Shown piece after piece: positions 1 through 64,000 of a DNA stretch of 64,000 bases. Within the stretch, counting starts at the first letter, position 1; the number at the start of each line of letters is the position of its first letter. The notes under the pieces are model-generated. The model saw nothing but the letters and a program-made list of their open reading frames with translations, ran no database searches and was not told where the DNA came from. The stretch spans positions 1-64,000 of the forward strand of contig NZ_FOQK01000004.1 of the NCBI RefSeq assembly GCF_900113715.1, read 5' to 3'. Source of the stretch: Pseudoselenomonas ruminantium (lineage in GTDB: Bacteria > Bacillota > Negativicutes > Selenomonadales > Selenomonadaceae). The position numbers and the translations under genes were made by a program.

Positions 1-1
1 C

Positions 2-1561
2 AAGGTGCAAGTAGGCGGTTCCATCAACGGAATGTATGCTTCGGCACATGTCCAGCGTGATGCACAGGGCAAGGCAACGGCTCAGAATGTTAAGTATACG
101 GGCTTTGACCTTGCAGGCGAAGGCAAAGATAACTATTATCTGATGACTAATGAGCTGCAGGGAACTGGTACGATCACTCCGCGTGCGGTAGGCGTATCGG
201 TGAAGGATGGCCCTGTCAAAGAGTATGATGGCACAACGGCTATAGCAGGAAAATACGGAACGGCCGCGAATATTCAAGTAGATTCTGCTGGACTTATCGG
301 CAATGATAAAGTGGCAATCAATGTCACGGATGCAAACTATGCGGATAAGAATGCAGCGGAAGGTACTAAGCATTATACGTATAATCTCGGTTGGGATAAT
401 GGTGACTATGACCTTGTTGCAAAGCCGGCAGAAGCCGGTGAGAAAGTACAGACAGCGGGCCTTTCGGGCACGCTCAGCGGCACGAATGGCACGATTACGC
501 CACGTGTGCTGGCGGTGAATTCTCTGGCAAATGCTGAGAAGGAATATGATGGTACAACTGCGGTGAAAAATGCAGCCGCAAATGTTGGTATTCATGAACG
601 CATTGTCCGTGGCGATGATATCGGACTTACAGCTTCAGCGGAATATGATAATGCCAATGCTGGTGTAAGCGAAGACTCGGATGAGCTCATCCGTCACAAG
701 GTAAACTATAAGCTGAACTTGGCAAATAGCAATTATCAGTTGGCTGAGAATGAGGTACAAGGTGAAGGTACTATTCGCCGCAAAGGTCTTGAAGTTGTAG
801 CTGAGCCTACTGCTATCAATGCTGGTGATGCTATGCCATCCTTTACCGGATATGTCAGCGGGGTACTTCCAGCAGATAATGGCGTGGCAGATATGTTTAC
901 GTTCCATCCGAGTGCTGGTGTTACTACGGCGACGCCGGGTGAATATGCTGTTTATGGCTGGTATAAGGGAAATACGTCCGGTAATCTGGGACAGAATTAT
1001 TCGTTCAGTCAGGCTGCTGGAAATGATACGGCCTTTACGGTCAATCTGACAGACCCAGGGCGGGAGTACCATGACACGGTCAACCCGAACAGCAGCTTTA
1101 TCCCCGATCGTACGGCTTACAAGCAGGCGGCACTCGATCCAGCCGCAGCTGGTGAATTCCGTAGTACGGGTAAGGCAGCACTTGAGTATCGCGATAAGAA
1201 GGGAACTGTGCTGGGCGTTACGACCATTGGCAGTGGCGATGTCTATGAGAATGGCAATATCGCGCAGAGCAATAAATCTGCTGGCGGTGCAAACAGCGCT
1301 GAAAACGCCAGCGGCACAGGCAGTGAAACTGGTAGCAGCGGTCTTGAGGCGATTGCCCGTGTAGAAGCTGGAGGCAAAAATAAATTAGCACGTATTGGCA
1401 TCACAGGTGACGACGTGGTAAATATGGAAAACGTCGATGCCGGCAACGTGGCTCAGATTGAGGTCGATGGTGATGGCAGTATTGTAAATCTGGAAATTGT
1501 TCCGTTGACGACGGAATCGCCGGAAAAAGACGCGCAGGCGGAAATTCAATCGATGGGTTGA
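2..1561 (+). CDS. C-terminal part of a TpsA-type filamentous adhesin (partial, 5' end outside window)
   Basis: The reading frame is open from the window edge, so the start lies upstream; the GTG at 5 is probably internal. About 519 residues are visible. They contain repeated modules whose hallmark is EYDGTTA (near positions 221 and 542), typical of the YDG domain of secreted haemagglutinin-like exoproteins. A segment resembling an MBG-type domain follows (GLEVVAEPTAINAGD, about 786-830). The tail is Gly/Ser/Asn-rich and ends in an acidic stretch. The TpsB pore gene follows after 20 bases, so this is very likely its exported partner in a two-partner secretion system, acting at the cell surface in adhesion. 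The N-terminal secretion domain that would prove this is outside the window. There are no cysteines in the visible part, as is usual for such exoproteins. Confidence 0.82.
   Translation, partial: KVQVGGSINGMYASAHVQRDAQGKATAQNVKYTGFDLAGEGKDNYYLMTNELQGTGTITPRAVGVSVKDGPVKEYDGTTAIAGKYGTAANIQVDSAGLIGNDKVAINVTDANYADKNAAEGTKHYTYNLGWDNGDYDLVAKPAEAGEKVQTAGLSGTLSGTNGTITPRVLAVNSLANAEKEYDGTTAVKNAAANVGIHERIVRGDDIGLTASAEYDNANAGVSEDSDELIRHKVNYKLNLANSNYQLAENEVQGEGTIRRKGLEVVAEPTAINAGDAMPSFTGYVSGVLPADNGVADMFTFHPSAGVTTATPGEYAVYGWYKGNTSGNLGQNYSFSQAAGNDTAFTVNLTDPGREYHDTVNPNSSFIPDRTAYKQAALDPAAAGEFRSTGKAALEYRDKKGTVLGVTTIGSGDVYENGNIAQSNKSAGGANSAENASGTGSETGSSGLEAIARVEAGGKNKLARIGITGDDVVNMENVDAGNVAQIEVDGDGSIVNLEIVPLTTESPEKDAQAEIQSMG
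176..785 (+). repeat. Two in-gene YDG-type repeat units
   Basis: Two units of roughly 300 bases each begin with a TPR(A/V) turn (ITPRAVGVSV, ITPRVLAVNS), contain (V/E)KEYDGTTA and end with a (G/N)xYxLxxN-type strand and an acidic turn. The end of a third unit (NYYLMTNELQGTGTITPR) is visible before position 180. These are protein-level repeats in the exoprotein, not a DNA satellite. Confidence 0.7.
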
Positions 1562-1581
1562 GAAAGAAGGGCTAGTAAGAA

Positions 1582-3246
1582 ATGCAGAATCCGTGGAAGA
1601 AACGAATCACAGCAGGAGTAACCGCCGTTTCTTTGCTCAGTTTTATGAGCGGTACAGCGCTGGCAGCATCGTCACTGACTAAACCTGGCGAAGATGTCGC
1701 GGCGCAGCTGCCAAAACCGGCAGCGAATGTTGAGGATTTGAATCCTGAGGGAAAGACCAGTGCGCTTGAAACGGAGTTTACGATTGTGAACTTTCGCCTT
1801 GAGGCACCGGATCTTTACCTCGATAAAGCCGAGCTCACGCGCATCTTGCAGGATGGCATGGGCGAGAACAAGACAATGACGCAGCTCAATGTGACACTCA
1901 ATTCGCTGACGCGTTACTGCCGTCAGCATGGATATCCGGCTGCGGCTGCCTATGTGCCGCCACAGACGAGTACCGATGGCATGATTACCATCCGTGTCAT
2001 TCCGGGACGCTATGGTGAGATCAAGTTTGACAACCAGACACGGATGAAGGAAAAGGTTATCCAAGGCTTTGTCAATGGACTCAAACCTGGTGAGATCATC
2101 CGTACGAAAAATCTTGAGACGGCGCTTTATACGCTGTCAGATATCAGCGGTACCCGGGCTGTTGGTGTGTTGAGCCCTGGCAAGGAGCTCGGTACAAGTG
2201 ATTTGACGGTGCGTTTGGAGAAGAGCAAGGGTGAGAACACCATCCTTTATGTTGAGAATTACGGCAGCCAGAATACGGGCCGTTACCGCTATGGCCTGCA
2301 GCATAATATCTATGACGTTGGTGGCAATGGCGGCAAATTGTCTGCTGGTACACTGATATCCAATGGTGGTCTGCATAACTACTATGCCAACTATGAGATG
2401 TTGGTAGGCCATGGTGGTACGACGCTTGGTTTTGGCTACAGCCGCATGGATTACACGGTTGGCGGAGCACTCAGTAATTTGGGGGCTAATGGCGTAGCCA
2501 ATACGGTCAGCCTGTTTGGCAGCCGGCCGATCTATCATTATACGGATAGCGGTCTCAATGTGTCGTATGGCTATGATTATCGTCAGCTGGAAGACAATAT
2601 CGATAAATTCAGTCAGAAGGGCAAGAAACATTCCCATAGTGTCCGTGCTGGTGTCGACGGATTTGTTCGTGGTGATGGCTATGCGGTCAACTATGATGCC
2701 AAGGTAGTGACTGGTACTGTGGGTATGGACTCGGAATATTCACGTCTGTTGGATAAAGGGGCTAATACTGCAGGCCGCTATACCAAGCTCGAGGCGAAAG
2801 CCACAGCGGTCAAGTCGCTGGGCCATCGGGCAGATGTGCTCGTCAAGGCCAGCGGCCAGCTTGCAAGCCGTAATCTGGATGGTTCGGAGGAAATGTACCT
2901 TGGCGGTGCCAATGGTGTGCGTGCGTATCCGCAGGGTGAAGGCTCAGGAGATGTCGGCATCATGGGCACGGTAGAGACGCGGTTCTATACCGATGTACCG
3001 GGGCTGGTGTTCAGTACTTATTTTGATATGGGGCATGTTACTTATCAAAAGAGCGGTGAGCCGCCTGTGGGCACGAAGTCGAGTGGTATGACACTCAAAG
3101 GCTGGGGGGTAGGGCTTGCCTATACGAAGCCCAACGACTGGTTTGCGCGTCTTGACTATGCGCGCCGCATTGGTGGCGATCCGAATCTTTCGGAGGCTGC
3201 TAAGGCCAAGGGGCGTGTCTGGTTTATGCTCGGCAAGATCTGGTAA
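1582..3246 (+). CDS. TpsB-family outer-membrane transporter (ShlB/FhaC/HecB type)
   Basis: The protein has 554 residues, the usual size of FhaC/ShlB pores. It begins with a Sec signal peptide (KKR, then a hydrophobic stretch, ALA at 26-28). POTRA-like sequence follows at about 65-210, including a GMITIRVIPGRYGEI strand, and then a beta-barrel domain to the C terminus. VRAY at 446-449 matches the conserved VRGY motif of the Omp85/TpsB superfamily with Ala for Gly. A following DxG (D482) is the partner motif on the next strand. The last residues (RVWFMLGKIW) look like a final barrel strand. It should export the adhesin encoded just upstream and implies an outer membrane. The start ATG is preceded by GGGCTAGTAAG, a modest ribosome site. 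Confidence 0.92.
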   Translation: MQNPWKKRITAGVTAVSLLSFMSGTALAASSLTKPGEDVAAQLPKPAANVEDLNPEGKTSALETEFTIVNFRLEAPDLYLDKAELTRILQDGMGENKTMTQLNVTLNSLTRYCRQHGYPAAAAYVPPQTSTDGMITIRVIPGRYGEIKFDNQTRMKEKVIQGFVNGLKPGEIIRTKNLETALYTLSDISGTRAVGVLSPGKELGTSDLTVRLEKSKGENTILYVENYGSQNTGRYRYGLQHNIYDVGGNGGKLSAGTLISNGGLHNYYANYEMLVGHGGTTLGFGYSRMDYTVGGALSNLGANGVANTVSLFGSRPIYHYTDSGLNVSYGYDYRQLEDNIDKFSQKGKKHSHSVRAGVDGFVRGDGYAVNYDAKVVTGTVGMDSEYSRLLDKGANTAGRYTKLEAKATAVKSLGHRADVLVKASGQLASRNLDGSEEMYLGGANGVRAYPQGEGSGDVGIMGTVETRFYTDVPGLVFSTYFDMGHVTYQKSGEPPVGTKSSGMTLKGWGVGLAYTKPNDWFARLDYARRIGGDPNLSEAAKAKGRVWFMLGKIW

Positions 3247-3262
3247 AAACAAAATAATAAGG

Positions 3263-3305
3263 CGGCAGGCAGGAGAACCCAACCTGTCTGCCGAATTTAT
3301 TTCTT
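3263..3305 (+). terminator. Hairpin after the two-partner secretion pair
   Basis: An 11-bp stem (CGGCAGGCAGG at 3263-3273 with CCTGTCTGCCG at 3283-3293, one G-U pair) with a 9-base loop is followed by AATTTATTTCTT. The T tract is interrupted, so it may be an imperfect intrinsic terminator separating this unit from the flagellar genes. Confidence 0.65.
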
Positions 3306-3354
3306 AAGTGCAACGTAATTGCCAATAGGGATACAGTGATAGGAGTGACAGAAA

Positions 3355-3768
3355 ATGGCAGGGAAAATCAAGAATTGCCCGATGTGCGGCAAGCTGTTTG
3401 CAGATAATGGGACACGTGTATGCCTGGACTGCTATGATAAGATCAAGGCAAAAGAGGCGGAGGTCGTCAATTACGTCCGCGATAATCCGGGGGCGAAGAT
3501 TCCGGAAATCGTCGAGGCTACCGGGGCTCCTGAGGGCATGATCAAGAAGATGATCCGTGAAGGCCGCTTCGAGCAGATCGGTGTCAAGATGAGCTATCCG
3601 TGTGAAAAGTGTGGGGCGCCTATCATTACGGGCAAGATCTGCCAGAGCTGTCAGGAGGAAGTGCACAAGGAGCTGCAGAAGAAGGCATCGGCCATCACGG
3701 CAGCTAAGCAGGCCGCAAAACAGCAGGCGCAGGGCCATGGCATGTATTCGAAAAATAAGCTGAGCTGA
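3355..3768 (+). CDS. YvyF-like flagellar operon zinc-ribbon protein
   Basis: The 137-residue protein has two CxxC pairs near the N terminus (CPMC at 8-11 and CLDC at 23-26). A helix-turn-helix-like middle (NPGAKIPEIVEATGAPEG) and two further CxxC pairs (CEKC, CQSC at about 83-98) follow, with a basic/Gln-rich tail. This matches the small family found next to flgM in Firmicute flagellar operons (YvyF of Bacillus, TIGR03826). Four CxxC pairs suggest two zinc ribbons. The role is unproven; regulation of flagellar genes is the usual suggestion. A terminator-like hairpin lies between it and flgM. Confidence 0.8.
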   Translation: MAGKIKNCPMCGKLFADNGTRVCLDCYDKIKAKEAEVVNYVRDNPGAKIPEIVEATGAPEGMIKKMIREGRFEQIGVKMSYPCEKCGAPIITGKICQSCQEEVHKELQKKASAITAAKQAAKQQAQGHGMYSKNKLS

Positions 3769-3843
3769 AACGGATACGCAATAGATAGAAAAACGGAGTA
3801 TTTAAAAGATATTCCATTGTAATCACGAATAATGGCTGAAAAG

Positions 3844-3870
3844 CAGGAGTTAAGTCTCCTGTTTTTTTTT
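3844..3870 (+). terminator. Intrinsic terminator between the yvyF-like gene and flgM
   Basis: CAGGAG (3844-3849), loop TTAAGT, CTCCTG (3856-3861), then nine T residues. The stem can be extended by A-T pairs on the 5' side. It separates the zinc-ribbon gene from flgM, so flgM may have a promoter in 3871-3937, although I could not identify a convincing one. Confidence 0.8.
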
Positions 3871-3951
3871 ACGATACTTTTACCAGAAGACAGAATAAGA
3901 ATCCCTTGTGGATCTTGATAAAGTCCAAAATGATGACAGGTGGTGAACCAG

Positions 3952-4230
3952 ATGATAATCAATGGCAACATTCAAGCGGTGACTGGTGCGTACAATGTCA
4001 GCACGGCGTCCGGTACGAAACGGGCATCGGCAGCACGTGAGGCGCATGAGAGCGATGCGGTTGTGTTCTCGAGTGAGGCACAGAGCTTCAGCAGCATGCT
4101 GCAGAAACTCAAGAGCATGGATGACAGCCGCGAGCAGAAGGTGGCGGCACTGCGCCAGCAGGTAGCTGATGGCAGCTATCAGGTAGATGCACAGAAGCTG
4201 GCAGGCAGCCTGCTTGATACGCGTTACTGA
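3952..4230 (+). CDS. flgM: Anti-sigma-28 factor FlgM
   Basis: FlgM holds the flagellar sigma factor (FliA/SigD) inactive until the hook is complete, then leaves through the export apparatus. The 92-residue product has the family layout: a disordered N-terminal half (VSTASGTKRASAAREAHES) and a C-terminal helical region with SSEAQSFSSMLQKLKSM and REQKVAALRQQVADGSYQVD, then KLAGSLLD. I chose ATG 3952 because AGGTGG at 3938-3943 lies 8 bases upstream. In-frame GTG codons at 3940 and 3943 would overlap that ribosome site. The flagellin gene in this window has a sigma-28-like promoter, consistent with a FlgM-controlled late class. Confidence 0.92.
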   Translation: MIINGNIQAVTGAYNVSTASGTKRASAAREAHESDAVVFSSEAQSFSSMLQKLKSMDDSREQKVAALRQQVADGSYQVDAQKLAGSLLDTRY

Positions 4231-4263
4231 TACGGATTCGATTCCTGATGATGGAGGCAGTCT

Positions 4264-4749
4264 ATGTGGCAGGATTTGGCAGCAACACTAAACGAACTCA
4301 ATAAAATCTATCTGCAGCTCATCGAACTGGGCAAAAAAAAGCGGGGCGCATTGGTGTCCATCGATATGAAGACTTTGGAGAGTCTGCTCAAGGATGAGGA
4401 TGCGTTGACGAAGAAAATCAGGGATCTGGAACAGCAGCGCCAGAAGGCATTGATACATTTGGCGGTGCAGAACCGTGCCATCAAGAAGGATTCCAAACTT
4501 GAAGATTTGTTGCAGTTTGCGCCGAATGCGCAGTTCAAACAGATTTTAGGGCAGCTCCACAAGTCACTGTCGGAGAACACGGCAGCGGCCAAGGAGCTCA
4601 GCGAGGGCAACAGCCTGCTGATCCGTGGGGCGATGCAGGCCGTTGCTTATCATTTGAATCGAATCGGTGGTGCGACGGTCGAGCCAACTTATGGTCATGG
4701 CGGCGGCGAGGTCGTAAGCCATCGGAAAAATTACGAATTTGACGCCTGA
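4264..4749 (+). CDS. flgN: FlgN-type chaperone for hook-filament junction proteins (copy 1)
   Basis: The 161-residue protein is almost entirely helical with heptad-like runs (LATTLNELNKIYLQL-like start, LLKDEDALTKKIRDLEQQR). It has the FlgN-family placement between flgM and flgK. FlgN binds the C termini of FlgK and FlgL in the cytoplasm and delivers them to the export gate. The C-terminal 25 residues (GATVEPTYGHGGGEVVSHR) are low-complexity and probably flexible. The start ATG follows GATGGAGG at a normal distance. A second FlgN-like gene lies immediately downstream, so the two may divide the clients. Confidence 0.8.
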   Translation: MWQDLAATLNELNKIYLQLIELGKKKRGALVSIDMKTLESLLKDEDALTKKIRDLEQQRQKALIHLAVQNRAIKKDSKLEDLLQFAPNAQFKQILGQLHKSLSENTAAAKELSEGNSLLIRGAMQAVAYHLNRIGGATVEPTYGHGGGEVVSHRKNYEFDA

Positions 4750-4784
4750 CACTTGTTGCAAGACAGTAGGGCGTCAAAATTTTG
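4738..4784 (+). other. Inverted repeat spanning the end of flgN copy 1 (possible attenuator)
   Basis: TTTGACGCC (4738-4746) and GGCGTCAAA (4770-4778) form a 9-bp stem around a 23-base loop, followed by ATTTT. The first arm includes the last codons of the upstream gene. The element sits just before the ribosome site (AAAGGTGGGGAG) of the next gene. It could reduce read-through or modulate translation of copy 2. The long loop makes it a weak terminator. Confidence 0.4.
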
Positions 4785-4801
4785 ACAAAGGTGGGGAGAA
4801 A

Positions 4802-5272
4802 ATGAATGAGGCTGTGAAGCTGCTGCGGGCACAGATGCTGCTGAGTACCGAGTGCCTGGAGAAACTGCGGGCCGTCAAAGAGGCCCTGCGGGATACCAGC
4901 AATGGCTTGGGGGTGAATGCAGCGGTGCAGGCCCTGGAGACTCCCCTCGCAAAGCTTGGCCAGATTGCCAAGCTGCAAGACAAGTTCCTGCAAGAAGCGG
5001 AAAACAAGAGGATGACAGCCTATGCGGCCAGCATGCCGGACTCTGTGGAGAGGGATGCGGTCATGCGGCTTATAGCACGAGTCCATGGATTGGAGAATGA
5101 AATGCAGAAGGAACTGGCATCGACACAAGCGCTCTTGCAGCGCAGCAAGGATTTTGTGGATTTTCACATCAATGTGATGACACAGACCGCGGCAAATGAT
5201 ACCTATGCACCGCCAGGAGCAACTGAGGTAGAGAACCACCGCGGTATCAAGATGTTCGATGCGAATGTCTGA
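4802..5272 (+). CDS. Second FlgN-like helical protein
   Basis: The 156-residue product is predicted to be mostly alpha-helical (LLRAQMLLSTECLEKLRAVKEAL, LENEMQKELASTQALLQRSKDFV). It lies between flgN copy 1 and flgK, the expected place for an export chaperone. Resemblance to FlgN is by size, helicity and position rather than by a clear motif, so a different coiled-coil flagellar accessory protein is possible. ATG 4802 was chosen because AAAGGTGGGGAG (4787-4798) precedes it; an upstream in-frame ATG at 4739 would overlap the previous gene and has no ribosome site. FlgK starts 50 bases downstream. Confidence 0.6.
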   Translation: MNEAVKLLRAQMLLSTECLEKLRAVKEALRDTSNGLGVNAAVQALETPLAKLGQIAKLQDKFLQEAENKRMTAYAASMPDSVERDAVMRLIARVHGLENEMQKELASTQALLQRSKDFVDFHINVMTQTAANDTYAPPGATEVENHRGIKMFDANV

Positions 5273-5322
5273 TACCTGATGCAGTTGGATTTGTAAGGAA
5301 ATGAAAGATAGGGTGAGATAAT

Positions 5323-7110
5323 ATGCGTTCAACATTTGCCGGCCTCAATACGATGGTTCGCGGTGTATTCTCCAATCAGCTCTCGCTGGATACGGTTGGT
5401 CATAATATCACGAATGCTTCGACCGAAGGCTACAGCCGCCAGAAGGTGAATCTGGCAGCGACAAGAGGACAGAATGTTTCGTCTCTTTATGGACAGGTCG
5501 TGGTAGGAACCGGTGTAGACTCCATGTCAATCGAACGTGCGCGTAATGTCTATGCGGATAAACAGTATTGGCAGGAGACGTCGACCCAGCAGTATTATAA
5601 AACCACGCAGGTCAACTACGATAAGATAGAGGCTGTCTTTGATGACTCCGATAAGACCGGCATCCGTCATGCGATGGATGAGTTCTATAATGCCTGGCAT
5701 GATTTGCAGACGAATGCGTCAACGGCTAGTGCACGTGTGGCTGTCATCGAAAAAGGTAATATCCTGTCAGACAAGCTCAAGACAGCTGGTGAGCAGCTGC
5801 AGACGCAGATCAATGCACAGTATGACGACATGAAGACGACGGTCGATAAGGTGAACCAGACGACGGAAAAAATCGTTCTGCTTAATAAAAATATCATGCA
5901 GCAGGAAGCGACTGGTGGCACGGCTAATGATCTTCGCGACCAGCGTGATTTGCTTGTCGACGAACTCTCGAAGTATATGAACCTCAATGTCTATGAGGAT
6001 GACAAGGGAATGTACTCGATTGTGTCCAATGGTATCTCGATGGTCGGCGGTGTCAACCGGTTGACGCTAGAGATGTCAGATCCTGTCAACAATGCAGACT
6101 ATGGCATCAATGATTATGTCATTAACATCAAGGAATCAGGCGTAGCGTTTGTTCCACAGAATGGTGCTCTGCGGGCTCAGCAGGATACGATTGCTGAGGA
6201 CAAGGCTTATCTGGATAAGGTGGCCAATATGGCGGGGTTCCTGCTCACGACCTTCAACAATATGCATCAGCAGGGGGCGGGCATCAACGGCACGGATACC
6301 AATATTGGCACGTTCCTGACTGATGCCAATGGCAATCTGATGGATGCCGCTGGTACATCGGCATATACGGGGCCAGCTTACGGTTTGAACTTTTATGGTG
6401 ATGACAATACGGTTTATGAGTGGGATTCAACGAATAACTGCGTCAAAGCTACGAATTACCAGGCTGGTACAGTCGTGCGCTCGATTTCTGCTGTGTCGTC
6501 GGCTACGAGCACGGTGAATATCGATATCAAGGGCAAGGTGGCATCGACCGATAATCTCAAGGGCATCAATATCATCAAAGCACTGACGGTCAATAGCCAG
6601 ATTTCGGCGACAAGCGGTCAGAATCTGATCGCGGCACGTACGCTGAGTGTTGAGGAGGATACTACCTCCACGGGGGCTTTAGCGGGGACTTACAGCGTAA
6701 AGCCTAACGGCACCAAGGACGGCACGAATGCTGTCAATATTGCGGCACTCATCAATATGAGTAAAGATGAAGCTGTGAAATATAACACGGCAATAATCAA
6801 AAATAATGGTTCACCGGTATCGACGAAGGACCGGTCGACAGATAAAGACTCGCTCAATGCTTATTACATTGCGGCGATGTCGCAGCTTGGCAGCGATGCG
6901 GAATCTATTAAGGATAAGGAAAGTGCACAAGAAGATCTGATTACGCAGATTGTCAACTGGCGTTCCTCGACAGCTGGTGTTGACTGGAATGAGGAACTCA
7001 CGAACATGATTACGTTCCAGAAGGGCTATAGTGCCTGCTCGCGCTGCCTGACGACCATGGATGAGATGCTCGATAAACTTATCAATAGCACAGGTACGGT
7101 CGGCAGATAA
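5323..7110 (+). CDS. flgK: Flagellar hook-associated protein 1 (FlgK)
   Basis: FlgK forms the first junction ring between hook and filament. The N-terminal motif STFAGLNTMVRGVFSNQLSL and TVGHNITNASTEGYSRQ are characteristic of the rod/hook/HAP1 D0 region. The C terminus (VDWNEELTNMITFQKGYSA, then LTTMDEMLDKLINSTGTVGR) is the matching D0 helix. At 595 residues it is somewhat longer than many homologues, with a variable central domain (about 330-500). The C-terminal helix contains Cys572-Ser-Arg-Cys575, unusual for an extracellular flagellar protein. GGGTGAG precedes the ATG. It is followed after 26 bases by flgL. Confidence 0.97.
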   Translation: MRSTFAGLNTMVRGVFSNQLSLDTVGHNITNASTEGYSRQKVNLAATRGQNVSSLYGQVVVGTGVDSMSIERARNVYADKQYWQETSTQQYYKTTQVNYDKIEAVFDDSDKTGIRHAMDEFYNAWHDLQTNASTASARVAVIEKGNILSDKLKTAGEQLQTQINAQYDDMKTTVDKVNQTTEKIVLLNKNIMQQEATGGTANDLRDQRDLLVDELSKYMNLNVYEDDKGMYSIVSNGISMVGGVNRLTLEMSDPVNNADYGINDYVINIKESGVAFVPQNGALRAQQDTIAEDKAYLDKVANMAGFLLTTFNNMHQQGAGINGTDTNIGTFLTDANGNLMDAAGTSAYTGPAYGLNFYGDDNTVYEWDSTNNCVKATNYQAGTVVRSISAVSSATSTVNIDIKGKVASTDNLKGINIIKALTVNSQISATSGQNLIAARTLSVEEDTTSTGALAGTYSVKPNGTKDGTNAVNIAALINMSKDEAVKYNTAIIKNNGSPVSTKDRSTDKDSLNAYYIAAMSQLGSDAESIKDKESAQEDLITQIVNWRSSTAGVDWNEELTNMITFQKGYSACSRCLTTMDEMLDKLINSTGTVGR

Positions 7111-7136
7111 TCTTTGAACTAACGAGGTGAAATAAA

Positions 7137-8504
7137 ATGTCTATTCGCGTAAGCAGCAATCAGATGGTTTACGGCTATCAGAAACAGCTCAATGATGCCA
7201 ACTACCGGCAGACGAAACTCCTGGAGCAGGGCGACGGCAGCAAGCTGCACCGTCCCTCGGATGATTCGGTAGACTACTCGAAATATCTCCGCTATACAGT
7301 ATCGGAAAATGAGAATACGCAGTATCAGGAAAATGTCAATACGGCGATTTCCTGGATGAAGACGTCGGATGCGGCACTGGTCAATATGACGGCTATCCAG
7401 ACTACCTTCAAAGAGAAAACCGTAGCTGCTGCCAACAGCACGAACAACAGCGATGATATGAAGGCTATCGGTAAAGAGATGATGGCTGAGATTCAGGAGC
7501 TGGTATCGCTCGGCAACACGATGCAGGGTGACAGTTATGTATTCGGCGGTCAGAAGGATCTTACGAAGCCCTTTAGCATGTCGACCGGAGAGGACGATCG
7601 TGGCTTAGCCAAGACACTTGATGAGAACCAGTCGGCATATTTCAGCGGCAACAGTGGTGCTGATGATGCTGGCAGTCTGAAACAGATGCTTTCCCTAAAG
7701 GGGAGCGATGGGAATATTTATTATCTTAACACGAAGGATGGCTATGTTTATACCAAAGACTTTGTGGAAAATGGCTATAAAAATCGCGTGGCCAAGAATA
7801 TCTCAAAAGTTAATCCCTCTACCGATGCTGCTGGTAAAATTGATTCTTTTGCCACTGGTGCAGATAAGGTATCCACGTATTTCATGAATACAGGTGCGCT
7901 TCGTACGGATTCAGATGCTGAGACGGCAAAGACAAATAATATGAAAATGACAGTTACGGATAGCAGTGGTAATCCGTCTGAGATTACGTTCACATTCATT
8001 TGTGTGAAACAGCAGATTGTCCATTATGCTGGTGATGACAAAGGCGTATCGATGGTCAAGAAGAATGGTACAACGGAGCCTGTAGCCGATACGGTCAATG
8101 TTACGGGGCCGGAAATCTTTGGCTCGGATATCTTCGATGATGCTAATTCGGGGAATAAGGTATCGGGAGCAGCGATGCTTAATCAGATGCTGACAGTCCG
8201 TGCACAGGTTGAGGGGCTGGATAATGAGTGGCTCAGCAAGGATGGACAGACAGTGGCTGATGGTGTGCATGCGACGACGGTCAATACGCAGACTAAGCTT
8301 GGCGCGCGCCAGCAGCTGTATGAATCGGTCAATACGATGCTCAGCAACCAGAATGAGCTTATCACTTCGGATATCACGAATGTCAGCTCGACGGATGTAG
8401 CGAAGCTGGCGGTACAGCTCATGCAGGAGCAGACCATCTATAATCTGAGCTTGTCGCTCGGTGGCAGGATACTGCCGCAGTCGCTGGCAGATTATCTGAG
8501 ATGA
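7137..8504 (+). CDS. flgL: Flagellar hook-associated protein 3 (FlgL)
   Basis: FlgL makes the second junction ring, contacting FlgK and the first flagellin subunits. The N terminus (RVSSNQMVYGYQKQLNDAN, then KLHRPSDD) and the helical region up to TMQGDSYVFGGQK are typical. The C terminus (VSSTDVAKLAVQLMQEQTI) is the flagellin-like D0/D1 return helix. At 455 residues it is longer than the usual 300-450 because of a central insertion at about 150-340. It carries a ribosome site GAGGTGA and sits in the canonical flgK-flgL order. Confidence 0.95.
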   Translation: MSIRVSSNQMVYGYQKQLNDANYRQTKLLEQGDGSKLHRPSDDSVDYSKYLRYTVSENENTQYQENVNTAISWMKTSDAALVNMTAIQTTFKEKTVAAANSTNNSDDMKAIGKEMMAEIQELVSLGNTMQGDSYVFGGQKDLTKPFSMSTGEDDRGLAKTLDENQSAYFSGNSGADDAGSLKQMLSLKGSDGNIYYLNTKDGYVYTKDFVENGYKNRVAKNISKVNPSTDAAGKIDSFATGADKVSTYFMNTGALRTDSDAETAKTNNMKMTVTDSSGNPSEITFTFICVKQQIVHYAGDDKGVSMVKKNGTTEPVADTVNVTGPEIFGSDIFDDANSGNKVSGAAMLNQMLTVRAQVEGLDNEWLSKDGQTVADGVHATTVNTQTKLGARQQLYESVNTMLSNQNELITSDITNVSSTDVAKLAVQLMQEQTIYNLSLSLGGRILPQSLADYLR

Positions 8505-8587
8505 TAGCCTAATGGCGCAAAACATAGTATAATAAAGGTAAGTTAACGGATTAGCAGGATTTTCCTAGGGAAAGGGTGAAATAATCT

Positions 8588-9166
8588 ATGCTGCGGTTAA
8601 ATATGCGGACAACGCAACCGATGATTGGTATGCACACGCAGCTTGGAAAGCTGGAAGCCCATTCAACACCGGCAAAACTGCATAGTGAGAATCGGCAGGC
8701 CCGCTCCAATGCGCATTGGACGCAGCCATCCGTCGAGATAAACCAGTATCCGAGCCGGCATTCCTATGGCTTCACGAACCATACGGATTTTGCCAGGGAG
8801 CACGGTCAGCAGGGCATGAGTGACCTGAAGAAGACCACTTCCCGCTGGACGGAAGAGGCTTGGGACAATATCGAGAACGGTGGCAAGAAAGGCCGGCAGC
8901 CGGTCAAGCAACGGTATGACAGCAAGCTGCAGCAGGAAATCAGCAAGCAGCGCCATATCGTGGCCAATCTGATCCCTGACCCGGAAATCCACTTCACGCC
9001 GGTACAGGCCGAAGGGAATGTAGATCCTGGGGATGTGACGGTCAAGATTGACACGGAGGCCTTTGCGCAGACGCATTTCACGCCGGGCAAGGTCGAGACG
9101 TACCTGCAGCAGAAACCGGATGTCAGACGCTGGGTGACCGAGGGCAAATACGATATCTACGCATGA
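8588..9166 (+). CDS. DUF6470 family protein (YviE-like)
   Basis: The 192-residue protein opens with LRLNMRTTQPMIGMHTQLGKLE, the recognisable start of the YviE/DUF6470 family. That family is encoded between flgL and fliW in Firmicute flagellar operons. The middle is rich in basic and polar residues, and the C terminus (VDPGDVTVKIDTEAFAQTHFTPGKVETYLQQ) has strand character. There is no signal peptide. The function is unknown; the conserved position implies a flagellar assembly or regulatory accessory role. GGGTGA lies before the ATG. Confidence 0.82.
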   Translation: MLRLNMRTTQPMIGMHTQLGKLEAHSTPAKLHSENRQARSNAHWTQPSVEINQYPSRHSYGFTNHTDFAREHGQQGMSDLKKTTSRWTEEAWDNIENGGKKGRQPVKQRYDSKLQQEISKQRHIVANLIPDPEIHFTPVQAEGNVDPGDVTVKIDTEAFAQTHFTPGKVETYLQQKPDVRRWVTEGKYDIYA

Positions 9167-9202
9167 CAGATGACGAAACATGCGGATTTGGAGGCGTAAC
9201 GA

Positions 9203-9652
9203 ATGAAAAAGGTCAACACATTACGGTTTGGCGAAATCGAAGTCGAAGAAGAAAAAGTAGTACATTTCGAAGATGGAATCCCAGCCTTTGAAGATGAGCA
9301 TGAGTTTCTCATCATCCCTTATGATGATGAGAGTCCCTACGTGTTCCTGCAGTCAATCACGACGCCGGATCTGGCGTTCCTCATGACGATGCCATTCGTA
9401 TTCTTCCCAGAGTATGAGTTCGAGCTTGATGATGACAGTCAGAATAAGCTTGGCATCAAAACCCAGGAGGACATGCTGATCTACACGCTCTTGACAATTC
9501 CTGGTGGCAAGGTAGCAGATATGACGGCCAATCTCATGGCACCCGTTGTCCTGAATCAGAATACGATGCAGGCACGTCAGATCGTGCTCGATAAGAGCCG
9601 CTACACGACCAAGCATAGATTGTTTCCGGAACATAAGGAGGAAAACAAATAA
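9203..9652 (+). CDS. fliW: Flagellar assembly factor FliW
   Basis: FliW binds either newly made flagellin or CsrA. When free of flagellin it sequesters CsrA and relieves repression of flagellin translation. The 149-residue product shows family motifs such as LRFGEIEVEEEKVVHFEDGI, FVFFPEYEFEL and ANLMAPVVLNQNTMQARQIV. GGAGG lies upstream of ATG 9203. Its stop and the start of csrA overlap by one base (TAATG), so the two regulators are probably translationally coupled. A matching CsrA-type target is visible in the fliC leader at 13501-13551. Confidence 0.96.
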   Translation: MKKVNTLRFGEIEVEEEKVVHFEDGIPAFEDEHEFLIIPYDDESPYVFLQSITTPDLAFLMTMPFVFFPEYEFELDDDSQNKLGIKTQEDMLIYTLLTIPGGKVADMTANLMAPVVLNQNTMQARQIVLDKSRYTTKHRLFPEHKEENK

Positions 9653-9888
9653 TGCTCGTACTTACCCGTAAACCACGCCAACAGATTATGATTGGTGACA
9701 ATATCGTCATCAATGTCGTTGAGGTTCAGGGCGATAATGTCCGGATTGCGATAGATGCACCGCGTGCGGTGAAAATCTATCGTGGCGAGATTTATCGTGC
9801 TATTCAGGAAGAAAACCAAAAGGCTGCAGCTCCGGCTCCACAGGATTTGGATCTCAGTGCTGCTTTGCCCCATAAAGAACAAGAATAA
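9652..9888 (+). CDS. csrA: Carbon storage regulator CsrA
   Basis: CsrA is a dimeric RNA-binding protein that recognises GGA in hairpin loops and blocks ribosome access. MLVLTRKPRQQIMIGDNIVI is a near-consensus first half, and the RNA-contacting strand VRIAIDAPRAVKIYRGEIY is intact. The protein has 78 residues; the C-terminal Ala/Pro-rich tail after residue 60 is variable, as in other Firmicute CsrA proteins. Overlap with fliW indicates joint control, and the fliC leader contains candidate binding sites. Confidence 0.97.
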   Translation: MLVLTRKPRQQIMIGDNIVINVVEVQGDNVRIAIDAPRAVKIYRGEIYRAIQEENQKAAAPAPQDLDLSAALPHKEQE

Positions 9889-9927
9889 GGTTAGGGAAAA
9901 CTCGATTCATTCTACGGAGGGATAACA

Positions 9928-10374
9928 ATGATAGGTAAAGTTCAGGATATGGTAGCTTCTGCTATTGTCGTAGGTGCAGCTGAGAAGGCCAGTGCCAACA
10001 AGACGGCGGACAGCACGCAAAAGATCAATGCCGAAGTGGCGACGGCTAAGGCTTCGGATATGGAGTCGGTCAAGGAGCAGGTAAAGAAGAGCGATGACGC
10101 TCAGGAATCCAACAACCAGAAACAGCAAAAAGAAGACGAGCAGAAGATGGATGAGAACTCCGTCAGCTATATGACGAAGGAGCTCAACGATCTGATGCGC
10201 AGGATCGATGCCGATCTCGAATTCCAATATCATAAGGAAGTCAACACGATGTCGGTCAAGATGCTGGACAAGAAGACTGGTGAGGTGCTCAAGGAAGTGC
10301 CGCCAGAGGAAATGATCAAGCACATGATAAAGGCCAAGGATTGGCTCGGTGCATTCCTGGACAAGAATGCCTGA
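9928..10374 (+). CDS. flaG: FlaG family protein
   Basis: The 148-residue protein has a disordered Lys/Gln/Glu-rich N-terminal half and a FlaG domain in the C-terminal half. That half contains LMRRIDADLEFQYHKEVNTM and VKMLDKKTGEVLKEVPPEE. FlaG is associated with filament length and cap function, and is usually encoded next to fliD, as here (16 bases upstream). The start is preceded by ACGGAGGG. Confidence 0.9.
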   Translation: MIGKVQDMVASAIVVGAAEKASANKTADSTQKINAEVATAKASDMESVKEQVKKSDDAQESNNQKQQKEDEQKMDENSVSYMTKELNDLMRRIDADLEFQYHKEVNTMSVKMLDKKTGEVLKEVPPEEMIKHMIKAKDWLGAFLDKNA

Positions 10375-10390
10375 TGAGGAGGTGTAGGGA

Positions 10391-12526
10391 ATGAGTGTAC
10401 AGGGAATTTATGGCCTGTCGGGATCAGGTATTGACGTTGACTCGATGGTCAAGGTTGGTATGCTGAATAAGCAGAGCCAATATGATAAGATGTATAAAAA
10501 AGAGGTCAAGAATGAGTGGATCAAGGAAGCTTATACGAGCCTTTATTCGGATCTGAATACATTCAAAACCTCGACGATGTCTACGTACAAGATGTCGTAT
10601 ACTACGAATCCGATGACGGCAGCCAGTACGAATTCGTCAGTGGTTTCGGCTACGGCGAATGCCGATGCTGCCAATATGAGCCATACGGTTAAGGTCAACT
10701 CGGTATCGAGCAATGCTTACGTGCAGTCGGAGAGTGCAATCACGCGCAATAATGCCAGTGCCGGCAATAGCATGTATATCAAGGATATAATTGGCGGCAG
10801 CAGCAAAGTTATTGGAATGGATGAAGATGCATATAGGGCAGTTTTGGATGGAGCCGCTACCGAAGAGGATAAAAATAAAATCCGCAATGAGGTGGCGTTA
10901 TCCTTCGAAATCAGCAATGGTGATCCGAAGGATAAGAATACAACCACTGCTACGATTTCCTTCACGTATGCAGAGCTCTACGACAGCAAGCAGACCCTCA
11001 ATGACTTGGCGGCAAAAATCAAGAATGCCAATGTCAATATGACGGCCACCTATGACTCGACGAATGATGCCTTCAGCATCTATCAGAAAGATGGTGGTGT
11101 CGACAATCAGATTGTCCTGGCGGTCAAGAATCGTACAGCTGCCGAGACGAAGGATGGCGTGACGACGAATGCCAATGCTGATGATGCAGCGCGCGCGCTT
11201 ATCAACAATCTCAATCTGGCTAAGGTTGATGGTGACTCGATGACGTCGTTGCCAGAGCTTTCTGAGGCCTCGGATGGCGTAAGCTCGAAGTCTTCGACTG
11301 GCAGCATGACCAGTGTCAATACGACGGCGTATGAGAAAAATACAAGTCTCAATTCTATTGTTGCGGATGTTGATAAAAAGAAAATAGGGGAATATGGTCT
11401 GTCCTTCACTATCAATGATGGTACAGCCAGCAAGACAATCGTCTATACGGCTGAACAGGCTGCATCAAAGTCTATCAATGACTTGATGAAGGATATCAAT
11501 GGTACTGGTCTTAATGTGACGGCATCGCTTTCCAATGATGGCAAGCTGACATTGACAAATGCGGATAGTACCAAGGATATCACGCTGACGATTGATGCGA
11601 TGGACAAGACCGATACGGCAGCGTCTTCGCGGTCATTCCTCAATACGATGTTCAATGCGGGCTTGACAGCAGGACACACGACCGATACGTTGACGGTAGC
11701 GGGTACGAATGGATCGGTTACCATCGATGGTAAGGACTATGCGACGACGAGCAGCAAGATCAATGTTGCCAACGTTACTTATAATGTCGGAGCAGTAGGT
11801 TCGGCGACAGTTTCGATATCGCAGGATACGGATAAGCTTATCGAGAACGTCAAGAAGTTCGTCGAAGACTACAACAAGATGATTGACTCGCTTAACTCGA
11901 AGTATAACGAAACTCGTTACAGTGATTACGATGTCTTGACGAAGTCGCAGGAAAATGCGATGACACAGGATCAGATCACGAAGTGGAACGAGAAGGAAAA
12001 ATCGGGCCTGTTGTATCATGATCAGACGCTTGGCAAGATTATCAGCGCAATGCGCGAGGCAATCTATACGCCGGTTGATTCGGTAGACAGCAATTACAAT
12101 ACGATGATGTCCATCGGTATCGAGTCATCGACGGACCGCGGTCATCTGCGCCTCGATGAGGATAAGCTCAAGAAGGCACTGGCAGCTGATCCGGATTGTG
12201 TCTATCAGCTCTTTTCTGCTTCGGGCGATGCGGTCAACGCCAAGGGTGAGTCCTATACGGACTATAATAAAGAAGGCGTAATCAACCGCATTACCGATAA
12301 GGTCAATGAGAATCTGAAGACGATGAAGTCGTACGCAGGTACGTCGTCATCAGCATCGGATGGCAGTACGCTTGGTGATTTGATTCTTGAGATGCAGACG
12401 AAGATGTCGAATTTCAAGACGATGATGGATGCGTTTGAAAAGTCGCTCTACAAGAAGTATGATGCAATGGAACAGGCCATCCAGCGCTTGAGCATGCAGG
12501 CCAATTATATTACTGGTGGCAATTAA
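10391..12526 (+). CDS. fliD: Flagellar filament cap protein FliD
   Basis: FliD (HAP2) caps the growing filament and folds incoming flagellin outside the cell. The N terminus (VQGIYGLSGSGIDVDSMVK, then a helical D0/D1 region) and the C terminus (GDLILEMQTKMSNFKTMMD, then KKYDAMEQAIQRLSMQANYI) are typical. At 711 residues it is long for the family; the central part (about 110-470) is Thr/Ser/Asn/Asp-rich and appears repetitive, probably several D2/D3-type domains. GGAGG lies before the ATG. It precedes fliS, the common gene order. Confidence 0.95.
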   Translation: MSVQGIYGLSGSGIDVDSMVKVGMLNKQSQYDKMYKKEVKNEWIKEAYTSLYSDLNTFKTSTMSTYKMSYTTNPMTAASTNSSVVSATANADAANMSHTVKVNSVSSNAYVQSESAITRNNASAGNSMYIKDIIGGSSKVIGMDEDAYRAVLDGAATEEDKNKIRNEVALSFEISNGDPKDKNTTTATISFTYAELYDSKQTLNDLAAKIKNANVNMTATYDSTNDAFSIYQKDGGVDNQIVLAVKNRTAAETKDGVTTNANADDAARALINNLNLAKVDGDSMTSLPELSEASDGVSSKSSTGSMTSVNTTAYEKNTSLNSIVADVDKKKIGEYGLSFTINDGTASKTIVYTAEQAASKSINDLMKDINGTGLNVTASLSNDGKLTLTNADSTKDITLTIDAMDKTDTAASSRSFLNTMFNAGLTAGHTTDTLTVAGTNGSVTIDGKDYATTSSKINVANVTYNVGAVGSATVSISQDTDKLIENVKKFVEDYNKMIDSLNSKYNETRYSDYDVLTKSQENAMTQDQITKWNEKEKSGLLYHDQTLGKIISAMREAIYTPVDSVDSNYNTMMSIGIESSTDRGHLRLDEDKLKKALAADPDCVYQLFSASGDAVNAKGESYTDYNKEGVINRITDKVNENLKTMKSYAGTSSSASDGSTLGDLILEMQTKMSNFKTMMDAFEKSLYKKYDAMEQAIQRLSMQANYITGGN

Positions 12527-12546
12527 GAGATCCTCTTTTGAGGACG

Positions 12547-12578
12547 GTGACACGTGACGTGTGACGGATAAAGTCCGT
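12547..12578 (+). other. Small hairpins in the fliD-fliS gap
   Basis: The gap contains ACACGT-G-ACGTGT (12550-12562, in a run with GTGAC repeated) and ACGGA-taaag-TCCGT (12564-12578) just ahead of the fliS ribosome site (TAGGAGG). There is no T tract, so it is not a terminator. A role in mRNA processing or translational control is possible. Confidence 0.3.
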
Positions 12579-12594
12579 ATTAGGAGGCAAATAA

Positions 12595-13008
12595 ATGGTA
12601 AATAATGCAGCAGAAGCTTACAAACGTCAGCAGATTATGACGGCAACGCCGGAGGCGCTGACGCTTATGCTCTACAATGGCTGCCTGAAATTCATGAATG
12701 AGGGCAAGGATGCCATTGAGGCCAAGCAGTGGGAGCAGGCGAATATCTCGCTGCAGAAAGCACAGAATATCATTTCGGAGTTTCGCATTACGCTGAACAT
12801 GGATTATGATATCAGCAAGCAGCTCATGCCGCTTTACAATTATACCTACGATCGTTTGGTCGAAGGCAATATGAAGAGCGATACGAAGCTGGTGCAGGAA
12901 GCAATCGATATTATCAAAGAACTTCGTGATGCTTGGGCGCAGGCAATGAAAAAAGCGCGTCAGGATCAGGGCACGAAGAATGCACAAGGTGACAGCTATG
13001 TCGGCTAA
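12595..13008 (+). CDS. fliS: Flagellin export chaperone FliS
   Basis: FliS binds the flagellin C terminus in the cytoplasm, prevents polymerisation and targets flagellin to FlhA. The 137-residue product has the family start (NNAAEAYKRQQIMTATPEAL) and LTLMLYNGCLKFMNEGKDAI. ISKQLMPLYNYTYDRLVEGN and the closing helix with ELRDAWAQAMKKA follow. AGGAGG precedes ATG. Its last codons overlap the next gene. Confidence 0.95.
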   Translation: MVNNAAEAYKRQQIMTATPEALTLMLYNGCLKFMNEGKDAIEAKQWEQANISLQKAQNIISEFRITLNMDYDISKQLMPLYNYTYDRLVEGNMKSDTKLVQEAIDIIKELRDAWAQAMKKARQDQGTKNAQGDSYVG

Positions 13009-13348
13009 TGATGCAATGGAACAGGCAAAGGCAAACTGGGAGATGTACTACACACTCTCCCAGGAGCTTTTGAAGTTCATCGATAAACAGGATATTGATG
13101 CGTTTACGGAGCTTACGCGGCAGCGCGATGTCATCGTCGAGCGCATGAAGGCTCTACCGGAGACAGAAGTTTATCGGCAGACGGATGAATGCAAGGCCTT
13201 GGTAGAGAAAATCAAGCCGCTCGATATGCAGATCATCTATAAGGCAAAATCGTGGCTCAATAAATCCAAACGGCAGAATGCTACGGTGCACGCCTACGAT
13301 TTGCAGTCTGTCAATCCGGTTGGCAATATTCTTAACCGCAAATACTAA
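12998..13348 (+). CDS. FliT-like flagellar protein
   Basis: The 116-residue helical protein is in the usual FliT position after fliS. It starts with MSANDAMEQAKANWEMYYTL and contains an ELTRQRDVIVERMKALPE helix. FliT-type proteins are chaperones for FliD. ATG 12998 was chosen because AAGGTGA (12986-12992) lies 5 bases upstream; it overlaps fliS by 11 bases. An upstream ATG at 12980 in the same frame lacks a ribosome site. Assignment rests on size, helicity and position. Confidence 0.7.
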   Translation: MSANDAMEQAKANWEMYYTLSQELLKFIDKQDIDAFTELTRQRDVIVERMKALPETEVYRQTDECKALVEKIKPLDMQIIYKAKSWLNKSKRQNATVHAYDLQSVNPVGNILNRKY

Positions 13349-13365
13349 AAAAATAAAAAAGTATT

Positions 13366-13391
13366 TAAGGAAATCGGAAAAGCTTCGATAT
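13366..13391 (+). promoter_or_regulatory. Candidate sigma-28 (FliA/SigD) promoter of flagellin
   Basis: TAAG (13366-13369), a 14-base spacer and TTCGATAT (13384-13391) resemble the TAAA-N14/16-GCCGATAT consensus (3 of 4 and 6 of 8 matches). The position, downstream of the fliT-like stop and about 170 bases before the flagellin start, fits a late flagellar promoter controlled by FlgM. Transcription would begin near 13398. Confidence 0.6.
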
Positions 13392-13421
13392 ATAGTGTGT
13401 AAGAAGTTATTTAAGGTAATA

Positions 13422-13473
13422 CGTAAGCTGCTAAGGAAAGCAATGGTGGTCAGCTAGCAGCCCCAAACTTACG
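13422..13473 (+). promoter_or_regulatory. Structured element in the flagellin leader
   Basis: CGTAAG (13422-13427) pairs with CTTACG (13468-13473). Inside it GCTGCTA (13427-13433) pairs with TAGCAGC (13455-13461), leaving a bulge of A and C residues on the 3' side. The terminal loop begins with AAGGAAA, which carries a GGA at 13435-13437, a possible secondary CsrA contact. Confidence 0.5.
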
Positions 13474-13500
13474 GATCAGCTTACTATTATATAGCTAACG

Positions 13501-13551
13501 ACGGGCATGGATGTCCGTTACAAAATAATTTAACTGTATTATCAGGGAGGA
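13501..13551 (+). promoter_or_regulatory. Candidate CsrA-binding hairpin plus GGA-containing Shine-Dalgarno of fliC
   Basis: ACGGGC (13501-13506) and GTCCGT (13513-13518) form a 6-bp stem (one G-U) that presents the hexaloop ATGGAT. Read through, it gives GCATGGATGT, close to the CsrA consensus core ACARGGATGT with GGA in the loop. About 40 bases downstream the ribosome site AGGGAGGA (13544-13551) supplies further GGA triplets. Two such sites, one over the Shine-Dalgarno, are the arrangement known for CsrA repression of flagellin in Bacillus. FliW and CsrA are encoded in this operon. Confidence 0.65.
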
Positions 13552-13559
13552 ATATTATC

Positions 13560-14867
13560 ATGGGTATGGTAGTAAAAAACAACATGTCGGCAATCTCGAC
13601 GCTGAACACTCTGAACAAGAACAGCAATGCACTGACGAAGAGCCTGGCAAAGGTTTCTTCGGGCATGAAGATCAACGGTGCTGCTGATGACGCTTCGGGC
13701 TATGCGATTTCCGAGCGCATGCGCGTTCAGATCCGCGGCCTCGATCAGGCTAACAGCAACACGCAGAACGGCAGCAGCATGATGAAAGTTGCCGAGGGTG
13801 CAGTAAGCTCCACGGTTGACATCCTGAAGACTCTCAAAGAGAAAGTCATCAACGCAGCCAACGATACGAACACCGATAGCGACCGCGCTACGATCCAGAA
13901 AGAGCTCGACCAGAGCATCGACCAGATCAACGACAACGCTAACGTAACGTACAACGGCAAACTGCTCGTAGATGGTTCGCACAACAGCGAAGTCAAAGCT
14001 ACGTCCACGGCTATGACGAACCAGAGCCTTTCCACGGCTACGACGGGGGATACGAAGTTCTGCGAGATGAAAGATCGTAACGGCAACAGCCTGAACATCA
14101 ACTCGATGGACAAAGTTACGATTTCCTTCGTAAAACAGGGCAAGACCTACACGACTTCTGTCAGCGCTACGAACAGCCTGTCTGACCTCATCACGAAGGC
14201 AAACAGCCAGAGTTCGGCAGCATTCAGCACGGAGATTCGTACGAACTCCTACATCGGTAAAGATGTTGCTGGCGATACGGTTGCTACGGCTGATGCTACG
14301 AATGCACTGACGATTTCGGCTGGTGGTTCCTCGGTGACGAACCAGATTTCTGGTATCACGATTTCCGTAACGAACACGAAGGGTGCTGTCCAGAAATCTG
14401 CTAACGCAGTTCTCGACAACTTCTCCGAGTCCATCCGTGCACAGAACAAGTCCACGGACAACGCTATGGTTCTCCAGGTTGGCACGAAAGCAAACCAGAG
14501 CATCAAAGTCGGCCTGACGGATATGCGTGCAGAGGCTCTTGGTCTCCAGAGCTCCTCGGGTGCCAACATCCAGATTGGTACGCAGCAGCAGGCTAACGCA
14601 GCTATCAGCGTTCTCGACAATGCTGTAGCTAAGGCTCTTGATCAGCAGACGACGATCGGTTCGATCGAGTCCCGCCTCGAGTACACGAGCGCTAACTTGA
14701 CGACGGCTTCCGAGAACGTCCAGAGCTCGGAGTCCACGATCCGCGATGCCAACATGGCCAAAGAGATGACGGAATACACGAAGAACAACGTTCTCATGCA
14801 GGCCGCTCAGTCCATGCTGGCACAGGCAAACCAGAGCAGCAGCTCGGTTCTCAGCCTGCTTCAGTAA
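13560..14867 (+). CDS. fliC: Flagellin
   Basis: This is the major filament subunit, 435 residues. The N-terminal D0/D1 (VVKNNMSAISTLNTLNKN, then KVSSGMKINGAADDASGYAI and ISERMRVQIRGLDQANSN) and the C-terminal D1/D0 (SSESTIRDANMAKEMTEYTK, then VLMQAAQSMLAQANQSSSSV) are canonical. The central region (about 140-330) is Thr/Ser/Asn-rich and is the likely glycan-bearing surface. Cys168 is unusual, as flagellins normally lack cysteine. Codon use is biased towards a narrow set (AAC, GCT, ACG), as expected for very high expression. ATG 13560 lies 9 bases after AGGGAGGA; an in-frame ATG at 13566 is less well placed. A strong terminator follows, and then a long glycosylation island. Confidence 0.97.
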   Translation: MGMVVKNNMSAISTLNTLNKNSNALTKSLAKVSSGMKINGAADDASGYAISERMRVQIRGLDQANSNTQNGSSMMKVAEGAVSSTVDILKTLKEKVINAANDTNTDSDRATIQKELDQSIDQINDNANVTYNGKLLVDGSHNSEVKATSTAMTNQSLSTATTGDTKFCEMKDRNGNSLNINSMDKVTISFVKQGKTYTTSVSATNSLSDLITKANSQSSAAFSTEIRTNSYIGKDVAGDTVATADATNALTISAGGSSVTNQISGITISVTNTKGAVQKSANAVLDNFSESIRAQNKSTDNAMVLQVGTKANQSIKVGLTDMRAEALGLQSSSGANIQIGTQQQANAAISVLDNAVAKALDQQTTIGSIESRLEYTSANLTTASENVQSSESTIRDANMAKEMTEYTKNNVLMQAAQSMLAQANQSSSSVLSLLQ

Positions 14868-14906
14868 GCGAGATTCCGGTAACGGATTTTACTACTCAGG
14901 TAGACG

Positions 14907-14935
14907 AAACCCTCTCCTTCGGGAGAGGGTTTTTT
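14907..14935 (+). terminator. Strong intrinsic terminator of fliC
   Basis: CCCTCTCC (14910-14917), a TTCG tetraloop and GGAGAGGG (14922-14929) are followed by six T residues. AAA before the stem can pair with the first T residues. It separates flagellin from the glycosyltransferase island. Confidence 0.95.
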
Positions 14936-15002
14936 GTATGCATTGACGAATATATATTTATGTATGTCTTTTTTCAGATGTATTGGCGGGGAGGAGCCGG
15001 CC

Positions 15003-17843
15003 GTGAAAATTTCTGTTTGTTATATCACGAAAAATGAAGAGAAGAATTTGGCACGTTCATTGGCGTCGGCAGCGCCGACAGCCGATGAAATCATCCTTGT
15101 GGATACGGGCTCTACGGATAAAACATGTGAGATTGCCAGGAGCTATGGGGCTAAAGTCTATCCATATACCTGGCAGGATGACTTTTCAGGGCCGCGCAAT
15201 TTTGCCATCGAACAGGCAACCGGTGACTATATCCTGTTCTTGGATGCTGATGAATATGTAGCAAAAGAATCCTGTACCAGGCTGCGGCAGCTTATAGAGC
15301 AGAATTGCGGACATGATGCCTTGCTTATGAAGCGCTATGATATCGATACGGATGAAACGGATATCCTTGGCGAAATATTTGTCTTGCGGGCGTTCCGGCG
15401 CCGGCTTGGTCTCCGCTATACAGGGCGTATTCATGAGGAGCTTTGTGAGGATGGCCAGCCGCTTAAAGACATTGGTGTACTGAATCCGGAGCTGGTGAAG
15501 CTCTATCATACGGGCTATGAGGCTTCGGTCAATAAGGCGAAAGCAGAGCGAAATCTGCGTATTTTGCAGGAGGAACTAAAGAATGCGACCCAGCCCGGCA
15601 GGCTTTACATGTATTTGGCCGAGGCGTGCCGTGGAATTGGTGATATGGCAGGTATGGAGAACTATGCACGGCTCGATATTGCGCAGGGACGCCGGCCAGT
15701 GGCGTTTGCCAGCCGTTCCTATCGGATGCTGCTTTCCTATCTGGCAGAACAGGGACGCGAATCTGAGCGGTATAAGCTGGCGGCAGCGGCGGTCAAAGAC
15801 TTTCCCGAGCTGCCGGAGTTTTGGGCCGAGCTGGCAATCTGCCAGGCGGCCAGCTATGAATATGCACAAGCACTGGCGTCTATGAAAAAGGCACTGCAGA
15901 AAGATAGAGAATTTCCCCCGCTTAGTCTTGAACCCAAGGAATTTTCGTCAGTTATGGTCCAAGTGGCGCGGGAGAAGCAAAAAGAGTGGCAGACACTTGA
16001 TGCGCAGGCGCGTAGGTTAAAGATTATTTCCTGTTTGATTGCCAGGAATGAAGCTGGGGAAATTGAGAGTTGGCTGGCCAAAGCATCTGTCTATAGCGAC
16101 GAAATCCTTGTGGTAGATACAGGTTCTGAGGATGGAACTGCTATGATGGCGCAGCAGTCTGGAGCAAGGGTGCTTTCCTTTGACTGGCAGGATGATTTTG
16201 CGGCTGCGCGCAATTTTGCGTTGGAACAGGTGCCGGATGATGCGGACTGGATTGTATTCCTTGATGCCGATGAGACGTTTTATGAACCACAACGTCTGCG
16301 GGGCTTTCTGGCCTATATGATGCGGCAGCAGCCGGATATTGAAGGCGTGCAGGTGCCTATCGTCAATGTGGATATGGATGCCTGGGGGCGGGAAATCCAG
16401 CGCTTCCGGGCGCTGCGCATCTGGCGCAACCGCAGAGCATATCGCTATCGGGGAGTCATTCATGAGGCACTGTACAGCTTCCGCGGTGAAATCCGGCAAA
16501 GCTATGCAGCCGAGCTTGCGGTGCGGCATACGGGCTATTCGGCTGGCCGCATTCAGCAGAAACTTACGCGCAATCTGCAGCTTATCATGAAGGCGATGCA
16601 GGAGCAGGGGGAGCATCCCCTGCATTTCCGGTATTTGGCTGACTGCCTATATGGACTGCATGAGTATGAACTCGCGGCGGCTTATGCGCAGAAGGCCTTG
16701 CAGTCGGGCATTACGACGGTGGCTGGCGAGGGAGAACTTTATCGTCTCTGGCTGCACTGTGCCCGTAAATTGCAAAAGCCTGCGGCCAAGCAGCTGGAAA
16801 TCCTGGCGGAGGCCAGACAGAATGGCTGTGACGATTGGGAGCTTCTTGGCTGGCAGGGAATTATCGAAGCCGAATCGGGTAAGTATGAACAGGCACAGGG
16901 ACTACTCACGCAGTTCTTGCAACAGGCATCTGCCCAGGATTTGGCCGCAGGCAGCAATGCGGTGCAGGGCATGATGGCTGAGGTCTATGCGGCCAGGGCT
17001 GTTTGCCGGGCAAAGCTGGGAGATGCAGCCGGGGCACGGTTGGACTGGCAGCAGGCGTTAGCTGCCAATCCGTATCATGAAGAAATCCTGCAGGCATATT
17101 ATCAGCTTGGCGGGGAACAGCCAGCAGATTTCCTCGCACAGGTGGCAGCTTTCTTTGCGGATAAGGAACAAGGCTACAAGTATCTTGCGGCGTGGGCCGT
17201 GCGTTTCGGTCATGGCAGGATTATCTCGCTGTTGACTGCGTATCTGCCACAAAACCAGCGGCAGTTATGGGAATTATTTGCGAAAGGCCAGCATGCTGAG
17301 GCTGGCGAGCAAGCCAGCTTACAGGCCAGTATTTATGTGCAGGAGCTGTTTGCGGCACTGGTGATGCTGCCTGTTGATAAACGGCGGCTGCAGCCGCTCG
17401 ACTGCCATGAGTGGGCGGCGTTGCTGCCGGCAGCCTGGGAACGCGTCATTGCGCGTATCTATGGATGGCGTGACAAATTGCCAGCAGAGGATTGGCCGGA
17501 ATATCAGGCGGGATTGCAGGTACTCCAAGGTTTTGTTGGGGCAGATGCCTATCAGGAATATGCGCTGGTTTCGCTGGATTTTCCGTGGGAGCAGGTGCGG
17601 CAGACGGCGGCGCTATTGGCAGAACAGCGGCAATGGCAGGCAGCTTATACACTGCTCGCTGAGATTCCTGCTGACCAAATGGGGGACGAAGCTGAGTTTT
17701 GGTATCAGACAGGTAGATGCCTGTATCACCTGCAAGAATGGGAAACCGCGCGGGAATGCCTGACGCGGGCGGTGGCAGCAGGTTCGACGCAGCCAGATCT
17801 GCCAGCCTATCAAGCGTGGATAGCGCGGAGGGAAAAGCTATGA
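15003..17843 (+). CDS. Bidomain GT2 glycosyltransferase with TPR-like regions
   Basis: The protein has 946 residues. A GT2 fold opens it (KISVCYITKNEEKNLARSL, VDTGSTDKT, DxD at D81/D83), and helical TPR-like sequence fills about 200-330. A second GT2 fold follows at about 337-560 (ISCLIARNEAGEIESWLAKA, VDTGSEDGT, DxD at D421/D423), then a long helical repeat region with W-E-A-A type TPR signatures to the end. Both nucleotide-sugar sites look intact, so one chain may make two transfers. No signal peptide or membrane segment is seen, so it should act on cytoplasmic acceptors; flagellin is the obvious candidate. GTG 15003 was chosen because GGGGAGGAG (14988-14996) lies 6 bases upstream. The end overlaps the next gene (ATGA). 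Confidence 0.85.
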   Translation: MKISVCYITKNEEKNLARSLASAAPTADEIILVDTGSTDKTCEIARSYGAKVYPYTWQDDFSGPRNFAIEQATGDYILFLDADEYVAKESCTRLRQLIEQNCGHDALLMKRYDIDTDETDILGEIFVLRAFRRRLGLRYTGRIHEELCEDGQPLKDIGVLNPELVKLYHTGYEASVNKAKAERNLRILQEELKNATQPGRLYMYLAEACRGIGDMAGMENYARLDIAQGRRPVAFASRSYRMLLSYLAEQGRESERYKLAAAAVKDFPELPEFWAELAICQAASYEYAQALASMKKALQKDREFPPLSLEPKEFSSVMVQVAREKQKEWQTLDAQARRLKIISCLIARNEAGEIESWLAKASVYSDEILVVDTGSEDGTAMMAQQSGARVLSFDWQDDFAAARNFALEQVPDDADWIVFLDADETFYEPQRLRGFLAYMMRQQPDIEGVQVPIVNVDMDAWGREIQRFRALRIWRNRRAYRYRGVIHEALYSFRGEIRQSYAAELAVRHTGYSAGRIQQKLTRNLQLIMKAMQEQGEHPLHFRYLADCLYGLHEYELAAAYAQKALQSGITTVAGEGELYRLWLHCARKLQKPAAKQLEILAEARQNGCDDWELLGWQGIIEAESGKYEQAQGLLTQFLQQASAQDLAAGSNAVQGMMAEVYAARAVCRAKLGDAAGARLDWQQALAANPYHEEILQAYYQLGGEQPADFLAQVAAFFADKEQGYKYLAAWAVRFGHGRIISLLTAYLPQNQRQLWELFAKGQHAEAGEQASLQASIYVQELFAALVMLPVDKRRLQPLDCHEWAALLPAAWERVIARIYGWRDKLPAEDWPEYQAGLQVLQGFVGADAYQEYALVSLDFPWEQVRQTAALLAEQRQWQAAYTLLAEIPADQMGDEAEFWYQTGRCLYHLQEWETARECLTRAVAAGSTQPDLPAYQAWIARREKL

Positions 17844-19309
17844 AGATGCGGATTTCGGCCTGCGTGATTGTCAAGAATGAGGCGGAAAACATTGGCCGCT
17901 GGCTAGAATCGATGCAGGCCATAGCGGATGAAATGATTGTTGTCGACACGGGCAGCACGGATGAAACGGTGGCTATGGCAAGGGCAGCGGGGGCTAAGGT
18001 CTATTCCTTTGCCTGGGGCAACGATTTTGCCGCAGCCAAGAATTATGCCTTGGAACAGGCGACAGGCAACTGGATATTGTTCCTGGATGCTGATGAATAT
18101 TTCACACCGGCTTCACAGGCCAAGGTGCGGCCGTTATTGATGCGCTTGGAGCCTCACTTGAAGATCGAGGGCGTGCTCTGCCGCTTGATAAATATTGATA
18201 CAGATGATAATAACCGCATCATGACGACGCTCGTGCAGCTGCGGATGTTCCGCAACCGCCGGAATCTCCGTTACAGTGGGAAAATCCATGAGGTGCTGAC
18301 CTTGACAAAAGGGCGTCCTTTGGAACTTGCCAATGAGATAGAAATCTATCATACGGGCTATTCGACGCATATAGTACAGGCAAAGCTTCGTCGCAACTTG
18401 AAAATCATGGAGGAGCGTATTGCGGCGAATCATGGCCGGACGGAGCTATTGGATGACCGCTACTTCATGGATATTTGGTATGGATTGGGCGATCATGCGA
18501 AGGCCATTGCCTATGCGAAACGTCTTCTTGCCCATGAAGAACTGGCGTTAGACCTGCGGGGGCGAGCCTATGAGACATGGGCCAGTTGCTGTATCGATGA
18601 CAAGCATCCGGCGGAAGAAACGGAGGCTTGCCTTGCAGCTGCTATCCGCGACTGCCCGCAGTTGGCGGAATTTCCGCTGATGCGCGGCCTGTGGCATTTC
18701 GACCGGCGAGAGTATCTGCAGGCTGAGCAGGATCTGCAGGCAGGTTTGGCGTTGACAAAGGATTATCCCAAAGATACGGTGGCCGGCGTCATGAACAATG
18801 CGGCACGGCTGTTGCCGTCAGTCTATTGGCGGCTCGGACTGCTGGCGCAATGGCAGGGTGATGCAGCCAGAGCACAGGAGTGCTATTGGCAGGGCTTGCA
18901 GCAGAACCGCTATCATGGTGGCTTATTGGTGACCTTTTGGCACTTTTTGCAGCAGCAGGGCATTGAGGCGGCAGATTGCATCGCCGTGCTTAATGTCATT
19001 TACGATAAGCAGGCTGATGCGGCTTTTTTGGCACAGCAATTAGCTCGGCAGAATGGCGGGCTGGTCTATATCTATTACGCTAAGCAGGCTGGCAGCAGTG
19101 AACGGCCGGTACTTGACTGTCTGGCAGCTGGCCGTCCCGATGGTGCCGCTCAGCTTGCCAGCAAACAGCTGGCTTTCCTTTATCGGCTGGGGCTGGCTGC
19201 AGGCGACAGCAAGCCGTCACTTATGACGGCATTGCTGCCGGTTGGTTGTGAGGATATCGAGCGGGCGGCACAGCAGATGCTAAAAGACATGAGGGATAAA
19301 GATTTATGA
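17840..19309 (+). CDS. GT2 glycosyltransferase with C-terminal TPR-like region
   Basis: The 489-residue protein closely resembles each half of the preceding one. It has RISACVIVKNEAENIGRWLE, VDTGSTDETVAMARAAGAKV, a DxD at D83/D85 and KIHEVL downstream, then a helical repeat domain from about 230. It is cytoplasmic by sequence. ATG 17840 overlaps the previous stop (ATGA) and has GGAGGG about 7 bases upstream. It overlaps the next gene in the same way, so the three genes are probably translated as a unit. It is likely to extend or initiate the same glycan. Confidence 0.85.
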   Translation: MKMRISACVIVKNEAENIGRWLESMQAIADEMIVVDTGSTDETVAMARAAGAKVYSFAWGNDFAAAKNYALEQATGNWILFLDADEYFTPASQAKVRPLLMRLEPHLKIEGVLCRLINIDTDDNNRIMTTLVQLRMFRNRRNLRYSGKIHEVLTLTKGRPLELANEIEIYHTGYSTHIVQAKLRRNLKIMEERIAANHGRTELLDDRYFMDIWYGLGDHAKAIAYAKRLLAHEELALDLRGRAYETWASCCIDDKHPAEETEACLAAAIRDCPQLAEFPLMRGLWHFDRREYLQAEQDLQAGLALTKDYPKDTVAGVMNNAARLLPSVYWRLGLLAQWQGDAARAQECYWQGLQQNRYHGGLLVTFWHFLQQQGIEAADCIAVLNVIYDKQADAAFLAQQLARQNGGLVYIYYAKQAGSSERPVLDCLAAGRPDGAAQLASKQLAFLYRLGLAAGDSKPSLMTALLPVGCEDIERAAQQMLKDMRDKDL

Positions 19310-22300
19310 TGACATACCGGGAGAAAAAACAGCTGTATCAGCTGCTGACCCAGCTGATGGAGAAACGGCAGTGGGATAAGGCCATTGAGACTGCCGATGC
19401 CTTGCGGCAGTCAGATGTAACCGACCGCACGATGTTCCAGGCGATACTGGCGGCCTATATTGATGGCAATGATGCTGCAAGGGCTGAGGCTGCGGGAGTG
19501 GAATATCAGCAGCGATTCCCGCTTGATGGCATCAGCCGCTTCTATCTGGGGCGTGTGGCTTTCCTGAATGGAGACTGGGAGACGGCAGAGAAGCAATTCA
19601 CGACATCGCTTGAAGATCAGACGCTGGTGGGCTGGTACCGTGGTGCTGTGCATAGCATCCTGGCAACTTTGTACCGGCAGACGGCGCGAGGGGAGAAGGC
19701 TGCCCAGCATTATCTGGAATCGGCGAAGTATAAGGATTTGGCGCACGGGCAGGCTACGGAATACAGTAATTATCTGTTCAACCTGCATTATCTCGACAAG
19801 CCACAGTCATTCATGCGTCAGGCCGCCGAAAAATATGGGCAGATGCTGGCACAGATTCCGCAATATCGTCATGAGAAGCGGCGCGGCAATAGCCCCAAAA
19901 TACGGATTGGTTATATTTCGCCGGATTTACATTTCCATGTCGTGGCATTTTTCAGCTACGCGTTTCTGCATGATTATGACAAACGCCGCTTCGAGGTGTT
20001 CTGCTATACGGACTGTGAGGAGGATAATGCCAGCCGGGAATTTGCGGCCATGGTTGATCATTGGCAGAATGTAAGAGGTCTGCCCGATGAAAAAGTTGCC
20101 GAACTTGTCTATAAAGACAAACTCGATATTTTGGTCGATCTTACAGGGCATACGGCTTGGGGATTTTTGCAAACGATGGCTTATAAGCCCGTGCCGGTAC
20201 AGGTATCGGGCATTGGCTATTTCGATACGATAGGTTTGCCCGCTATCGATTATTTCTTGGCAGATCATTATACGGACCCGCCGGAGAACGATGCGTATTT
20301 TGTCGAAAAACTCATTCGTCTGCCGCACAGCCATTTCTGCTTTATGTGGCATGATAATCCGCAGCAGCCGGCACCGGCTCCCTTTCAGAAGAATGGTTAT
20401 GTGACCTTTGGCAGTTTTAATAACTTTTCCAAGGTGACCGATGGGATGCTGGAACTTTGGGGAAAAATCTTAGCGGCGGTTCCCGATAGCAGACTTTTCC
20501 TCAAGGCGGCTATTTTCAATAATCCCTATGGAAGGAAACTGGCACTAGAGCGCATTCAGCAGGCGGGAATTCCCACCGAGCGGTTGATTTTGGGCGAGCA
20601 GGAGGCCAAGTATTTGCAGGCCTATAACGAGATGGATATCGCGCTGGATACGTATCCGTATCCGGGGGGCGGTACGACCTGTGATGCCCTGTATATGGGC
20701 GTACCGGTCATCACGCTGGTTGGAGAGCGCCATAATGCACGCTTTGGCTACAGTCTGCTCATGAATGCAGGGCTTTCCGAACTCTGTGCGTTCTCGCCGG
20801 AAGAATATGTCGAAAAAGCTGTGGCATTGGCCAACGACAAAGAGCGGCTGCGCTGCTATCATCAGGCGATACGGCCGCAGCTCCTGGCGTCGCCTGTCAT
20901 GCAGGCGGCAGATTATATGGGCGAAGTCGAACAGGCCTTTACGCGTATCCATTTAGATTGGCTCGAGCGGGCTTGTTCTGTGGAGGAACGCTGGGAAAAC
21001 CAGTGTAAGGAAGAAAGCGAATTGGCCTTGGCGCAGGCTCGTCAGGATTGGCCGAAGGTGGTGGAAATTGCCGGCCGGATGACGGCGCGGTTCCCTGAGC
21101 GGTCAGCCAAGGCCTGGACGGCCGGGGCTATGGCCTATGAAGCGCTGCACGATGATGCGAGGGCCGCTTGGTGGCTGCGGCAGGCTGCGCAGCAGGATGC
21201 AGCCCATGATGTCGAATTATGGCGTACCCTTGCGGCCGTCGAAATGCGGCAGAAGCATTATCTGGCTGGTTATGAGGCCGCCTCAATGGGGGCAGAGAAA
21301 CTGGCGCAGCAGGCGGGAAAAGTCACGCCGGAATTCATGACCAGTCTTTTGGCTATTTGGGCCAACTGCGCCCTGCAGATTGGCAGGACCCAGGAGTCGG
21401 CAGCACTTTACCAGCAGGCGGCCGAGCTGGCGGTGGATTTCAAGGACCGCTGTCAGCTCTACAGTTCCTGGCTGCTTTCCCAGCATAATTTGCCGCTTAG
21501 CGCGGAGGCATACGGCCAGGCACATCGCGGTTATGATAAGCTATTTGCCGCCGTGCAGCCGCAGACGCCAGCCAGGAGGTCTCTGGGGCGCAAAATCCGC
21601 GTCGGCTATCTGTCGGCGGATTTTCGGCAGCATGTGATGTTCTATTTCTATTATCAGTTGCTTGGGGCTCACGACGCCGGGCAGTTTGAGCTTTATGCTT
21701 ACAGCCTCAGTCCACGGCAGGATAACTATACGGACATGGTCCGGAAGGCCGTCGCGCATTTTGTGGATATTTCGGCTCTTTCCTATGAGGAGGCGGCCAG
21801 AAGAATCCAGCAGGATGGAATCGATATTCTGGTCGATTTAGGCGGGCACAGTGCAGATTCAGGACTGCCAATCCTTGCCTGGCGGCCGGTACCCGTACAG
21901 GTATCGGGCCTTGGCTATACGCATCCGACGGGACTGTCTGCAGTGGATTATTTCCTGACCGATGGCTGGACGGACCCTGAAAATAGTGAGCCGGAGTGGC
22001 AGAAGTATCACGAACAGCCCGTTTTGCTTACGAGTCAGTTCTGTTATACGGGTCGCAGTGATTTGCCGGAATCGCAGGGAGCACCCTGCCAGACCAATGG
22101 GTATATCACCTTTGGTGTCTTTAACCGTTATTTGAAGATTACCGATGATATGCTGCTTTTGTGGCAAAAAATCATGGAGTTGGTGCCGGACAGCCGCTTG
22201 CTTTTGAAGAGCGATATTTTCGGTGAGCCGGCGGCGCAGCTTATGGTGCAGAAACGGTTGCGGAATTTGGGATTAGCTGTGGATAGGATTACGTTAGAAC

Positions 22301-22674
22301 CGGCATCGATGGATTATATGCAGCGCTATCTGGCGGTCGATATCGCTCTCGATACCTATCCGTATCCGGGGGGCGGCACTACTTGTGATGCCCTGTATAT
22401 GGGCGTACCGGTAGTATCGCTTTACGGCGAGCGCAGAGATACGCGTTTCGGCCTTACGCTGCTGCAAAATGCGGGTCTAGGGGAACTAGCAGTCAAGACG
22501 CCAGCGGAATACGTGGCGCGGGCGGTATCGCTGGCACAGGATAGGGAGCTTTTGCAGGCAATGCATCAAAATTTGCGGCAAATGCTCCTGCAAGCGCCGC
22601 TTATGGATACGCAGCGCTATGTGGCAGAGGTGGAGTCGGCCTATCGGCAGATGCTGGAAAAGGTGGGAAGGTAA
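19306..22674 (+). CDS. Tandem GT41 (O-GlcNAc transferase/SPINDLY-like) protein with two catalytic domains
   Basis: The 1122-residue protein is built as TPR-like region (1-185), GT41 domain 1 (about 190-560), TPR-like region (about 565-750) and GT41 domain 2 (about 755-1110). Each catalytic half has KIRIGYISPDLHFHV or KIRVGYLSADFRQHV, an ILVDL(T/G)GH strand, a (F/Y)xKxTD(D/G)ML segment and TYPYPGGGTTCDALYMGVPV. By motif comparison with human OGT, H211 and H776 correspond to His498, and K376 and K944 to Lys842, so both sites look competent. Family members glycosylate Ser/Thr of cytoplasmic proteins from UDP-GlcNAc or GDP-fucose. The donor here is unknown. ATGA overlap upstream and TAATG overlap downstream. 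Confidence 0.88.
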   Translation: MMTYREKKQLYQLLTQLMEKRQWDKAIETADALRQSDVTDRTMFQAILAAYIDGNDAARAEAAGVEYQQRFPLDGISRFYLGRVAFLNGDWETAEKQFTTSLEDQTLVGWYRGAVHSILATLYRQTARGEKAAQHYLESAKYKDLAHGQATEYSNYLFNLHYLDKPQSFMRQAAEKYGQMLAQIPQYRHEKRRGNSPKIRIGYISPDLHFHVVAFFSYAFLHDYDKRRFEVFCYTDCEEDNASREFAAMVDHWQNVRGLPDEKVAELVYKDKLDILVDLTGHTAWGFLQTMAYKPVPVQVSGIGYFDTIGLPAIDYFLADHYTDPPENDAYFVEKLIRLPHSHFCFMWHDNPQQPAPAPFQKNGYVTFGSFNNFSKVTDGMLELWGKILAAVPDSRLFLKAAIFNNPYGRKLALERIQQAGIPTERLILGEQEAKYLQAYNEMDIALDTYPYPGGGTTCDALYMGVPVITLVGERHNARFGYSLLMNAGLSELCAFSPEEYVEKAVALANDKERLRCYHQAIRPQLLASPVMQAADYMGEVEQAFTRIHLDWLERACSVEERWENQCKEESELALAQARQDWPKVVEIAGRMTARFPERSAKAWTAGAMAYEALHDDARAAWWLRQAAQQDAAHDVELWRTLAAVEMRQKHYLAGYEAASMGAEKLAQQAGKVTPEFMTSLLAIWANCALQIGRTQESAALYQQAAELAVDFKDRCQLYSSWLLSQHNLPLSAEAYGQAHRGYDKLFAAVQPQTPARRSLGRKIRVGYLSADFRQHVMFYFYYQLLGAHDAGQFELYAYSLSPRQDNYTDMVRKAVAHFVDISALSYEEAARRIQQDGIDILVDLGGHSADSGLPILAWRPVPVQVSGLGYTHPTGLSAVDYFLTDGWTDPENSEPEWQKYHEQPVLLTSQFCYTGRSDLPESQGAPCQTNGYITFGVFNRYLKITDDMLLLWQKIMELVPDSRLLLKSDIFGEPAAQLMVQKRLRNLGLAVDRITLEPASMDYMQRYLAVDIALDTYPYPGGGTTCDALYMGVPVVSLYGERRDTRFGLTLLQNAGLGELAVKTPAEYVARAVSLAQDRELLQAMHQNLRQMLLQAPLMDTQRYVAEVESAYRQMLEKVGR

Positions 22675-24179
22675 TGGACTTAGGAGATTTGGACAATCGC
22701 TATGGGGCGGTGCTGAAGCTGTTGGACCAGGAAGCACCACAACAGGCTTTGGACCGGCTGAACCGTTTGGTACGGGAAGAGGGATATGCTCCAGATGAAG
22801 AGTGGCGCATCCTGCAATACTATAGTCAATGTTATTATAAGCTTTTTGATAAGCAGAAGTGCCGGGAATATTCTTGGGCAGCTCTGCAGCATAGCGAAGG
22901 TCAGCCGTTCCGTATCCAGCAGCTGGAGTTTAGCGATTACCTGTTTATGCTGCATTACTATCCGGAGGTGACGGATGCAGAGATGCGGCAGCTGCACTTT
23001 GCCTATGATCAGTTTACACGGGCGGTGCAGCAGTATGAGCATAACTTGGCGCGCCATTGTCATAATAAATTGCGGATTGGCTATATTGCCGGTGAGTTTA
23101 CCGACAATGTGGTCAGTTATTTTACGATACAGCTTTTGCTGGCCTATGACCGCAATGCGTTTGACGTTTATTGTTATCAGCTGTATGAGGGGCGGGATCT
23201 GCTCAGTGATGATATCGAGCAGCAGATTGCCATGATGCGGCGTTATCCGCGCAATGTAGAGTATAGCCGGGTCGCGCAGGATATCTATGCGGATGAAATC
23301 GATATCCTGTTTGACTTTGATGTGCATGCGTCAGGCGGGCGGACGATGGCGGTCATGAGTTATCGTCCGGCACCTGTACAGGTGGCAGGCATTGGCTATA
23401 TGAGCACCTCGGGTTCGTCGGCTGTGGACTATTTCCTCGGCGATCCGCATTGCGATCCAGAGGGATTGCATGATGCGGATTTCCGTGAGGAAATCTGGCG
23501 TCTGCCACATTCGCATTTCTGCTATACGCCGTCGGTGCGGGTGCTCAATGTGAAAAAAGAATACAAGCTGCATGAGCCGATTGTTTTTGGCAGCTTCAAT
23601 AATTTTCTCAAAATCAATGAGGCGATGCTGGAGGATTGGTTACAGATTATCCGGCAGGTGCCAGGCAGCCGGATCCTTATCAAGAATTCGAGCCATAAAA
23701 CGAATGCGTTAAAAATAATCGGCCGTCAGCTTAACCGGATAGGGTTTAAACCGGAGGAATATATCCTCGAGGATGCGACCGGCGATTATCTTGCGCGCTA
23801 TCTCGATGTGGATATCCTGCTCGATACGTATCCTTATACAGGTGGAGGTACGACCTGTGAGGCGCTCTATATGGGTGTGCCGGTTATTGCGCGTTATGGC
23901 CGCCGTCATGGTGAGCGGTTTAGTTATAGCATCTTGCAGAATATCGGGCTGGGGGAGCTGGCCTGTGCGACGCGTGAGGAGTATATCGCCAAGGCCGTGG
24001 CGCTGGCCAAGGACAAAGAGCTCTTGCATATCCTGCATCAGCAAATCCCTGTAATGATGCAGCATTCGCCTTTGATGGATGGTCCTGCTTATGTGCAGGC
24101 TGTGGAGGATATGTATCGTACCATCTGGGCCAAGTGGCAGCAAAAGCAGGAAGCAGCTATTGTTACGCCGAATATGTAA
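22674..24179 (+). CDS. GT41 family glycosyltransferase with Asn at the His498-equivalent position
   Basis: The 501-residue protein has a short helical N-terminal region and one GT41 domain: LRIGYIAGEFTDNVVSYFTI, DILFDFDVHASGG, FGSFNNFLKINEAMLEDW and LLDTYPYTGGGTTCEALYMG. K313 matches the OGT Lys842 equivalent. Where the two domains of the upstream protein have His (H211, H776), this one has Asn145. It could be altered in activity, an acceptor-binding partner, or specific for another sugar. Its ATG overlaps the previous TAA by one base. A palindromic element and then a TPR gene follow. Confidence 0.85.
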   Translation: MDLGDLDNRYGAVLKLLDQEAPQQALDRLNRLVREEGYAPDEEWRILQYYSQCYYKLFDKQKCREYSWAALQHSEGQPFRIQQLEFSDYLFMLHYYPEVTDAEMRQLHFAYDQFTRAVQQYEHNLARHCHNKLRIGYIAGEFTDNVVSYFTIQLLLAYDRNAFDVYCYQLYEGRDLLSDDIEQQIAMMRRYPRNVEYSRVAQDIYADEIDILFDFDVHASGGRTMAVMSYRPAPVQVAGIGYMSTSGSSAVDYFLGDPHCDPEGLHDADFREEIWRLPHSHFCYTPSVRVLNVKKEYKLHEPIVFGSFNNFLKINEAMLEDWLQIIRQVPGSRILIKNSSHKTNALKIIGRQLNRIGFKPEEYILEDATGDYLARYLDVDILLDTYPYTGGGTTCEALYMGVPVIARYGRRHGERFSYSILQNIGLGELACATREEYIAKAVALAKDKELLHILHQQIPVMMQHSPLMDGPAYVQAVEDMYRTIWAKWQQKQEAAIVTPNM

Positions 24180-24183
24180 TAAA

Positions 24184-24302
24184 GTCTTCCCCTCTGGGGA
24201 AGGTGGGCGCGAAGCGCTCGGATGAGGTAAATTTATTTAAAATGTGATTACGAAATGAACCTCATCCTCCCCTAAAGGGGCACCTTCCCCAGAGGGGAAG
24301 GC
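24184..24302. repeat. Palindromic intergenic element (MITE/REPIN-like), 119 bp
   Basis: Left arm 24184-24205 and right arm 24281-24302 are inverted copies matching at 21 of 22 bases; each arm is itself a hairpin (CTTCCCC-tct-GGGGAAG). An inner pair, GGATGAGGT (24220-24228) and ACCTCATCC (24259-24267), continues the long stem. Between arm and inner pair lie two non-homologous small hairpins (GCGC-gaa-GCGC; CCCC-taaa-GGGG). It contains no gene. Such CTTCCCC...GGATGAGG palindromes resemble dispersed intergenic repeats of Firmicutes. On RNA it would fold into one long branched stem and could affect expression of the flanking genes. Confidence 0.75.
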
Positions 24303-24332
24303 AGACGTTAAAATAAGAAGGGAGATTATACG

Positions 24333-25247
24333 ATGGGTAAAGCAAACCGTAAGATGAATAAAAACAAAAAGAAAAAGGGACAGGAGATGCAGTCGGCTAT
24401 GGTACAGAAACTGCGTGAGGAACTGGGCGCGTTGTTTGCCGAAGAGAAATACAGCGATGTTATCAACAAGCTGGCTGAGCTCGTGCAGGCTGGCGACTAT
24501 GATCCGGAGATGCTCTATGCAGGTGCATACAGCTACTTCATGATTGGTGATTATGAGCGTTCGGCAAGCATGGTGGAAAATGTATTGAACTTTGCACCAG
24601 GTCATTTGGCAGCACGTATTCTGCTTGCACGTATCTGCATCTTGGAGGATCGCACCGATGATAGTCTGGCGATTTTCGATTTTGTCCTTGAGCATGGTGA
24701 GGGCCAGCTCACGCAGGAGCAGCGCGAGGATATGGAGGATATCCTTGATTACTATGGCCGCAATGAGGCAGATCATTTGAAGGCCGGGTTCCCGCATGTG
24801 GCGGCTTTCTTAGGCTTGACGCCAGCCGTAGTTCCGCAGGCGGCAGCTATCCCTGCAGAGCCAGCAGCGCCGGTAGTACCGCAGAATGTATCGCAGGAGA
24901 CTTCAGTGGTGGCAGGTGCGCCAATGGACGAGCCAGTGAAGGCAGAGGAAAAAGCAGCTGAAGATGTGGAAGCAGAGATTCAGGCCGTGCTGAACAAGGA
25001 TGCTTCACTTTGTGACAAGGTGCGTCTGTTGCAGGCCTTTGCTGGTGGTCATTTTACGGCAGGCGAATATGCAGCAGCAGCTAAGCTTTTAGAAGCTGCT
25101 CTTACTATCGATGGAAAGAATGCAAATGTCATCCGCAATCTGGCCGTACTGGCAAAACGCATGGGCAAGACGGACAAGGCCTTGGCGCTTGCCGCCAAAT
25201 TGCCACAGACGGACTTTTTGTTGCTTGATTTCCTGCTGCAGAAATGA
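24333..25247 (+). CDS. TPR-type helical protein with Ala/Pro/Glu linker
   Basis: The 304-residue protein starts with a Lys/Asn-rich stretch (KANRKMNKNKKKKG). TPR-like helices follow at about 20-140 (AEEKYSDVINKLAELVQAGD, GAYSYFMIGDYERSASMVEN), then an Ala/Pro/Glu-rich linker at about 165-215. A second set of TPR-like helices (GEYAAAAKLLEAALTIDGKN) lies near the C terminus. No catalytic domain or signal peptide is evident. It resembles the TPR portions of its neighbours and may be a scaffold for the glycosylation enzymes. GGGAG precedes the ATG. Confidence 0.6.
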   Translation: MGKANRKMNKNKKKKGQEMQSAMVQKLREELGALFAEEKYSDVINKLAELVQAGDYDPEMLYAGAYSYFMIGDYERSASMVENVLNFAPGHLAARILLARICILEDRTDDSLAIFDFVLEHGEGQLTQEQREDMEDILDYYGRNEADHLKAGFPHVAAFLGLTPAVVPQAAAIPAEPAAPVVPQNVSQETSVVAGAPMDEPVKAEEKAAEDVEAEIQAVLNKDASLCDKVRLLQAFAGGHFTAGEYAAAAKLLEAALTIDGKNANVIRNLAVLAKRMGKTDKALALAAKLPQTDFLLLDFLLQK

Positions 25248-25269
25248 GCAGGGAGGCTGCGGTAGAAGT

Positions 25270-27321
25270 ATGAATCTGACGGAAAACAGTAAAGTTTATA
25301 TCATGTGTCCTGCACATGCCTATTCGGGCGGGCCGACGCTGCTGCATCAGCTTGCAGCGTGTCTGTTGGCTGCTGGTGTGGATGCTGCTATGTATTATTG
25401 GCCGCTTACGGCAGAGAAGAAGGTTCATCCTGGTTATAAAAAATATAATTTGCCGTATACCGATGCTATCGATGACTGTCCGGATAATGTTCTGATTATC
25501 CCTGAGACCTTGTGCGGCTTTGTGCCGCAATCGCTGAAAATCCAGCGGGTTTTGTGGTGGCTTAGCGTCGATAATTGGTGGAAGCTGACCAATGAGTTCC
25601 TGCAGTATTATGAAGAACAGGCGAAAGCGTTTGATACGGAGCCGTTGCCAAATGTCTGGGCGTTGAATGATGCCGGCCTTACCCATTGGGTGCAGTCTGA
25701 GTACGCGCAGCGGTTCTTGCGGCTAAATGGTGTACCAGCGGAAAAGATACTGCCTGTTGGGGATTATCTCGACGAGGCCTTTTTGCTGCGCAATGAAACT
25801 GTAACGAAAGAAAACCGGCAGGATGTTGTTGCCTTCAATCCCCGGAAGGGCCTGGATTTTACGCGCAAACTCATGGAATATGCGCCAGATATTTCCTGGC
25901 GTCCCGTGCAGGATATGACGCCGGAGCAGGTGGAAGAATTCCTGCATACGGCGAAAGTCTATGTGGATTTTGGCAATCATCCGGGCAAGGACAGGATACC
26001 GCGCGAGGCCGTCCTGTCGGGGTGCTGCCTGATTACCGGCAGACGCGGTGCAGCAGCCAATGTGGTGGATATTCCTATTGCTGAGGATTTGAAATTTGCG
26101 GATACGGAGGAAAACATTCCGAATATCATAGCCAAAATCCGTGAACTGTTGGCAAATTACGAGCAGGAAGTCGGTCGCTATGCTGCCTATCGGCAGAAAA
26201 TCAAGCAGGAACCAGAACTTTTTTGCCAGCAGGTGCGGGAAGCTTTGGGAATTAAACCAGCTCGGGAAGCGACGGAACTCATTATCTCGCATGAGCTGGG
26301 CGGTGGAACGGAGGTGTTTTTGCAGGAATACCTGAGGCAGGTATCCGTGGCAAAAAAAATGGTTTTGCGTCCAAGCCAGGCACCGCGAAGCCTTGCCGAA
26401 TGGCAGGACTTGGTGCAACAAAACCATATCACGCAGATAACGGTCAATCATTTGCTCGGTTTTAGATTGTTTGAGATTATGGCGATTATAAGGAAGCTCG
26501 GCGTTCCCTATACGTTCTATGTACATGACTATTTGTGTGTTTGTCCCAATTGGTCGCTGGATTGTCAGGCCGCCTATTGTCCTAATTATCGCAACCAGCC
26601 GTATTGTCAGGGGATTTTCCAAGAACTATCGGTACCAAATCTTGATTTGGAGCTTTTCCGGCAGAATTTCCGGGAGTTCCTGGCAGGGGCAGCTGAAGTG
26701 ATTGCGCCGTCTGCCTATGCAGCCCAAGTGGTGAATCAATTCTATCCCGAAGTGAAGATTATGAGCCGTCCGCATAAATTGCAGCGCAATATCGAGCGGA
26801 CGTTTCAGCCGCAATTTGCGCGGACAGCGGAGCTTACGTTGACTTTTTTAGGGAACTTATGTGCACAAAAAGGCGCGCGTTATATCCTGCAGTTAAATAG
26901 CTGGATTAAGCGGCGCAATCTGCCCGTAAGGCTGGTTGTCGTCGGTGAAGATATTCAGGATGTCGCTGGTGACCGCGAGGGCATAATCATTACTGGCAAA
27001 TATAAATGCGAAAAAGTTTCGGATCTATTGGCCCAGCAGCAGACGGCGGCCGTACTTATCCCGAGTGCCTTCCCAGAGACATATTGCTATACGGCTAGTG
27101 AGGCTATTTTGGCCGGCTACCCAGTAGTTACGATGAATTGGGGGGCGCAGGCACTTCGGGTACAGCGGGCTGATTGCGGCTGGATAGTAAGCCGCGATAC
27201 GCCTGATCGTGGTCAGCTGGCTTTGCAGCGTCTTGTCCGCCATATGCTTACGCCAGCCGGCCGGCAGGATATTTTGCAAAAAGCGGCCAACACGAAGAAT
27301 TTCCGCAATGGCATGGAATAA
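25270..27321 (+). CDS. Large GT4-type glycosyltransferase with two Rossmann-like halves
   Basis: The 683-residue protein opens with VYIMCPAHAYSGGPTLLHQL, a GT-B type N-terminal motif. A first half ends in a segment with VYVDFGNHPGKDRIPREAVL. The second half (from about 335) begins ELIISHELGGGTEVFLQEYL and contains a GT4 donor site region (LIPSAFPETYCYTASEAILA, then GYPVVTMNWGAQA). It may be a fusion of two GT-B units, of which the C-terminal one shows the clearest family 4 signature. ATG 25270 was chosen as the first codon after GGGAGG (25251-25256); spacing is long, so the exact start is uncertain. Confidence 0.75.
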   Translation: MNLTENSKVYIMCPAHAYSGGPTLLHQLAACLLAAGVDAAMYYWPLTAEKKVHPGYKKYNLPYTDAIDDCPDNVLIIPETLCGFVPQSLKIQRVLWWLSVDNWWKLTNEFLQYYEEQAKAFDTEPLPNVWALNDAGLTHWVQSEYAQRFLRLNGVPAEKILPVGDYLDEAFLLRNETVTKENRQDVVAFNPRKGLDFTRKLMEYAPDISWRPVQDMTPEQVEEFLHTAKVYVDFGNHPGKDRIPREAVLSGCCLITGRRGAAANVVDIPIAEDLKFADTEENIPNIIAKIRELLANYEQEVGRYAAYRQKIKQEPELFCQQVREALGIKPAREATELIISHELGGGTEVFLQEYLRQVSVAKKMVLRPSQAPRSLAEWQDLVQQNHITQITVNHLLGFRLFEIMAIIRKLGVPYTFYVHDYLCVCPNWSLDCQAAYCPNYRNQPYCQGIFQELSVPNLDLELFRQNFREFLAGAAEVIAPSAYAAQVVNQFYPEVKIMSRPHKLQRNIERTFQPQFARTAELTLTFLGNLCAQKGARYILQLNSWIKRRNLPVRLVVVGEDIQDVAGDREGIIITGKYKCEKVSDLLAQQQTAAVLIPSAFPETYCYTASEAILAGYPVVTMNWGAQALRVQRADCGWIVSRDTPDRGQLALQRLVRHMLTPAGRQDILQKAANTKNFRNGME

Positions 27322-27351
27322 AAGTGAGTCAAGGAAAAAGAGTGGAGTCAT

Positions 27352-28353
27352 ATGCAACAGAAACCGCTATTATCGATAATTGTGCCGATGTATAATCGGC
27401 GACGATATATCATGGAATGTGTAAACAGCATCCGGCAGCAGACTTTTGCCGATTGGGAGCTCATATTGGTAGACGATGCTTCGACGGATGGGACACCGGC
27501 TTTGTGCAAGGCGGCATTTTGCGGGGACAGACGCATCAAGGTTGTGATGCAGGCACAGAATCAAGGTGTCAGCGCTGCGCGCAATCGTGGCTTAGAGCTG
27601 GCGCAGGGCGAGTATGTCACATTTGTTGACAGCGATGATTTTCTGCTGGCCGATGGCCTGCAGCATATGATGGGGATTGCGCTGGCGCATCAGCCGGATG
27701 TCATTTGGTCGATGGGACGCTACTATAAAAAGGCGGCACAGGAAGAATTGCTGCCGGCACCGGATGAGGCAGGCGACATGCAGGATTTAGCGGAGCTCTC
27801 GCCGGATATCGGCGAACGTGTGCAGTTGGTTTATGCTAGTCCGGCCTGGATAGGGGCTGTATGGAACCGCATATATAGGCGGCAGTTCCTGAAGGAGAAC
27901 CAGCTAAGATTTGAACTGCTGTCGGCTAATGAGGATACCTTATTCAATTTCCTATGCGTATTCCATGCTCGGAAATACATGGTTACGACAAAGCTTTATT
28001 ATGTCTATCGTCTGTCGGATGATTCGATTTTGCGGCAAGATAAGAATCTAGACCATTTGATGCGTCATGTGCAGGATACATTCAAGCTATCGGCAATTTT
28101 ATGGCGCAGCCTGCAGGCGATACCGTATTTCCAGCAGTATCCAAAGGCCGCAGATAAGGTGATGGAAAAGCTCTCAGGTTATATGCTGGAGATGCCGCAG
28201 CATTGGGGCTTTTATCCGACGCCGCCCGAGCATCGCCAAACGGTAGCCGACTGTGTAAGAGACGCGTTGACCGCTGATTTTGGTGATAAAGCATGGCTGG
28301 TGCAGTACCTTTATCGGCAATTTATGGAGAGTCAGGGAAGAGGCAGAACATGA
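27352..28353 (+). CDS. GT2 glycosyltransferase
   Basis: The 333-residue protein has a standard GT2 N-terminal domain: LLSIIVPMYNRRRYIMECVN, VDDASTDGTP, GVSAARNRGLELAQGEYVTF and the VDSDD metal site. A C-terminal helical domain of the EpsJ/WcaA type follows. It belongs to the same subgroup as the GT2 genes at 31368 and 34824. The ATG is preceded by AGTGGAG, and the stop overlaps the next start (ATGA). The sugar transferred cannot be read from the sequence. Confidence 0.88.
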   Translation: MQQKPLLSIIVPMYNRRRYIMECVNSIRQQTFADWELILVDDASTDGTPALCKAAFCGDRRIKVVMQAQNQGVSAARNRGLELAQGEYVTFVDSDDFLLADGLQHMMGIALAHQPDVIWSMGRYYKKAAQEELLPAPDEAGDMQDLAELSPDIGERVQLVYASPAWIGAVWNRIYRRQFLKENQLRFELLSANEDTLFNFLCVFHARKYMVTTKLYYVYRLSDDSILRQDKNLDHLMRHVQDTFKLSAILWRSLQAIPYFQQYPKAADKVMEKLSGYMLEMPQHWGFYPTPPEHRQTVADCVRDALTADFGDKAWLVQYLYRQFMESQGRGRT

Positions 28354-31352
28354 GCGTAGTGATTACAATCCCCATTTATCGGGAGACTTTAAGCATAACT
28401 GAAAAAGTATCGTTGCAGCAGCTAAAGCGAATCTTGGGACATTACCCGTGCGTTTTTGTGGCGCCAGAATCACTGGAATTTGATTATGAAGGTTTAGAAG
28501 ACGGCGTTGTCGTGGAGCGCTTCCCCGATCATTATTTCACGAGCATTACCAGCTATAGTCAATTGCTGCTCACCGAAAAGTATTATGCACGGTTTGCAGC
28601 TTACGATTATCTGCTGATTTATCAGCTCGATGCGTTTGTCTTTTCGGACCGGCTGCAGGAGTTCTGTGATTTGGGCTATGACTATATTGGTGCGCCGATT
28701 GCGCCGTCGAATCCCATTTGGCATGCCATTGGTGCACGCGTGGGCAATGGCGGCCTGTCGTTGCGGAAAATTACGGCGGCAAGGCAGGCGCTCAAACGCT
28801 GGGAGCAGCTTCCTGTAGGGCGGCAGCAGATTTTCCAGGATGTTTTTTTGCAGGTCGAGGACTTGTTTTGGGGCTGGTGCGGGGTTCAGTCAGATTTTGA
28901 TTTTCGGTGTGCGCCGATTGCGACTGCCTTGCAGTTTGCTGTGCAGGAAGAGGTACAGCGATGTTATCGGCGGATCGAGGCGGGAACTTTGCAGCCTTTT
29001 GGCTGTCATGGCTGGAATGAAAGCCATGTGGCGTTCTGGCAGCGGAAGATTGCAGCTTGTGGCTATGACCTTACGGGACATGCCTGTGTAGATGGTAAGA
29101 GCCGCCGGCGGACAGATTTAGAGGCTTATTGGCAGAAACGCCAGTATATGGATATGGCAAGGCTTTGGGGGGCTTTGCGCCACGGAAAACATACGGAAAT
29201 GATGCTATTGCTTATGACCTGGCTGGATCGCTATCCAGCTGGGGATAAGGCATGGATCGGCTATGGCGAAGAACTGCAATATTTCTGGCGCAGCTGCCGG
29301 CAACAGCGGCTCACGGAGCCAACGATGGTATTGGCTTGGGAGCGGTTGGAGCAGGTGCTCGATGAAGCAATACTTCGCAGTTTGCAGGTTGGTGAAGGGG
29401 AGAAAAATCTTCTCTGGCTGCTTGAAAGCCTGCAGCCGCTTATCGCTCAGTCCAAGACAGTGGCCGCTGAGCAGCTTTGCCAGCAGATTGAGGAAATTCG
29501 CTGGCAAGAGTGGGAGGCTAAGGCTCAGTATGCAGAACCGGCTCCCGCTGCGATAAAGAAATATCATATCGCAGCCATTGGCATAGTCAAGAACGAAATG
29601 GATATCATTGAAAGTTTCGTGCGCCATACGTTGAGCTTTGCCGATGAACTGTTGCTTATCGACCATCAGAGTACAGACAAGACGGCAGAAATCCTGCGGG
29701 CCTTGCAGCAGGAAGGCTTGCCTCTTACTGTACATACATCGAATCGGGTCGAATATGCCCAGGGCGATATGACGACAGATCTCTTGTATGAAGCAATCAA
29801 TAAGCATGGGGCCGATTTGGTTATTCCGCTGGATGCGGATGAGTTCCTGGTAGGCACTAAGCCCGGGAAGAGCATACGGGAATATTTAGAAGACTTGGAT
29901 AGGGAGTTTGTATATAAGCTGCCCTGGCGGCGTTATAGTCCTTATCAGCCAGATGTGCGGCGTGAGGAGTTCCTGTTGGCGCGGCCGGCTCTGGGGGACA
30001 TTTACCGTGATGCGGGAAATAAATGCATCGTCGGGGCCAAGGCCGTATTAGACAATAAGCTCCAAGTGATACAGGGTAACCATTATCTGTATTCGGTACA
30101 AGAGGGCAAGATGGTGGGCAGGGATATGCTGGATTGCCAGACACTGGAAATCGCGCATTTCTATTGGCGCAGTTCCGAGCAGTTCCAAACAAAGATTGCG
30201 GTTGCCTGGCCAATTCTCGTATCGAAATATTCGCTGGCTTCTATCGGTGGTGGCGGTTACCGCCTCTTCCATCAGCGGCTGATAAAGGGCGAAGCCATCA
30301 ATCCGTTTGAATTTTTCAAACGGGTCAATGGGGTAGATTTACGGCCGTTGGTGCAGCCGCAGAAACTGCGCTATAGTCAGCAGGTCACGCCAAATCCGCA
30401 GGTCAATCTGATGCAGGCCAGTGTTTTGCTGGCGGAACGATTGAAGGAAGAGAAGATATTGGCTCGCAAGATATGGGTCACGACAATCGTTCCTTATCTC
30501 GGGGAGTGGGAGGAATTTTGCTTGCGTCTAAAGCAGGTGGCAGACCAGGAGTATCCTTATCGGCAGGTATTGATTCCCTGCATGAATCAGGTAAACAGCA
30601 GCGATTGGATGAAAATCAAGGAGAGCTGCAAGCGGAATCTGCCAAAGCAGCTCGACTGGCAGGTTTTGGCAGATTCGCCAGCGGGGGAGGTATTTACCCA
30701 GCTTTCGGCAACTGCTAAAGGCGATTTTATCCATTGGCAGTTGCCGGGAACAGAAATGGCTGCCAATTTTATGTTACGTATGGTGTCAGCTATCGCGGAA
30801 CAGAATGTCCCTATCAGTCTATTGATATCCGACGGGCCAGAGGACTATCGCAATGAGCTTCCCTATATTACGATTCATCCTATGGATAATACGCAAGTGG
30901 CTTATTGTGTGACTTTTTGGCAGCGGCTGGTCGAAATCGGCAAATATCCGGCTGGTGGTTTGACGGGGGCCTTGATGGCCCGGCGCTTGATGGATGCGTG
31001 CGGCTGGCTGCGGCAGGCTTTTTTGCGGCCTGAGGGCTATATGCTGCCATTTACGGCTTGGAAAATCCTGCTTACTGCAGGTGATACGCAGTTGGTTGGC
31101 GTGATAACCGAGTGCTATGCTTGGCCCCAGACGGTGGAACTGCCGCTGGAAACGCTCGTCATGCATCAGCTGGAGTGGTATGAACTGCTGCAGCAGGCAA
31201 AAAATGATTGGCCGGTGGAGTCTTGGCAGGAGGCTGTCAGTCACTATTGCCAGAATGGTGAGCGTTTGCTGTCACGGGCTATTGCCGAGGGGATAGATAC
31301 TGCAGCACCGCTCTGGCAGCATTATCAGCAAACGCTGCTGCAGATCTTATGA
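28350..31352 (+). CDS. DUF5672 domain fused to a GT2-like (Glyco_tranf_2_4) enzyme
   Basis: The 1000-residue protein has a DUF5672 domain at about 1-240 (VVITIPIYRETLSITEKVSL, YDYLLIYQLDAFVFSDRL, GYDYIGAPIA, ARVGNGGLSLR, FGCHGWN). A helical linker follows. A GT2-like domain lies at about 405-640 (IAAIGIVKNEMDIIESFVRH, DxD at D495/D497, EIAHFYWRSSEQFQTKIA), and a further GT2-like C-terminal domain begins KIWVTTIVPYLGEWEEF. DUF5672 proteins are putative glycosyltransferases found in polysaccharide loci. The gene at 40317 encodes a stand-alone DUF5672 and that at 43903 a stand-alone version of the last two domains. The start overlaps the previous stop (ATGA). Confidence 0.82.
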   Translation: MSVVITIPIYRETLSITEKVSLQQLKRILGHYPCVFVAPESLEFDYEGLEDGVVVERFPDHYFTSITSYSQLLLTEKYYARFAAYDYLLIYQLDAFVFSDRLQEFCDLGYDYIGAPIAPSNPIWHAIGARVGNGGLSLRKITAARQALKRWEQLPVGRQQIFQDVFLQVEDLFWGWCGVQSDFDFRCAPIATALQFAVQEEVQRCYRRIEAGTLQPFGCHGWNESHVAFWQRKIAACGYDLTGHACVDGKSRRRTDLEAYWQKRQYMDMARLWGALRHGKHTEMMLLLMTWLDRYPAGDKAWIGYGEELQYFWRSCRQQRLTEPTMVLAWERLEQVLDEAILRSLQVGEGEKNLLWLLESLQPLIAQSKTVAAEQLCQQIEEIRWQEWEAKAQYAEPAPAAIKKYHIAAIGIVKNEMDIIESFVRHTLSFADELLLIDHQSTDKTAEILRALQQEGLPLTVHTSNRVEYAQGDMTTDLLYEAINKHGADLVIPLDADEFLVGTKPGKSIREYLEDLDREFVYKLPWRRYSPYQPDVRREEFLLARPALGDIYRDAGNKCIVGAKAVLDNKLQVIQGNHYLYSVQEGKMVGRDMLDCQTLEIAHFYWRSSEQFQTKIAVAWPILVSKYSLASIGGGGYRLFHQRLIKGEAINPFEFFKRVNGVDLRPLVQPQKLRYSQQVTPNPQVNLMQASVLLAERLKEEKILARKIWVTTIVPYLGEWEEFCLRLKQVADQEYPYRQVLIPCMNQVNSSDWMKIKESCKRNLPKQLDWQVLADSPAGEVFTQLSATAKGDFIHWQLPGTEMAANFMLRMVSAIAEQNVPISLLISDGPEDYRNELPYITIHPMDNTQVAYCVTFWQRLVEIGKYPAGGLTGALMARRLMDACGWLRQAFLRPEGYMLPFTAWKILLTAGDTQLVGVITECYAWPQTVELPLETLVMHQLEWYELLQQAKNDWPVESWQEAVSHYCQNGERLLSRAIAEGIDTAAPLWQHYQQTLLQIL

Positions 31353-31367
31353 TGAAGGGAAGCTAAT

Positions 31368-32291
31368 ATGGTTAACATATCTGTAATTGTGCCGATTTAT
31401 AACAAGGTCCAATATTTGCAGCGGGCTATTGACAGTATACTGGCACAGACTATGCAGAATTTTGAAATATTGCTCATCGACGATTGCTCTACCGATGGCA
31501 GCTATGAATTATGCCAGTCCTTGTACGGAAAGCAAGAGCGGGTGCATTTATGGCAAAATGTGGAAAACATGGGCGCTAGTGCTACGCGCAATGCTGGTAT
31601 TGAAGCAGCGTGTGGCCGGTTTATCGCTTTTGTTGATGCCGATGATGTACTTCACCCCGATTATTTGAAGCGGATGTATCAAATGGCATTGCGGGAAAAT
31701 GCCGATATCGTAGCGGAGGGCAGCGGAGAAACTACGGGGCCTTTAGGACTGGAGATCCCATTGGCCCAGCGTGCCGAATATGTCTGGCAAGGCAAGTATA
31801 GGACAGCCTGTTATCAGAAGTTGTTTTCACGTGAGTTGATTTTACGTAGCAATATCCGGTTTCATCCCATCGTATTCCTTGAGGATGTTTTGTTTTCTAT
31901 CGAAGCGCTATTGGCAGCGAAACGGTTTGCTTTACTGCCGGATACGCTGTATGAAATCATTGAGACCCCGGAATCCATCACGCGTGGGGATTTGCTGGCG
32001 AAAGCTCCACAATATGTGGATTCCGTGGTAAAAGCTATCCGTTTTCTGTCTGACTATATGGAGTCCATTCCTGATTTAGCGGCAGATAAGGGAAGTAAAC
32101 AGATATTATTCGTATTTATCATGCAGTTATCGTTATTGTCGCATTTTTATGATTTGACCAAACAGCATTCCCTGGAGGCAATCAATGAGCAGATACGGCC
32201 GGTTATGGAAAAAGAATTTGGTGAGAACTATCAATATGTGACGTTGCTGCTGGACTGGTGTATGAATAAAAACAGGAAGGAGCAAGAATAA
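31368..32291 (+). CDS. GT2 glycosyltransferase
   Basis: The 307-residue protein shows ISVIVPIYNKVQYLQRAIDS, IDDCSTDGS, GASATRNAGIEAACGRFIAF and the VDADD metal site, then a helical C-terminal region. It is a close relative of the gene at 34824, and both are followed directly by a TibC-like gene. The stop (TAA 32289-32291) overlaps the next ATG by one base. GAAGGGAAG lies upstream of its ATG. Confidence 0.88.
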   Translation: MVNISVIVPIYNKVQYLQRAIDSILAQTMQNFEILLIDDCSTDGSYELCQSLYGKQERVHLWQNVENMGASATRNAGIEAACGRFIAFVDADDVLHPDYLKRMYQMALRENADIVAEGSGETTGPLGLEIPLAQRAEYVWQGKYRTACYQKLFSRELILRSNIRFHPIVFLEDVLFSIEALLAAKRFALLPDTLYEIIETPESITRGDLLAKAPQYVDSVVKAIRFLSDYMESIPDLAADKGSKQILFVFIMQLSLLSHFYDLTKQHSLEAINEQIRPVMEKEFGENYQYVTLLLDWCMNKNRKEQE

Positions 32292-33538
32292 TGGAGATGT
32301 TTCCGTATCCCATCCAGTATTTCCCTTGCCGCAAATATTCGGAAAAGCAGCAGGAATTGATGGAAGAAAACAATCGTATATTTTTTAATGAAATGCATGT
32401 TCATATGGGAGCTGTAGCTGGCGATACGGGCATTGACGGGTTGAAGCTGGATTTCCGCAATGGGCTTCGCTTGCAGGTCCCCGCAGGGGATTATCATGTG
32501 CGGATAGCAGATGCCGAAACTGGCACGGTGTATTTTGATGAAGATGCAGCCGAAGTCATCCTGGTATCGGAGGAAAAATATTATATCCCGTGGTTTATCG
32601 AGGTCTTTAACGCGGGGCAGAAGGTGTTTGAGCATTGCTTTGATCCGACAGGGCAGCGTATCCATATTGGCGTTGTCAGTACGGCTATGGGCGACACGAT
32701 TGCCTTCTTGCCTGCGGCTGTTATGTTTGCCAAGCAGTATCAAGCGAAAATCTCGATTGATGTCCGTGAAAAGTGGCGGGAGTTTATCCAGTGTGCCTAT
32801 CCGGAGATTGAGCAATGCGAGAAAATTCCCGAGGATACTTATGCGGTTTTCTGGCTCGTAATCGGTTTTGATGATCCGCATTTTATCCCGACGGATGGAC
32901 GGCGGATTCCGATGCGGGCATCGGCGCAGTATATTCTCGGACAGGATTGTATCGCACCGCGTATTCCCTGGAAACCGCGTAAACTGCGGACAATCGCAGA
33001 ACCTTATGTGTGCATTGGCGTGCAGGCTTCGGGCGTAGCTAAGACCTGGCAGTGGCCAAATGGCTGGGACGAAATCGTGGCGTATCTGAAACAACTCGGC
33101 TATCGGGTGCTGTGCATTGATCGCGACAGGGTTGTAAGTGACCAAGGCATCACTGTAAAGATGCCAGCGGGCGCCGAGGACTTTACGGGCAATATTCCAC
33201 TGGCTGAGCGGGCTGATATGCTGGCGTATGCCGATTTTTTCATCGGCCTTGGCAGTGGCCTTTCGTGGTTGGCCTGGATGGCGGGGTGTCCTGTTATCAT
33301 GATTGCTGGCTTTTCGGCAGTTTGGTATGAATTCCCGGAGGTTTATCGGGTCATGAATCCCCGCGTATGCAATGGCTGTTTCAATGATGTCCGTGTTCAT
33401 TTCTTGCGGAAAATTTGCCCGTATCATGAGCAGAAGAGTCCGCATTATCTGGAGTGCCAGCGTCAGATTGCTCCGGTAATGGTGAAAAAAGCTATCGATC
33501 GTTGCCGGCAGGAGCATAAGAAGGAGTTGCTGCAATGA
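32291..33538 (+). CDS. TibC/Aah-type autotransporter O-heptosyltransferase homologue (copy 1)
   Basis: The 415-residue protein matches the layout of TibC-family enzymes, which transfer heptose from ADP-heptose to serines of self-associating adhesins. The N-terminal beta-rich domain holds GIDGLKLDFRNGLRLQVPAG and DYHVRIADAETGTVYFDE. The GT9-like catalytic region begins near 120, with the presumed catalytic Asp135 in AMGDTIAF. The donor half holds EPYVCIGVQASGVAKTWQWP, then PAGAEDFTGN and FIGLGSGLSWLAWMAGCPVI. Four cysteines (C360, C363, C376, C389) form the metal-binding finger of the family. The TAATG and ATGA overlaps couple it to both neighbours. The acceptor is unknown; flagellin or the TpsA adhesin are candidates. 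Confidence 0.88.
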   Translation: MEMFPYPIQYFPCRKYSEKQQELMEENNRIFFNEMHVHMGAVAGDTGIDGLKLDFRNGLRLQVPAGDYHVRIADAETGTVYFDEDAAEVILVSEEKYYIPWFIEVFNAGQKVFEHCFDPTGQRIHIGVVSTAMGDTIAFLPAAVMFAKQYQAKISIDVREKWREFIQCAYPEIEQCEKIPEDTYAVFWLVIGFDDPHFIPTDGRRIPMRASAQYILGQDCIAPRIPWKPRKLRTIAEPYVCIGVQASGVAKTWQWPNGWDEIVAYLKQLGYRVLCIDRDRVVSDQGITVKMPAGAEDFTGNIPLAERADMLAYADFFIGLGSGLSWLAWMAGCPVIMIAGFSAVWYEFPEVYRVMNPRVCNGCFNDVRVHFLRKICPYHEQKSPHYLECQRQIAPVMVKKAIDRCRQEHKKELLQ

Positions 33539-34815
33539 GAGAACATGCTTTGTCTTTAGCTGGGGAACAGCTAGTGCAACTGGCCATGGATGTGCATCAG
33601 CTTTCCGTCGCGAAGCTCAAAGCGCTGATGGAGCCGGCTTTTGAGCAGGCAGGTCTGCGCAAACAGCAGGCTGGGGCAGTGAAGTCAATATTGGTGTTGT
33701 TATTCGATGCGGTAGGCGATACGGTGCTAACGACAGGCTTTATGCGGGAGCTGCGACGCGCTTATCCCCAGGCGTATATTGCTGTGCTGGTGCGGTCTGG
33801 TGTGGCGGAGCTTTGGGAATTCTGTCCGTATATCAATGAACGTATTTTGTATGATGAGCGCCGCTTTCAAGAGAATCAGCGGAAAGCTTGGCAGGAGCTA
33901 GTGGCACTTGCAGAGGAGCATCTTTGGCCAAAGCAGTTCGATGTATGTATCTCAAAGCTTTGGGGCTGGGCGCAGCTGCGCAATGAAATCCGTCTGGTGG
34001 AATACTTAAGTGGCGCCAAAGAACGCGTGGATTTCAGCAATACAGTGTTCAATGTCTATGGTAATTTCGAGGCAAAGCCTGATTTTGCAGAGGAACTGCT
34101 TACTAAGCCGTTGGTAAGTCCGCCAGAATGTATGCATGAGGCCGAGCGCATTTTTTATGTGCTGGAGGCGCTTGGGCATAAGCCAGCCGATACCAGCATG
34201 GAGTTTTGGTATAGTGCGGCAGATTGTCAGCGGGTTAAAGATTTGCTGGCTGGGCAGCAGAAAGCAGAAGTAATTTATGTTGCGCTAGGTCTTGGCGCGG
34301 GAACGCTAAATCGCAAATATCCGCCGACTTTGTTGGCTAAAGCGCTGAATACACTCAAAGCGCGTTATCCGGAATTGTGCTTCGTATTGCTGGGGGGCCC
34401 GTCGGAACAGCAGGCAGCGGAGCAGCTTCAAGAGGCTTTGCCAAAAGGCGCAGCTGTGAATCTGGCGGGCAAGACAAGGTTGCGGGAGACTGGTGCGGCA
34501 ATAGACCTATGTGCTATGTATATCGGCAACGATACAGGCACATTGCATATTGCGGCGGCTCTGCAGAAGCCAGTGCTGGCTTTTTTCCGCGATCCGTTGG
34601 ACAAGGATGATTTCCTGCCGGGGGTATTCAGTGGTTTTCATCGTTTTGCCCCGTGGCAGGTGCCCTATATTGCCCTGCGACCGGATAAGGCGATCGGTGC
34701 GTGCAAGGATGAAATCATCTATGGTGGCTGCTGCGGCAAAGAGGCGCATTGCATTACGACGATTTCACCCGATGAGGTCGTGGCGGCTTTTGAATTGCTG
34801 GTAAAGAATACGTGA
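33535..34815 (+). CDS. GT9 family glycosyltransferase (heptosyltransferase-like)
   Basis: The 426-residue protein has an N-terminal helical extension of about 45 residues and then the GT9 fold: ILVLLFDAVGDTVLTTGFMR, AVLVRSGVAELWEFCPYI, VALGLGAGTLNRKYPP and LCAMYIGNDTGTLHIAAALQ. GT9 includes the LPS ADP-heptose:heptosyltransferases (WaaC/WaaF). This copy could extend a first heptose added by the TibC-like enzyme encoded just upstream, with which it overlaps (ATGA). A Cys-rich tail (GGCCGKEAHC) is shared with the gene at 38986. Confidence 0.85.
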   Translation: MREHALSLAGEQLVQLAMDVHQLSVAKLKALMEPAFEQAGLRKQQAGAVKSILVLLFDAVGDTVLTTGFMRELRRAYPQAYIAVLVRSGVAELWEFCPYINERILYDERRFQENQRKAWQELVALAEEHLWPKQFDVCISKLWGWAQLRNEIRLVEYLSGAKERVDFSNTVFNVYGNFEAKPDFAEELLTKPLVSPPECMHEAERIFYVLEALGHKPADTSMEFWYSAADCQRVKDLLAGQQKAEVIYVALGLGAGTLNRKYPPTLLAKALNTLKARYPELCFVLLGGPSEQQAAEQLQEALPKGAAVNLAGKTRLRETGAAIDLCAMYIGNDTGTLHIAAALQKPVLAFFRDPLDKDDFLPGVFSGFHRFAPWQVPYIALRPDKAIGACKDEIIYGGCCGKEAHCITTISPDEVVAAFELLVKNT

Positions 34816-34823
34816 GGAATAGT

Positions 34824-35813
34824 ATGAGAGCTCCAATGGTATCGGTTATAGTTCCTGTTTACAATGGCGAAAAATATATCCGGGATTGCCTGCAAAGCCT
34901 GCTGACCCAGACGCTGCAGAATTTTGAACTTATCGTTGTCGATGATGCGTCGACAGACCGCAGCGGGGAAATCTGCGCGGCTATGGCGACGACTGACAGC
35001 CGTATAAGGCTTGTGCAGCTGCAAGAGAATTCCGGGGCCGGTATGGCACGCAATCGGGGAATGGAGACCGCCATAGGACGCTTCTTGACGTTTGTGGATG
35101 GCGATGACGTCGTTGAGCCAGAATATCTGAAGACACTATACGCGCAAGCAATACTGCATAATGCAGATGTGGTTTCAGGTGGTAGTCAGGAGTATCGCTT
35201 GCAGAAGGATGGTTCATACCTCTTGTATGATTTAGTACGGTTGACAGATTCGGTATGGATTATGCCAGAAAATGTTTTATTGCGTATTGAGGCAATGCTG
35301 GAAAATCGAACCAATGTTGCGTCATGGGGCAAGCTTTATCGGCGGGAGCTTATCGAAAAATATCAACTGCACTTTGATGATATGCCAAACTTTGAAGACT
35401 GTCTGTTTAATTTTCTATGCCTTTATTATGCCAAACGCTATGTGTTTATTTCCGCCACGGACTATCACTATCATGTGCGGGAGCAGTCGTTGTCACGCGG
35501 ACAGGATTTGTCTAAGATAAAGCAGTACTGGCTGTCGGGGATAAAGACATTATTGGCCTGCGAGCAATGGATGGCAGGGATGGAGCTTTTCCAGCAGAAT
35601 CCGGAGCTCAAGCAGCGGATAAAAGCTTATTTTTTCGGCATCTTCCTAAAGCGGCATATGCTGCCTGTCTCTAAGTGCTATTCCTTGGAACAAATCAATC
35701 AGGAAATCGGTCCATACTGTCAGGAATACTTTAAGGAACAGCAGGACTTTGTGATGTTGTTGCTGGATTATTGTGTGATGCAACAATATCAGCTTAAGGA
35801 TGAAGAAGAATGA
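34824..35813 (+). CDS. GT2 glycosyltransferase
   Basis: The 329-residue protein carries MVSVIVPVYNGEKYIRDCLQ, VDDASTDRS, GAGMARNRGMETAIGRFLTF and a VDGDD metal site. A helical tail (FVMLLLDYCVMQQYQLKDEE) resembles that of the gene at 31368. I chose ATG 34824, which has GTGAGG six bases upstream; an in-frame GTG at 34812 would overlap the previous gene. It is followed with an ATGA overlap by a TibC-like gene, repeating the arrangement at 31.4-33.5 kb. Confidence 0.87.
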   Translation: MRAPMVSVIVPVYNGEKYIRDCLQSLLTQTLQNFELIVVDDASTDRSGEICAAMATTDSRIRLVQLQENSGAGMARNRGMETAIGRFLTFVDGDDVVEPEYLKTLYAQAILHNADVVSGGSQEYRLQKDGSYLLYDLVRLTDSVWIMPENVLLRIEAMLENRTNVASWGKLYRRELIEKYQLHFDDMPNFEDCLFNFLCLYYAKRYVFISATDYHYHVREQSLSRGQDLSKIKQYWLSGIKTLLACEQWMAGMELFQQNPELKQRIKAYFFGIFLKRHMLPVSKCYSLEQINQEIGPYCQEYFKEQQDFVMLLLDYCVMQQYQLKDEEE

Positions 35814-37033
35814 AACCAATCGTGTTTTTTAGTGCTGCGCAAAATGAAATGAATGAATACCATCAGGCGCTGTTAGTCCGGCTGATGGAAAAGGCTGGCG
35901 AAGTCAAGGGGGAGACTGGCATCTCAGGCCTTAGGATTGATTTTAATTTTGGGCTGCGTCTTGAGGTGCCAGCGGGGGATTTTGCCGTCCGCGTGAGCGA
36001 CAGTGAAAGCGGCCAGGTGTATTTTGAGGGAGCGGTCAGCAATCAGCTACTGGCTTCCATGGAAAAATATTATATTCCCTGGCAGGTAGAAGTCTATCAA
36101 AGTGGCAGCATGGTGTTTGCGCATCGCCTGGATGTCACGGAGCAAACCGTATACTTCTATCTCGGCAATGCTTTGGGCGATATGCTGGCGGTTATGCCTT
36201 ACGTTTTGGCCTTTCAAGAAAAATATCATTGCCGGGTTGTCTGCGAGCGGCAGGAAAATTTCGCGCCGCTGTTTGACGTCTGTTGGCCGCAATTTCCCAT
36301 GGTGGAGAAACTGCCAGAAGATGCCTATGCGGCCTTTGTGCTGGGAATCTTTCAGAATGCCCCCATTTTATCGCCAACGGATGCGCGTTCGGTGCCGCTC
36401 ACGCAGCTTGGCGGTGTTCTGTTGCATCTGCCGGTTGTGCCAAGGAAGTTGCAGCTTACGGCTGCGGGGCGGAATCCCTTAATAGAAGAGCCTTATGTAT
36501 GTATTGCTACCCAGGCTTCGGGGGTCAATAAGTGCTGGCATTATCCGCAGGGCTGGAAAATCATCATCAAGCGGCTGAAACAGGCAGGCTATCGCGTGCT
36601 TTGCATCGATGGCGATCGGGAACTGCGACAGGGGAGTTATCATGTGGGGATTCCTAAAGGGGCCGAAGATTATACGGGACGGCGGCCGCTGGATGAACGC
36701 CTGGCACTGCTCAATGGGGCGGCCTGCTTCATTGGCGTGTCGAGCGGGCTTTCCTGGCTGGCCTATGCGGCAGGGACGCCGGTGGTGATGATCAGCGGCT
36801 TTACCCTGCCGTCAAATGAATTCTTTACGCCGTATCGGGTCATCAACTATCAGGTCTGTCATGGCTGCCATAATGACTTGCGCGTTGACGATAAGAATTA
36901 TTTTTGCCCGTATCATCAAGGGACGGAGCGAGAAATGGAATGCTCAAAGGGAATTACGGTTGAATATGTATGGCAGAAGATAAAGTATTGCCTGGAAAAT
37001 GGTAGGGAGGATTGGGATGAAAAGTGTGAATAA
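35810..37033 (+). CDS. TibC/Aah-type O-heptosyltransferase homologue (copy 2)
   Basis: The 407-residue protein is the copy whose motifs look closest to TibC itself. It has the N-terminal strand-loop region with SGLRIDFNFGLRLEVPAGDF, Asp124 in ALGDMLAVMP, EPYVCIATQASGVNKCWHYP, PKGAEDYTGR and IGVSSGLSWLAYAAGTPVVM, then ISGFTLPSNEFFTPYRVINY. The cysteine finger is C350, C353, C366 and C378. The donor by family is ADP-heptose; the acceptor is not known. It overlaps both neighbours, the upstream GT2 by ATGA and the downstream FkbM gene by 17 bases. Confidence 0.9.
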   Translation: MKPIVFFSAAQNEMNEYHQALLVRLMEKAGEVKGETGISGLRIDFNFGLRLEVPAGDFAVRVSDSESGQVYFEGAVSNQLLASMEKYYIPWQVEVYQSGSMVFAHRLDVTEQTVYFYLGNALGDMLAVMPYVLAFQEKYHCRVVCERQENFAPLFDVCWPQFPMVEKLPEDAYAAFVLGIFQNAPILSPTDARSVPLTQLGGVLLHLPVVPRKLQLTAAGRNPLIEEPYVCIATQASGVNKCWHYPQGWKIIIKRLKQAGYRVLCIDGDRELRQGSYHVGIPKGAEDYTGRRPLDERLALLNGAACFIGVSSGLSWLAYAAGTPVVMISGFTLPSNEFFTPYRVINYQVCHGCHNDLRVDDKNYFCPYHQGTEREMECSKGITVEYVWQKIKYCLENGREDWDEKCE

Positions 37034-37820
37034 ATGCATTGATTTTCGTTATGGGAAAATAATGTATAATGCTTTGGATCAGTATGTTGGTAAATCGTTG
37101 GAATTGTATGGTGAGTATTCGGAATCAGAAGCACGTATTTTTGAGTTTTTTATTCAGCCAGGAGATACAGTGGTTGAAGTGGGCGCTAATATCGGTTCCC
37201 ATACGGTACATTTAGCGCAGTTGGCTGGCGATAATGGCACTGTATGGGCATTTGAACCGCAACGCTTGGTTTTTCAGTTGCTGGCAGGAAACATCGCTAT
37301 AAATGGTCTTACCAATGTATATTGTGAGCAGAAATGTGTTAGCGATCGGCCAGAGACGGTGTTGGTTCCTGTGCAGGATGTTGGCACAGAAGTGAATTGG
37401 GGCGGCTTGTCGTTGGAGCATACGCAGACGGGAGAGCCGGTACCAGCTATAACATTGGATTCTCTTTCCCTATCACGGTGTGATTTCTTGAAAATAGATG
37501 TGGAAGGGATGGAGTTGAATGTATTAAAAGGAGCTGCACAGACGATAAAAAAATGCAGGCCAATCATCTATATGGAGGCAGATCGTCCGGAGAAGAAAGA
37601 TGCCTTGCTAGCCTATACAAAAACATTGGGATATCGGATTTATGCGCATAATGCGCCTTTGTATAATGAGGATAATTATTTCCATAATCCGAATAATGTT
37701 TTTGTAGCTTCGATACCAGTGGCAGAAGATACGATTGCCAAGGTACCGATGGTATCGGTGAATGTAATTTGTGTGCCGTTGGAGTCTCCGATTCAAATCA
37801 ATGGAGCAATTGAGCTATGA
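37017..37820 (+). CDS. FkbM family methyltransferase
   Basis: The 267-residue protein has the SAM-binding motif GDTVVEVGANIGSHTVHLAQ, then GTVWAFEPQR, and the FkbM signature DFLKIDVEGMELNVLKGAAQ. Members of this family O-methylate hydroxyls of sugars and polyketides. Placed after a TibC-like gene, it may methylate the glycan. ATG 37017 lies six bases after GGTAGGGAGG and inside the end of the upstream gene. Base composition is slightly more AT-rich than the genes on either side. Confidence 0.87.
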   Translation: MKSVNKCIDFRYGKIMYNALDQYVGKSLELYGEYSESEARIFEFFIQPGDTVVEVGANIGSHTVHLAQLAGDNGTVWAFEPQRLVFQLLAGNIAINGLTNVYCEQKCVSDRPETVLVPVQDVGTEVNWGGLSLEHTQTGEPVPAITLDSLSLSRCDFLKIDVEGMELNVLKGAAQTIKKCRPIIYMEADRPEKKDALLAYTKTLGYRIYAHNAPLYNEDNYFHNPNNVFVASIPVAEDTIAKVPMVSVNVICVPLESPIQINGAIEL

Positions 37821-38965
37821 GAAAAACAAGTATTGTAATACTTAGCTATAATACGCTTTCGTATACGCAGTTTTGTATCGAAAGTATTCGCGCTTATACG
37901 AGAAAAAATAGCTATGAGATTATCGTGGTAGATAATGCTTCTACGGATGGTTCGTTGGAATGGCTCAAGGAGCAGCTCGATATAAAACTCATCGCCAATA
38001 CGGAAAATGTTGGTTTTCCAGCCGGCTGCAATCAAGGCATGAAGGCCGCCGCGCCAGGAAATGATTTATTGCTGCTCAACAGCGATACGATTGTGACGCC
38101 ACACTGGCTGGATAATCTGCAGCAGGCACTTTACAGCGGGAAAGATATCGGCGCGGTCAGCTGCGTGACCAATAACTGCAGCAATGGCCAGTCGATTGCG
38201 GTGGATTACCAGACCGTAGAGGAACTGCAGCAGTTTGCAACAGGATACAACCACAGCGATGCGCAGAAGTGGTACAGCTGGCCAACATTGGTTGGTTTTT
38301 GCTTCCTGTTGAAACGTGTGGTATACGATAAGATTGGCGGTATGGACGAGCGTTACTCGCCGGGAAATTACGAGGATGATGACTATTCGTATACAATCCG
38401 TCAGGCAGGTTACCGGCTGCTTTTGTGCGCCGATACGTTTATCCATCATTTCGGCAGTGCCTCATTCAAGCAGGCACTTGATCCTGAGCAAGCCAAGGCC
38501 AGACAGGAACGCTTTGCCAAAATTTTACAGGCGAACGAAGCAAAATTCATGCAGAAATGGCAGGTATCGCCAGACCATAAAGTATTCCATGGGATTACGG
38601 ATGTGCTGCAGCCAGAGGATGCAGGCAAGCATGTTCTGCTGGTACGCTGCAGTGTGGGACTCGATTTGTGCAATTTGAAGCGCAAATATTCGCAGCTGCA
38701 CCTTTCTGGAGTGGTACTAAATGTTGCGGATAAGGCGAACGCCGTGCAGGATTTTCCTATTCGCTATGTGCCCCAATGGGAAAATATCAGTGCTGCGATT
38801 CCCGCAAGGCAGGATATTATCCTGGTACTGGGCAATGTGCGGACGATTCCGGACAGCAAGCAGGTGCTGGAAAAACTTGCCCGGCGCTTAAAACCGCTGG
38901 GGAAACTCTATTATTATGATGAGCAGCATTCGTATTGTGAGCAGCGCAATGTAGAGGATGCTTGA
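37817..38965 (+). CDS. GT2 glycosyltransferase (rhamnosyltransferase-like subgroup)
   Basis: The 382-residue protein has a GT2 domain with TSIVILSYNTLSYTQFCIES, VDNASTDGSLEWL, NVGFPAGCNQGMKAA, LLLNSDT and GGMDERYSPGNYEDDDYSYT, the ED motif of inverting GT2 enzymes. The C-terminal 120 residues form a separate alpha/beta region (HVLLVRCSVGLDLCNLKRKY, then ARRLKPLGKLYYYDEQ). That region looks like a degenerate methyltransferase-type fold. The start overlaps the previous stop (ATGA). Confidence 0.85.
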   Translation: MRKTSIVILSYNTLSYTQFCIESIRAYTRKNSYEIIVVDNASTDGSLEWLKEQLDIKLIANTENVGFPAGCNQGMKAAAPGNDLLLLNSDTIVTPHWLDNLQQALYSGKDIGAVSCVTNNCSNGQSIAVDYQTVEELQQFATGYNHSDAQKWYSWPTLVGFCFLLKRVVYDKIGGMDERYSPGNYEDDDYSYTIRQAGYRLLLCADTFIHHFGSASFKQALDPEQAKARQERFAKILQANEAKFMQKWQVSPDHKVFHGITDVLQPEDAGKHVLLVRCSVGLDLCNLKRKYSQLHLSGVVLNVADKANAVQDFPIRYVPQWENISAAIPARQDIILVLGNVRTIPDSKQVLEKLARRLKPLGKLYYYDEQHSYCEQRNVEDA

Positions 38966-38985
38966 ATACAGGGATGGTGATAGAT

Positions 38986-40320
38986 ATGCGGGCGATTGAG
39001 GATATACAGCAGGGCATCGCGATTTATGAAGAACAGATAAAGCAAACGAAGGAATTTAATACGCATGATTTTATCCAATATATGGAACCGTATTTTGTGC
39101 GGTATGGGGATCGTACGGCAATGCCAGAATCGCCGCGGAATATCCTGATCATTCATGATGCGGGCGTGGGGGACTTCATCAATCTGTCGCCATGCTTGCG
39201 GGCCATCCGCGAGCATTATCCGATGGCGCATATCGTGCTGGTACTTTTCCCGCGTGCGTTGGCCTTGGCTGAGGCCTGCCCCTATGTGGATGAGGTAATA
39301 CCAAATCTGCGCCAATGCTGGTGGGATGATTTTCTATCGCTTTACGAATGGAATCAGGACTTTTGTGCAAAGCTCCTGCCCTATCATTTTGATTTGGCGT
39401 TTGTGTTTCCGCATTATGGCAGTGCGGTGCAACTGGCGTATCTGAGCGGCGCAAAGGAGCGGGTGGCTTATGACATCAGTCGTGTGCAGAAGTCATCCTT
39501 TTGGCATGGTGACATACCCTATGATGTGGTGGAGCCATTTATTAATCGGTCTGTTCCTTATCGCAGTGAAAACACTCATGCGACAGACCGTTATCTCGGG
39601 GTACTGGATGCATTCTGGGGGCAAAAGGTAAAGGCGCGCGAGACAGAAGTCTGGTGCTGTCCTGAAGATATAAACTGTGCAGAGGAAATCCTTTCTGATT
39701 GGCTGGTGGAGCAGTATCCGCTTTATGCCATCGTCATGGGTGGTGAGGGAGCGTACAAACGCTGGCCGCCAGAAAAATATGCGCAGCTTATACGGCTTTT
39801 GCAGGAAGATTATCCTGTTTTGCGTTTTGTGCTGCTTGGTGGCGGTGCAATTGATGAGCGGGAGGTACAGCGCTTCTTGCAGGTATATGGTGAGCTGCAG
39901 GGCCGGACAGACGCTATCCGGAATCTTGTCGGCAAACTAACCTATTGCGAGACCGTTGCGGTTATCGATAAGTGTGAGGCCTATATCGGCAATGATACGG
40001 GCAATATGCATTTGGCAGCAGCCTTGGATAAACCAATCTTGGCTCCTAATTGTTTCCCCGCAGAGTTTCCGTTGGGGCCTGATGATATACCGACGATTTT
40101 TGCTCCCCGTCAGACGCCAGCTGTATTCATTCAGCCAGAAAAGGCTTTGGAGGATTGTAAAACGAAGCGCTCCGAATATGGGTGTTCTAATGCTAAGGAG
40201 GCGCATTGCATTGTTCAGATCAAGGTACAGGCAATGCGGAAGGGGTTTGACCTTTTGCGGGCGCGCTGCAATAGCGGTCAAAATGGAACAATATGTGTGA
40301 ATCAGGAGACGCTTTTATGA
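38986..40320 (+). CDS. GT9 family glycosyltransferase (heptosyltransferase-like)
   Basis: The 444-residue protein carries NILIIHDAGVGDFINLSPCL (GT9 start with the conserved Gly-Asp), MAHIVLVLFPRALALAEACP, MGGEGAYKRWPPEKYAQLI and KCEAYIGNDTGNMHLAAALD. It is a paralogue of the gene at 33535, including a Cys-containing tail (YGCSNAKEAHC). ATG 38986 was chosen because GGTGA at 38976-38980 precedes it; TTG 38962 and ATG 38974 are in-frame alternatives. It overlaps the next gene (ATGA). Confidence 0.83.
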   Translation: MRAIEDIQQGIAIYEEQIKQTKEFNTHDFIQYMEPYFVRYGDRTAMPESPRNILIIHDAGVGDFINLSPCLRAIREHYPMAHIVLVLFPRALALAEACPYVDEVIPNLRQCWWDDFLSLYEWNQDFCAKLLPYHFDLAFVFPHYGSAVQLAYLSGAKERVAYDISRVQKSSFWHGDIPYDVVEPFINRSVPYRSENTHATDRYLGVLDAFWGQKVKARETEVWCCPEDINCAEEILSDWLVEQYPLYAIVMGGEGAYKRWPPEKYAQLIRLLQEDYPVLRFVLLGGGAIDEREVQRFLQVYGELQGRTDAIRNLVGKLTYCETVAVIDKCEAYIGNDTGNMHLAAALDKPILAPNCFPAEFPLGPDDIPTIFAPRQTPAVFIQPEKALEDCKTKRSEYGCSNAKEAHCIVQIKVQAMRKGFDLLRARCNSGQNGTICVNQETLL

Positions 40321-41486
40321 TGCAGAAACAATTGGCGGCTGTTGTAGTACCAGTTTATAAGCAGGCTTTAACACCTGTTGAAATCGTAGCCTTGCGGCAG
40401 CTGCGCAAGGTGCTGGGCCATTATCCGCTGTGCTTTATCCACCCGGAATCCATGGAGCCGGATTATGGGGAACTGGGGGCAGGTATCGCTGCCGAAGCCT
40501 TTGATGATGTTTATTTCCAGAGCACTACCGGTTATAGCGCCTTACTGCTGTCGGCGGAATTTTATGACCGCTTTGCCGCTTATGAATACGTGCTGATTTA
40601 TCAGCTTGATGCCTTTGTGTTTGCTGACCGCCTGGCGGAGTTCTGTCAAATGGGCTATGACTATATCGGTGCTCCTGTACGGCGGCTGATACCGCTGTGG
40701 CATGCAATCGGCGCGCGGGTAGGCAATGGCGGCTTTTCCCTGCGGCGCGTAGCGGCTTGCCGGGCGATGATTCCTATCTGGCAAAAGATGTGGGCTGACG
40801 ACCATCCTTGGAGTGGGGAACTGCTGGACTGTGAAGACGCGTTCTGGGGGTATTGCGGGAAAAATCCTCAAGTGGATTTCAAGGTGCCAGATGTGAAAAC
40901 AGCCCTGGAGTTTGCCGTGCAGGAAAACATCCAGCATGCCTATCCGCGCATGCTGGCTGGTTGGCGGCCATTCGGCGCGCATGGCTGGAATAAGATGGAT
41001 GCAGCCTTTTGGGAGCGTATCCTTGCGCGTGAGGGCTATCCTTTGAAGGGGCTTATCAGTAATGATTTTGGCCGCAGGGATATCGTGCGGAAATGGCAGG
41101 TGCACCAGCAGGCGAATCTGCCGCGTGTCTATGGCTGCTGGCAGCGGAAGGACTTCCGTGGAGCACTTGATTTGATGCTTGACTATTTGCAGCAGTATGA
41201 TGAAGGGCATAAAACCTGGCAGCAACAGACGTATGATTTATTCCAGCTGTGGCATATGGCAGAAGGAAGCCGCGGTCGGGCGGGTATTATCAGTGACTTA
41301 TTCCAGCAGACTATTGAGGAGGCCATAAGGCGCACCATTGCGGCCGGGAACTTTACGTCACTTCAGCTCTGGTGGGGCGACCGGCTGGTAAAGCGGTTGG
41401 CTGCACAGCAAAAGCATCGCGACGGTACCGCCTTGCGGGAAATGCTGTTGTTAGGCCATGAGGCCGAGCGCCGGGCAGGATTGTAA
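40317..41486 (+). CDS. Stand-alone DUF5672 family protein
   Basis: The 389-residue protein is a paralogue of the N-terminal domain of the 28350 gene. It has AAVVVPVYKQALTPVEIVAL, LRKVLGHYPLCFIHPES, YEYVLIYQLDAFVFADRLAE, GYDYIGAPVR, ARVGNGGFSLRRVAACRAM and FGAHGWNKMDAAFWERILA. A helical C-terminal part follows. The family is annotated as putative glycosyltransferase; no donor can be inferred. ATG 40317 has CAGGAGA seven bases upstream; ATG 40320 is an alternative. The start overlaps the previous stop. Confidence 0.8.
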   Translation: MMQKQLAAVVVPVYKQALTPVEIVALRQLRKVLGHYPLCFIHPESMEPDYGELGAGIAAEAFDDVYFQSTTGYSALLLSAEFYDRFAAYEYVLIYQLDAFVFADRLAEFCQMGYDYIGAPVRRLIPLWHAIGARVGNGGFSLRRVAACRAMIPIWQKMWADDHPWSGELLDCEDAFWGYCGKNPQVDFKVPDVKTALEFAVQENIQHAYPRMLAGWRPFGAHGWNKMDAAFWERILAREGYPLKGLISNDFGRRDIVRKWQVHQQANLPRVYGCWQRKDFRGALDLMLDYLQQYDEGHKTWQQQTYDLFQLWHMAEGSRGRAGIISDLFQQTIEEAIRRTIAAGNFTSLQLWWGDRLVKRLAAQQKHRDGTALREMLLLGHEAERRAGL

Positions 41487-41497
41487 TTAAGGAGTTG

Positions 41498-42643
41498 ATG
41501 ACAGTGAAGGCACGCATAATCTTATGGGATATGGACGGCAACGGGGAAAAGTGGTTTGAAGAAAATATTCAGGCAGAACGCGTAGAACTGGTGCAACGAA
41601 TACCTTCTGGTGAGAATAATATTCAACTGAGTGATGATATCGATTTGTTGTTGATTGCTAGCAGAGTCATAGACAGCAATATCGTAAAGCTGTTGGATAA
41701 TGTTGGTTTCCACAGTGATAGAGTGGTATTCATTTATGAGATGATTAGTTGGTATGAGAAGTTTGATTTAGCGGTATTCTTGCTCAAGGATAATCCTGGT
41801 GGCATGAGGCGATTGCTTTTTTGGTATCATGAATGCAGTGCTAAGGATTATTGCAGTTGTAAGGCCGAAGAGCTTACTTTTATAGCTTCGGTGGATGATA
41901 AGGTAATCATGCCGACAATGATGCGTGATGGGCAGGTTTGGTCGGCGGATGAAATGCATTTGTTTTATAAACTGGCCCATGAATATTATGCACTTCGCGA
42001 TGATACGCCAGGCTATTTCCTCGATTTAGGAGCCAATATTGGCACGACGAGTATATATTTCCGCAAAAAGATTGATACGAACGTTGAGATAATCGCATTT
42101 GAGCCGGACGAGCGCAACAATAAGCTGCTGCAGATTAATATGCTGCTGAATGGTTTGGTAGGTGAGGCCTATGTTGAGGCCTATGGTTTATCCGATCGAC
42201 GGGAAAACAAGGAACTCTACTATGATGAAAACAACCCAGGTGGAACGAGCTTGGTTCGAAATAGCGGTGGCACGGCCACAGAGGTGCCGTTGATTTCGTT
42301 GGATGAATACTTTGAGGAAAGCGGCCTCGATGATGCTAAAATCAAGTATATATGGATTGATACGGAAGGTTTTGAGCCCTTTGTCGTGGGCGGTGCAATG
42401 AACATCCTGAAGAAGCGGGCTATTCCGTTGTACATGGAATTCAATCCCTATTGGTGGAATAAACAGGGGCTTTTGCAGACTATGGTGGACTATCTGCGTG
42501 AGGCAGGATATACAAAGTACATCCTGATTCAAGAGTATATGGAGGGAAGAGAGGCGATTTGGCCTGTTGATTCACTCGTAGCTTTTAAGGATGTTGGCCC
42601 CAATCGCCTGTGGGATATTTTCTTGATAAAGGGCGAGATATAA
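41498..42643 (+). CDS. FkbM family methyltransferase with N-terminal extension
   Basis: The 381-residue protein has about 160 residues of unassigned sequence (KARIILWDMDGNGEKWFEEN, then a region with CSAKDYCSC). The FkbM methyltransferase follows: YFLDLGANIGTTSIYFRKK, EIIAFEPDERN, GGTSLVRNSGG and YIWIDTEGFEPFVVGGAMNI. The start is uncertain: AGGAG at 41490-41494 is only three bases from ATG 41498 but nine from GTG 41504. The extension could recognise the glycan or protein acceptor. Confidence 0.82.
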   Translation: MTVKARIILWDMDGNGEKWFEENIQAERVELVQRIPSGENNIQLSDDIDLLLIASRVIDSNIVKLLDNVGFHSDRVVFIYEMISWYEKFDLAVFLLKDNPGGMRRLLFWYHECSAKDYCSCKAEELTFIASVDDKVIMPTMMRDGQVWSADEMHLFYKLAHEYYALRDDTPGYFLDLGANIGTTSIYFRKKIDTNVEIIAFEPDERNNKLLQINMLLNGLVGEAYVEAYGLSDRRENKELYYDENNPGGTSLVRNSGGTATEVPLISLDEYFEESGLDDAKIKYIWIDTEGFEPFVVGGAMNILKKRAIPLYMEFNPYWWNKQGLLQTMVDYLREAGYTKYILIQEYMEGREAIWPVDSLVAFKDVGPNRLWDIFLIKGEI

Positions 42644-42657
42644 GGAGTATAGGAACA

Positions 42658-43884
42658 ATGATTGATGTTTGCTATGCGATAGCGGATGAAAAGGGGACCT
42701 ACAGCAAGTTCCTGGGAACGTCGCTATGGTCGCTTTGCCAGCAGCATGCGGCGAAGGATTTGCATATCCATATATTGCACGATGGGACGCTGCGGGAAAA
42801 AGAAAAGCAGAGGTTTCGCCAGGCGGCCATGCATTTTGGCCAGCAGCTTTCGTTTTACAATGTGGAAGTGCTGGCAGCGGCGGAGCTTGACTATTTGCGG
42901 CAGGAATTACCTCAGGCTGGGGTATCGCGTTATACTTATGCGGCCTTTTACCGCTTGTTGGCGGCACGGTTATTGCCGCCAGCAGTGTCGCGGTTTATTT
43001 ATTTTGATGCCGATACCGTAATTCATATGGATATCGCTGGTTTGTGGCAGGAGAGCCTGGAGGATTATCCGCTGGCTGCGGTAGCAGAGTATGATGAGGC
43101 AGGAGATCCGGCGGATAATCCGATGGTGGCAGCAGGCTGGCTGGATGGCCGTGATTATTTTAACTCCGGGGTATTGCTTGTAGACCGTGAGAAGTTTTTG
43201 GCGCAGGGCGATATCCTGCGGGCAGGCATCAAGCGGTTAAAACAGCTCGAAGGATTTGTGTTTTACGATCAGGATATCCTCAATGCATATTTTGCTAACG
43301 GCTATAAACATTTGAATATTGCCTATAATGCGTTTGTGCCAGCTTTGCAGTTTCGTAAAATCCAGCAGTTGGTACCCGCAGTTTATCATTATGATGCGGG
43401 AAGTCTCGGTTTGCGGGAAGACGACGTCTATGATCGGCTATTCTATACGGTGTTTTCCCAGACGCCATGGTGCGACGAAGACTTCCTCTATCGCTGTTTT
43501 GCGCAGATGGAGCGGCAACATGATATCGATCTGGAGCTGGCGCGGCAGGTATTCAGCGTTGCCAGTCAAAGGCAGCGGATATTTTGCGCCAATGAAGCCT
43601 CACAGAAAGCGATTCAGGAACTTTTCAATTTGGGAGGGAAGGATCGTTACCTTACGATGCGCAGTGATATGGATTGGGCGGGACGCCTGTGCCAATATGA
43701 GCGCGTAAGTCCTGCGGGACGCAGGCTCTACATCTTGTTTTCGGGACAGTATGAGAAAATAAAGCAGGAACTTTTAGCGGCAGGTTGGCAGGAGGGGCAG
43801 GATTTTATGGATGGTTGGCTGCTTCTGCCGGAGAAATACAGCGGTCATCTTTTCCGTTCACCAGCACTGATCCGTAATCTATAA
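42658..43884 (+). CDS. GT8 family glycosyltransferase
   Basis: The 408-residue protein has DVCYAIADEKGTYSKFLGTS at the start, LHIHILHDGTL, and RFIYFDADTVIHMDIAGLW with the DxD at D117/D119. YFNSGVLLVDREKFLAQGDI and FYDQDILNAYFANGYKHLNI are the remaining standard GT8 (LgtC/galactosyltransferase-like) motifs. The last 130 residues are an extra domain of unknown type. ATG 42658 follows AAGGAG with 10-base spacing. Members are retaining enzymes using UDP-galactose or UDP-glucose. Confidence 0.87.
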   Translation: MIDVCYAIADEKGTYSKFLGTSLWSLCQQHAAKDLHIHILHDGTLREKEKQRFRQAAMHFGQQLSFYNVEVLAAAELDYLRQELPQAGVSRYTYAAFYRLLAARLLPPAVSRFIYFDADTVIHMDIAGLWQESLEDYPLAAVAEYDEAGDPADNPMVAAGWLDGRDYFNSGVLLVDREKFLAQGDILRAGIKRLKQLEGFVFYDQDILNAYFANGYKHLNIAYNAFVPALQFRKIQQLVPAVYHYDAGSLGLREDDVYDRLFYTVFSQTPWCDEDFLYRCFAQMERQHDIDLELARQVFSVASQRQRIFCANEASQKAIQELFNLGGKDRYLTMRSDMDWAGRLCQYERVSPAGRRLYILFSGQYEKIKQELLAAGWQEGQDFMDGWLLLPEKYSGHLFRSPALIRNL

Positions 43885-43902
43885 ACTGAGGGAAGGAAGA
43901 TC

Positions 43903-45486
43903 ATGATGCAGATAGCGGTAATCTCGATGGTACGCAACGAAGCGGATATCATCGAAAGCTTTGTGCGCCATGCCGCAAGCTTTGCGGATAAACTTTATAT
44001 AGTAGAGCATGCCAGTACGGATGGTACCTATGAGATCCTGCAGCAACTAGCAACAGAGGGCTTGCCGCTCAGTGTGCAGCAGTTTTCCGAATCGGAGCAG
44101 GCACAGGCTGAGATCATGACAGACCTGATGGAGCAGGCTTTTGCGGCGGGGGGAGACTTTGTTCTGCCGCTTGATGCCGACGAATTCCTGCTGCCCGATG
44201 GAGAACAGGATATGGCCTGGTGCCGCGAGGCGCTGCTTTCGGTCTGCAAGCCAACGGATATTTATCAGCTGCCATGGGTTACTTACCAGACGGCAGAAGA
44301 ATATCATGGCCAGCAGTTTATCCTGGCAATGGAAAGCCAGCGAGAAAGCCAGTCCGAAGAACTCGGGAAACTTCTCTTGGGGCGTGAGGCTTGGGAAAAG
44401 ACAAGTTTCCGGCTGAGCCAGGGGAACCATCATGCCTTGCTTCCTGGGGCAGATGGCTGGCAGCGGCTGAAACCTTTGCCGCTAAATGGCGTCCATCTGG
44501 CACATTACTCCTGGCGCAGCAGCGAACAGGCGGCGTCGAAAGTCGCTGTGGGGTGGCTGGCCAATGTGGCTAAATACTCGCGGCAGACGAATCTGGCCAA
44601 TCATTGGCGGCAGGGATTCTATCGGCTGCTGGCAGGCGAAAAAATGATTCGCCCGCTGTTAAAACATGGTCAGCCGGCGCGGATTGCCCCCTCTTGCAAG
44701 GCACGGCAGCTCGTGTATACGAAAGCACAGCGCGGTGAAGTGGTATTACTGCGCAATGTCTTGCTGGCGGCTGAACAGCTGGCCAATGCATATAGTGAGC
44801 AGCAGGCTGCCAGTGAACAGCATAAGGTATCGCTCCTGCTGCCCTATCTTGGAGAGCAGGAGCCCTTTCAGCAGTCCTTTGCCAGCGTGGTGGCGGAGGA
44901 TTATCCGCAGGTGAACCTTATCGTATTCCCGTTGGGAGAAACAGCAAGTCGTGACGATTGGCTGCTCGGATTCTTGGAAGAGCAGTCGGAAAAGACCACG
45001 AAGGATATTATCTATCTGCAGGAGCAGGGAGATATTCTCTGGAAGGATTTATGGGAGTCCGCAGATGGTGAATTCATCCAATGGGTATTTCCTGGCGATA
45101 TTTTAGCGAAGCATAAAATACAGCCGATGGTTACGACGCTGGCGCGTCATGGCAATATCAATTTCGTGCTGACGAATAGTCTGGATCATCCTGCTTTGCA
45201 ACCGGCAAAAGCGCAGGGCACTTTGGTGGATTTGCAGCTGCCAGATGGTTTTGCCATCGGTGATGGCAATGTCTACCGGCAATATCTGCAAGAGCACCAG
45301 GCACTGTTGACGGGCGGTTTGTCCGCGCCTTTGTTCCGGCGGCAGACGATGCAGCGGTGCGGGTTTTGCCGGGATTTCCTGCAGGGCGGTGTGCCGCAAT
45401 GGCAGGAGCTTTGGCAGGCCGTGCTGCAGGATGCCATCATTGGCGCGATGGATACTCCGTTGGTGGAAATGCATAGTCAGCTGTAG
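43903..45486 (+). CDS. GT2-like (Glyco_tranf_2_4) glycosyltransferase with extra C-terminal domain
   Basis: The 527-residue protein is a paralogue of the C-terminal 600 residues of the 28350 gene, without the DUF5672 part. It has IAVISMVRNEADIIESFVRH, STDGTYEILQQLATEGLPLS, a DxD at D91/D93 and HLAHYSWRSSEQAASKVAVG. A second GT2-like domain (KVSLLLPYLGEQEPFQQSFA) ends the protein. GGAAGGA lies before the ATG. It precedes the third TibC-like gene. Confidence 0.83.
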   Translation: MMQIAVISMVRNEADIIESFVRHAASFADKLYIVEHASTDGTYEILQQLATEGLPLSVQQFSESEQAQAEIMTDLMEQAFAAGGDFVLPLDADEFLLPDGEQDMAWCREALLSVCKPTDIYQLPWVTYQTAEEYHGQQFILAMESQRESQSEELGKLLLGREAWEKTSFRLSQGNHHALLPGADGWQRLKPLPLNGVHLAHYSWRSSEQAASKVAVGWLANVAKYSRQTNLANHWRQGFYRLLAGEKMIRPLLKHGQPARIAPSCKARQLVYTKAQRGEVVLLRNVLLAAEQLANAYSEQQAASEQHKVSLLLPYLGEQEPFQQSFASVVAEDYPQVNLIVFPLGETASRDDWLLGFLEEQSEKTTKDIIYLQEQGDILWKDLWESADGEFIQWVFPGDILAKHKIQPMVTTLARHGNINFVLTNSLDHPALQPAKAQGTLVDLQLPDGFAIGDGNVYRQYLQEHQALLTGGLSAPLFRRQTMQRCGFCRDFLQGGVPQWQELWQAVLQDAIIGAMDTPLVEMHSQL

Positions 45487-45500
45487 AAGGGGGTTGCAGG

Positions 45501-46718
45501 ATGCACTTATGGCCGGTATTGTATTTTTATTCGGGCGTGAAGGATTTTACCGCCGAAGACAGCGGGATCTTTGTACGTTATGATGAATTGGCAGGGACGG
45601 TCAAGGGGGATACGGGCATTGAGGGATTAAAAATCGATTTCAATGCCGGTGTGAGGGTGGCAGTTCCTGCTGGCGATTGGCAGGTCAGGATTACCGATGC
45701 GGACAGCGGACAGGTGTTTTTCGCGGATCAGGTGTCAGAAACGGTGCTTATCTCCATGGAGCAGTATTTCATCCGCTGGCAGATTGAGATTGCCAAAGAT
45801 GGTGAGCTCGTTTTTTCGCATACGTATGATGCGGAGGGGCAGGTGGTCTGCTTTGACCTGGCAGATGATGTGCTCGGCGATATCATCATGCTGCTGCCCT
45901 ACCTCCGGGCCTTTGTGCAGCAATGGAAATGCCGTGGCGTGATTCTCGATAAACCGGCATTCCGCGAGATCCTGGCAAACTACTATCCAGAATTTACCGT
46001 GGTGGAGGAATTTCCTGAGGATGCCTACGCGACCTACCATATCGGTGCCTTTCAGACGCCACCCTTTCTGATGCCGGACGACAGCCGGTCTTTGCCTGTT
46101 TCGTATATCGGCCGGGAATTGTTGGGGCTGTATCGGGCGGTAGAGAATGTTATCTATGAGCCAACCCAGCCGCGGGCGATAGGGGAGCCCTATGTCTGTA
46201 TCGCGGTGCAGGCCTCGGGGGCACGCAAATGCTGGCTGTATCCGCAGGGATGGGACGAGGTCGTTGCCTATCTGAAACAGCTGGGGTATCGTGTACTCTG
46301 CATCGATCGTGAACGGGTGACCCATACGGATGGCATGACCATCGAGATGCCAGCTGGTGCCGAGGATATGTCGGGCTCTTACACGTTGATGGATCGCGTC
46401 AATATGTTGGCCTATGCAGACTTTTTTATTGGCCTATCAAGTGGCTTGTCGTGGCTGGCCCATGCAGCTGGGTGCCCAGTGGTGTTGATTAGCGGCATAT
46501 CGCTGCCCTATTCGGAATTCGATACGCCCTGCCGCGTGCAGAATCGGCAGGTCTGCCATGGCTGCTATAACGATTTGCGCGTGGACTGGCGGGAGGATAA
46601 ATGTCCCTACCATAAGGGAACCGCGCGGGAATACGAATGCTCGAAGAAAATCACGCCCCAGATGGTTATCGGGACAATCGAGCGATTCTGTAAGGATATG
46701 CGGGGAAAGCAGGAGTGA
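45501..46718 (+). CDS. TibC/Aah-type O-heptosyltransferase homologue (copy 3)
   Basis: The 405-residue protein has GIEGLKIDFNAGVRVAVPAG and DWQVRITDADSGQVFFAD in the N-terminal domain, and Asp127 in VLGDIIMLLP. EPYVCIAVQASGARKCWLYP, PAGAEDMSGS and FIGLSSGLSWLAHAAGCPVV follow. The cysteine finger is C352, C355, C368 and C380. All family hallmarks are therefore present in a third copy. The ribosome site AAGGGGGT is in front of ATG 45501. A GT4 gene follows three bases after the stop. Confidence 0.88.
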   Translation: MHLWPVLYFYSGVKDFTAEDSGIFVRYDELAGTVKGDTGIEGLKIDFNAGVRVAVPAGDWQVRITDADSGQVFFADQVSETVLISMEQYFIRWQIEIAKDGELVFSHTYDAEGQVVCFDLADDVLGDIIMLLPYLRAFVQQWKCRGVILDKPAFREILANYYPEFTVVEEFPEDAYATYHIGAFQTPPFLMPDDSRSLPVSYIGRELLGLYRAVENVIYEPTQPRAIGEPYVCIAVQASGARKCWLYPQGWDEVVAYLKQLGYRVLCIDRERVTHTDGMTIEMPAGAEDMSGSYTLMDRVNMLAYADFFIGLSSGLSWLAHAAGCPVVLISGISLPYSEFDTPCRVQNRQVCHGCYNDLRVDWREDKCPYHKGTAREYECSKKITPQMVIGTIERFCKDMRGKQE

Positions 46719-46721
46719 GTT

Positions 46722-47840
46722 ATGGCTGGGAAAAGACGAGGGATTTACAGTATTGCCCCCAATAATGGCTGGAACGATCAGCAGCTGACGAAGAACTGCG
46801 GGATTGTGCCATATCTATTTCACAAGAGATATGGCTATCGGGCGGTGATGGTTGGTACACGTATGCAGGCGGAGTATCCGTCTTTGGAACGCTATATACA
46901 GGGGGTGGAGATGGATCTTCTGCCAGATGCAGAATGGGAGACGGAATGCCGGTATCTCCTTGAAAATTATCAAGATATGGATGTACTGGTCCTGCATGGC
47001 TTGTTTCCCTTTTATTTTCCCATCCTGCACCGTTATCGTGAGCTACGTCCTGATGGCAAGGTTTATTTGGAGCTCGATCCCAATTCCTATTATGAAGACA
47101 CACTGGAATGGACACATCCCGCCTTTTTGCGGTTCCTGCAGGAATGTGATGTGATAGGGGCCAGCTGCCATCGCATGCAGAAATGCCTGGGACAAAAATG
47201 GCCCTGCGTGGTGGAATACCTGCCCAATGGCTTTTACAACTTTGACCAGCTGGATATGGCGGTAGACTTTGAGCAAAAAGAAAAGGTTATTCTGACCGTG
47301 GGCCGGATCGGCTCTGCCCAGAAGCGTAACGAAGAACTGCTGGAAGCTTTTGCCAAGGTTTATGATAAGCTGCCGGATTGGACGGTGCGCTTGGTAGGCA
47401 ATGTGGAACCGAATTTTATCCAGTGGTTTGAGGATTTTTGTCAGCGCTATCCGCAAATCGGCCGGCAAGTGGTGATGACGGGGCCAATCTTTGAGAAAAA
47501 ACAGTTGCTGGCGGAATATAAACGGGCGAAAATCTTTGCACTGACCTCGGTCTTTGAAGGTGGTACGCCCAATGTGGTGGCGGAAGCTCTATACAGTGGC
47601 TGCTATATGGTTACCTCGGACATCGATGCAGCCGATGATGTCATCGACGAAGGCCGCTGCGGGAAAAAGTACGAGCGGGAAAACATTGCTGCGCTGGCAG
47701 ATATCTTATATCAGGTATGCCGGGATGAAAATCTTATGAGGCAGGGAGGCGAGCGGGCTTTGGCCTATGCCAAAGAAGAATATGATTTCGAGAAAATCAT
47801 TCAGCACCTATATTGGCTGCTTTTCAAAGAGGTGGGATAA
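46722..47840 (+). CDS. GT4 family glycosyltransferase
   Basis: The 372-residue protein has a GT-B fold. The N-terminal half contains GIVPYLFHKRYGYRAVMVG and VLVLHGLFPFYFPIL. The C-terminal donor half begins VILTVGRIGSAQKRNEELLE and contains ALTSVFEGGTPNVVAEALYS, the E-x7-E motif of retaining GT4 enzymes. The stop overlaps the following ATG by one base (TAATG). It is cytoplasmic, with no membrane segment. Confidence 0.9.
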   Translation: MAGKRRGIYSIAPNNGWNDQQLTKNCGIVPYLFHKRYGYRAVMVGTRMQAEYPSLERYIQGVEMDLLPDAEWETECRYLLENYQDMDVLVLHGLFPFYFPILHRYRELRPDGKVYLELDPNSYYEDTLEWTHPAFLRFLQECDVIGASCHRMQKCLGQKWPCVVEYLPNGFYNFDQLDMAVDFEQKEKVILTVGRIGSAQKRNEELLEAFAKVYDKLPDWTVRLVGNVEPNFIQWFEDFCQRYPQIGRQVVMTGPIFEKKQLLAEYKRAKIFALTSVFEGGTPNVVAEALYSGCYMVTSDIDAADDVIDEGRCGKKYERENIAALADILYQVCRDENLMRQGGERALAYAKEEYDFEKIIQHLYWLLFKEVG

Positions 47841-48814
47841 TGGCTGATCAGGCACGGGAATATTTCCGTTATTATGGGGAAGCAATAGAGGGCGGCAAAA
47901 AGCTATTGCTCGATACCTTTGACCTATATAGCAATCATAGCGCTCTGCCCATGCATACCGTGGGGGAGGATGGCGCTGCGGTTGACTTCGTACTGGACCG
48001 GGAAATAAAAAAACTGCTGCATTCACTGGAAACAGCTGTCAGCGACAGCTCCCTGCGCCAAGGGTACCAAATGATAAATTTGATGCTGGCAGCTTTTTGC
48101 TTGCGGAAATACAAGCCGCTGAAACTATTGCATCTAGGCGGCAGGACTAGCGCAGGATTCCTGGGCTTTTGCCAGCTGCTGCCAAAATTCCACCCGGATA
48201 ACCGTATGTATTGGCTGACGCCAACATGCAGGGAAGAGCGGGCAGATTGCATCTGCATGACGATGCCCTTTGAAGAACTGCTTCTGCCACAGAAAACTTT
48301 TGACCTTATCGTACTCGATGATACCGATGAATACCTATTGCCCTCTCTGAAGGAGCATCTATGGCTGTCCCTGCGGCCTGAGGGGCAGCTAATCCTCCTG
48401 TCCCGGCGCAGGGAAATGCAGCAGGCATTTAACGGTAAAGGAGCAGAAACGTATTTAGCAGGTGATGGCTGGACGGTAAGTCAAAGCACCATAAGTGCAG
48501 CCGAACATGAGGCTATGGCGGCTGATACCTGGGATAGTGCTGTGAAGACTATCCAGCAGGAAGCCATAGAGCGCATACAGCTTGTGCAAAGGGAAGTGAC
48601 CGTAGAAGGAGCAGATATCGATGCCCTCTTGCAGCTGGCAGATGAGGCAGAGCAGTTTGTCCTGCTGATTTATGCCTCCTTGCCGAGTCTGGAGGTCAAA
48701 TACCTGGCCAATGAATGGAAACGGGCTTTGCTCGACTATCGGTTAGGCTGGGGGCAGGTGGATAAAATCCAGCAAAGCGGCAATGCGTTGCTGCTAGAAT
48801 TGAAAATCGCATAA
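47840..48814 (+). CDS. Uncharacterised protein with a Rossmann/methyltransferase-like core
   Basis: The 324-residue protein is not recognised as a known family. The segment LKLLHLGGRTSAGFLGFCQL, then FDLIVLDDTDEYLLPSLKEH and LSLRPEGQLILLSRR, has the strand-helix pattern of a class I methyltransferase, but the glycine motif is degenerate. The C-terminal 100 residues are helical. It is coupled to the GT4 gene by a one-base overlap. A decayed copy of its 3' end lies at 50004-50140, so this part of the island has been duplicated. Confidence 0.5.
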   Translation: MADQAREYFRYYGEAIEGGKKLLLDTFDLYSNHSALPMHTVGEDGAAVDFVLDREIKKLLHSLETAVSDSSLRQGYQMINLMLAAFCLRKYKPLKLLHLGGRTSAGFLGFCQLLPKFHPDNRMYWLTPTCREERADCICMTMPFEELLLPQKTFDLIVLDDTDEYLLPSLKEHLWLSLRPEGQLILLSRRREMQQAFNGKGAETYLAGDGWTVSQSTISAAEHEAMAADTWDSAVKTIQQEAIERIQLVQREVTVEGADIDALLQLADEAEQFVLLIYASLPSLEVKYLANEWKRALLDYRLGWGQVDKIQQSGNALLLELKIA

Positions 48815-48842
48815 GGTTGATATGGATTGAAGGGGGATAACG

Positions 48843-49979
48843 ATGAAGGATTTTCTAACAATGGTCAAGAAGTTGTATTATCGCAACTATGAGGATTCGA
48901 TGGAGGCAATCAAGGAACAGCAGATTCCCTGTGCCTATTTTTATCCTATGGAACCATTCGAAGCTGGAAACATCGACGCAGTGCGGGAATGGGGCATGAA
49001 CGTAACGACAATCTGCACTTGGGATAAACACCTCGCACAAATCGATTATCCTGCCTGCCGTGTCGTTGGACTGAAAGAATTCCTGGCAGATCCGCAGGGC
49101 GTGAAAGTCATGCTGCTGCATACCCAGATGTGGCTGCCCGTGCTGGATAAGGTCTTAGCTCCTATCGGTGTAGATTCTATCAATTTGGGCCATCTACAGG
49201 ACGCCATCAACATAAGGGATTTTATGTTTGACAATTTGCCAAAGCTTTATGAAACCTATGCCTGCCTTGGTCAGGAAGAATCGAAAAAAGCCTATCTGGC
49301 CGCTGTGGCCGGTAATGTATCCTGGCAGGTACGGGACTATCACTTCGCACCGGAACCACAGTACATGCTCGAAGGCTTCATCCCCCAGGAAAATGACATA
49401 GCGATTGACGGCGGTGCCTATGATGGCGGCACGGCTAGACTATTTGCCTCCCTGGGGGCGAAAGTCTATGCCTTTGAGATGGACAGGGAAAACTATCAGG
49501 TATGCCAGGAAAAAGCCGAGAAATACGGTTTCGTTGTCGAAAACATGGGCCTGTCCAATGCAGAATCCGACGCGCATTATCATCGAGGCGGCACGGCCAG
49601 CTGCAAATTGGACCACGGCGCGGAAGTGGCGCACTTCATTTCCATCGACGCCTATGTCGAGCGGGCTGATTTGCCAAGGGTGGACTATATCAAACTCGAC
49701 GTCGAAGGAGCCGAGCAGGAAGTGTTAGAAGGTGCAGCGGCCTCCATTCTGAAATGGAAGCCCAAGATGGCCATCAGTGCCTATCATCGGCCCTATGACC
49801 TATGGGCACTGCGCGAATACGTCTCCGCCCTCTGCCCAAGCTATCGCTTCGAATTCCGCCACTATCCAATCGATGTCACGGACTACTGGCTGTCGGAGCA
49901 GGATAAAGCCCTGCTGCGTGAATATGGGCTGGGGTATAAGATACCAACGTCCTGTGAGACGGTGCTGTACTGCTATTGA
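48843..49979 (+). CDS. FkbM family methyltransferase with N-terminal extension
   Basis: The 378-residue protein has an N-terminal region of about 180 residues resembling a Rossmann-like sensor or nucleotide-binding fold (VREWGMNVTTICTWDKHLAQ). The FkbM domain follows: DIAIDGGAYDGGTARLFASL, KVYAFEMDRENYQVC, VDYIKLDVEGAEQEVLEGAA, ending SCETVLYCY. The C-terminal motif ETVLYC(Y/V) is shared with the gene at 56555. GGGGGATAACG precedes the ATG. A 50-base decayed copy of its middle lies at 51138-51187. Confidence 0.85.
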   Translation: MKDFLTMVKKLYYRNYEDSMEAIKEQQIPCAYFYPMEPFEAGNIDAVREWGMNVTTICTWDKHLAQIDYPACRVVGLKEFLADPQGVKVMLLHTQMWLPVLDKVLAPIGVDSINLGHLQDAINIRDFMFDNLPKLYETYACLGQEESKKAYLAAVAGNVSWQVRDYHFAPEPQYMLEGFIPQENDIAIDGGAYDGGTARLFASLGAKVYAFEMDRENYQVCQEKAEKYGFVVENMGLSNAESDAHYHRGGTASCKLDHGAEVAHFISIDAYVERADLPRVDYIKLDVEGAEQEVLEGAAASILKWKPKMAISAYHRPYDLWALREYVSALCPSYRFEFRHYPIDVTDYWLSEQDKALLREYGLGYKIPTSCETVLYCY

Positions 49980-50003
49980 GGAGAAATGAAAGATACAGGA
50001 GTG

Positions 50004-50140
50004 TGTTATGGCGGCATATACGTGTGATAGCGCAGTGAAGACTATCCATCAGGAAGTCATACAGAGCATTTAGATAGTGCAAAAGGAAGTAATTCTAGCA
50101 AAAAGGTAATGCGTTGTTATAGAATTGCAAATATACGTCT
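50004..50140 (+). pseudogene. Decayed fragment of the 3' end of the 47840 gene
   Basis: Bases 50004-50097 align without gaps to 48511-48604 of the upstream gene at high identity (shared blocks include GATAG, GTGAAGACTATCCA, CAGGAAG). Bases from about 50098 align to the last 45 bases of the same gene (TAATGCGTTG; AGAATTG), so about 165 bases between are deleted. Read from ATG 50008, the fragment encodes AAYTCDSAVKTI and then hits a stop at residue 21. It is a remnant, not a gene. Confidence 0.75.
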
Positions 50141-50157
50141 AACCTGCGGGTAAATCT

Positions 50158-50179
50158 TGCCTTTTCCGAGGCAAAGGCA
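50158..50179 (+). other. Small inverted repeat upstream of the Rpn gene
   Basis: TGCCTTT (50158-50164) and AAAGGCA (50173-50179) can pair around an 8-base loop; an alternative register pairs TTGCCT with AGGCAA. It lies 33 bases before the gene and may mark an element boundary or a regulatory hairpin. No matching copy was seen downstream of the gene. Confidence 0.3.
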
Positions 50180-50212
50180 TAAAATAGAGACAAGAAACAG
50201 GAGGAAAAAATC

Positions 50213-51070
50213 ATGGCAGGTTTTCGTATCAATCGAACAAATGATGCGGTATTCAAGGCGGTTTTTGCTAAGCACCCGCAGATAACGCTGGCTCTGATTA
50301 ACGCCTTTTTCGAGTTTCAGGGTACGGAGCTTATCGAAGACATAGAATTTATTGACCGGGAAATGGACGCCGACGAATATGAGGGCAAGGAATCCCGGCT
50401 GGACATTTTGGGCCGCACGGCTTCCGGCACCAAGGTCAATATAGAAATGCAGGTCAACTCCTTGGCCGCCATGGGCGAGCGTTCCGTTTACTATTGGGCA
50501 CGCAACTACGCTGATCTGAAGCGGGGCGAGGAATACGACCAGTTAAGCCGCACCGTGGCCATCAACATTTTGGGCTTCAACCTGTTTGACGGCAGTAAAT
50601 ATCCGGATATGCACAGCTGTTTTGGTATCTATGATGTGAAGACCAGCTGCCAGCTGACGGATAAATTGGAAATCCATTTTCTTGAACTTTTGAAGTTCAA
50701 GAGCAAGAACGTGAAAGAAATGAACCGCATGGAGAAATGGGCCGCCTATTTCTCCCCCAGTACTCCTGATGAGGAGCTGGCAGAAATCGCCGCCAGCGAA
50801 GCGGCAATCCAAGAAGCGATGGAGGTGGAAGACGTGTTCACCAAGGACGAAGTGGCCAAACGGTCCTATGAAAAAGCAGAAAAATTCCGCCGTGATCAGG
50901 CGGCACAGTTGAAATATGCTGTCGAGGAAGGTCGCAAAGAAGGAATAAAGGCTGTAATTATTACGCTTAAAGAGCTCAATGTTGACAAGGCAACGACCAT
51001 CGATAAAATCATGACACGTTTCAACCTTGAACTGAATGTGGCCCAAGGATATGTAGAAGCAAATTGGTAA
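50213..51070 (+). CDS. Rpn family recombination-promoting nuclease / PD-(D/E)XK transposase-like protein
   Basis: The 285-residue protein starts FRINRTNDAVFKAVFAKHPQ and contains the nuclease core with D64 (RLDILGR), E78 and Q80 (KVNIEMQ). It continues with ERSVYYWARNYADLKRGEEY and a helical, Lys/Glu-rich C terminus. This is the PDDEXK_2/Rpn family (PF12784), widespread as mobile or selfish genes; RpnA of E. coli is a DNA endonuclease. It interrupts the glycosylation island and is flanked by gene fragments. AACAGGAGG lies before the ATG, and a terminator follows, so it is its own transcription unit. Confidence 0.9.
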   Translation: MAGFRINRTNDAVFKAVFAKHPQITLALINAFFEFQGTELIEDIEFIDREMDADEYEGKESRLDILGRTASGTKVNIEMQVNSLAAMGERSVYYWARNYADLKRGEEYDQLSRTVAINILGFNLFDGSKYPDMHSCFGIYDVKTSCQLTDKLEIHFLELLKFKSKNVKEMNRMEKWAAYFSPSTPDEELAEIAASEAAIQEAMEVEDVFTKDEVAKRSYEKAEKFRRDQAAQLKYAVEEGRKEGIKAVIITLKELNVDKATTIDKIMTRFNLELNVAQGYVEANW

Positions 51071-51087
51071 ATGACAAAATAAACGCC

Positions 51088-51135
51088 AAGCGGGCGGTTT
51101 GACAAGTCAAATGGACAGTCAGGCCGCTCGCTTTT
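51088..51135 (+). terminator. Branched hairpin terminator of the Rpn gene
   Basis: AAGCGGGCGG (51088-51097) pairs with CCGCTCGCTT (51124-51133, one G-U). An inner hairpin TTTGA-CAAG-TCAAA (51098-51111) sits in the loop, and TTTT closes the element. Confidence 0.65.
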
Positions 51136-51137
51136 GG

Positions 51138-51187
51138 TTCAAAGGCTTTATCTCGCAGGAAAATGACATGGTGATTGATGATGGTGC
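51138..51187 (+). pseudogene. Decayed fragment of an FkbM methyltransferase gene
   Basis: These 50 bases align to 49368-49417 inside the 48843 gene. The best block is CAGGAAAATGACAT followed by a conserved GATTGA, and translation gives FKGFISQENDMVIDDG against LEGFIPQENDIAIDGG. The match ends abruptly on both sides. With the fragment at 50004-50140 it retains the order of the parent gene pair. Confidence 0.65.
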
Positions 51188-51245
51188 TTTGTTACTATTG
51201 GGAGGGTAGATTTTAGGGAGATTTTGGCACAAGAGCAGGATTCTT

Positions 51246-51267
51246 TTGGTGTGTACCGAATTATAAT
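51246..51267 (+). promoter_or_regulatory. AT-rich promoter-like sequence before the 51307 gene
   Basis: TATAAT at 51262-51267 is a perfect -10 hexamer in an AT-rich stretch, but TTGGTG at 51246 is too close to be its -35 and no better one is present. Transcription of the AT-rich segment plausibly starts near here because the preceding unit ends in a terminator. Confidence 0.3.
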
Positions 51268-51306
51268 ATAGATATAGTATAGGCAAGTATAGGGAGTGAA
51301 TGCCAG

Positions 51307-53793
51307 ATGATGGATCGAGGAACACAACGGGAGCTTATCAAGGCGTTGTTACAATTGAATGAAATGCTGCGTGGCATTGACTTTAGTGATGGTGTACAGC
51401 GGCAGACCGTAGTGGAAATCCTCGAAGCCGTGAACAAGCGGTGCAATATGGATTTCACAGCACTCAAGGCTGCAGTGTATGCGGAATCGCTCAGTGGTCT
51501 GGCCCAGATTATTGGCCAGACAGATTGGCTGAATCTGCAGGCCGAGGAAAAGCATGAGTGCCGTAACCTTTGTCAGGATATCATTCATATCGTTATCAGC
51601 AAATTACGTCAGGAAAAAGAAATAAAAAAAGACATTGTATTCCTGCCCTATAAAGCATCAATGTGGGATAGTCTCGAAAGCGTCTGGCGGGCGGCGAGCG
51701 AGGATAAAGAACATTGCAATACGTATGTTATCCCTATCCCGTATGCTGATCGAAATCCTGATGGTACAGTAGCTACTTGGCATTGTGAAGCAGAGTTGTT
51801 TCCAAAGGATGTTCCAGTGCTGGATTGGAATGACTATCCGTTTGAAAAGCTGAAATCATGGCACCCGGATGTTATATTCATTCATAACCCGTACGATAAC
51901 TATAATGCGGTTACTTCAATCGATAAACAATACTATTCAAGTAACTTGAAAAAATGTACAGATAGACTTGTATATATTCCTTATTTTGTTTTGACGGAAT
52001 CAAAATTAGGATATAGTGGTAATACTAACGAAGAAGATAAGATCGCAAACTTTATTTTGGCACCTGGAGTTATAAATGCAGATTATACAATTGTTCAGTC
52101 AGAAAAACTAAGAAAAAAATATATAAATGTATTGATGCGACATACAGATGTAGAGCGCCGGTATTGGGAAGAACATATTTTAGGATTGGGGTCGCCTAAA
52201 TATGATAAGGTTACTAATACATCTAAAGAGTATTATGAACTTCCACAGGAGTGGTATAATCTTATACAAGAAAAAAAGGTTGTCCTTTATAATACTGGTT
52301 TGACTACCATGTTGAGGTATGGTAAAGATTATCTTAATAAAATATGCTCGGTTCTCTCAACGTTCAAATCTCAGCATGATGTGGTACTTTGGTGGCGGCC
52401 ACATCCATTGTTAAGAGCTACATTTCAATCTATGTATCCAGAACTTTTAGAGGAATACGATGATATAGTAAATAAATATCGCTCGGCAGGTTGGGGAATT
52501 TATGATGATACAGCAGATTTGAATAGGGCTGTAGCATGGACAGATGCATATTATGGCGATTCGAGTAGTGTTGTATCATTATATGAAAAAGTAAATAAAC
52601 CTATAATATATGAAGCAATAAACAGAAATGACGAAGATGGTGATAGATATCATTGGAAAATAAATATCCCGCATGGAATAGTCATTGGTGGTGATTTATA
52701 TTTTACGCCAATGAATTATAAAGGGTTATTTGTATTCCAGACCAATGAAAATAGATTAGAACATTTATCTTGGCTAGGACAAAGGATAAATAGGTTTTGG
52801 TGTTGTGGAGGAATTTGCTCTTTAAATGATAAGCTTTTTCTTGCTCCGGCTAATAATGAGTATGCAAGAATCGTTGATTTCAACGGGGATGTGATAGAAG
52901 AAATACCTATTAGTCGTAAGTTTGTTGATGGACGAATAGACACAAATGGAGATGTGCAGTTTTATGGAGTTTATCTTTGGGGTGAAAGAATCTGGATGAT
53001 TCCACATCATGGTAAGGCGATTGTATCCTATGATTTAAGAACAAAAAAAGTAGAATATTATCCAGAGATATATGGAGTGTTGCGTGATGTACAGAAGGAT
53101 GTATATCCAATATATGGAGAGTCAATGCTGGCAAGAGGAAGTCTTTGGATAATAGCAGCACAAAGCTCGCAAATACTTCAATTTGATTTAATATCTCACA
53201 AGGTATATTCGCATGATATTGATGAAGAATATGGAAAAGTTGCTTATATCGAATATGATGGGGAGTTTTTTTGGCTGTATACTTTAGAGGGCGTTTTGAT
53301 TTGTTGGACGCCTGAGTCCGGGCAAAAGAAAAAAATAGTAAACCCCCTGGGGATTGCCGCTAACTATGGTGCTATAAAATGTGTCAATAGAAATATATGG
53401 ATTATTGCTAGTTATCAGGATGTTTATGGCATTTATAATATTGACACAGACGAAGTTAATATTTATAGAAATAAAATCAATAATAAATCGGAAGGAAAAT
53501 TGGGGATGCCAATACTGAAGGTTGTAGGAGATGATTTATATCTTTTACCATATTACGGGAATTTGCTCGTTTGTATCCATACTAAGTCACAAAAGGTTGA
53601 TAGTTGGATAGTTGATTTTTCTCCGGAACTAAAAGATAAGTATCATAAAGAATATGCAGAGAGATATGGAGTTGCGGAATGGGAGCTGGACGAGGAGACA
53701 GTTTTTTATGTTTTACGAGAAAAAGGAAAAACAGTAATAGATTGTAATATAAATGACATCGGGGGAAATATTTACAGAACATTAATTAAGTAG
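51307..53793 (+). CDS. CDP-glycerol glycerophosphotransferase-like protein with C-terminal beta-propeller
   Basis: The 828-residue protein has a helical N-terminal region of about 110 residues. A middle domain (about 110-470) follows with DIVFLPYKASMWDSLESVWR, VIFIHNPYD, KKVVLYNTG, VVLWWRPHPLL and YYGDSSSVVSLYEKVNKPII, reminiscent of Glyphos_transf (TagB/TagF-like) enzymes. The C-terminal 340 residues hold about seven repeats of a strand pattern such as GDLYFTPMNYKGLFVF, ERIWMIPHHGKAIVSYDL and RNIWIIASYQDVYGIYNI, which looks like a beta-propeller. The first 600 bases share the GC-rich codon use of the upstream island and the rest is markedly AT-rich, suggesting a chimera. The ribosome site is AGGGAGTG. 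Confidence 0.7.
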   Translation: MMDRGTQRELIKALLQLNEMLRGIDFSDGVQRQTVVEILEAVNKRCNMDFTALKAAVYAESLSGLAQIIGQTDWLNLQAEEKHECRNLCQDIIHIVISKLRQEKEIKKDIVFLPYKASMWDSLESVWRAASEDKEHCNTYVIPIPYADRNPDGTVATWHCEAELFPKDVPVLDWNDYPFEKLKSWHPDVIFIHNPYDNYNAVTSIDKQYYSSNLKKCTDRLVYIPYFVLTESKLGYSGNTNEEDKIANFILAPGVINADYTIVQSEKLRKKYINVLMRHTDVERRYWEEHILGLGSPKYDKVTNTSKEYYELPQEWYNLIQEKKVVLYNTGLTTMLRYGKDYLNKICSVLSTFKSQHDVVLWWRPHPLLRATFQSMYPELLEEYDDIVNKYRSAGWGIYDDTADLNRAVAWTDAYYGDSSSVVSLYEKVNKPIIYEAINRNDEDGDRYHWKINIPHGIVIGGDLYFTPMNYKGLFVFQTNENRLEHLSWLGQRINRFWCCGGICSLNDKLFLAPANNEYARIVDFNGDVIEEIPISRKFVDGRIDTNGDVQFYGVYLWGERIWMIPHHGKAIVSYDLRTKKVEYYPEIYGVLRDVQKDVYPIYGESMLARGSLWIIAAQSSQILQFDLISHKVYSHDIDEEYGKVAYIEYDGEFFWLYTLEGVLICWTPESGQKKKIVNPLGIAANYGAIKCVNRNIWIIASYQDVYGIYNIDTDEVNIYRNKINNKSEGKLGMPILKVVGDDLYLLPYYGNLLVCIHTKSQKVDSWIVDFSPELKDKYHKEYAERYGVAEWELDEETVFYVLREKGKTVIDCNINDIGGNIYRTLIK

Positions 53794-53824
53794 TTTATGG
53801 GGTGAGTTAGGGAGTGTTTATTAA

Positions 53825-54598
53825 ATGAAAGTTGTATTGCTAGCAGGTGGAATGGGAACTCGTATACAGGAAGAATCGGAATACCGTCCAAAACCAATGG
53901 TAGAAATCGGCGGGATGCCGATTCTTTGGCATATTATGAAGGAATACAGCTTTTATGGATATAATGAATTTATAGTTTGTGCTGGTTATAAACAGCATAT
54001 GATAAAAAAATGGTTTGCCGATTATTTTGTATATACTTCGGATATAACGTTTGACTTTACGCAGAAAAACAGAATGATTGTTCATGATCAGTTTACAGAG
54101 CCTTGGCGTGTAACAGTGGTAGATACTGGCTTGGAAACGATGACTGGAGGACGAATAAGACGTGTTCGGAAATATCTAGGGGATGGACCGTTTTTACTGA
54201 CTTATGGTGATGGTGTTTGTGATGTGAATGTGAATAGATTAGTGGAGTTTCATAAATCACATGGTAAGATAGCTACGTTAACATCTGTCTTGCAGAAACA
54301 ATCAAAGGGAATATTGAATATCGGAATTGATAATACGGTACGAGCTTTTCGGGAAAAATCGATAAAAGATAATGCCTATATTAATGCTGGCTATATGGTA
54401 ATAGATCCCAAGGTTTTAGACTATATTAGTGGAGATGATTGTACCATTGAACAGGATGTCTTACCGTTACTGGCAGAACAAGGCGAACTTATGAGTTACA
54501 GACACGAGGGTTTTTGGGGCTGTATGGATACTTTACGTGAAAAGATGGAGCTTGAAAGCCTGTGGGCTCAGAATAAAGCTCCGTGGAAGGTTTGGTAG
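53825..54598 (+). CDS. rfbF: Glucose-1-phosphate cytidylyltransferase
   Basis: The 257-residue enzyme makes CDP-glucose from glucose-1-phosphate and CTP, the first step to CDP-linked deoxysugars. The start KVVLLAGGMGTRIQEESEY and RPKPMVEIGGMPILWHIMK are diagnostic. GDGPFLLTYGDGVCDVNVNR and HEGFWGCMDTLREK complete the family pattern, and the length is typical. The usual next gene, CDP-glucose 4,6-dehydratase (rfbG), is absent from the window; a ThDP enzyme follows instead. Codon use is AT-rich. Confidence 0.93.
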   Translation: MKVVLLAGGMGTRIQEESEYRPKPMVEIGGMPILWHIMKEYSFYGYNEFIVCAGYKQHMIKKWFADYFVYTSDITFDFTQKNRMIVHDQFTEPWRVTVVDTGLETMTGGRIRRVRKYLGDGPFLLTYGDGVCDVNVNRLVEFHKSHGKIATLTSVLQKQSKGILNIGIDNTVRAFREKSIKDNAYINAGYMVIDPKVLDYISGDDCTIEQDVLPLLAEQGELMSYRHEGFWGCMDTLREKMELESLWAQNKAPWKVW

Positions 54599-54643
54599 AA
54601 CAAGTTTCCGTACTTATGAATATGTTGAAAGAGGATTGTAGAA

Positions 54644-56434
54644 ATGAAACAAAGTGTGGCAGAATATATAGCAGATTTTTTAGTAGCACATGACATAAAT
54701 ACAGTATTTACAGTTGTTGGTGGCGGTGCCATGTTCCTAAATGATGCTTTTGGAAAACATGATAAAATACATGTCATTCATAATCATCATGAACAGGCTA
54801 GTGCTATGGCAGCAGAAGGATATGCTCGTATTCATGAAAAACCAGCAGCTGTGTGTGTTACTACGGGACCTGGAGGGACTAATGCTCTTACGGGGGTTTT
54901 ATGTGCCTGGCAGGATAATGTGCCTATGATTGTTGTTTCTGGGCAGGTGCGTTATTCAACAACGGTGGAGAATTCTGGTCTTGATTTGAGACAATTTGGA
55001 GAACAAGAGTATTATATTATTCGGTCAGCAGCTCCTATGACAAAGTATGCTTATACGGTAAAAGATCCTTCAAAAATTCGCTATGTACTGGAAAAAGCAT
55101 TGTATTTGGCCCTTCATGGCAGGCGCGGGCCTGTATGGGTGGATGTTCCACTTAATGTGCAAGGGGCAAGTATCGAGACTGATGACTTGAAAGGTTATGA
55201 GCCGCCGCTAGACTGTGTAGATTATGAACCTGTAGCAAAGATGATCTTGTCGAAATTGGCAAAGGCAAAGGCTCCCTTGCTACTCGCTGGTGCATCTATA
55301 CGCAGGTCTGGTGCTTATGATGTATTCAGAGAGTTGGCAGATAAGCTCTGTATACCTGTAGTTTCGCCAACTTGTGTTGCAGATGTACTTCCGATAGGCC
55401 ATCCGTATTATTATCAGAATTTTGGCGTTGTCGGAGGTAGAACTGGAAATTTCCTTGTACAGAATGCTGATGTAATATTATCACTTGGATGTCGCTTGTC
55501 TTTGAATCAGATTGGATTTAATTATGATGCCTTTGCGCCACAAGCTTACAAGATGGTGGTTGACATTGATGCAAATGAATTGAAGAAGCATACGTTGAAA
55601 ATAGACTTCCCCATTCAGGCAGACTTAAAGAAACTTCTAACTGTTATGAATAAAATTATTTTGACTCCTTGGCAGGCGAAGGAGTCATGGATAGCTTATG
55701 CCAATACCTTGAAAGATAGATTTTCTCTGCAGAATGAAATAAAAGAACATTCTCAAGGGATAAATCCTTATCGCATGATTCAAAGGCTTATGCATGCACT
55801 AGATGACAATGCTGTTGTGGTTGTGGGGAATAGTTCGGGAAGTGCAATGGCTCTTCACTATGGCGTGGAAAAAGACGGTCAAAGGCTGTTCGGCAATCGA
55901 AACTGCGGAACAATGGGGTATGATCTGCCAGCGGCAATGGGAGCGGCTGTTGCAAGTGGACGTTCTGTTGTTTGCCTGACCGGAGATGGAAGTATACAGA
56001 TGAATCTTCAGGAACTTCAGACGGTGGTGTTGAACAAGATACCTATCAAGATAATGATATATAACAATAATGGATATATGGGAATCGTGCGGACACAGAA
56101 ACATTATTTCAAAGGAAGGCTGACTGGTTGCACACCGAAATTTGGACTGGATTGCCCTGATTGGGAAAAGATTGCCTATGCCTATGATATTCCGTATACA
56201 AAAATGGAGAATGTACAGGATATCGATAGGAAATTACAAGAGTTCTTGGCGAAGCCTGGATATGCATTATGTGAACTGATAGAGGATTCCTCGCAGGGGC
56301 CAGCATTCAAGACCACTAGTAAGAAACTAGAGTCAGGAGAGATGGTATCTGCTCCATTGAATGAGTTGGCGCCCAAACTAAGTGATAAGGATTGGCAACG
56401 ATATCGGTGTTATCGAGAAGGTAGAAATTGTTAA
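54644..56434 (+). CDS. Thiamine diphosphate-dependent enzyme (acetolactate synthase-like)
   Basis: The 596-residue protein has the three-domain layout of the ALS/pyruvate decarboxylase superfamily. The N-terminal Pyr domain holds catalytic Glu50 (HHEQASAMAAEGYAR). VCVTTGPGGTNALTGVLCAW and a central domain follow, then the C-terminal PP domain with the ThDP motif at G447-D448-G449 continuing to YNNNGYMGIVRTQ. In polysaccharide loci such enzymes can add two-carbon units to keto-sugars, as YerE does in CDP-yersiniose synthesis. Adjacent rfbF makes that reading attractive, but a plain catabolic ALS-like role cannot be excluded. Genuine biosynthetic ALS would be paired with a small subunit, which is absent. 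Confidence 0.82.
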   Translation: MKQSVAEYIADFLVAHDINTVFTVVGGGAMFLNDAFGKHDKIHVIHNHHEQASAMAAEGYARIHEKPAAVCVTTGPGGTNALTGVLCAWQDNVPMIVVSGQVRYSTTVENSGLDLRQFGEQEYYIIRSAAPMTKYAYTVKDPSKIRYVLEKALYLALHGRRGPVWVDVPLNVQGASIETDDLKGYEPPLDCVDYEPVAKMILSKLAKAKAPLLLAGASIRRSGAYDVFRELADKLCIPVVSPTCVADVLPIGHPYYYQNFGVVGGRTGNFLVQNADVILSLGCRLSLNQIGFNYDAFAPQAYKMVVDIDANELKKHTLKIDFPIQADLKKLLTVMNKIILTPWQAKESWIAYANTLKDRFSLQNEIKEHSQGINPYRMIQRLMHALDDNAVVVVGNSSGSAMALHYGVEKDGQRLFGNRNCGTMGYDLPAAMGAAVASGRSVVCLTGDGSIQMNLQELQTVVLNKIPIKIMIYNNNGYMGIVRTQKHYFKGRLTGCTPKFGLDCPDWEKIAYAYDIPYTKMENVQDIDRKLQEFLAKPGYALCELIEDSSQGPAFKTTSKKLESGEMVSAPLNELAPKLSDKDWQRYRCYREGRNC

Positions 56435-56554
56435 AGTGAGGATAAGCAAAGGGATTGTCTATGGAGAAATAGGTTTAATGGAGGATTTTTCTGCTGGAGT
56501 AATTACGAATGCGATAATTTAGATGATTTAAATTGGAAATATTGAGGTAAAATT

Positions 56555-57655
56555 ATGTTGGAAAAGGACTTTATAGAGCAAGCAAATAATTTGCCACAAA
56601 GTTTTTTGAATGCAATGATTTCTGACAAGAATATTGTAATCTATGGAGGGGGAGCTGCATGTTTATGGTATGTTGAATGGTTAAGAGGTCATGGAATAGA
56701 GCCGTTGTGCATTATCGATAGCGATTTAAGACAGAAGGGATCATATATTGATTCTGTTGAGATAAAGTCTATGGATGATGTAGAGCGAGAGTTTGGACTA
56801 TATAATTTATGTGTCATTATTGGTTCGCCCAAATACAAAAGAGAAATAAGTGAGATCTTAAAAAAATGGAAAAATGTACCAGTTTATTCATTTGAGACAG
56901 AAATCTACTGTAATTTTATCAAGGATGTCAAGATGTATCGTAAATATTTGTTGGAACATTACGACGAATTGGATGATGTATATCAGTCTTTAGCTGATGA
57001 AAAATCTAGGGAAACATTAGACTCAATTTTGAAGGGGAGGATTACGGGGAATCAGGATTACTTTTCGAATGTGATGACGCTTAATCAGTATTTTCCAGAT
57101 GATATTATTAGCTTGGATGAAAATGAAACAATTATTGAAGTGGGTGCGAATGATGGTAGCACTTTGATTGAATTACTGGACAGGCTGAATCGCAAATATA
57201 AGAGAATATATTGTTTTGAGCCAGATGTGAAATGTATTAGTATTATAAGAGAAAAAATAGAGAAAGAAAAAGATGATAGAATAATCTTTATACCAAAAGG
57301 AGCAGGAAATAAAGAGGAAACATTGTATTTTAAGACAGATACAGAAAAAGGTGCTTCAAGGGTTGTCGAGTCCGGGGATTATGATTATTTTATACAAGTA
57401 ACTTCTATTGATAAAGAAATTTCTGAGCCGATTAGTTTCATTAAAATGGATATTGAAGGTATGGAATTGGAAGCATTAAAAGGCGCAGAGAAAACAATAA
57501 AAGCATATAAGCCAAAACTTGCAATATGTGTTTACCATAATCAAGAGGATATTATAGATATACCGAGATATATAAAATCATTGGTTCCAACATATAAAAT
57601 GTATATAAGGCATCATAATTATGGGGCGGCAGAGACTGTACTATATTGTGTATAA
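56555..57655 (+). CDS. FkbM family methyltransferase with N-terminal Rossmann-like domain
   Basis: The 366-residue protein starts with a nucleotide-binding-like fold (NIVIYGGGAACLWYVEWLRG, then CVIIGSPKYKREISEILKK). The FkbM methyltransferase follows from about 180: ETIIEVGANDGSTLIELLDR, RIYCFEPDVKC, FIKMDIEGMELEALKGAEKT and a terminal ETVLYCV. Its architecture is like the 48843 gene but the DNA is much more AT-rich, so it arrived independently or with the right-hand segment. GAGG is near the ATG. The preceding 120-base gap holds nothing recognisable. Confidence 0.85.
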   Translation: MLEKDFIEQANNLPQSFLNAMISDKNIVIYGGGAACLWYVEWLRGHGIEPLCIIDSDLRQKGSYIDSVEIKSMDDVEREFGLYNLCVIIGSPKYKREISEILKKWKNVPVYSFETEIYCNFIKDVKMYRKYLLEHYDELDDVYQSLADEKSRETLDSILKGRITGNQDYFSNVMTLNQYFPDDIISLDENETIIEVGANDGSTLIELLDRLNRKYKRIYCFEPDVKCISIIREKIEKEKDDRIIFIPKGAGNKEETLYFKTDTEKGASRVVESGDYDYFIQVTSIDKEISEPISFIKMDIEGMELEALKGAEKTIKAYKPKLAICVYHNQEDIIDIPRYIKSLVPTYKMYIRHHNYGAAETVLYCV

Positions 57656-57692
57656 GAGATGCTAATAGAATTAATATTGCGGGAGAGTTAAG

Positions 57693-58769
57693 ATGAAATA
57701 TTCATTATGCGATGATTTTCTTAATGCAAAAAAAATAGTGTATCCGATGGTAAAATATCTTTCTTCTTATTTAGACGGAACGAAAGATTATGCACCGTGG
57801 TCAGTGGAGATACATCCTACAGCAAAATGTAATCATAGGTGTATACATTGCTCCTACCAAGAGCGTAATGAAAGTCGTGTGGAGATGCCGAAAGAAATGT
57901 TTTGGAACCTGTTGGAATCGTTGATTCAGATGAAGGTGCATGGTGTATATTTTTCAGGTGGTGGGGAACCTTGCACTTATGAGGGCCTTTCAGATGGTAT
58001 TCAAAATTTGAAAGAAAACGGTGTAGAAGTAGCACTAGTGACAAACGGAACTTTATTTGAGAGAATGGGACTTATGGAAGTGGCTGATTGCATAAACTAT
58101 ATAGCTTTTTCTGTCCCAAGCTGTACGGAGGATATATATGAGAAAATTACTGGCAGGAAACTAATGGAAGAAGTTCTTTCATTGCCGGATAAAATAAAAA
58201 AGCGTTGGGGGGGACGCGCGCCGATTTTGGGGGCTCGTGTGGTTATAACAAATCTTATAGCAGAAGAGGTTCCATGTATTCTTACTACATTGAAAAAACG
58301 CAATTTTGATTATGCATTATTCAAGATTGTCCGGGATTATGAGGACCGGGGACTGGGCGTTTCGGAAGAGATGATAGATAAATTAAAAATAGAAGTTCAG
58401 AATTTGAAGGAAAATGGAGACCTTGATTCAAGATTTACTAATCTTGAAAGAATTTTTGCTTATCGTAACCCCTATAATCCGGATGGAATTTGTCATATTA
58501 ACCGAATGGGACTGCTAGCTGCAATTACTCCAGAAGGGGATGTTTATCCTAATATATCGGAAATAGGACATAGTGAATTTAAAATAGGAAACTTGTATGA
58601 GCAGTCTTTTGAAAAAATATGGAATAGCGAAAAACATAAACATGTGAAAGATATATCTGATAGGCAATGGCAATCTGGCTTGTGTAAGAATTGTCGGGCT
58701 ATTTCGTACAATCTTCGAATACAGGATATGGTAGGTCATTTGCCATGTGAAGAAGATCCTTTTATTTAA
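57693..58769 (+). CDS. Radical SAM protein with SPASM-like C terminus
   Basis: The 358-residue protein has the CxxxCxxC [4Fe-4S] motif at C46, C50 and C53 (AKCNHRCIHCSYQE) and the GGGEP motif (YFSGGGEPCTYEGL). A C-terminal segment with CHINRMGLLAAITPEGDVYP and GLCKNCRAISYN resembles a SPASM or twitch domain that binds a further cluster. No precursor peptide is nearby. Lying between an FkbM gene and a nonulosonic acid set, it may modify a sugar or the glycoprotein. Substrate unknown. Confidence 0.82.
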   Translation: MKYSLCDDFLNAKKIVYPMVKYLSSYLDGTKDYAPWSVEIHPTAKCNHRCIHCSYQERNESRVEMPKEMFWNLLESLIQMKVHGVYFSGGGEPCTYEGLSDGIQNLKENGVEVALVTNGTLFERMGLMEVADCINYIAFSVPSCTEDIYEKITGRKLMEEVLSLPDKIKKRWGGRAPILGARVVITNLIAEEVPCILTTLKKRNFDYALFKIVRDYEDRGLGVSEEMIDKLKIEVQNLKENGDLDSRFTNLERIFAYRNPYNPDGICHINRMGLLAAITPEGDVYPNISEIGHSEFKIGNLYEQSFEKIWNSEKHKHVKDISDRQWQSGLCKNCRAISYNLRIQDMVGHLPCEEDPFI

Positions 58770-58787
58770 ATCGGATGTGAGTTGGAT

Positions 58788-59960
58788 ATGTTAAATAAAC
58801 AAGGAAAAATCGATAGTGTATTGAAAACGTTACAAGATTTTTTACCTACGAATCATTTGGTACCTTTGCATGAGCCGTTATTTCGGGGAAATGAAAATAA
58901 ATATGTGAAGGAATGTATTGATACAGGCTGGGTTTCCTCATTGGGAAAGTTCGTTGATCGGTTTGAGGAAGATTTGGCTGCTTATACTGGTGTAAAAAGA
59001 GCTGTAGCAGTAGCGAATGGTACGTCGGCTTTGCATATTTGTCTTGTTTTAGCAGGGGTAAAGGCAGGTGATGAGGTGTTGGTACCTGCACTGACTTTTG
59101 TTGCTACTGCTAATGCAGTAGTTTACTGTCAGGCTGTTCCACATTTTGTGGATAGTTGCTATGAAACCTTAGGGGTAGATCCGGATAAGTTAGCAGTCTA
59201 TTTGTCTGATATTGCGGAAGTCAAGAATGGTGTATGTTACAACAAGCAAACAGGTAGACGTATTTCGGCAGTAGTTCCTATGCATACTTTTGGTCACCCG
59301 GTAGATATGGATAAAATCATTGCAGTGGCAGAGGAATATAATCTGGTTGTGGTGGAGGACTGTGCTGAGTCTATTGGTTCCTTCTATAAGGGAAAACATA
59401 CTGGTAATTTCGGTCTTGTGAGTGCTATGAGTTTCAATGGCAATAAAACTATCACTACAGGTGGTGGTGGGGCTGTGCTTACCAATGATGAGGAACTTGG
59501 CAGATTTGCAAAGCATTTGACTACGCAGGCCAAAATTCCGCATAAATGGGAATTCCGCCATGATATGGTAGGGTACAACTATCGTATGCCGAACATCAAT
59601 GCTGCATTAGGATGCGCTCAGCTGGAACAATTACCAGAGTTCCTGGAGAAAAAACGTTCTTTAGCAGAGAAGTACAGGCAAGTTTTTGCGAAGAGTGATG
59701 TGGTAGATTTCTTTGTAGAACCCGAATTTGCCAAGAGTAACTATTGGTTTAATGCGCTTATACTAAAGCCGGCAATGAAATATTTGCGGGACGACATGCT
59801 AGCTTTGCTGAATGACAATAATATCATGAGTCGTCCAATTTGGAATCTTATGTATACGCTTGAAATGTACCAGAACTGTCCACGTATGGATTGCAGTGTT
59901 GCTAAGGATATTGGCAGGCGACTGATCAATATACCATCTAGTGTGGTTTTAGGAGATTGA
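58788..59960 (+). CDS. LegC-type sugar aminotransferase (DegT/DnrJ/EryC1 family)
   Basis: The 390-residue PLP enzyme shows RGNENKYVKECIDTGWVSSL, AVANGTSALHICLVLAGVKA, GDEVLVPALTFVATANAVVY, VVEDCAESIGSFYKGKHTGN and SFNGNKTITTGGGG with the PLP lysine K220. The subgroup with an insertion after YLSDIAEVKNG is the one associated with legionaminic-type nonulosonic acid clusters (LLPSF_NHT family). It would aminate the 4-keto sugar made by LegB. ATG 58788 was preferred to TTG 58782. The next four genes fit the same pathway. Confidence 0.87.
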   Translation: MLNKQGKIDSVLKTLQDFLPTNHLVPLHEPLFRGNENKYVKECIDTGWVSSLGKFVDRFEEDLAAYTGVKRAVAVANGTSALHICLVLAGVKAGDEVLVPALTFVATANAVVYCQAVPHFVDSCYETLGVDPDKLAVYLSDIAEVKNGVCYNKQTGRRISAVVPMHTFGHPVDMDKIIAVAEEYNLVVVEDCAESIGSFYKGKHTGNFGLVSAMSFNGNKTITTGGGGAVLTNDEELGRFAKHLTTQAKIPHKWEFRHDMVGYNYRMPNINAALGCAQLEQLPEFLEKKRSLAEKYRQVFAKSDVVDFFVEPEFAKSNYWFNALILKPAMKYLRDDMLALLNDNNIMSRPIWNLMYTLEMYQNCPRMDCSVAKDIGRRLINIPSSVVLGD

Positions 59961-59964
59961 ATTT

Positions 59965-60594
59965 ATGGATAAACCTGTAATCATCATTGGCGCCGGAGGG
60001 CATGCCAGAGTGCTGTATGATTGCCTGTGCTTGCTTGGGGTGGAAGTTTTAGGTGCATTGGATAAATGTTACCCAAAAGGGGATAGAACATCGAGGATAC
60101 CTATCCTTGGGAATGATAGCACGATTCATGCTTACGCCACTGATGCGGTGGAGCTTGTCAATGGGATTGGGTCTGTAGGAGATACGAGTTTGCGTGCTGC
60201 TATTTATAACAAATTTAAGAAGTTAGGCTACAGTTTTCGCACGGTAGTTCATCCAGCGGCGACAATGGCAAGAGATTGTGATTTGAGTGAGGGAGTTCAA
60301 GTTATGGCTGGTGTTGTGGTGAACACAGGGGTGAAAATTTCTGCTGATTCTATCATAAATACTGGTGCAATAGTTGATCATGATTGTTTCATTGGTAGGC
60401 ATGTACATATTGCACCGGGATGTACAATATCTGGCGGGGTGAATGTTGGCGATGGTGCTCATCTTGGTGTGGGCGCTACTGTTATTCAAGGGGTAGACAT
60501 TGGGCGCAATGTTTTGGTAGGAGCCGGTGCTGTAGTACTGAAAGATGTATTGGCAGACATGAAAGTTGCGGGAGTACCGGCAAAAGTAATATAG
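59965..60594 (+). CDS. NeuD/PglD-type sugar O- or N-acetyltransferase
   Basis: The 209-residue protein has an N-terminal PglD-like nucleotide-sugar-binding domain (PVIIIGAGGHARVLYDCLCL) and a left-handed beta-helix with hexapeptide repeats (GVQVMAGVVVNTGVKISADS, then IINTGAIVDHDCFIGRHVHI). The histidine in VDHDC is the expected catalytic base, and it ends GVPAKVI. In legionaminic acid synthesis this position is taken by LegH, which N-acetylates the 4-amino group; in sialic acid loci it is NeuD. It starts four bases after the aminotransferase stop. Confidence 0.87.
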   Translation: MDKPVIIIGAGGHARVLYDCLCLLGVEVLGALDKCYPKGDRTSRIPILGNDSTIHAYATDAVELVNGIGSVGDTSLRAAIYNKFKKLGYSFRTVVHPAATMARDCDLSEGVQVMAGVVVNTGVKISADSIINTGAIVDHDCFIGRHVHIAPGCTISGGVNVGDGAHLGVGATVIQGVDIGRNVLVGAGAVVLKDVLADMKVAGVPAKVI

Positions 60595-60632
60595 CTTTAA
60601 TAACATAGTATTAGCGTATATAATGAAGGAGT

Positions 60633-61811
60633 ATGGCAGATTTGCGGAAAGTATGCGTTGTTACGGCCACAAGGGCTGAATATGGGTTGCTTGCTCCAGT
60701 GGTAAGGGAACTGCGTAAGTATGAAAACAAGAATCTAAAGGTAGACCTGATTGTCACAGGTACGCATTTGAGTCAATTATATGGCCTGACAGTACAGGAG
60801 ATAAAAGATTCTGGACAGAGGATAGACCTGCAGGTAGAAATTCCTGTTAGATCAGATACAGCGATGGATATTTCATGCAATCAGGCAGAAACTTTAATCA
60901 AGTTTACAGAGCTTTTTTTTAAAAAGCAGTATAGTGGGGTCGTATTATTAGGTGACAGATACGAGATGTTAGCGGTAGCTATAGCTGCAGGTAACACTAA
61001 TACACCAATTGTTCATATAAATGGTGGAGATACTACAGAAGGTGCTATGGATGAGTGGATACGTCACTCCATAACAAAGATGAGTTATCTTCATATGGTT
61101 ACCAATGAGGAGAGTAGGAAAAGGGTTATTCAATTAGGAGAAAATCCGGCCAGGGTATTTAACTATGGCTCTACAAGTATGGACAACATTTTAGCTGTGG
61201 CAGATATGGGCAAGGAGGATGCGCTGAAGAGCATTGGCTTAGATTTGTGTCATTATATCTTATGTACCTATCATCCAGTGACAATAGATGAAGGTAAAGT
61301 TGAGGAGCAAATAGAGGCCTTTATTGAGGCAATAAAGGCTTTTTCTGATATGCAGTTCATTGTAACTAAGTCGAATGCCGATCAAGGGGGCGCGAAAATT
61401 AATGAGTTGCTGGATAAGGCGGCATTGCCCAATCTGCATGTATATGCGTCATTGGGGGTAAGGCGGTATCTATCATTAATGAAATATGCAGAACTTGTAT
61501 TGGGAAATTCTTCTAGTGGCATTATTGAGGCACCTGCTTTGCATGTGCCTACTGTTAACATTGGGGATCGTCAGCGGGGACGATTACAGGCAGAGAGTAT
61601 TATAAACAGTGGAGAGTCTGTTGCAGAAATTGCACAGGGGATAGAGATAGCTATGAGTCACGAGCATAAGGAAAAGTGCAGACATATAACTAGTCCTTAT
61701 GGTGATGGACATGCGGCACCAAAGATCGCCCAAAAGGTTATTGAAGTTTTACAGGGAGACATAGATTTAAAGAAAAAATTTTTTGATTTGTCAGGAGGTG
61801 GGATGCTTTGA
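60633..61811 (+). CDS. Hydrolysing NDP-HexNAc 2-epimerase (NeuC/LegG family)
   Basis: The 392-residue protein has KVCVVTATRAEYGLLAPVVR, VTGTHLSQLYG, GDRYEMLAVAIAAGNTNTPI, HINGGDTTEGAMDEWIRHSI and LVLGNSSSGIIEAPAL, the NeuC/NnaA family pattern. It converts an NDP-linked HexNAc to the free manno-configured sugar, releasing NDP. With the LegC-type neighbour, the likely product is 2,4-diacetamido-2,4,6-trideoxymannose. The start ATG follows AAGGAG. Its stop overlaps the TTG start of the next gene (TTGA). Confidence 0.92.
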   Translation: MADLRKVCVVTATRAEYGLLAPVVRELRKYENKNLKVDLIVTGTHLSQLYGLTVQEIKDSGQRIDLQVEIPVRSDTAMDISCNQAETLIKFTELFFKKQYSGVVLLGDRYEMLAVAIAAGNTNTPIVHINGGDTTEGAMDEWIRHSITKMSYLHMVTNEESRKRVIQLGENPARVFNYGSTSMDNILAVADMGKEDALKSIGLDLCHYILCTYHPVTIDEGKVEEQIEAFIEAIKAFSDMQFIVTKSNADQGGAKINELLDKAALPNLHVYASLGVRRYLSLMKYAELVLGNSSSGIIEAPALHVPTVNIGDRQRGRLQAESIINSGESVAEIAQGIEIAMSHEHKEKCRHITSPYGDGHAAPKIAQKVIEVLQGDIDLKKKFFDLSGGGML

Positions 61812-62893
61812 AAAAAAAGCAGATATACATAATTGCTGAAGCAGGCGTGAATCATAATGGGAGTATGGATATGGCCAGGAAGCTTATTAGGGAAGGGGCT
61901 GAGGCAGGCGTTAATGCGGTAAAGTTTCAAACGTTCCGTCCGGAAAATCTGGTAACACAAACGGCAGAGAAAGCAGCATATCAAAAGGAGACTACAGGAA
62001 TACAGGAAAGTCAGCTAGACATGCTTCGGAAGCTGACATTACAAGATGATGACTATTTGGAGTTGCAACACTTATGCAAGGAATGTGGTGTGGAGTTTAT
62101 ATCAACCCCATTTGATAGTGATAGCTTACATTTCTTGATTACACAGTGCGATATGCCTTTTATAAAAGTGTCTTCGGGAGAGATAAGTAATGCGCCATTC
62201 CTTTTTGAGATTGCGAGAACGGGAAAGCCAGTAGTATTGTCTACTGGTATGGCAACGTTGGGGGAAGTTGAAAAAGCATTAGCGGTATTATCTTACGGAT
62301 ATCTGCAGGTGGAGTTTCCATCTAGTTATCAGGAGGTACAGAGGGTATATGTGTCACAAGAAGGTCAAAATATTCTACGAGACAAAGTACAACTCTTGCA
62401 TTGTACTACTCAATATCCGGCATCTGTCAATCAAGTAAATTTAAAGGCAATGGAAACATTGAAGAGTGCATTCGGATTGTCGGTGGGGTATTCTGATCAC
62501 ACAGAAGGAATAGCTGTTCCTGTGGCGGCGGCGGCTAGAGGGGCAGTCATTATTGAAAAACATTTTACGTTGGATAAGTCATTAGCTGGTCCTGATCATA
62601 AGGCGTCTTTAGACATAAATGAATTGAGAAAAATGGTAAAGTCTATAAGAAATGTGGAGCAGGCCATTGGCAGTGGGGGGAAAATACCTGCCTTAGAAGA
62701 ACAGTTCAACATTGATATTGTGAGAAAGAGCTTGGTAGCAAAGGATAATATTGCGAAAGGCGATACATTTTCGTTAAGAAATCTTGCTGCAAAACGAGAT
62801 GGGACAGGTATTAGTCCTATGGATATATGGGATGTGTTGGGGAAGAAAGCAGAGCGTTCTTACCAAAAAGATGAGAAGATTGTAATAAGATGA
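61808..62893 (+). CDS. Nonulosonic acid synthase (NeuB/LegI family)
   Basis: The 361-residue enzyme condenses phosphoenolpyruvate with a manno-configured amino sugar. IYIIAEAGVNHNGSMDMARK, AVKFQTFRPENLV, LHCTTQYPASVNQVNLKAME, GLSVGYSDHTEGIAVPVAAA and IIEKHFTLDKSLAGPDHKAS are the barrel motifs. An SAF antifreeze-like domain closes the chain (RKSLVAKDNIAKGDTFSLRN). The start is TTG 61808 with AGGAGGTG six bases upstream; no ATG is suitable. Whether the product is legionaminic acid or sialic acid is inferred from the neighbours. Confidence 0.93.
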   Translation: MKKKQIYIIAEAGVNHNGSMDMARKLIREGAEAGVNAVKFQTFRPENLVTQTAEKAAYQKETTGIQESQLDMLRKLTLQDDDYLELQHLCKECGVEFISTPFDSDSLHFLITQCDMPFIKVSSGEISNAPFLFEIARTGKPVVLSTGMATLGEVEKALAVLSYGYLQVEFPSSYQEVQRVYVSQEGQNILRDKVQLLHCTTQYPASVNQVNLKAMETLKSAFGLSVGYSDHTEGIAVPVAAAARGAVIIEKHFTLDKSLAGPDHKASLDINELRKMVKSIRNVEQAIGSGGKIPALEEQFNIDIVRKSLVAKDNIAKGDTFSLRNLAAKRDGTGISPMDIWDVLGKKAERSYQKDEKIVIR

Positions 62894-62908
62894 TGAGGGT
62901 TCGGTCTT

Positions 62909-63961
62909 ATGAATAACTGGGAAATATGTTTGCTAGATTCATCTGCACGTGTAGTGGATGCAGCAAGAGTGATTGATGCAAGTATTGCTAAAATTGCTTT
63001 GGTAGTGGATAAAGATCGAAAATTGTTGGGATGTATTACTGATTATGATGTACGTAAGGCTGTACTTTGCGGGATGGATTTGTTAGAGAATAAGGCTTTA
63101 TCGATAATGAATGCGAATCCAAAAGTTATAGAATCCAGTGCATCGAACATATTGATTCACCAAACGATGTTGAATAAGAATGTTCGACAATTGCCATTGG
63201 TGGATTCTAAAGGATGTCTTTGTGGACTCAGAATTTTGAGCGAATTTGATATAAGTCGCCTAAAGCATAGTAATCCTGTTATTTTGATGGCTGGAGGATT
63301 GGGGACACGGCTTCGACCACTTACGGATAAATGTCCAAAGCCACTACTTCGTATAGGTGACAAACCGATTATGGAAATAATTTTAGAGAGCTTTATACAA
63401 CAAGGTTTCTCTAACTTTTATATATCTGTGAATTACAAAGCTGATATGATAGAAGATTACTTTGGGGATGGGAACAGATATGGAATAAGTATTAACTATA
63501 TTAGAGAAAAGAAACGGTTGGGGACGGCGGGGGCACTTAGTTTGTTGCCAGATAACATTGAGGAGCCAGTGTTGGTAATGAATGGAGACCTATTAACCAA
63601 GGTGGATTTTGGTCAGTTGCTAGACTGCCATAATTATCGTCATGCTGATGCTACAATGTGCGTACGTGAATATAGATATCAAGTGCCATATGGCGTAGTT
63701 GATATAGCTGATGAAAAAGAATGGGTAATTACTGGATTGACGGAAAAGCCAGTGCATTCAGCGTTTGTGAATGCGGGAATATATATGCTCAATCCGGAAG
63801 TGATAAAGGATATACCGAAGGATACATATTTCGATATGACAGATGTATTCGCGTTAAATATAGAAAAAAATAGAAAAAACATGGCATTTCCTATTCGTGA
63901 GTATTGGATGGATGTAGGGAGAATGGAAGACTTTGAGAGGGCAAGAGAGGATTTTTTATAA
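62909..63961 (+). CDS. CBS-domain nucleotidyltransferase (PtmE-like)
   Basis: The 350-residue protein has a pair of CBS domains at about 1-120 (VDKDRKLLGCITDYDVRKAV, QLPLVDSKGCLCGLRILSEF). A sugar-1-phosphate nucleotidyltransferase domain follows (VILMAGGLGTRLRPLTDK, PKPLLRIGDKPIMEIILESF, GTAGALSLL, VMNGDLLTKVDF). The architecture is that of Campylobacter PtmE, a GlcN-1-P guanylyltransferase that feeds the GDP-based legionaminic acid pathway. ATG 62909 follows GATGAGGG. The open-ended cluster continues past the right edge. Confidence 0.87.
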   Translation: MNNWEICLLDSSARVVDAARVIDASIAKIALVVDKDRKLLGCITDYDVRKAVLCGMDLLENKALSIMNANPKVIESSASNILIHQTMLNKNVRQLPLVDSKGCLCGLRILSEFDISRLKHSNPVILMAGGLGTRLRPLTDKCPKPLLRIGDKPIMEIILESFIQQGFSNFYISVNYKADMIEDYFGDGNRYGISINYIREKKRLGTAGALSLLPDNIEEPVLVMNGDLLTKVDFGQLLDCHNYRHADATMCVREYRYQVPYGVVDIADEKEWVITGLTEKPVHSAFVNAGIYMLNPEVIKDIPKDTYFDMTDVFALNIEKNRKNMAFPIREYWMDVGRMEDFERAREDFL

Positions 63962-64000
63962 GGAGAACAATAAAACTGAAGTAGTACACTTTCATACTGA
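63961..64000 (+). other. Window edge: probable ribosome site of the next cluster gene
   Basis: AGGAGAACA directly after the preceding stop looks like a Shine-Dalgarno, so the next gene of the nonulosonic acid set probably begins at or just beyond the window end. Nothing of it can be identified. Confidence 0.35.

Follow-up and report, generated by a model that had tools for sequence, protein, structure and literature searches.

Three full-length members of the TibC/Aah (BAHT) family are encoded in a putative flagellin glycosylation island of Pseudoselenomonas ruminantium, and these enzymes apparently represent a distinct TibC branch redirected to flagella. We consider it somewhat probable that, as part of this large island, they place heptose from ADP-heptose on Ser/Thr residues of flagellin. 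The window, i.e. the whole 64,000-nucleotide stretch analysed (contig NZ_FOQK01000004.1, positions 1 to 64,000), comes from a diderm Firmicute, a Selenomonas, and its features are collected in Table 1.

Table 1. Features of the window, with coordinates, strand and basis of the assignment.
Feature	Position	Strand	Basis
TpsA C-terminal fragment (YDG/MBG) and TpsB (ShlB/POTRA_2)	5..3246	+	Domain matches
FlgK, FlgL, DUF6470, FliW-like (9203), FlaG, FliD, FliS (flagellar cap/junction genes)	5323..13348	+	Pfam
Flagellin, 435 aa	13560..14867	+	PF00669 3e-35, PF00700 3e-21
Two GT2 (SunS-like) and two GT41, directly 3' of flagellin	14934..24179	+	Profile matches
TPR protein, GT4, GT2, DUF5672+GT2, GT2	24333..32291	+	Profile matches; GT2 at 31368-32291 from its own sequence only
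TibC-family glycosyltransferase 1, flagellar-island branch	32291..33538	+	415 aa; TIGR04414 344.1 bits; PF21129 and PF01075; TibC 4rap E 5e-64
GT9 (heptosyltransferase-like) without TibC N-terminal domain	33535..34815	+	PF01075 3e-16; TIGR02193 74 bits, below cut-off
TibC-family glycosyltransferase 2, flagellar-island branch	35810..37033	+	407 aa; TIGR04414 365.5 bits; AF2 model
FkbM methyltransferase	36999..37820	+	TIGR01444 100 bits
Second GT9 without TibC N-terminal domain	38962..40320	+	PF01075 6e-20
FkbM methyltransferase	41495..42643	+	TIGR01444 80 bits
GT8 and GT2, between glycosyltransferases 2 and 3	42610..45486	+	Profile matches
TibC-family glycosyltransferase 3, flagellar-island branch	45501..46718	+	405 aa; TIGR04414 360.8 bits
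GT4, ORF without family assignment, FkbM (48843)	46722..49979	+	Profile matches
Nucleotide-sugar genes: NTP transferase, TPP enzyme, FkbM (56555), radical SAM/SPASM, DegT aminotransferase, PglD-like, NeuC, NeuB, CBS-NTP transferase (nonulosonic-acid type)	53825..63961	+	Profile matches

The flagellin contains 57 Ser/Thr between residues 141 and 350, and the order of the GT2 and GT41 genes that follow it is the same in five other genomes (G144, G160, G146, G157 and G184). The glycosyltransferase cluster is linked to flagellin and recurs across species, as expected of a flagellin glycosylation island. The initial annotation placed the three TibC-family genes 17-32 kb downstream of flagellin, interleaved with GT9 and FkbM genes, and Table 1 bears out both this distance and this arrangement. 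At the left end of the window the TpsA gene is cut short, since the contig begins at window base 1. The ORF at 9203 was named FliW from gene order, and its homologues occupy the same place in relatives.

A profile search assigned all three proteins to the TibC/Aah family over their full length, with TIGR04414 scores of 344-366 bits against a curated cut-off of 200 bits, and the Pfam TibC_1st domain (PF21129) was above its cut-off in all three (E 1.9e-14 to 2.5e-18), together with Glyco_transf_9. These PF21129 matches and the structural match to TibC rule out a plain GT9 branch devoid of the TibC domain, and the family membership and N-terminal domain claimed in the initial annotation were thus confirmed. 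Glycosyltransferases 2 and 3 are 43% and 45% identical, respectively, to glycosyltransferase 1, and a genome search found no copies beyond these three in the 3.11-Mb genome. Orthologous copies have dN/dS values of 0.04-0.21 (0.08-0.12 for glycosyltransferase 1), so that these are constrained genes; the profile scores, the match to TibC 4rap and dN/dS exclude chance ORFs or a misreading. In S. montiformis, the counterpart of glycosyltransferase 3 is shortened to 189 aa. Three copies had been regarded as exceptional, which did not hold: multi-copy sets are common in Selenomonadaceae, where a single genome can have as many as nine matches and five copies can stand in tandem.

Glycosyltransferase 2 is predicted to have the overall TibC fold: its AF2 model (pLDDT 93.2) matches TibC with Z 42.2 and an rmsd of 2.0 over 374 residues, aligned from residue 25, and other GT9 structures match it with Z of at most 21.2. 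In an alignment we found the motifs (M/L)GD, EPYVCI-QASG, AED-(F/Y/M)-(T/S)-G and SGLSWLA in the three proteins, as the initial annotation had described, as well as residues identical in all three to Asp110, Lys230, Arg286 and Trp305 of TibC (the catalytic aspartate and ADP-heptose contacts). All three proteins keep the four iron-finger cysteines, which align with TibC Cys339, Cys342, Cys358 and Cys370. TibC activity requires Asp110, Lys230, Arg286, Trp305 and the Cys4 site (PMC4358343). Thr226 of TibC is replaced by serine in all three window proteins, a residue also found in 22 of 71 adhesin-branch rows, and TibC position 300 is glycine in glycosyltransferase 1 and serine in glycosyltransferases 2 and 3; AAH has the same serine, with which ADP-D,D-heptose can be used as well as ADP-L,D-heptose, and glycosyltransferases 2 and 3 are predicted to accept the two donors likewise. 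TibC needs the hydrophobic thumb pair Phe265/Val266 for dodecamer assembly. In its place the window proteins have Gly-Ile, Ser-Tyr and Gly-Met, and the model of glycosyltransferase 2 predicts that the thumb β-hairpin is present. Loss of the thumb tip was dropped as a branch-wide marker, since position 265 is variable in both branches of the family, the adhesin branch included.

The TIGR04414 family splits into two branches in our tree, with 100/100 support. Branch B, which includes TibC, adjoins strand-loop-strand adhesins; branch A, to which the three window proteins belong, was found only in Selenomonadaceae and lies beside a strand-loop-strand adhesin in none of 59 rows. Two genomes (G009 and G165) carry both, with the branch B gene beside a strand-loop-strand adhesin and the branch A gene in a flagellar island. 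An extension of branch A beyond Selenomonadaceae was not supported, as the members from other families among 380 Negativicutes genomes appear to be canonical; G228 has two unusual copies that fall nearer the adhesin branch, the copy in G277 resembles a broken canonical gene and that in G230 a fragment. This split, with a flagellar-island branch that lacks a strand-loop-strand partner, is new here.

Flagellin is no more than 36 kb away from 15 of 25 branch A loci (2.6 expected), compared with one of nine branch B loci (0.9 expected), and a TIGR04414 match over the cut-off occurs in none of nine flagellin-less Selenomonadaceae genomes versus 90 of 180 others, P values for this proximity and co-occurrence being ones that ignore shared ancestry. 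The flagellar setting of branch A was observed in six genus codes, with the order flagellin-SunS-SunS-GT41-...-TibC-like kept. The other ten branch A loci are away from flagellin, and in one supported sub-branch (18 rows) no flagellar neighbour was seen. The genes could alternatively make or modify a surface polysaccharide (LPS or capsule), the flagellin genes being mere neighbours, as the nucleotide-sugar and NeuB/NeuC genes downstream and at least one branch A locus placed amid sugar-pathway genes without flagellin would suggest. We consider this unlikely, given the repeated linkage of branch A to flagellin and given that no flippase, polymerase, ABC exporter, ligase or initiating transferase family was found among the window genes scanned and the genes sampled to about 80 kb.

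The TibC family attaches heptose to self-associating surface adhesins. An acceptor of the canonical kind, a type Va autotransporter encoded elsewhere, might be sought among the six autotransporter barrels of this genome; nevertheless, the genome has no TIGR04415 match and no AIDA (PF16168) or strand-loop-strand repeat above threshold, i.e. the known acceptor type is absent at that level. Moreover, two close relatives (G144 and G160) have neither an autotransporter barrel nor an AIDA repeat, yet they keep copies 1 and 2 under purifying selection (dN/dS 0.08-0.21). The TIGR04415, AIDA and barrel model searches thus do not support an autotransporter acceptor, which we regard as very improbable.

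The initial annotation had proposed either flagellin or the TpsA adhesin as acceptor. TpsA and TpsB adjoin FlgK in the window and in G144, G146 and G160 (TpsB in G145), and glycosylation is known for TpsA proteins, for example EtpA of ETEC (PMC5000012). However, the pair is found beside FlgK in one genus only, S. ruminantium HD4 (G148) has the flagellar island with TpsAB beside FlgK and no branch A enzyme, and six genomes from other genera (G007, G008, G009, G165, G166 and G169) have branch A in a flagellar island with no TpsB in the region upstream of FlgK. TpsA is weakened as acceptor because the enzyme and TpsAB dissociate in both directions, and we consider it highly unlikely. As branch A is separate, has no adhesin target and has a flagellar setting, and as TpsA does not track the enzyme, flagellin is the likeliest acceptor.

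We infer an ADP-heptose donor, a flagellin acceptor, direct attachment as opposed to glycan extension, and any division of labour among the copies. Judging from gene content, ADP-heptose would be the likeliest donor, since the genome carries HldE kinase-domain and HldD genes (C17:28200 and C17:29163); nearly all members of the genus have such genes, so they are no pointer to protein heptosylation. The three TibC-fold enzymes would use ADP-heptose and attach heptose to flagellin Ser/Thr in the cytoplasm, before export. The island also contains GT41, GT2, GT9, FkbM and nonulosonic-acid genes, and branch A is a Selenomonadaceae branch apart from the adhesin-modifying one. The enzymes might instead extend or cap a pre-existing flagellin glycan (for example GlcNAc from GT41), not adding the first sugar on Ser/Thr: the island is rich in glycosyltransferases, the GT41 and SunS-like enzymes encoded right after flagellin could initiate, and plain GT9 heptosyltransferase-like genes, whose LPS relatives act on sugars, adjoin. 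We consider this rather unlikely, as the entire TibC fold is kept, and with it the N-terminal barrel and the iron finger, which in TibC serve assembly and protein-substrate binding (PMC4358343). Flagellins of the islands contain no strand-loop-strand repeats detectable with a purpose-built repeat model and Pfam. We propose, tentatively, that in Selenomonadaceae a dedicated TibC-fold branch may O-heptosylate flagellin, with paralogues dividing the sites, the family having been redirected from strand-loop-strand autotransporters to an α-helical, flagellar-exported substrate.

The window enzymes share with TibC of ETEC H10407 and AAH (BAHT; PDB 4rap, 4rb4; PMC4358343) the fold, the N-terminal barrel, the catalytic Asp, Lys230/Arg286/Trp305 and the Cys4 iron finger. 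They are about 35% identical to TibC, differ from it at the thumb tips and, unlike TibC and AAH, are multi-copy, lie in a flagellar island without a strand-loop-strand autotransporter partner and belong to a branch restricted to Selenomonadaceae in the sampled genomes. O-heptosylation of flagellin itself is not unprecedented: heptose was detected by mass spectrometry on FliC of ETEC H10407, a TibC-bearing strain (PMC5000012, BEMAP study), whereas the initial annotation knew of no such system. In ETEC H10407 the enzyme for FliC heptose is unassigned and TibC has its own adhesin, whereas the window has dedicated-looking enzymes in a flagellar island; in the literature surveyed, flagellin heptose is so far known only from ETEC, with no enzyme assigned. 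Known flagellin glycosylation islands (Campylobacter, Aeromonas and enterobacterial flag-2 VR1) likewise group glycosyltransferases with modifying genes next to flagellin, and flag-2 includes GT9 genes as well, but no TibC-type enzyme is reported there in the excerpted text of PMC6993521. The flagellin of the related Selenomonas sputigena is also heavily O-glycosylated, although its glycans are described as rhamnose-linked (Rath 2018, as cited in PMC13339959).

What defines the TibC family is a ring-shaped enzyme reading the β-helix of one adhesin class. If our proposal is true, a well-supported sister branch without that substrate, multi-copy and placed in flagellar islands, would show how acceptor choice can shift within a protein glycosyltransferase family. 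Branch A also offers candidate enzymes for the heptose on flagellin, and the database name "autotransporter heptosyltransferase" for its members is probably misleading as to substrate.

The three genes that the initial annotation had assigned to the TibC/Aah type are full-length open reading frames at the places it gave, and their products score above the 200-bit cut-off of TIGR04414, the curated TibC/Aah model (see table). A domain search identified in each the claimed TibC N-terminal domain, together with a GT9 domain, and TibC is the top solved structure by sequence. When aligned with TibC, all three copies retain its catalytic base D110 and its donor-contacting residues K230, R286 and W305 (PMC4358343), together with the four iron-finger cysteines, confirming the aspartate and cysteines noted earlier; T226 is replaced by serine. 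The AlphaFold model of copy 2 (pLDDT 93.2) has the TibC fold, superposing on TibC with a Z of 42.2 (2.0 Å over 374 residues) versus at most 21.2 for other GT9 structures. Orthologues from close relatives gave dN/dS values of 0.04-0.21. By sequence, S. montiformis, Selenomonas sp. ND2010 and an S. ruminantium-labelled MAG are close to the window. From the intact donor and metal sites, we predict a working TibC-type transferase.

Location of the TibC-type genes and associated features
Feature	Window coordinates (strand)	Other stretches read	TIGR04414 (bits)	TibC position 300
Copy 1	32291-33538 (+)		344	Gly
Copy 2	35810-37033 (+)		366	Ser
Copy 3	45501-46718 (+)		361	Ser
TpsA/TpsB pair	5-3246	L213, L214, L167, L222
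Two DUF5672 proteins	28293-31352; 40293-41486
PD-(D/E)XK family transposase-like gene	50213-51070
Nucleotide-sugar block	53825-63961	L211
Broken genes, S. montiformis		L169:5265-5730; L169:14465
Branch-A tandem arrays		L197:8127-14860; L050:7507-13772; L048:7535-11170
G165 contig 6 locus		L187:4429-12395

TIGR04414 matches in 189 Selenomonadaceae genomes fell into two score classes (about 450-580 and about 300-390 bits), and a tree of 130 family members gave the same two-way split with full support (100/100 in a careful tree of 67). Branch B includes TibC and 35 further entries whose locus contains a strand-loop-strand adhesin; the only one of its entries marked as flagellar, on contig 6 of genome G165, also proved to have such an adhesin once more DNA was read. 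Branch A (59 entries) includes copies 1-3; neighbours of the flagellar or flagellar-island kind were seen for 21 entries and for none of the other 38, where the DNA examined was often only 4 kb, and no entry has a strand-loop-strand adhesin. TibC positions 68 (E/K), 74 (W/F) and 233 (L/N) separate the branches almost cleanly, and branch-A-like members were restricted to Selenomonadaceae among 380 Negativicutes genomes.

In 24 genomes, picked for having the family and for the quality of their assemblies, flagellin lies within 36 kb (a limit chosen after the window's own distances were known) of 15 of 25 branch-A loci, versus 2.64 expected from the fraction of each genome that close to flagellin (P = 1.4e-9, treating loci of related genomes as independent), and of 1/9 branch-B loci, versus 0.89. 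The linked branch-A loci represent six genus codes. Family matches over cut-off occur in 0/9 flagellin-less versus 90/180 flagellin-bearing Selenomonadaceae genomes (P 0.003, kinship ignored). The two branches occur together in genomes G009 and G165, B adjoining a strand-loop-strand adhesin and A in a flagellar island. Proximity alone does not establish flagellar function, and since 10/25 loci are unlinked, among them tandem arrays with as many as five copies, the acceptors of branch A may be of more than one class. Arrays of three to five genes stand among ordinary genes; in that of G072 (L197, contig 18) one copy is split, and a protein of 1296 aa that matches an RTX-type repeat adjoins. A canonical copy was seen next to flagellin only once, on G165 contig 6: first comes an adhesin carrying about 24 strand-loop-strand repeats, then the TibC-type gene and then a flagellin gene that the contig end cuts.

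As to the acceptor, proposed initially to be flagellin or TpsA, the linkage favours flagellin. The known autotransporter acceptor repeat (TIGR04415) is over cut-off in 12 Selenomonadaceae genomes, all with a branch-B-type gene (one a fragment). Neither it nor the AIDA repeat gave a match in the window's own genome, which encodes six autotransporter barrels. An autotransporter is an unlikely acceptor of the window enzymes, because profile searches found no barrel in S. montiformis (G144) and Selenomonas sp. ND2010 (G160), yet copies 1 and 2 are intact and constrained there. TpsB adjoins FlgK in G000 (the window's genome), G144, G145, G146, G160 and G148, all of one genus, but the case for TpsA is weakened, since S. 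ruminantium HD4 (G148) has this TpsB without branch A, and six branch-A genomes (G007, G008, G009, G165, G166, G169) gave no TpsB match upstream of FlgK. The TpsA/TpsB pair, which adjoins FlgK in all examined genomes of the genus (TpsA of 2666-3303 aa in relatives), recalls the EtpA-flagellin link of ETEC. Contigs 7, 9, 12 and 34 of the window's genome carry eight flagellin-like genes between them; the open frames of some measure about 600-1005 aa.

The window reads TpsA fragment, TpsB, FlgK, FlgL, DUF6470, FliW-like, FlaG, FliD, FliS and flagellin, followed by a long same-strand run of glycosyltransferase, methyltransferase and nucleotide-sugar genes past its end. None of the scanned genes encodes a flippase, polymerase, ABC exporter, ligase or initiating sugar-phosphate transferase, which suits an island for cytoplasmic flagellin glycosylation more than one for LPS or capsule. 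The island also holds a transposase-like gene and DUF5672 proteins of unassigned function that recur in relatives' flagellar islands. Beyond it, NeuB, NeuC, a DegT aminotransferase, a radical SAM/SPASM and a citrate-lyase-ligase-like protein suggest further unusual sugars. Change of the island from strain to strain is suggested by S. montiformis, where truncation leaves 189 aa of the third TibC-type protein and a neighbouring GT9 gene is broken in two.

TibC and AAH modify autotransporters, described as their partners (PMC4358343). The initial view that no such system had been described holds for TibC-type enzymes in a flagellar island, none being found in the open-licence papers searched, but not for flagellin heptose: direct mass spectrometry located 14 heptosylated Ser/Thr in FliC of ETEC H10407, the enzyme being left unassigned (PMC5000012).

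HldE kinase-domain and HldD genes on contig 17 indicate that ADP-heptose is available, merely permissive evidence since nearly every genome of the genus has them. Pro at position 300 enforces ADP-D,D-heptose in TibC and Ser in AAH allows both isomers (PMC4358343); copies 2 and 3, having Ser, are predicted to use both. The thumb-tip pair F265/V266, required for the TibC dodecamer, is altered in all three copies, and position 265 varies in both branches. Flagellin (or a contig end), SunS-like and GT41 genes, and TibC-type genes also follow in this order in G144, G160, G146, G157 and G184, and the main rival explanation is that the window enzymes extend a glycan begun by GT41 or GT2 enzymes. Most likely, copies 1-3 would O-heptosylate Ser/Thr residues of flagellin in the cytoplasm.
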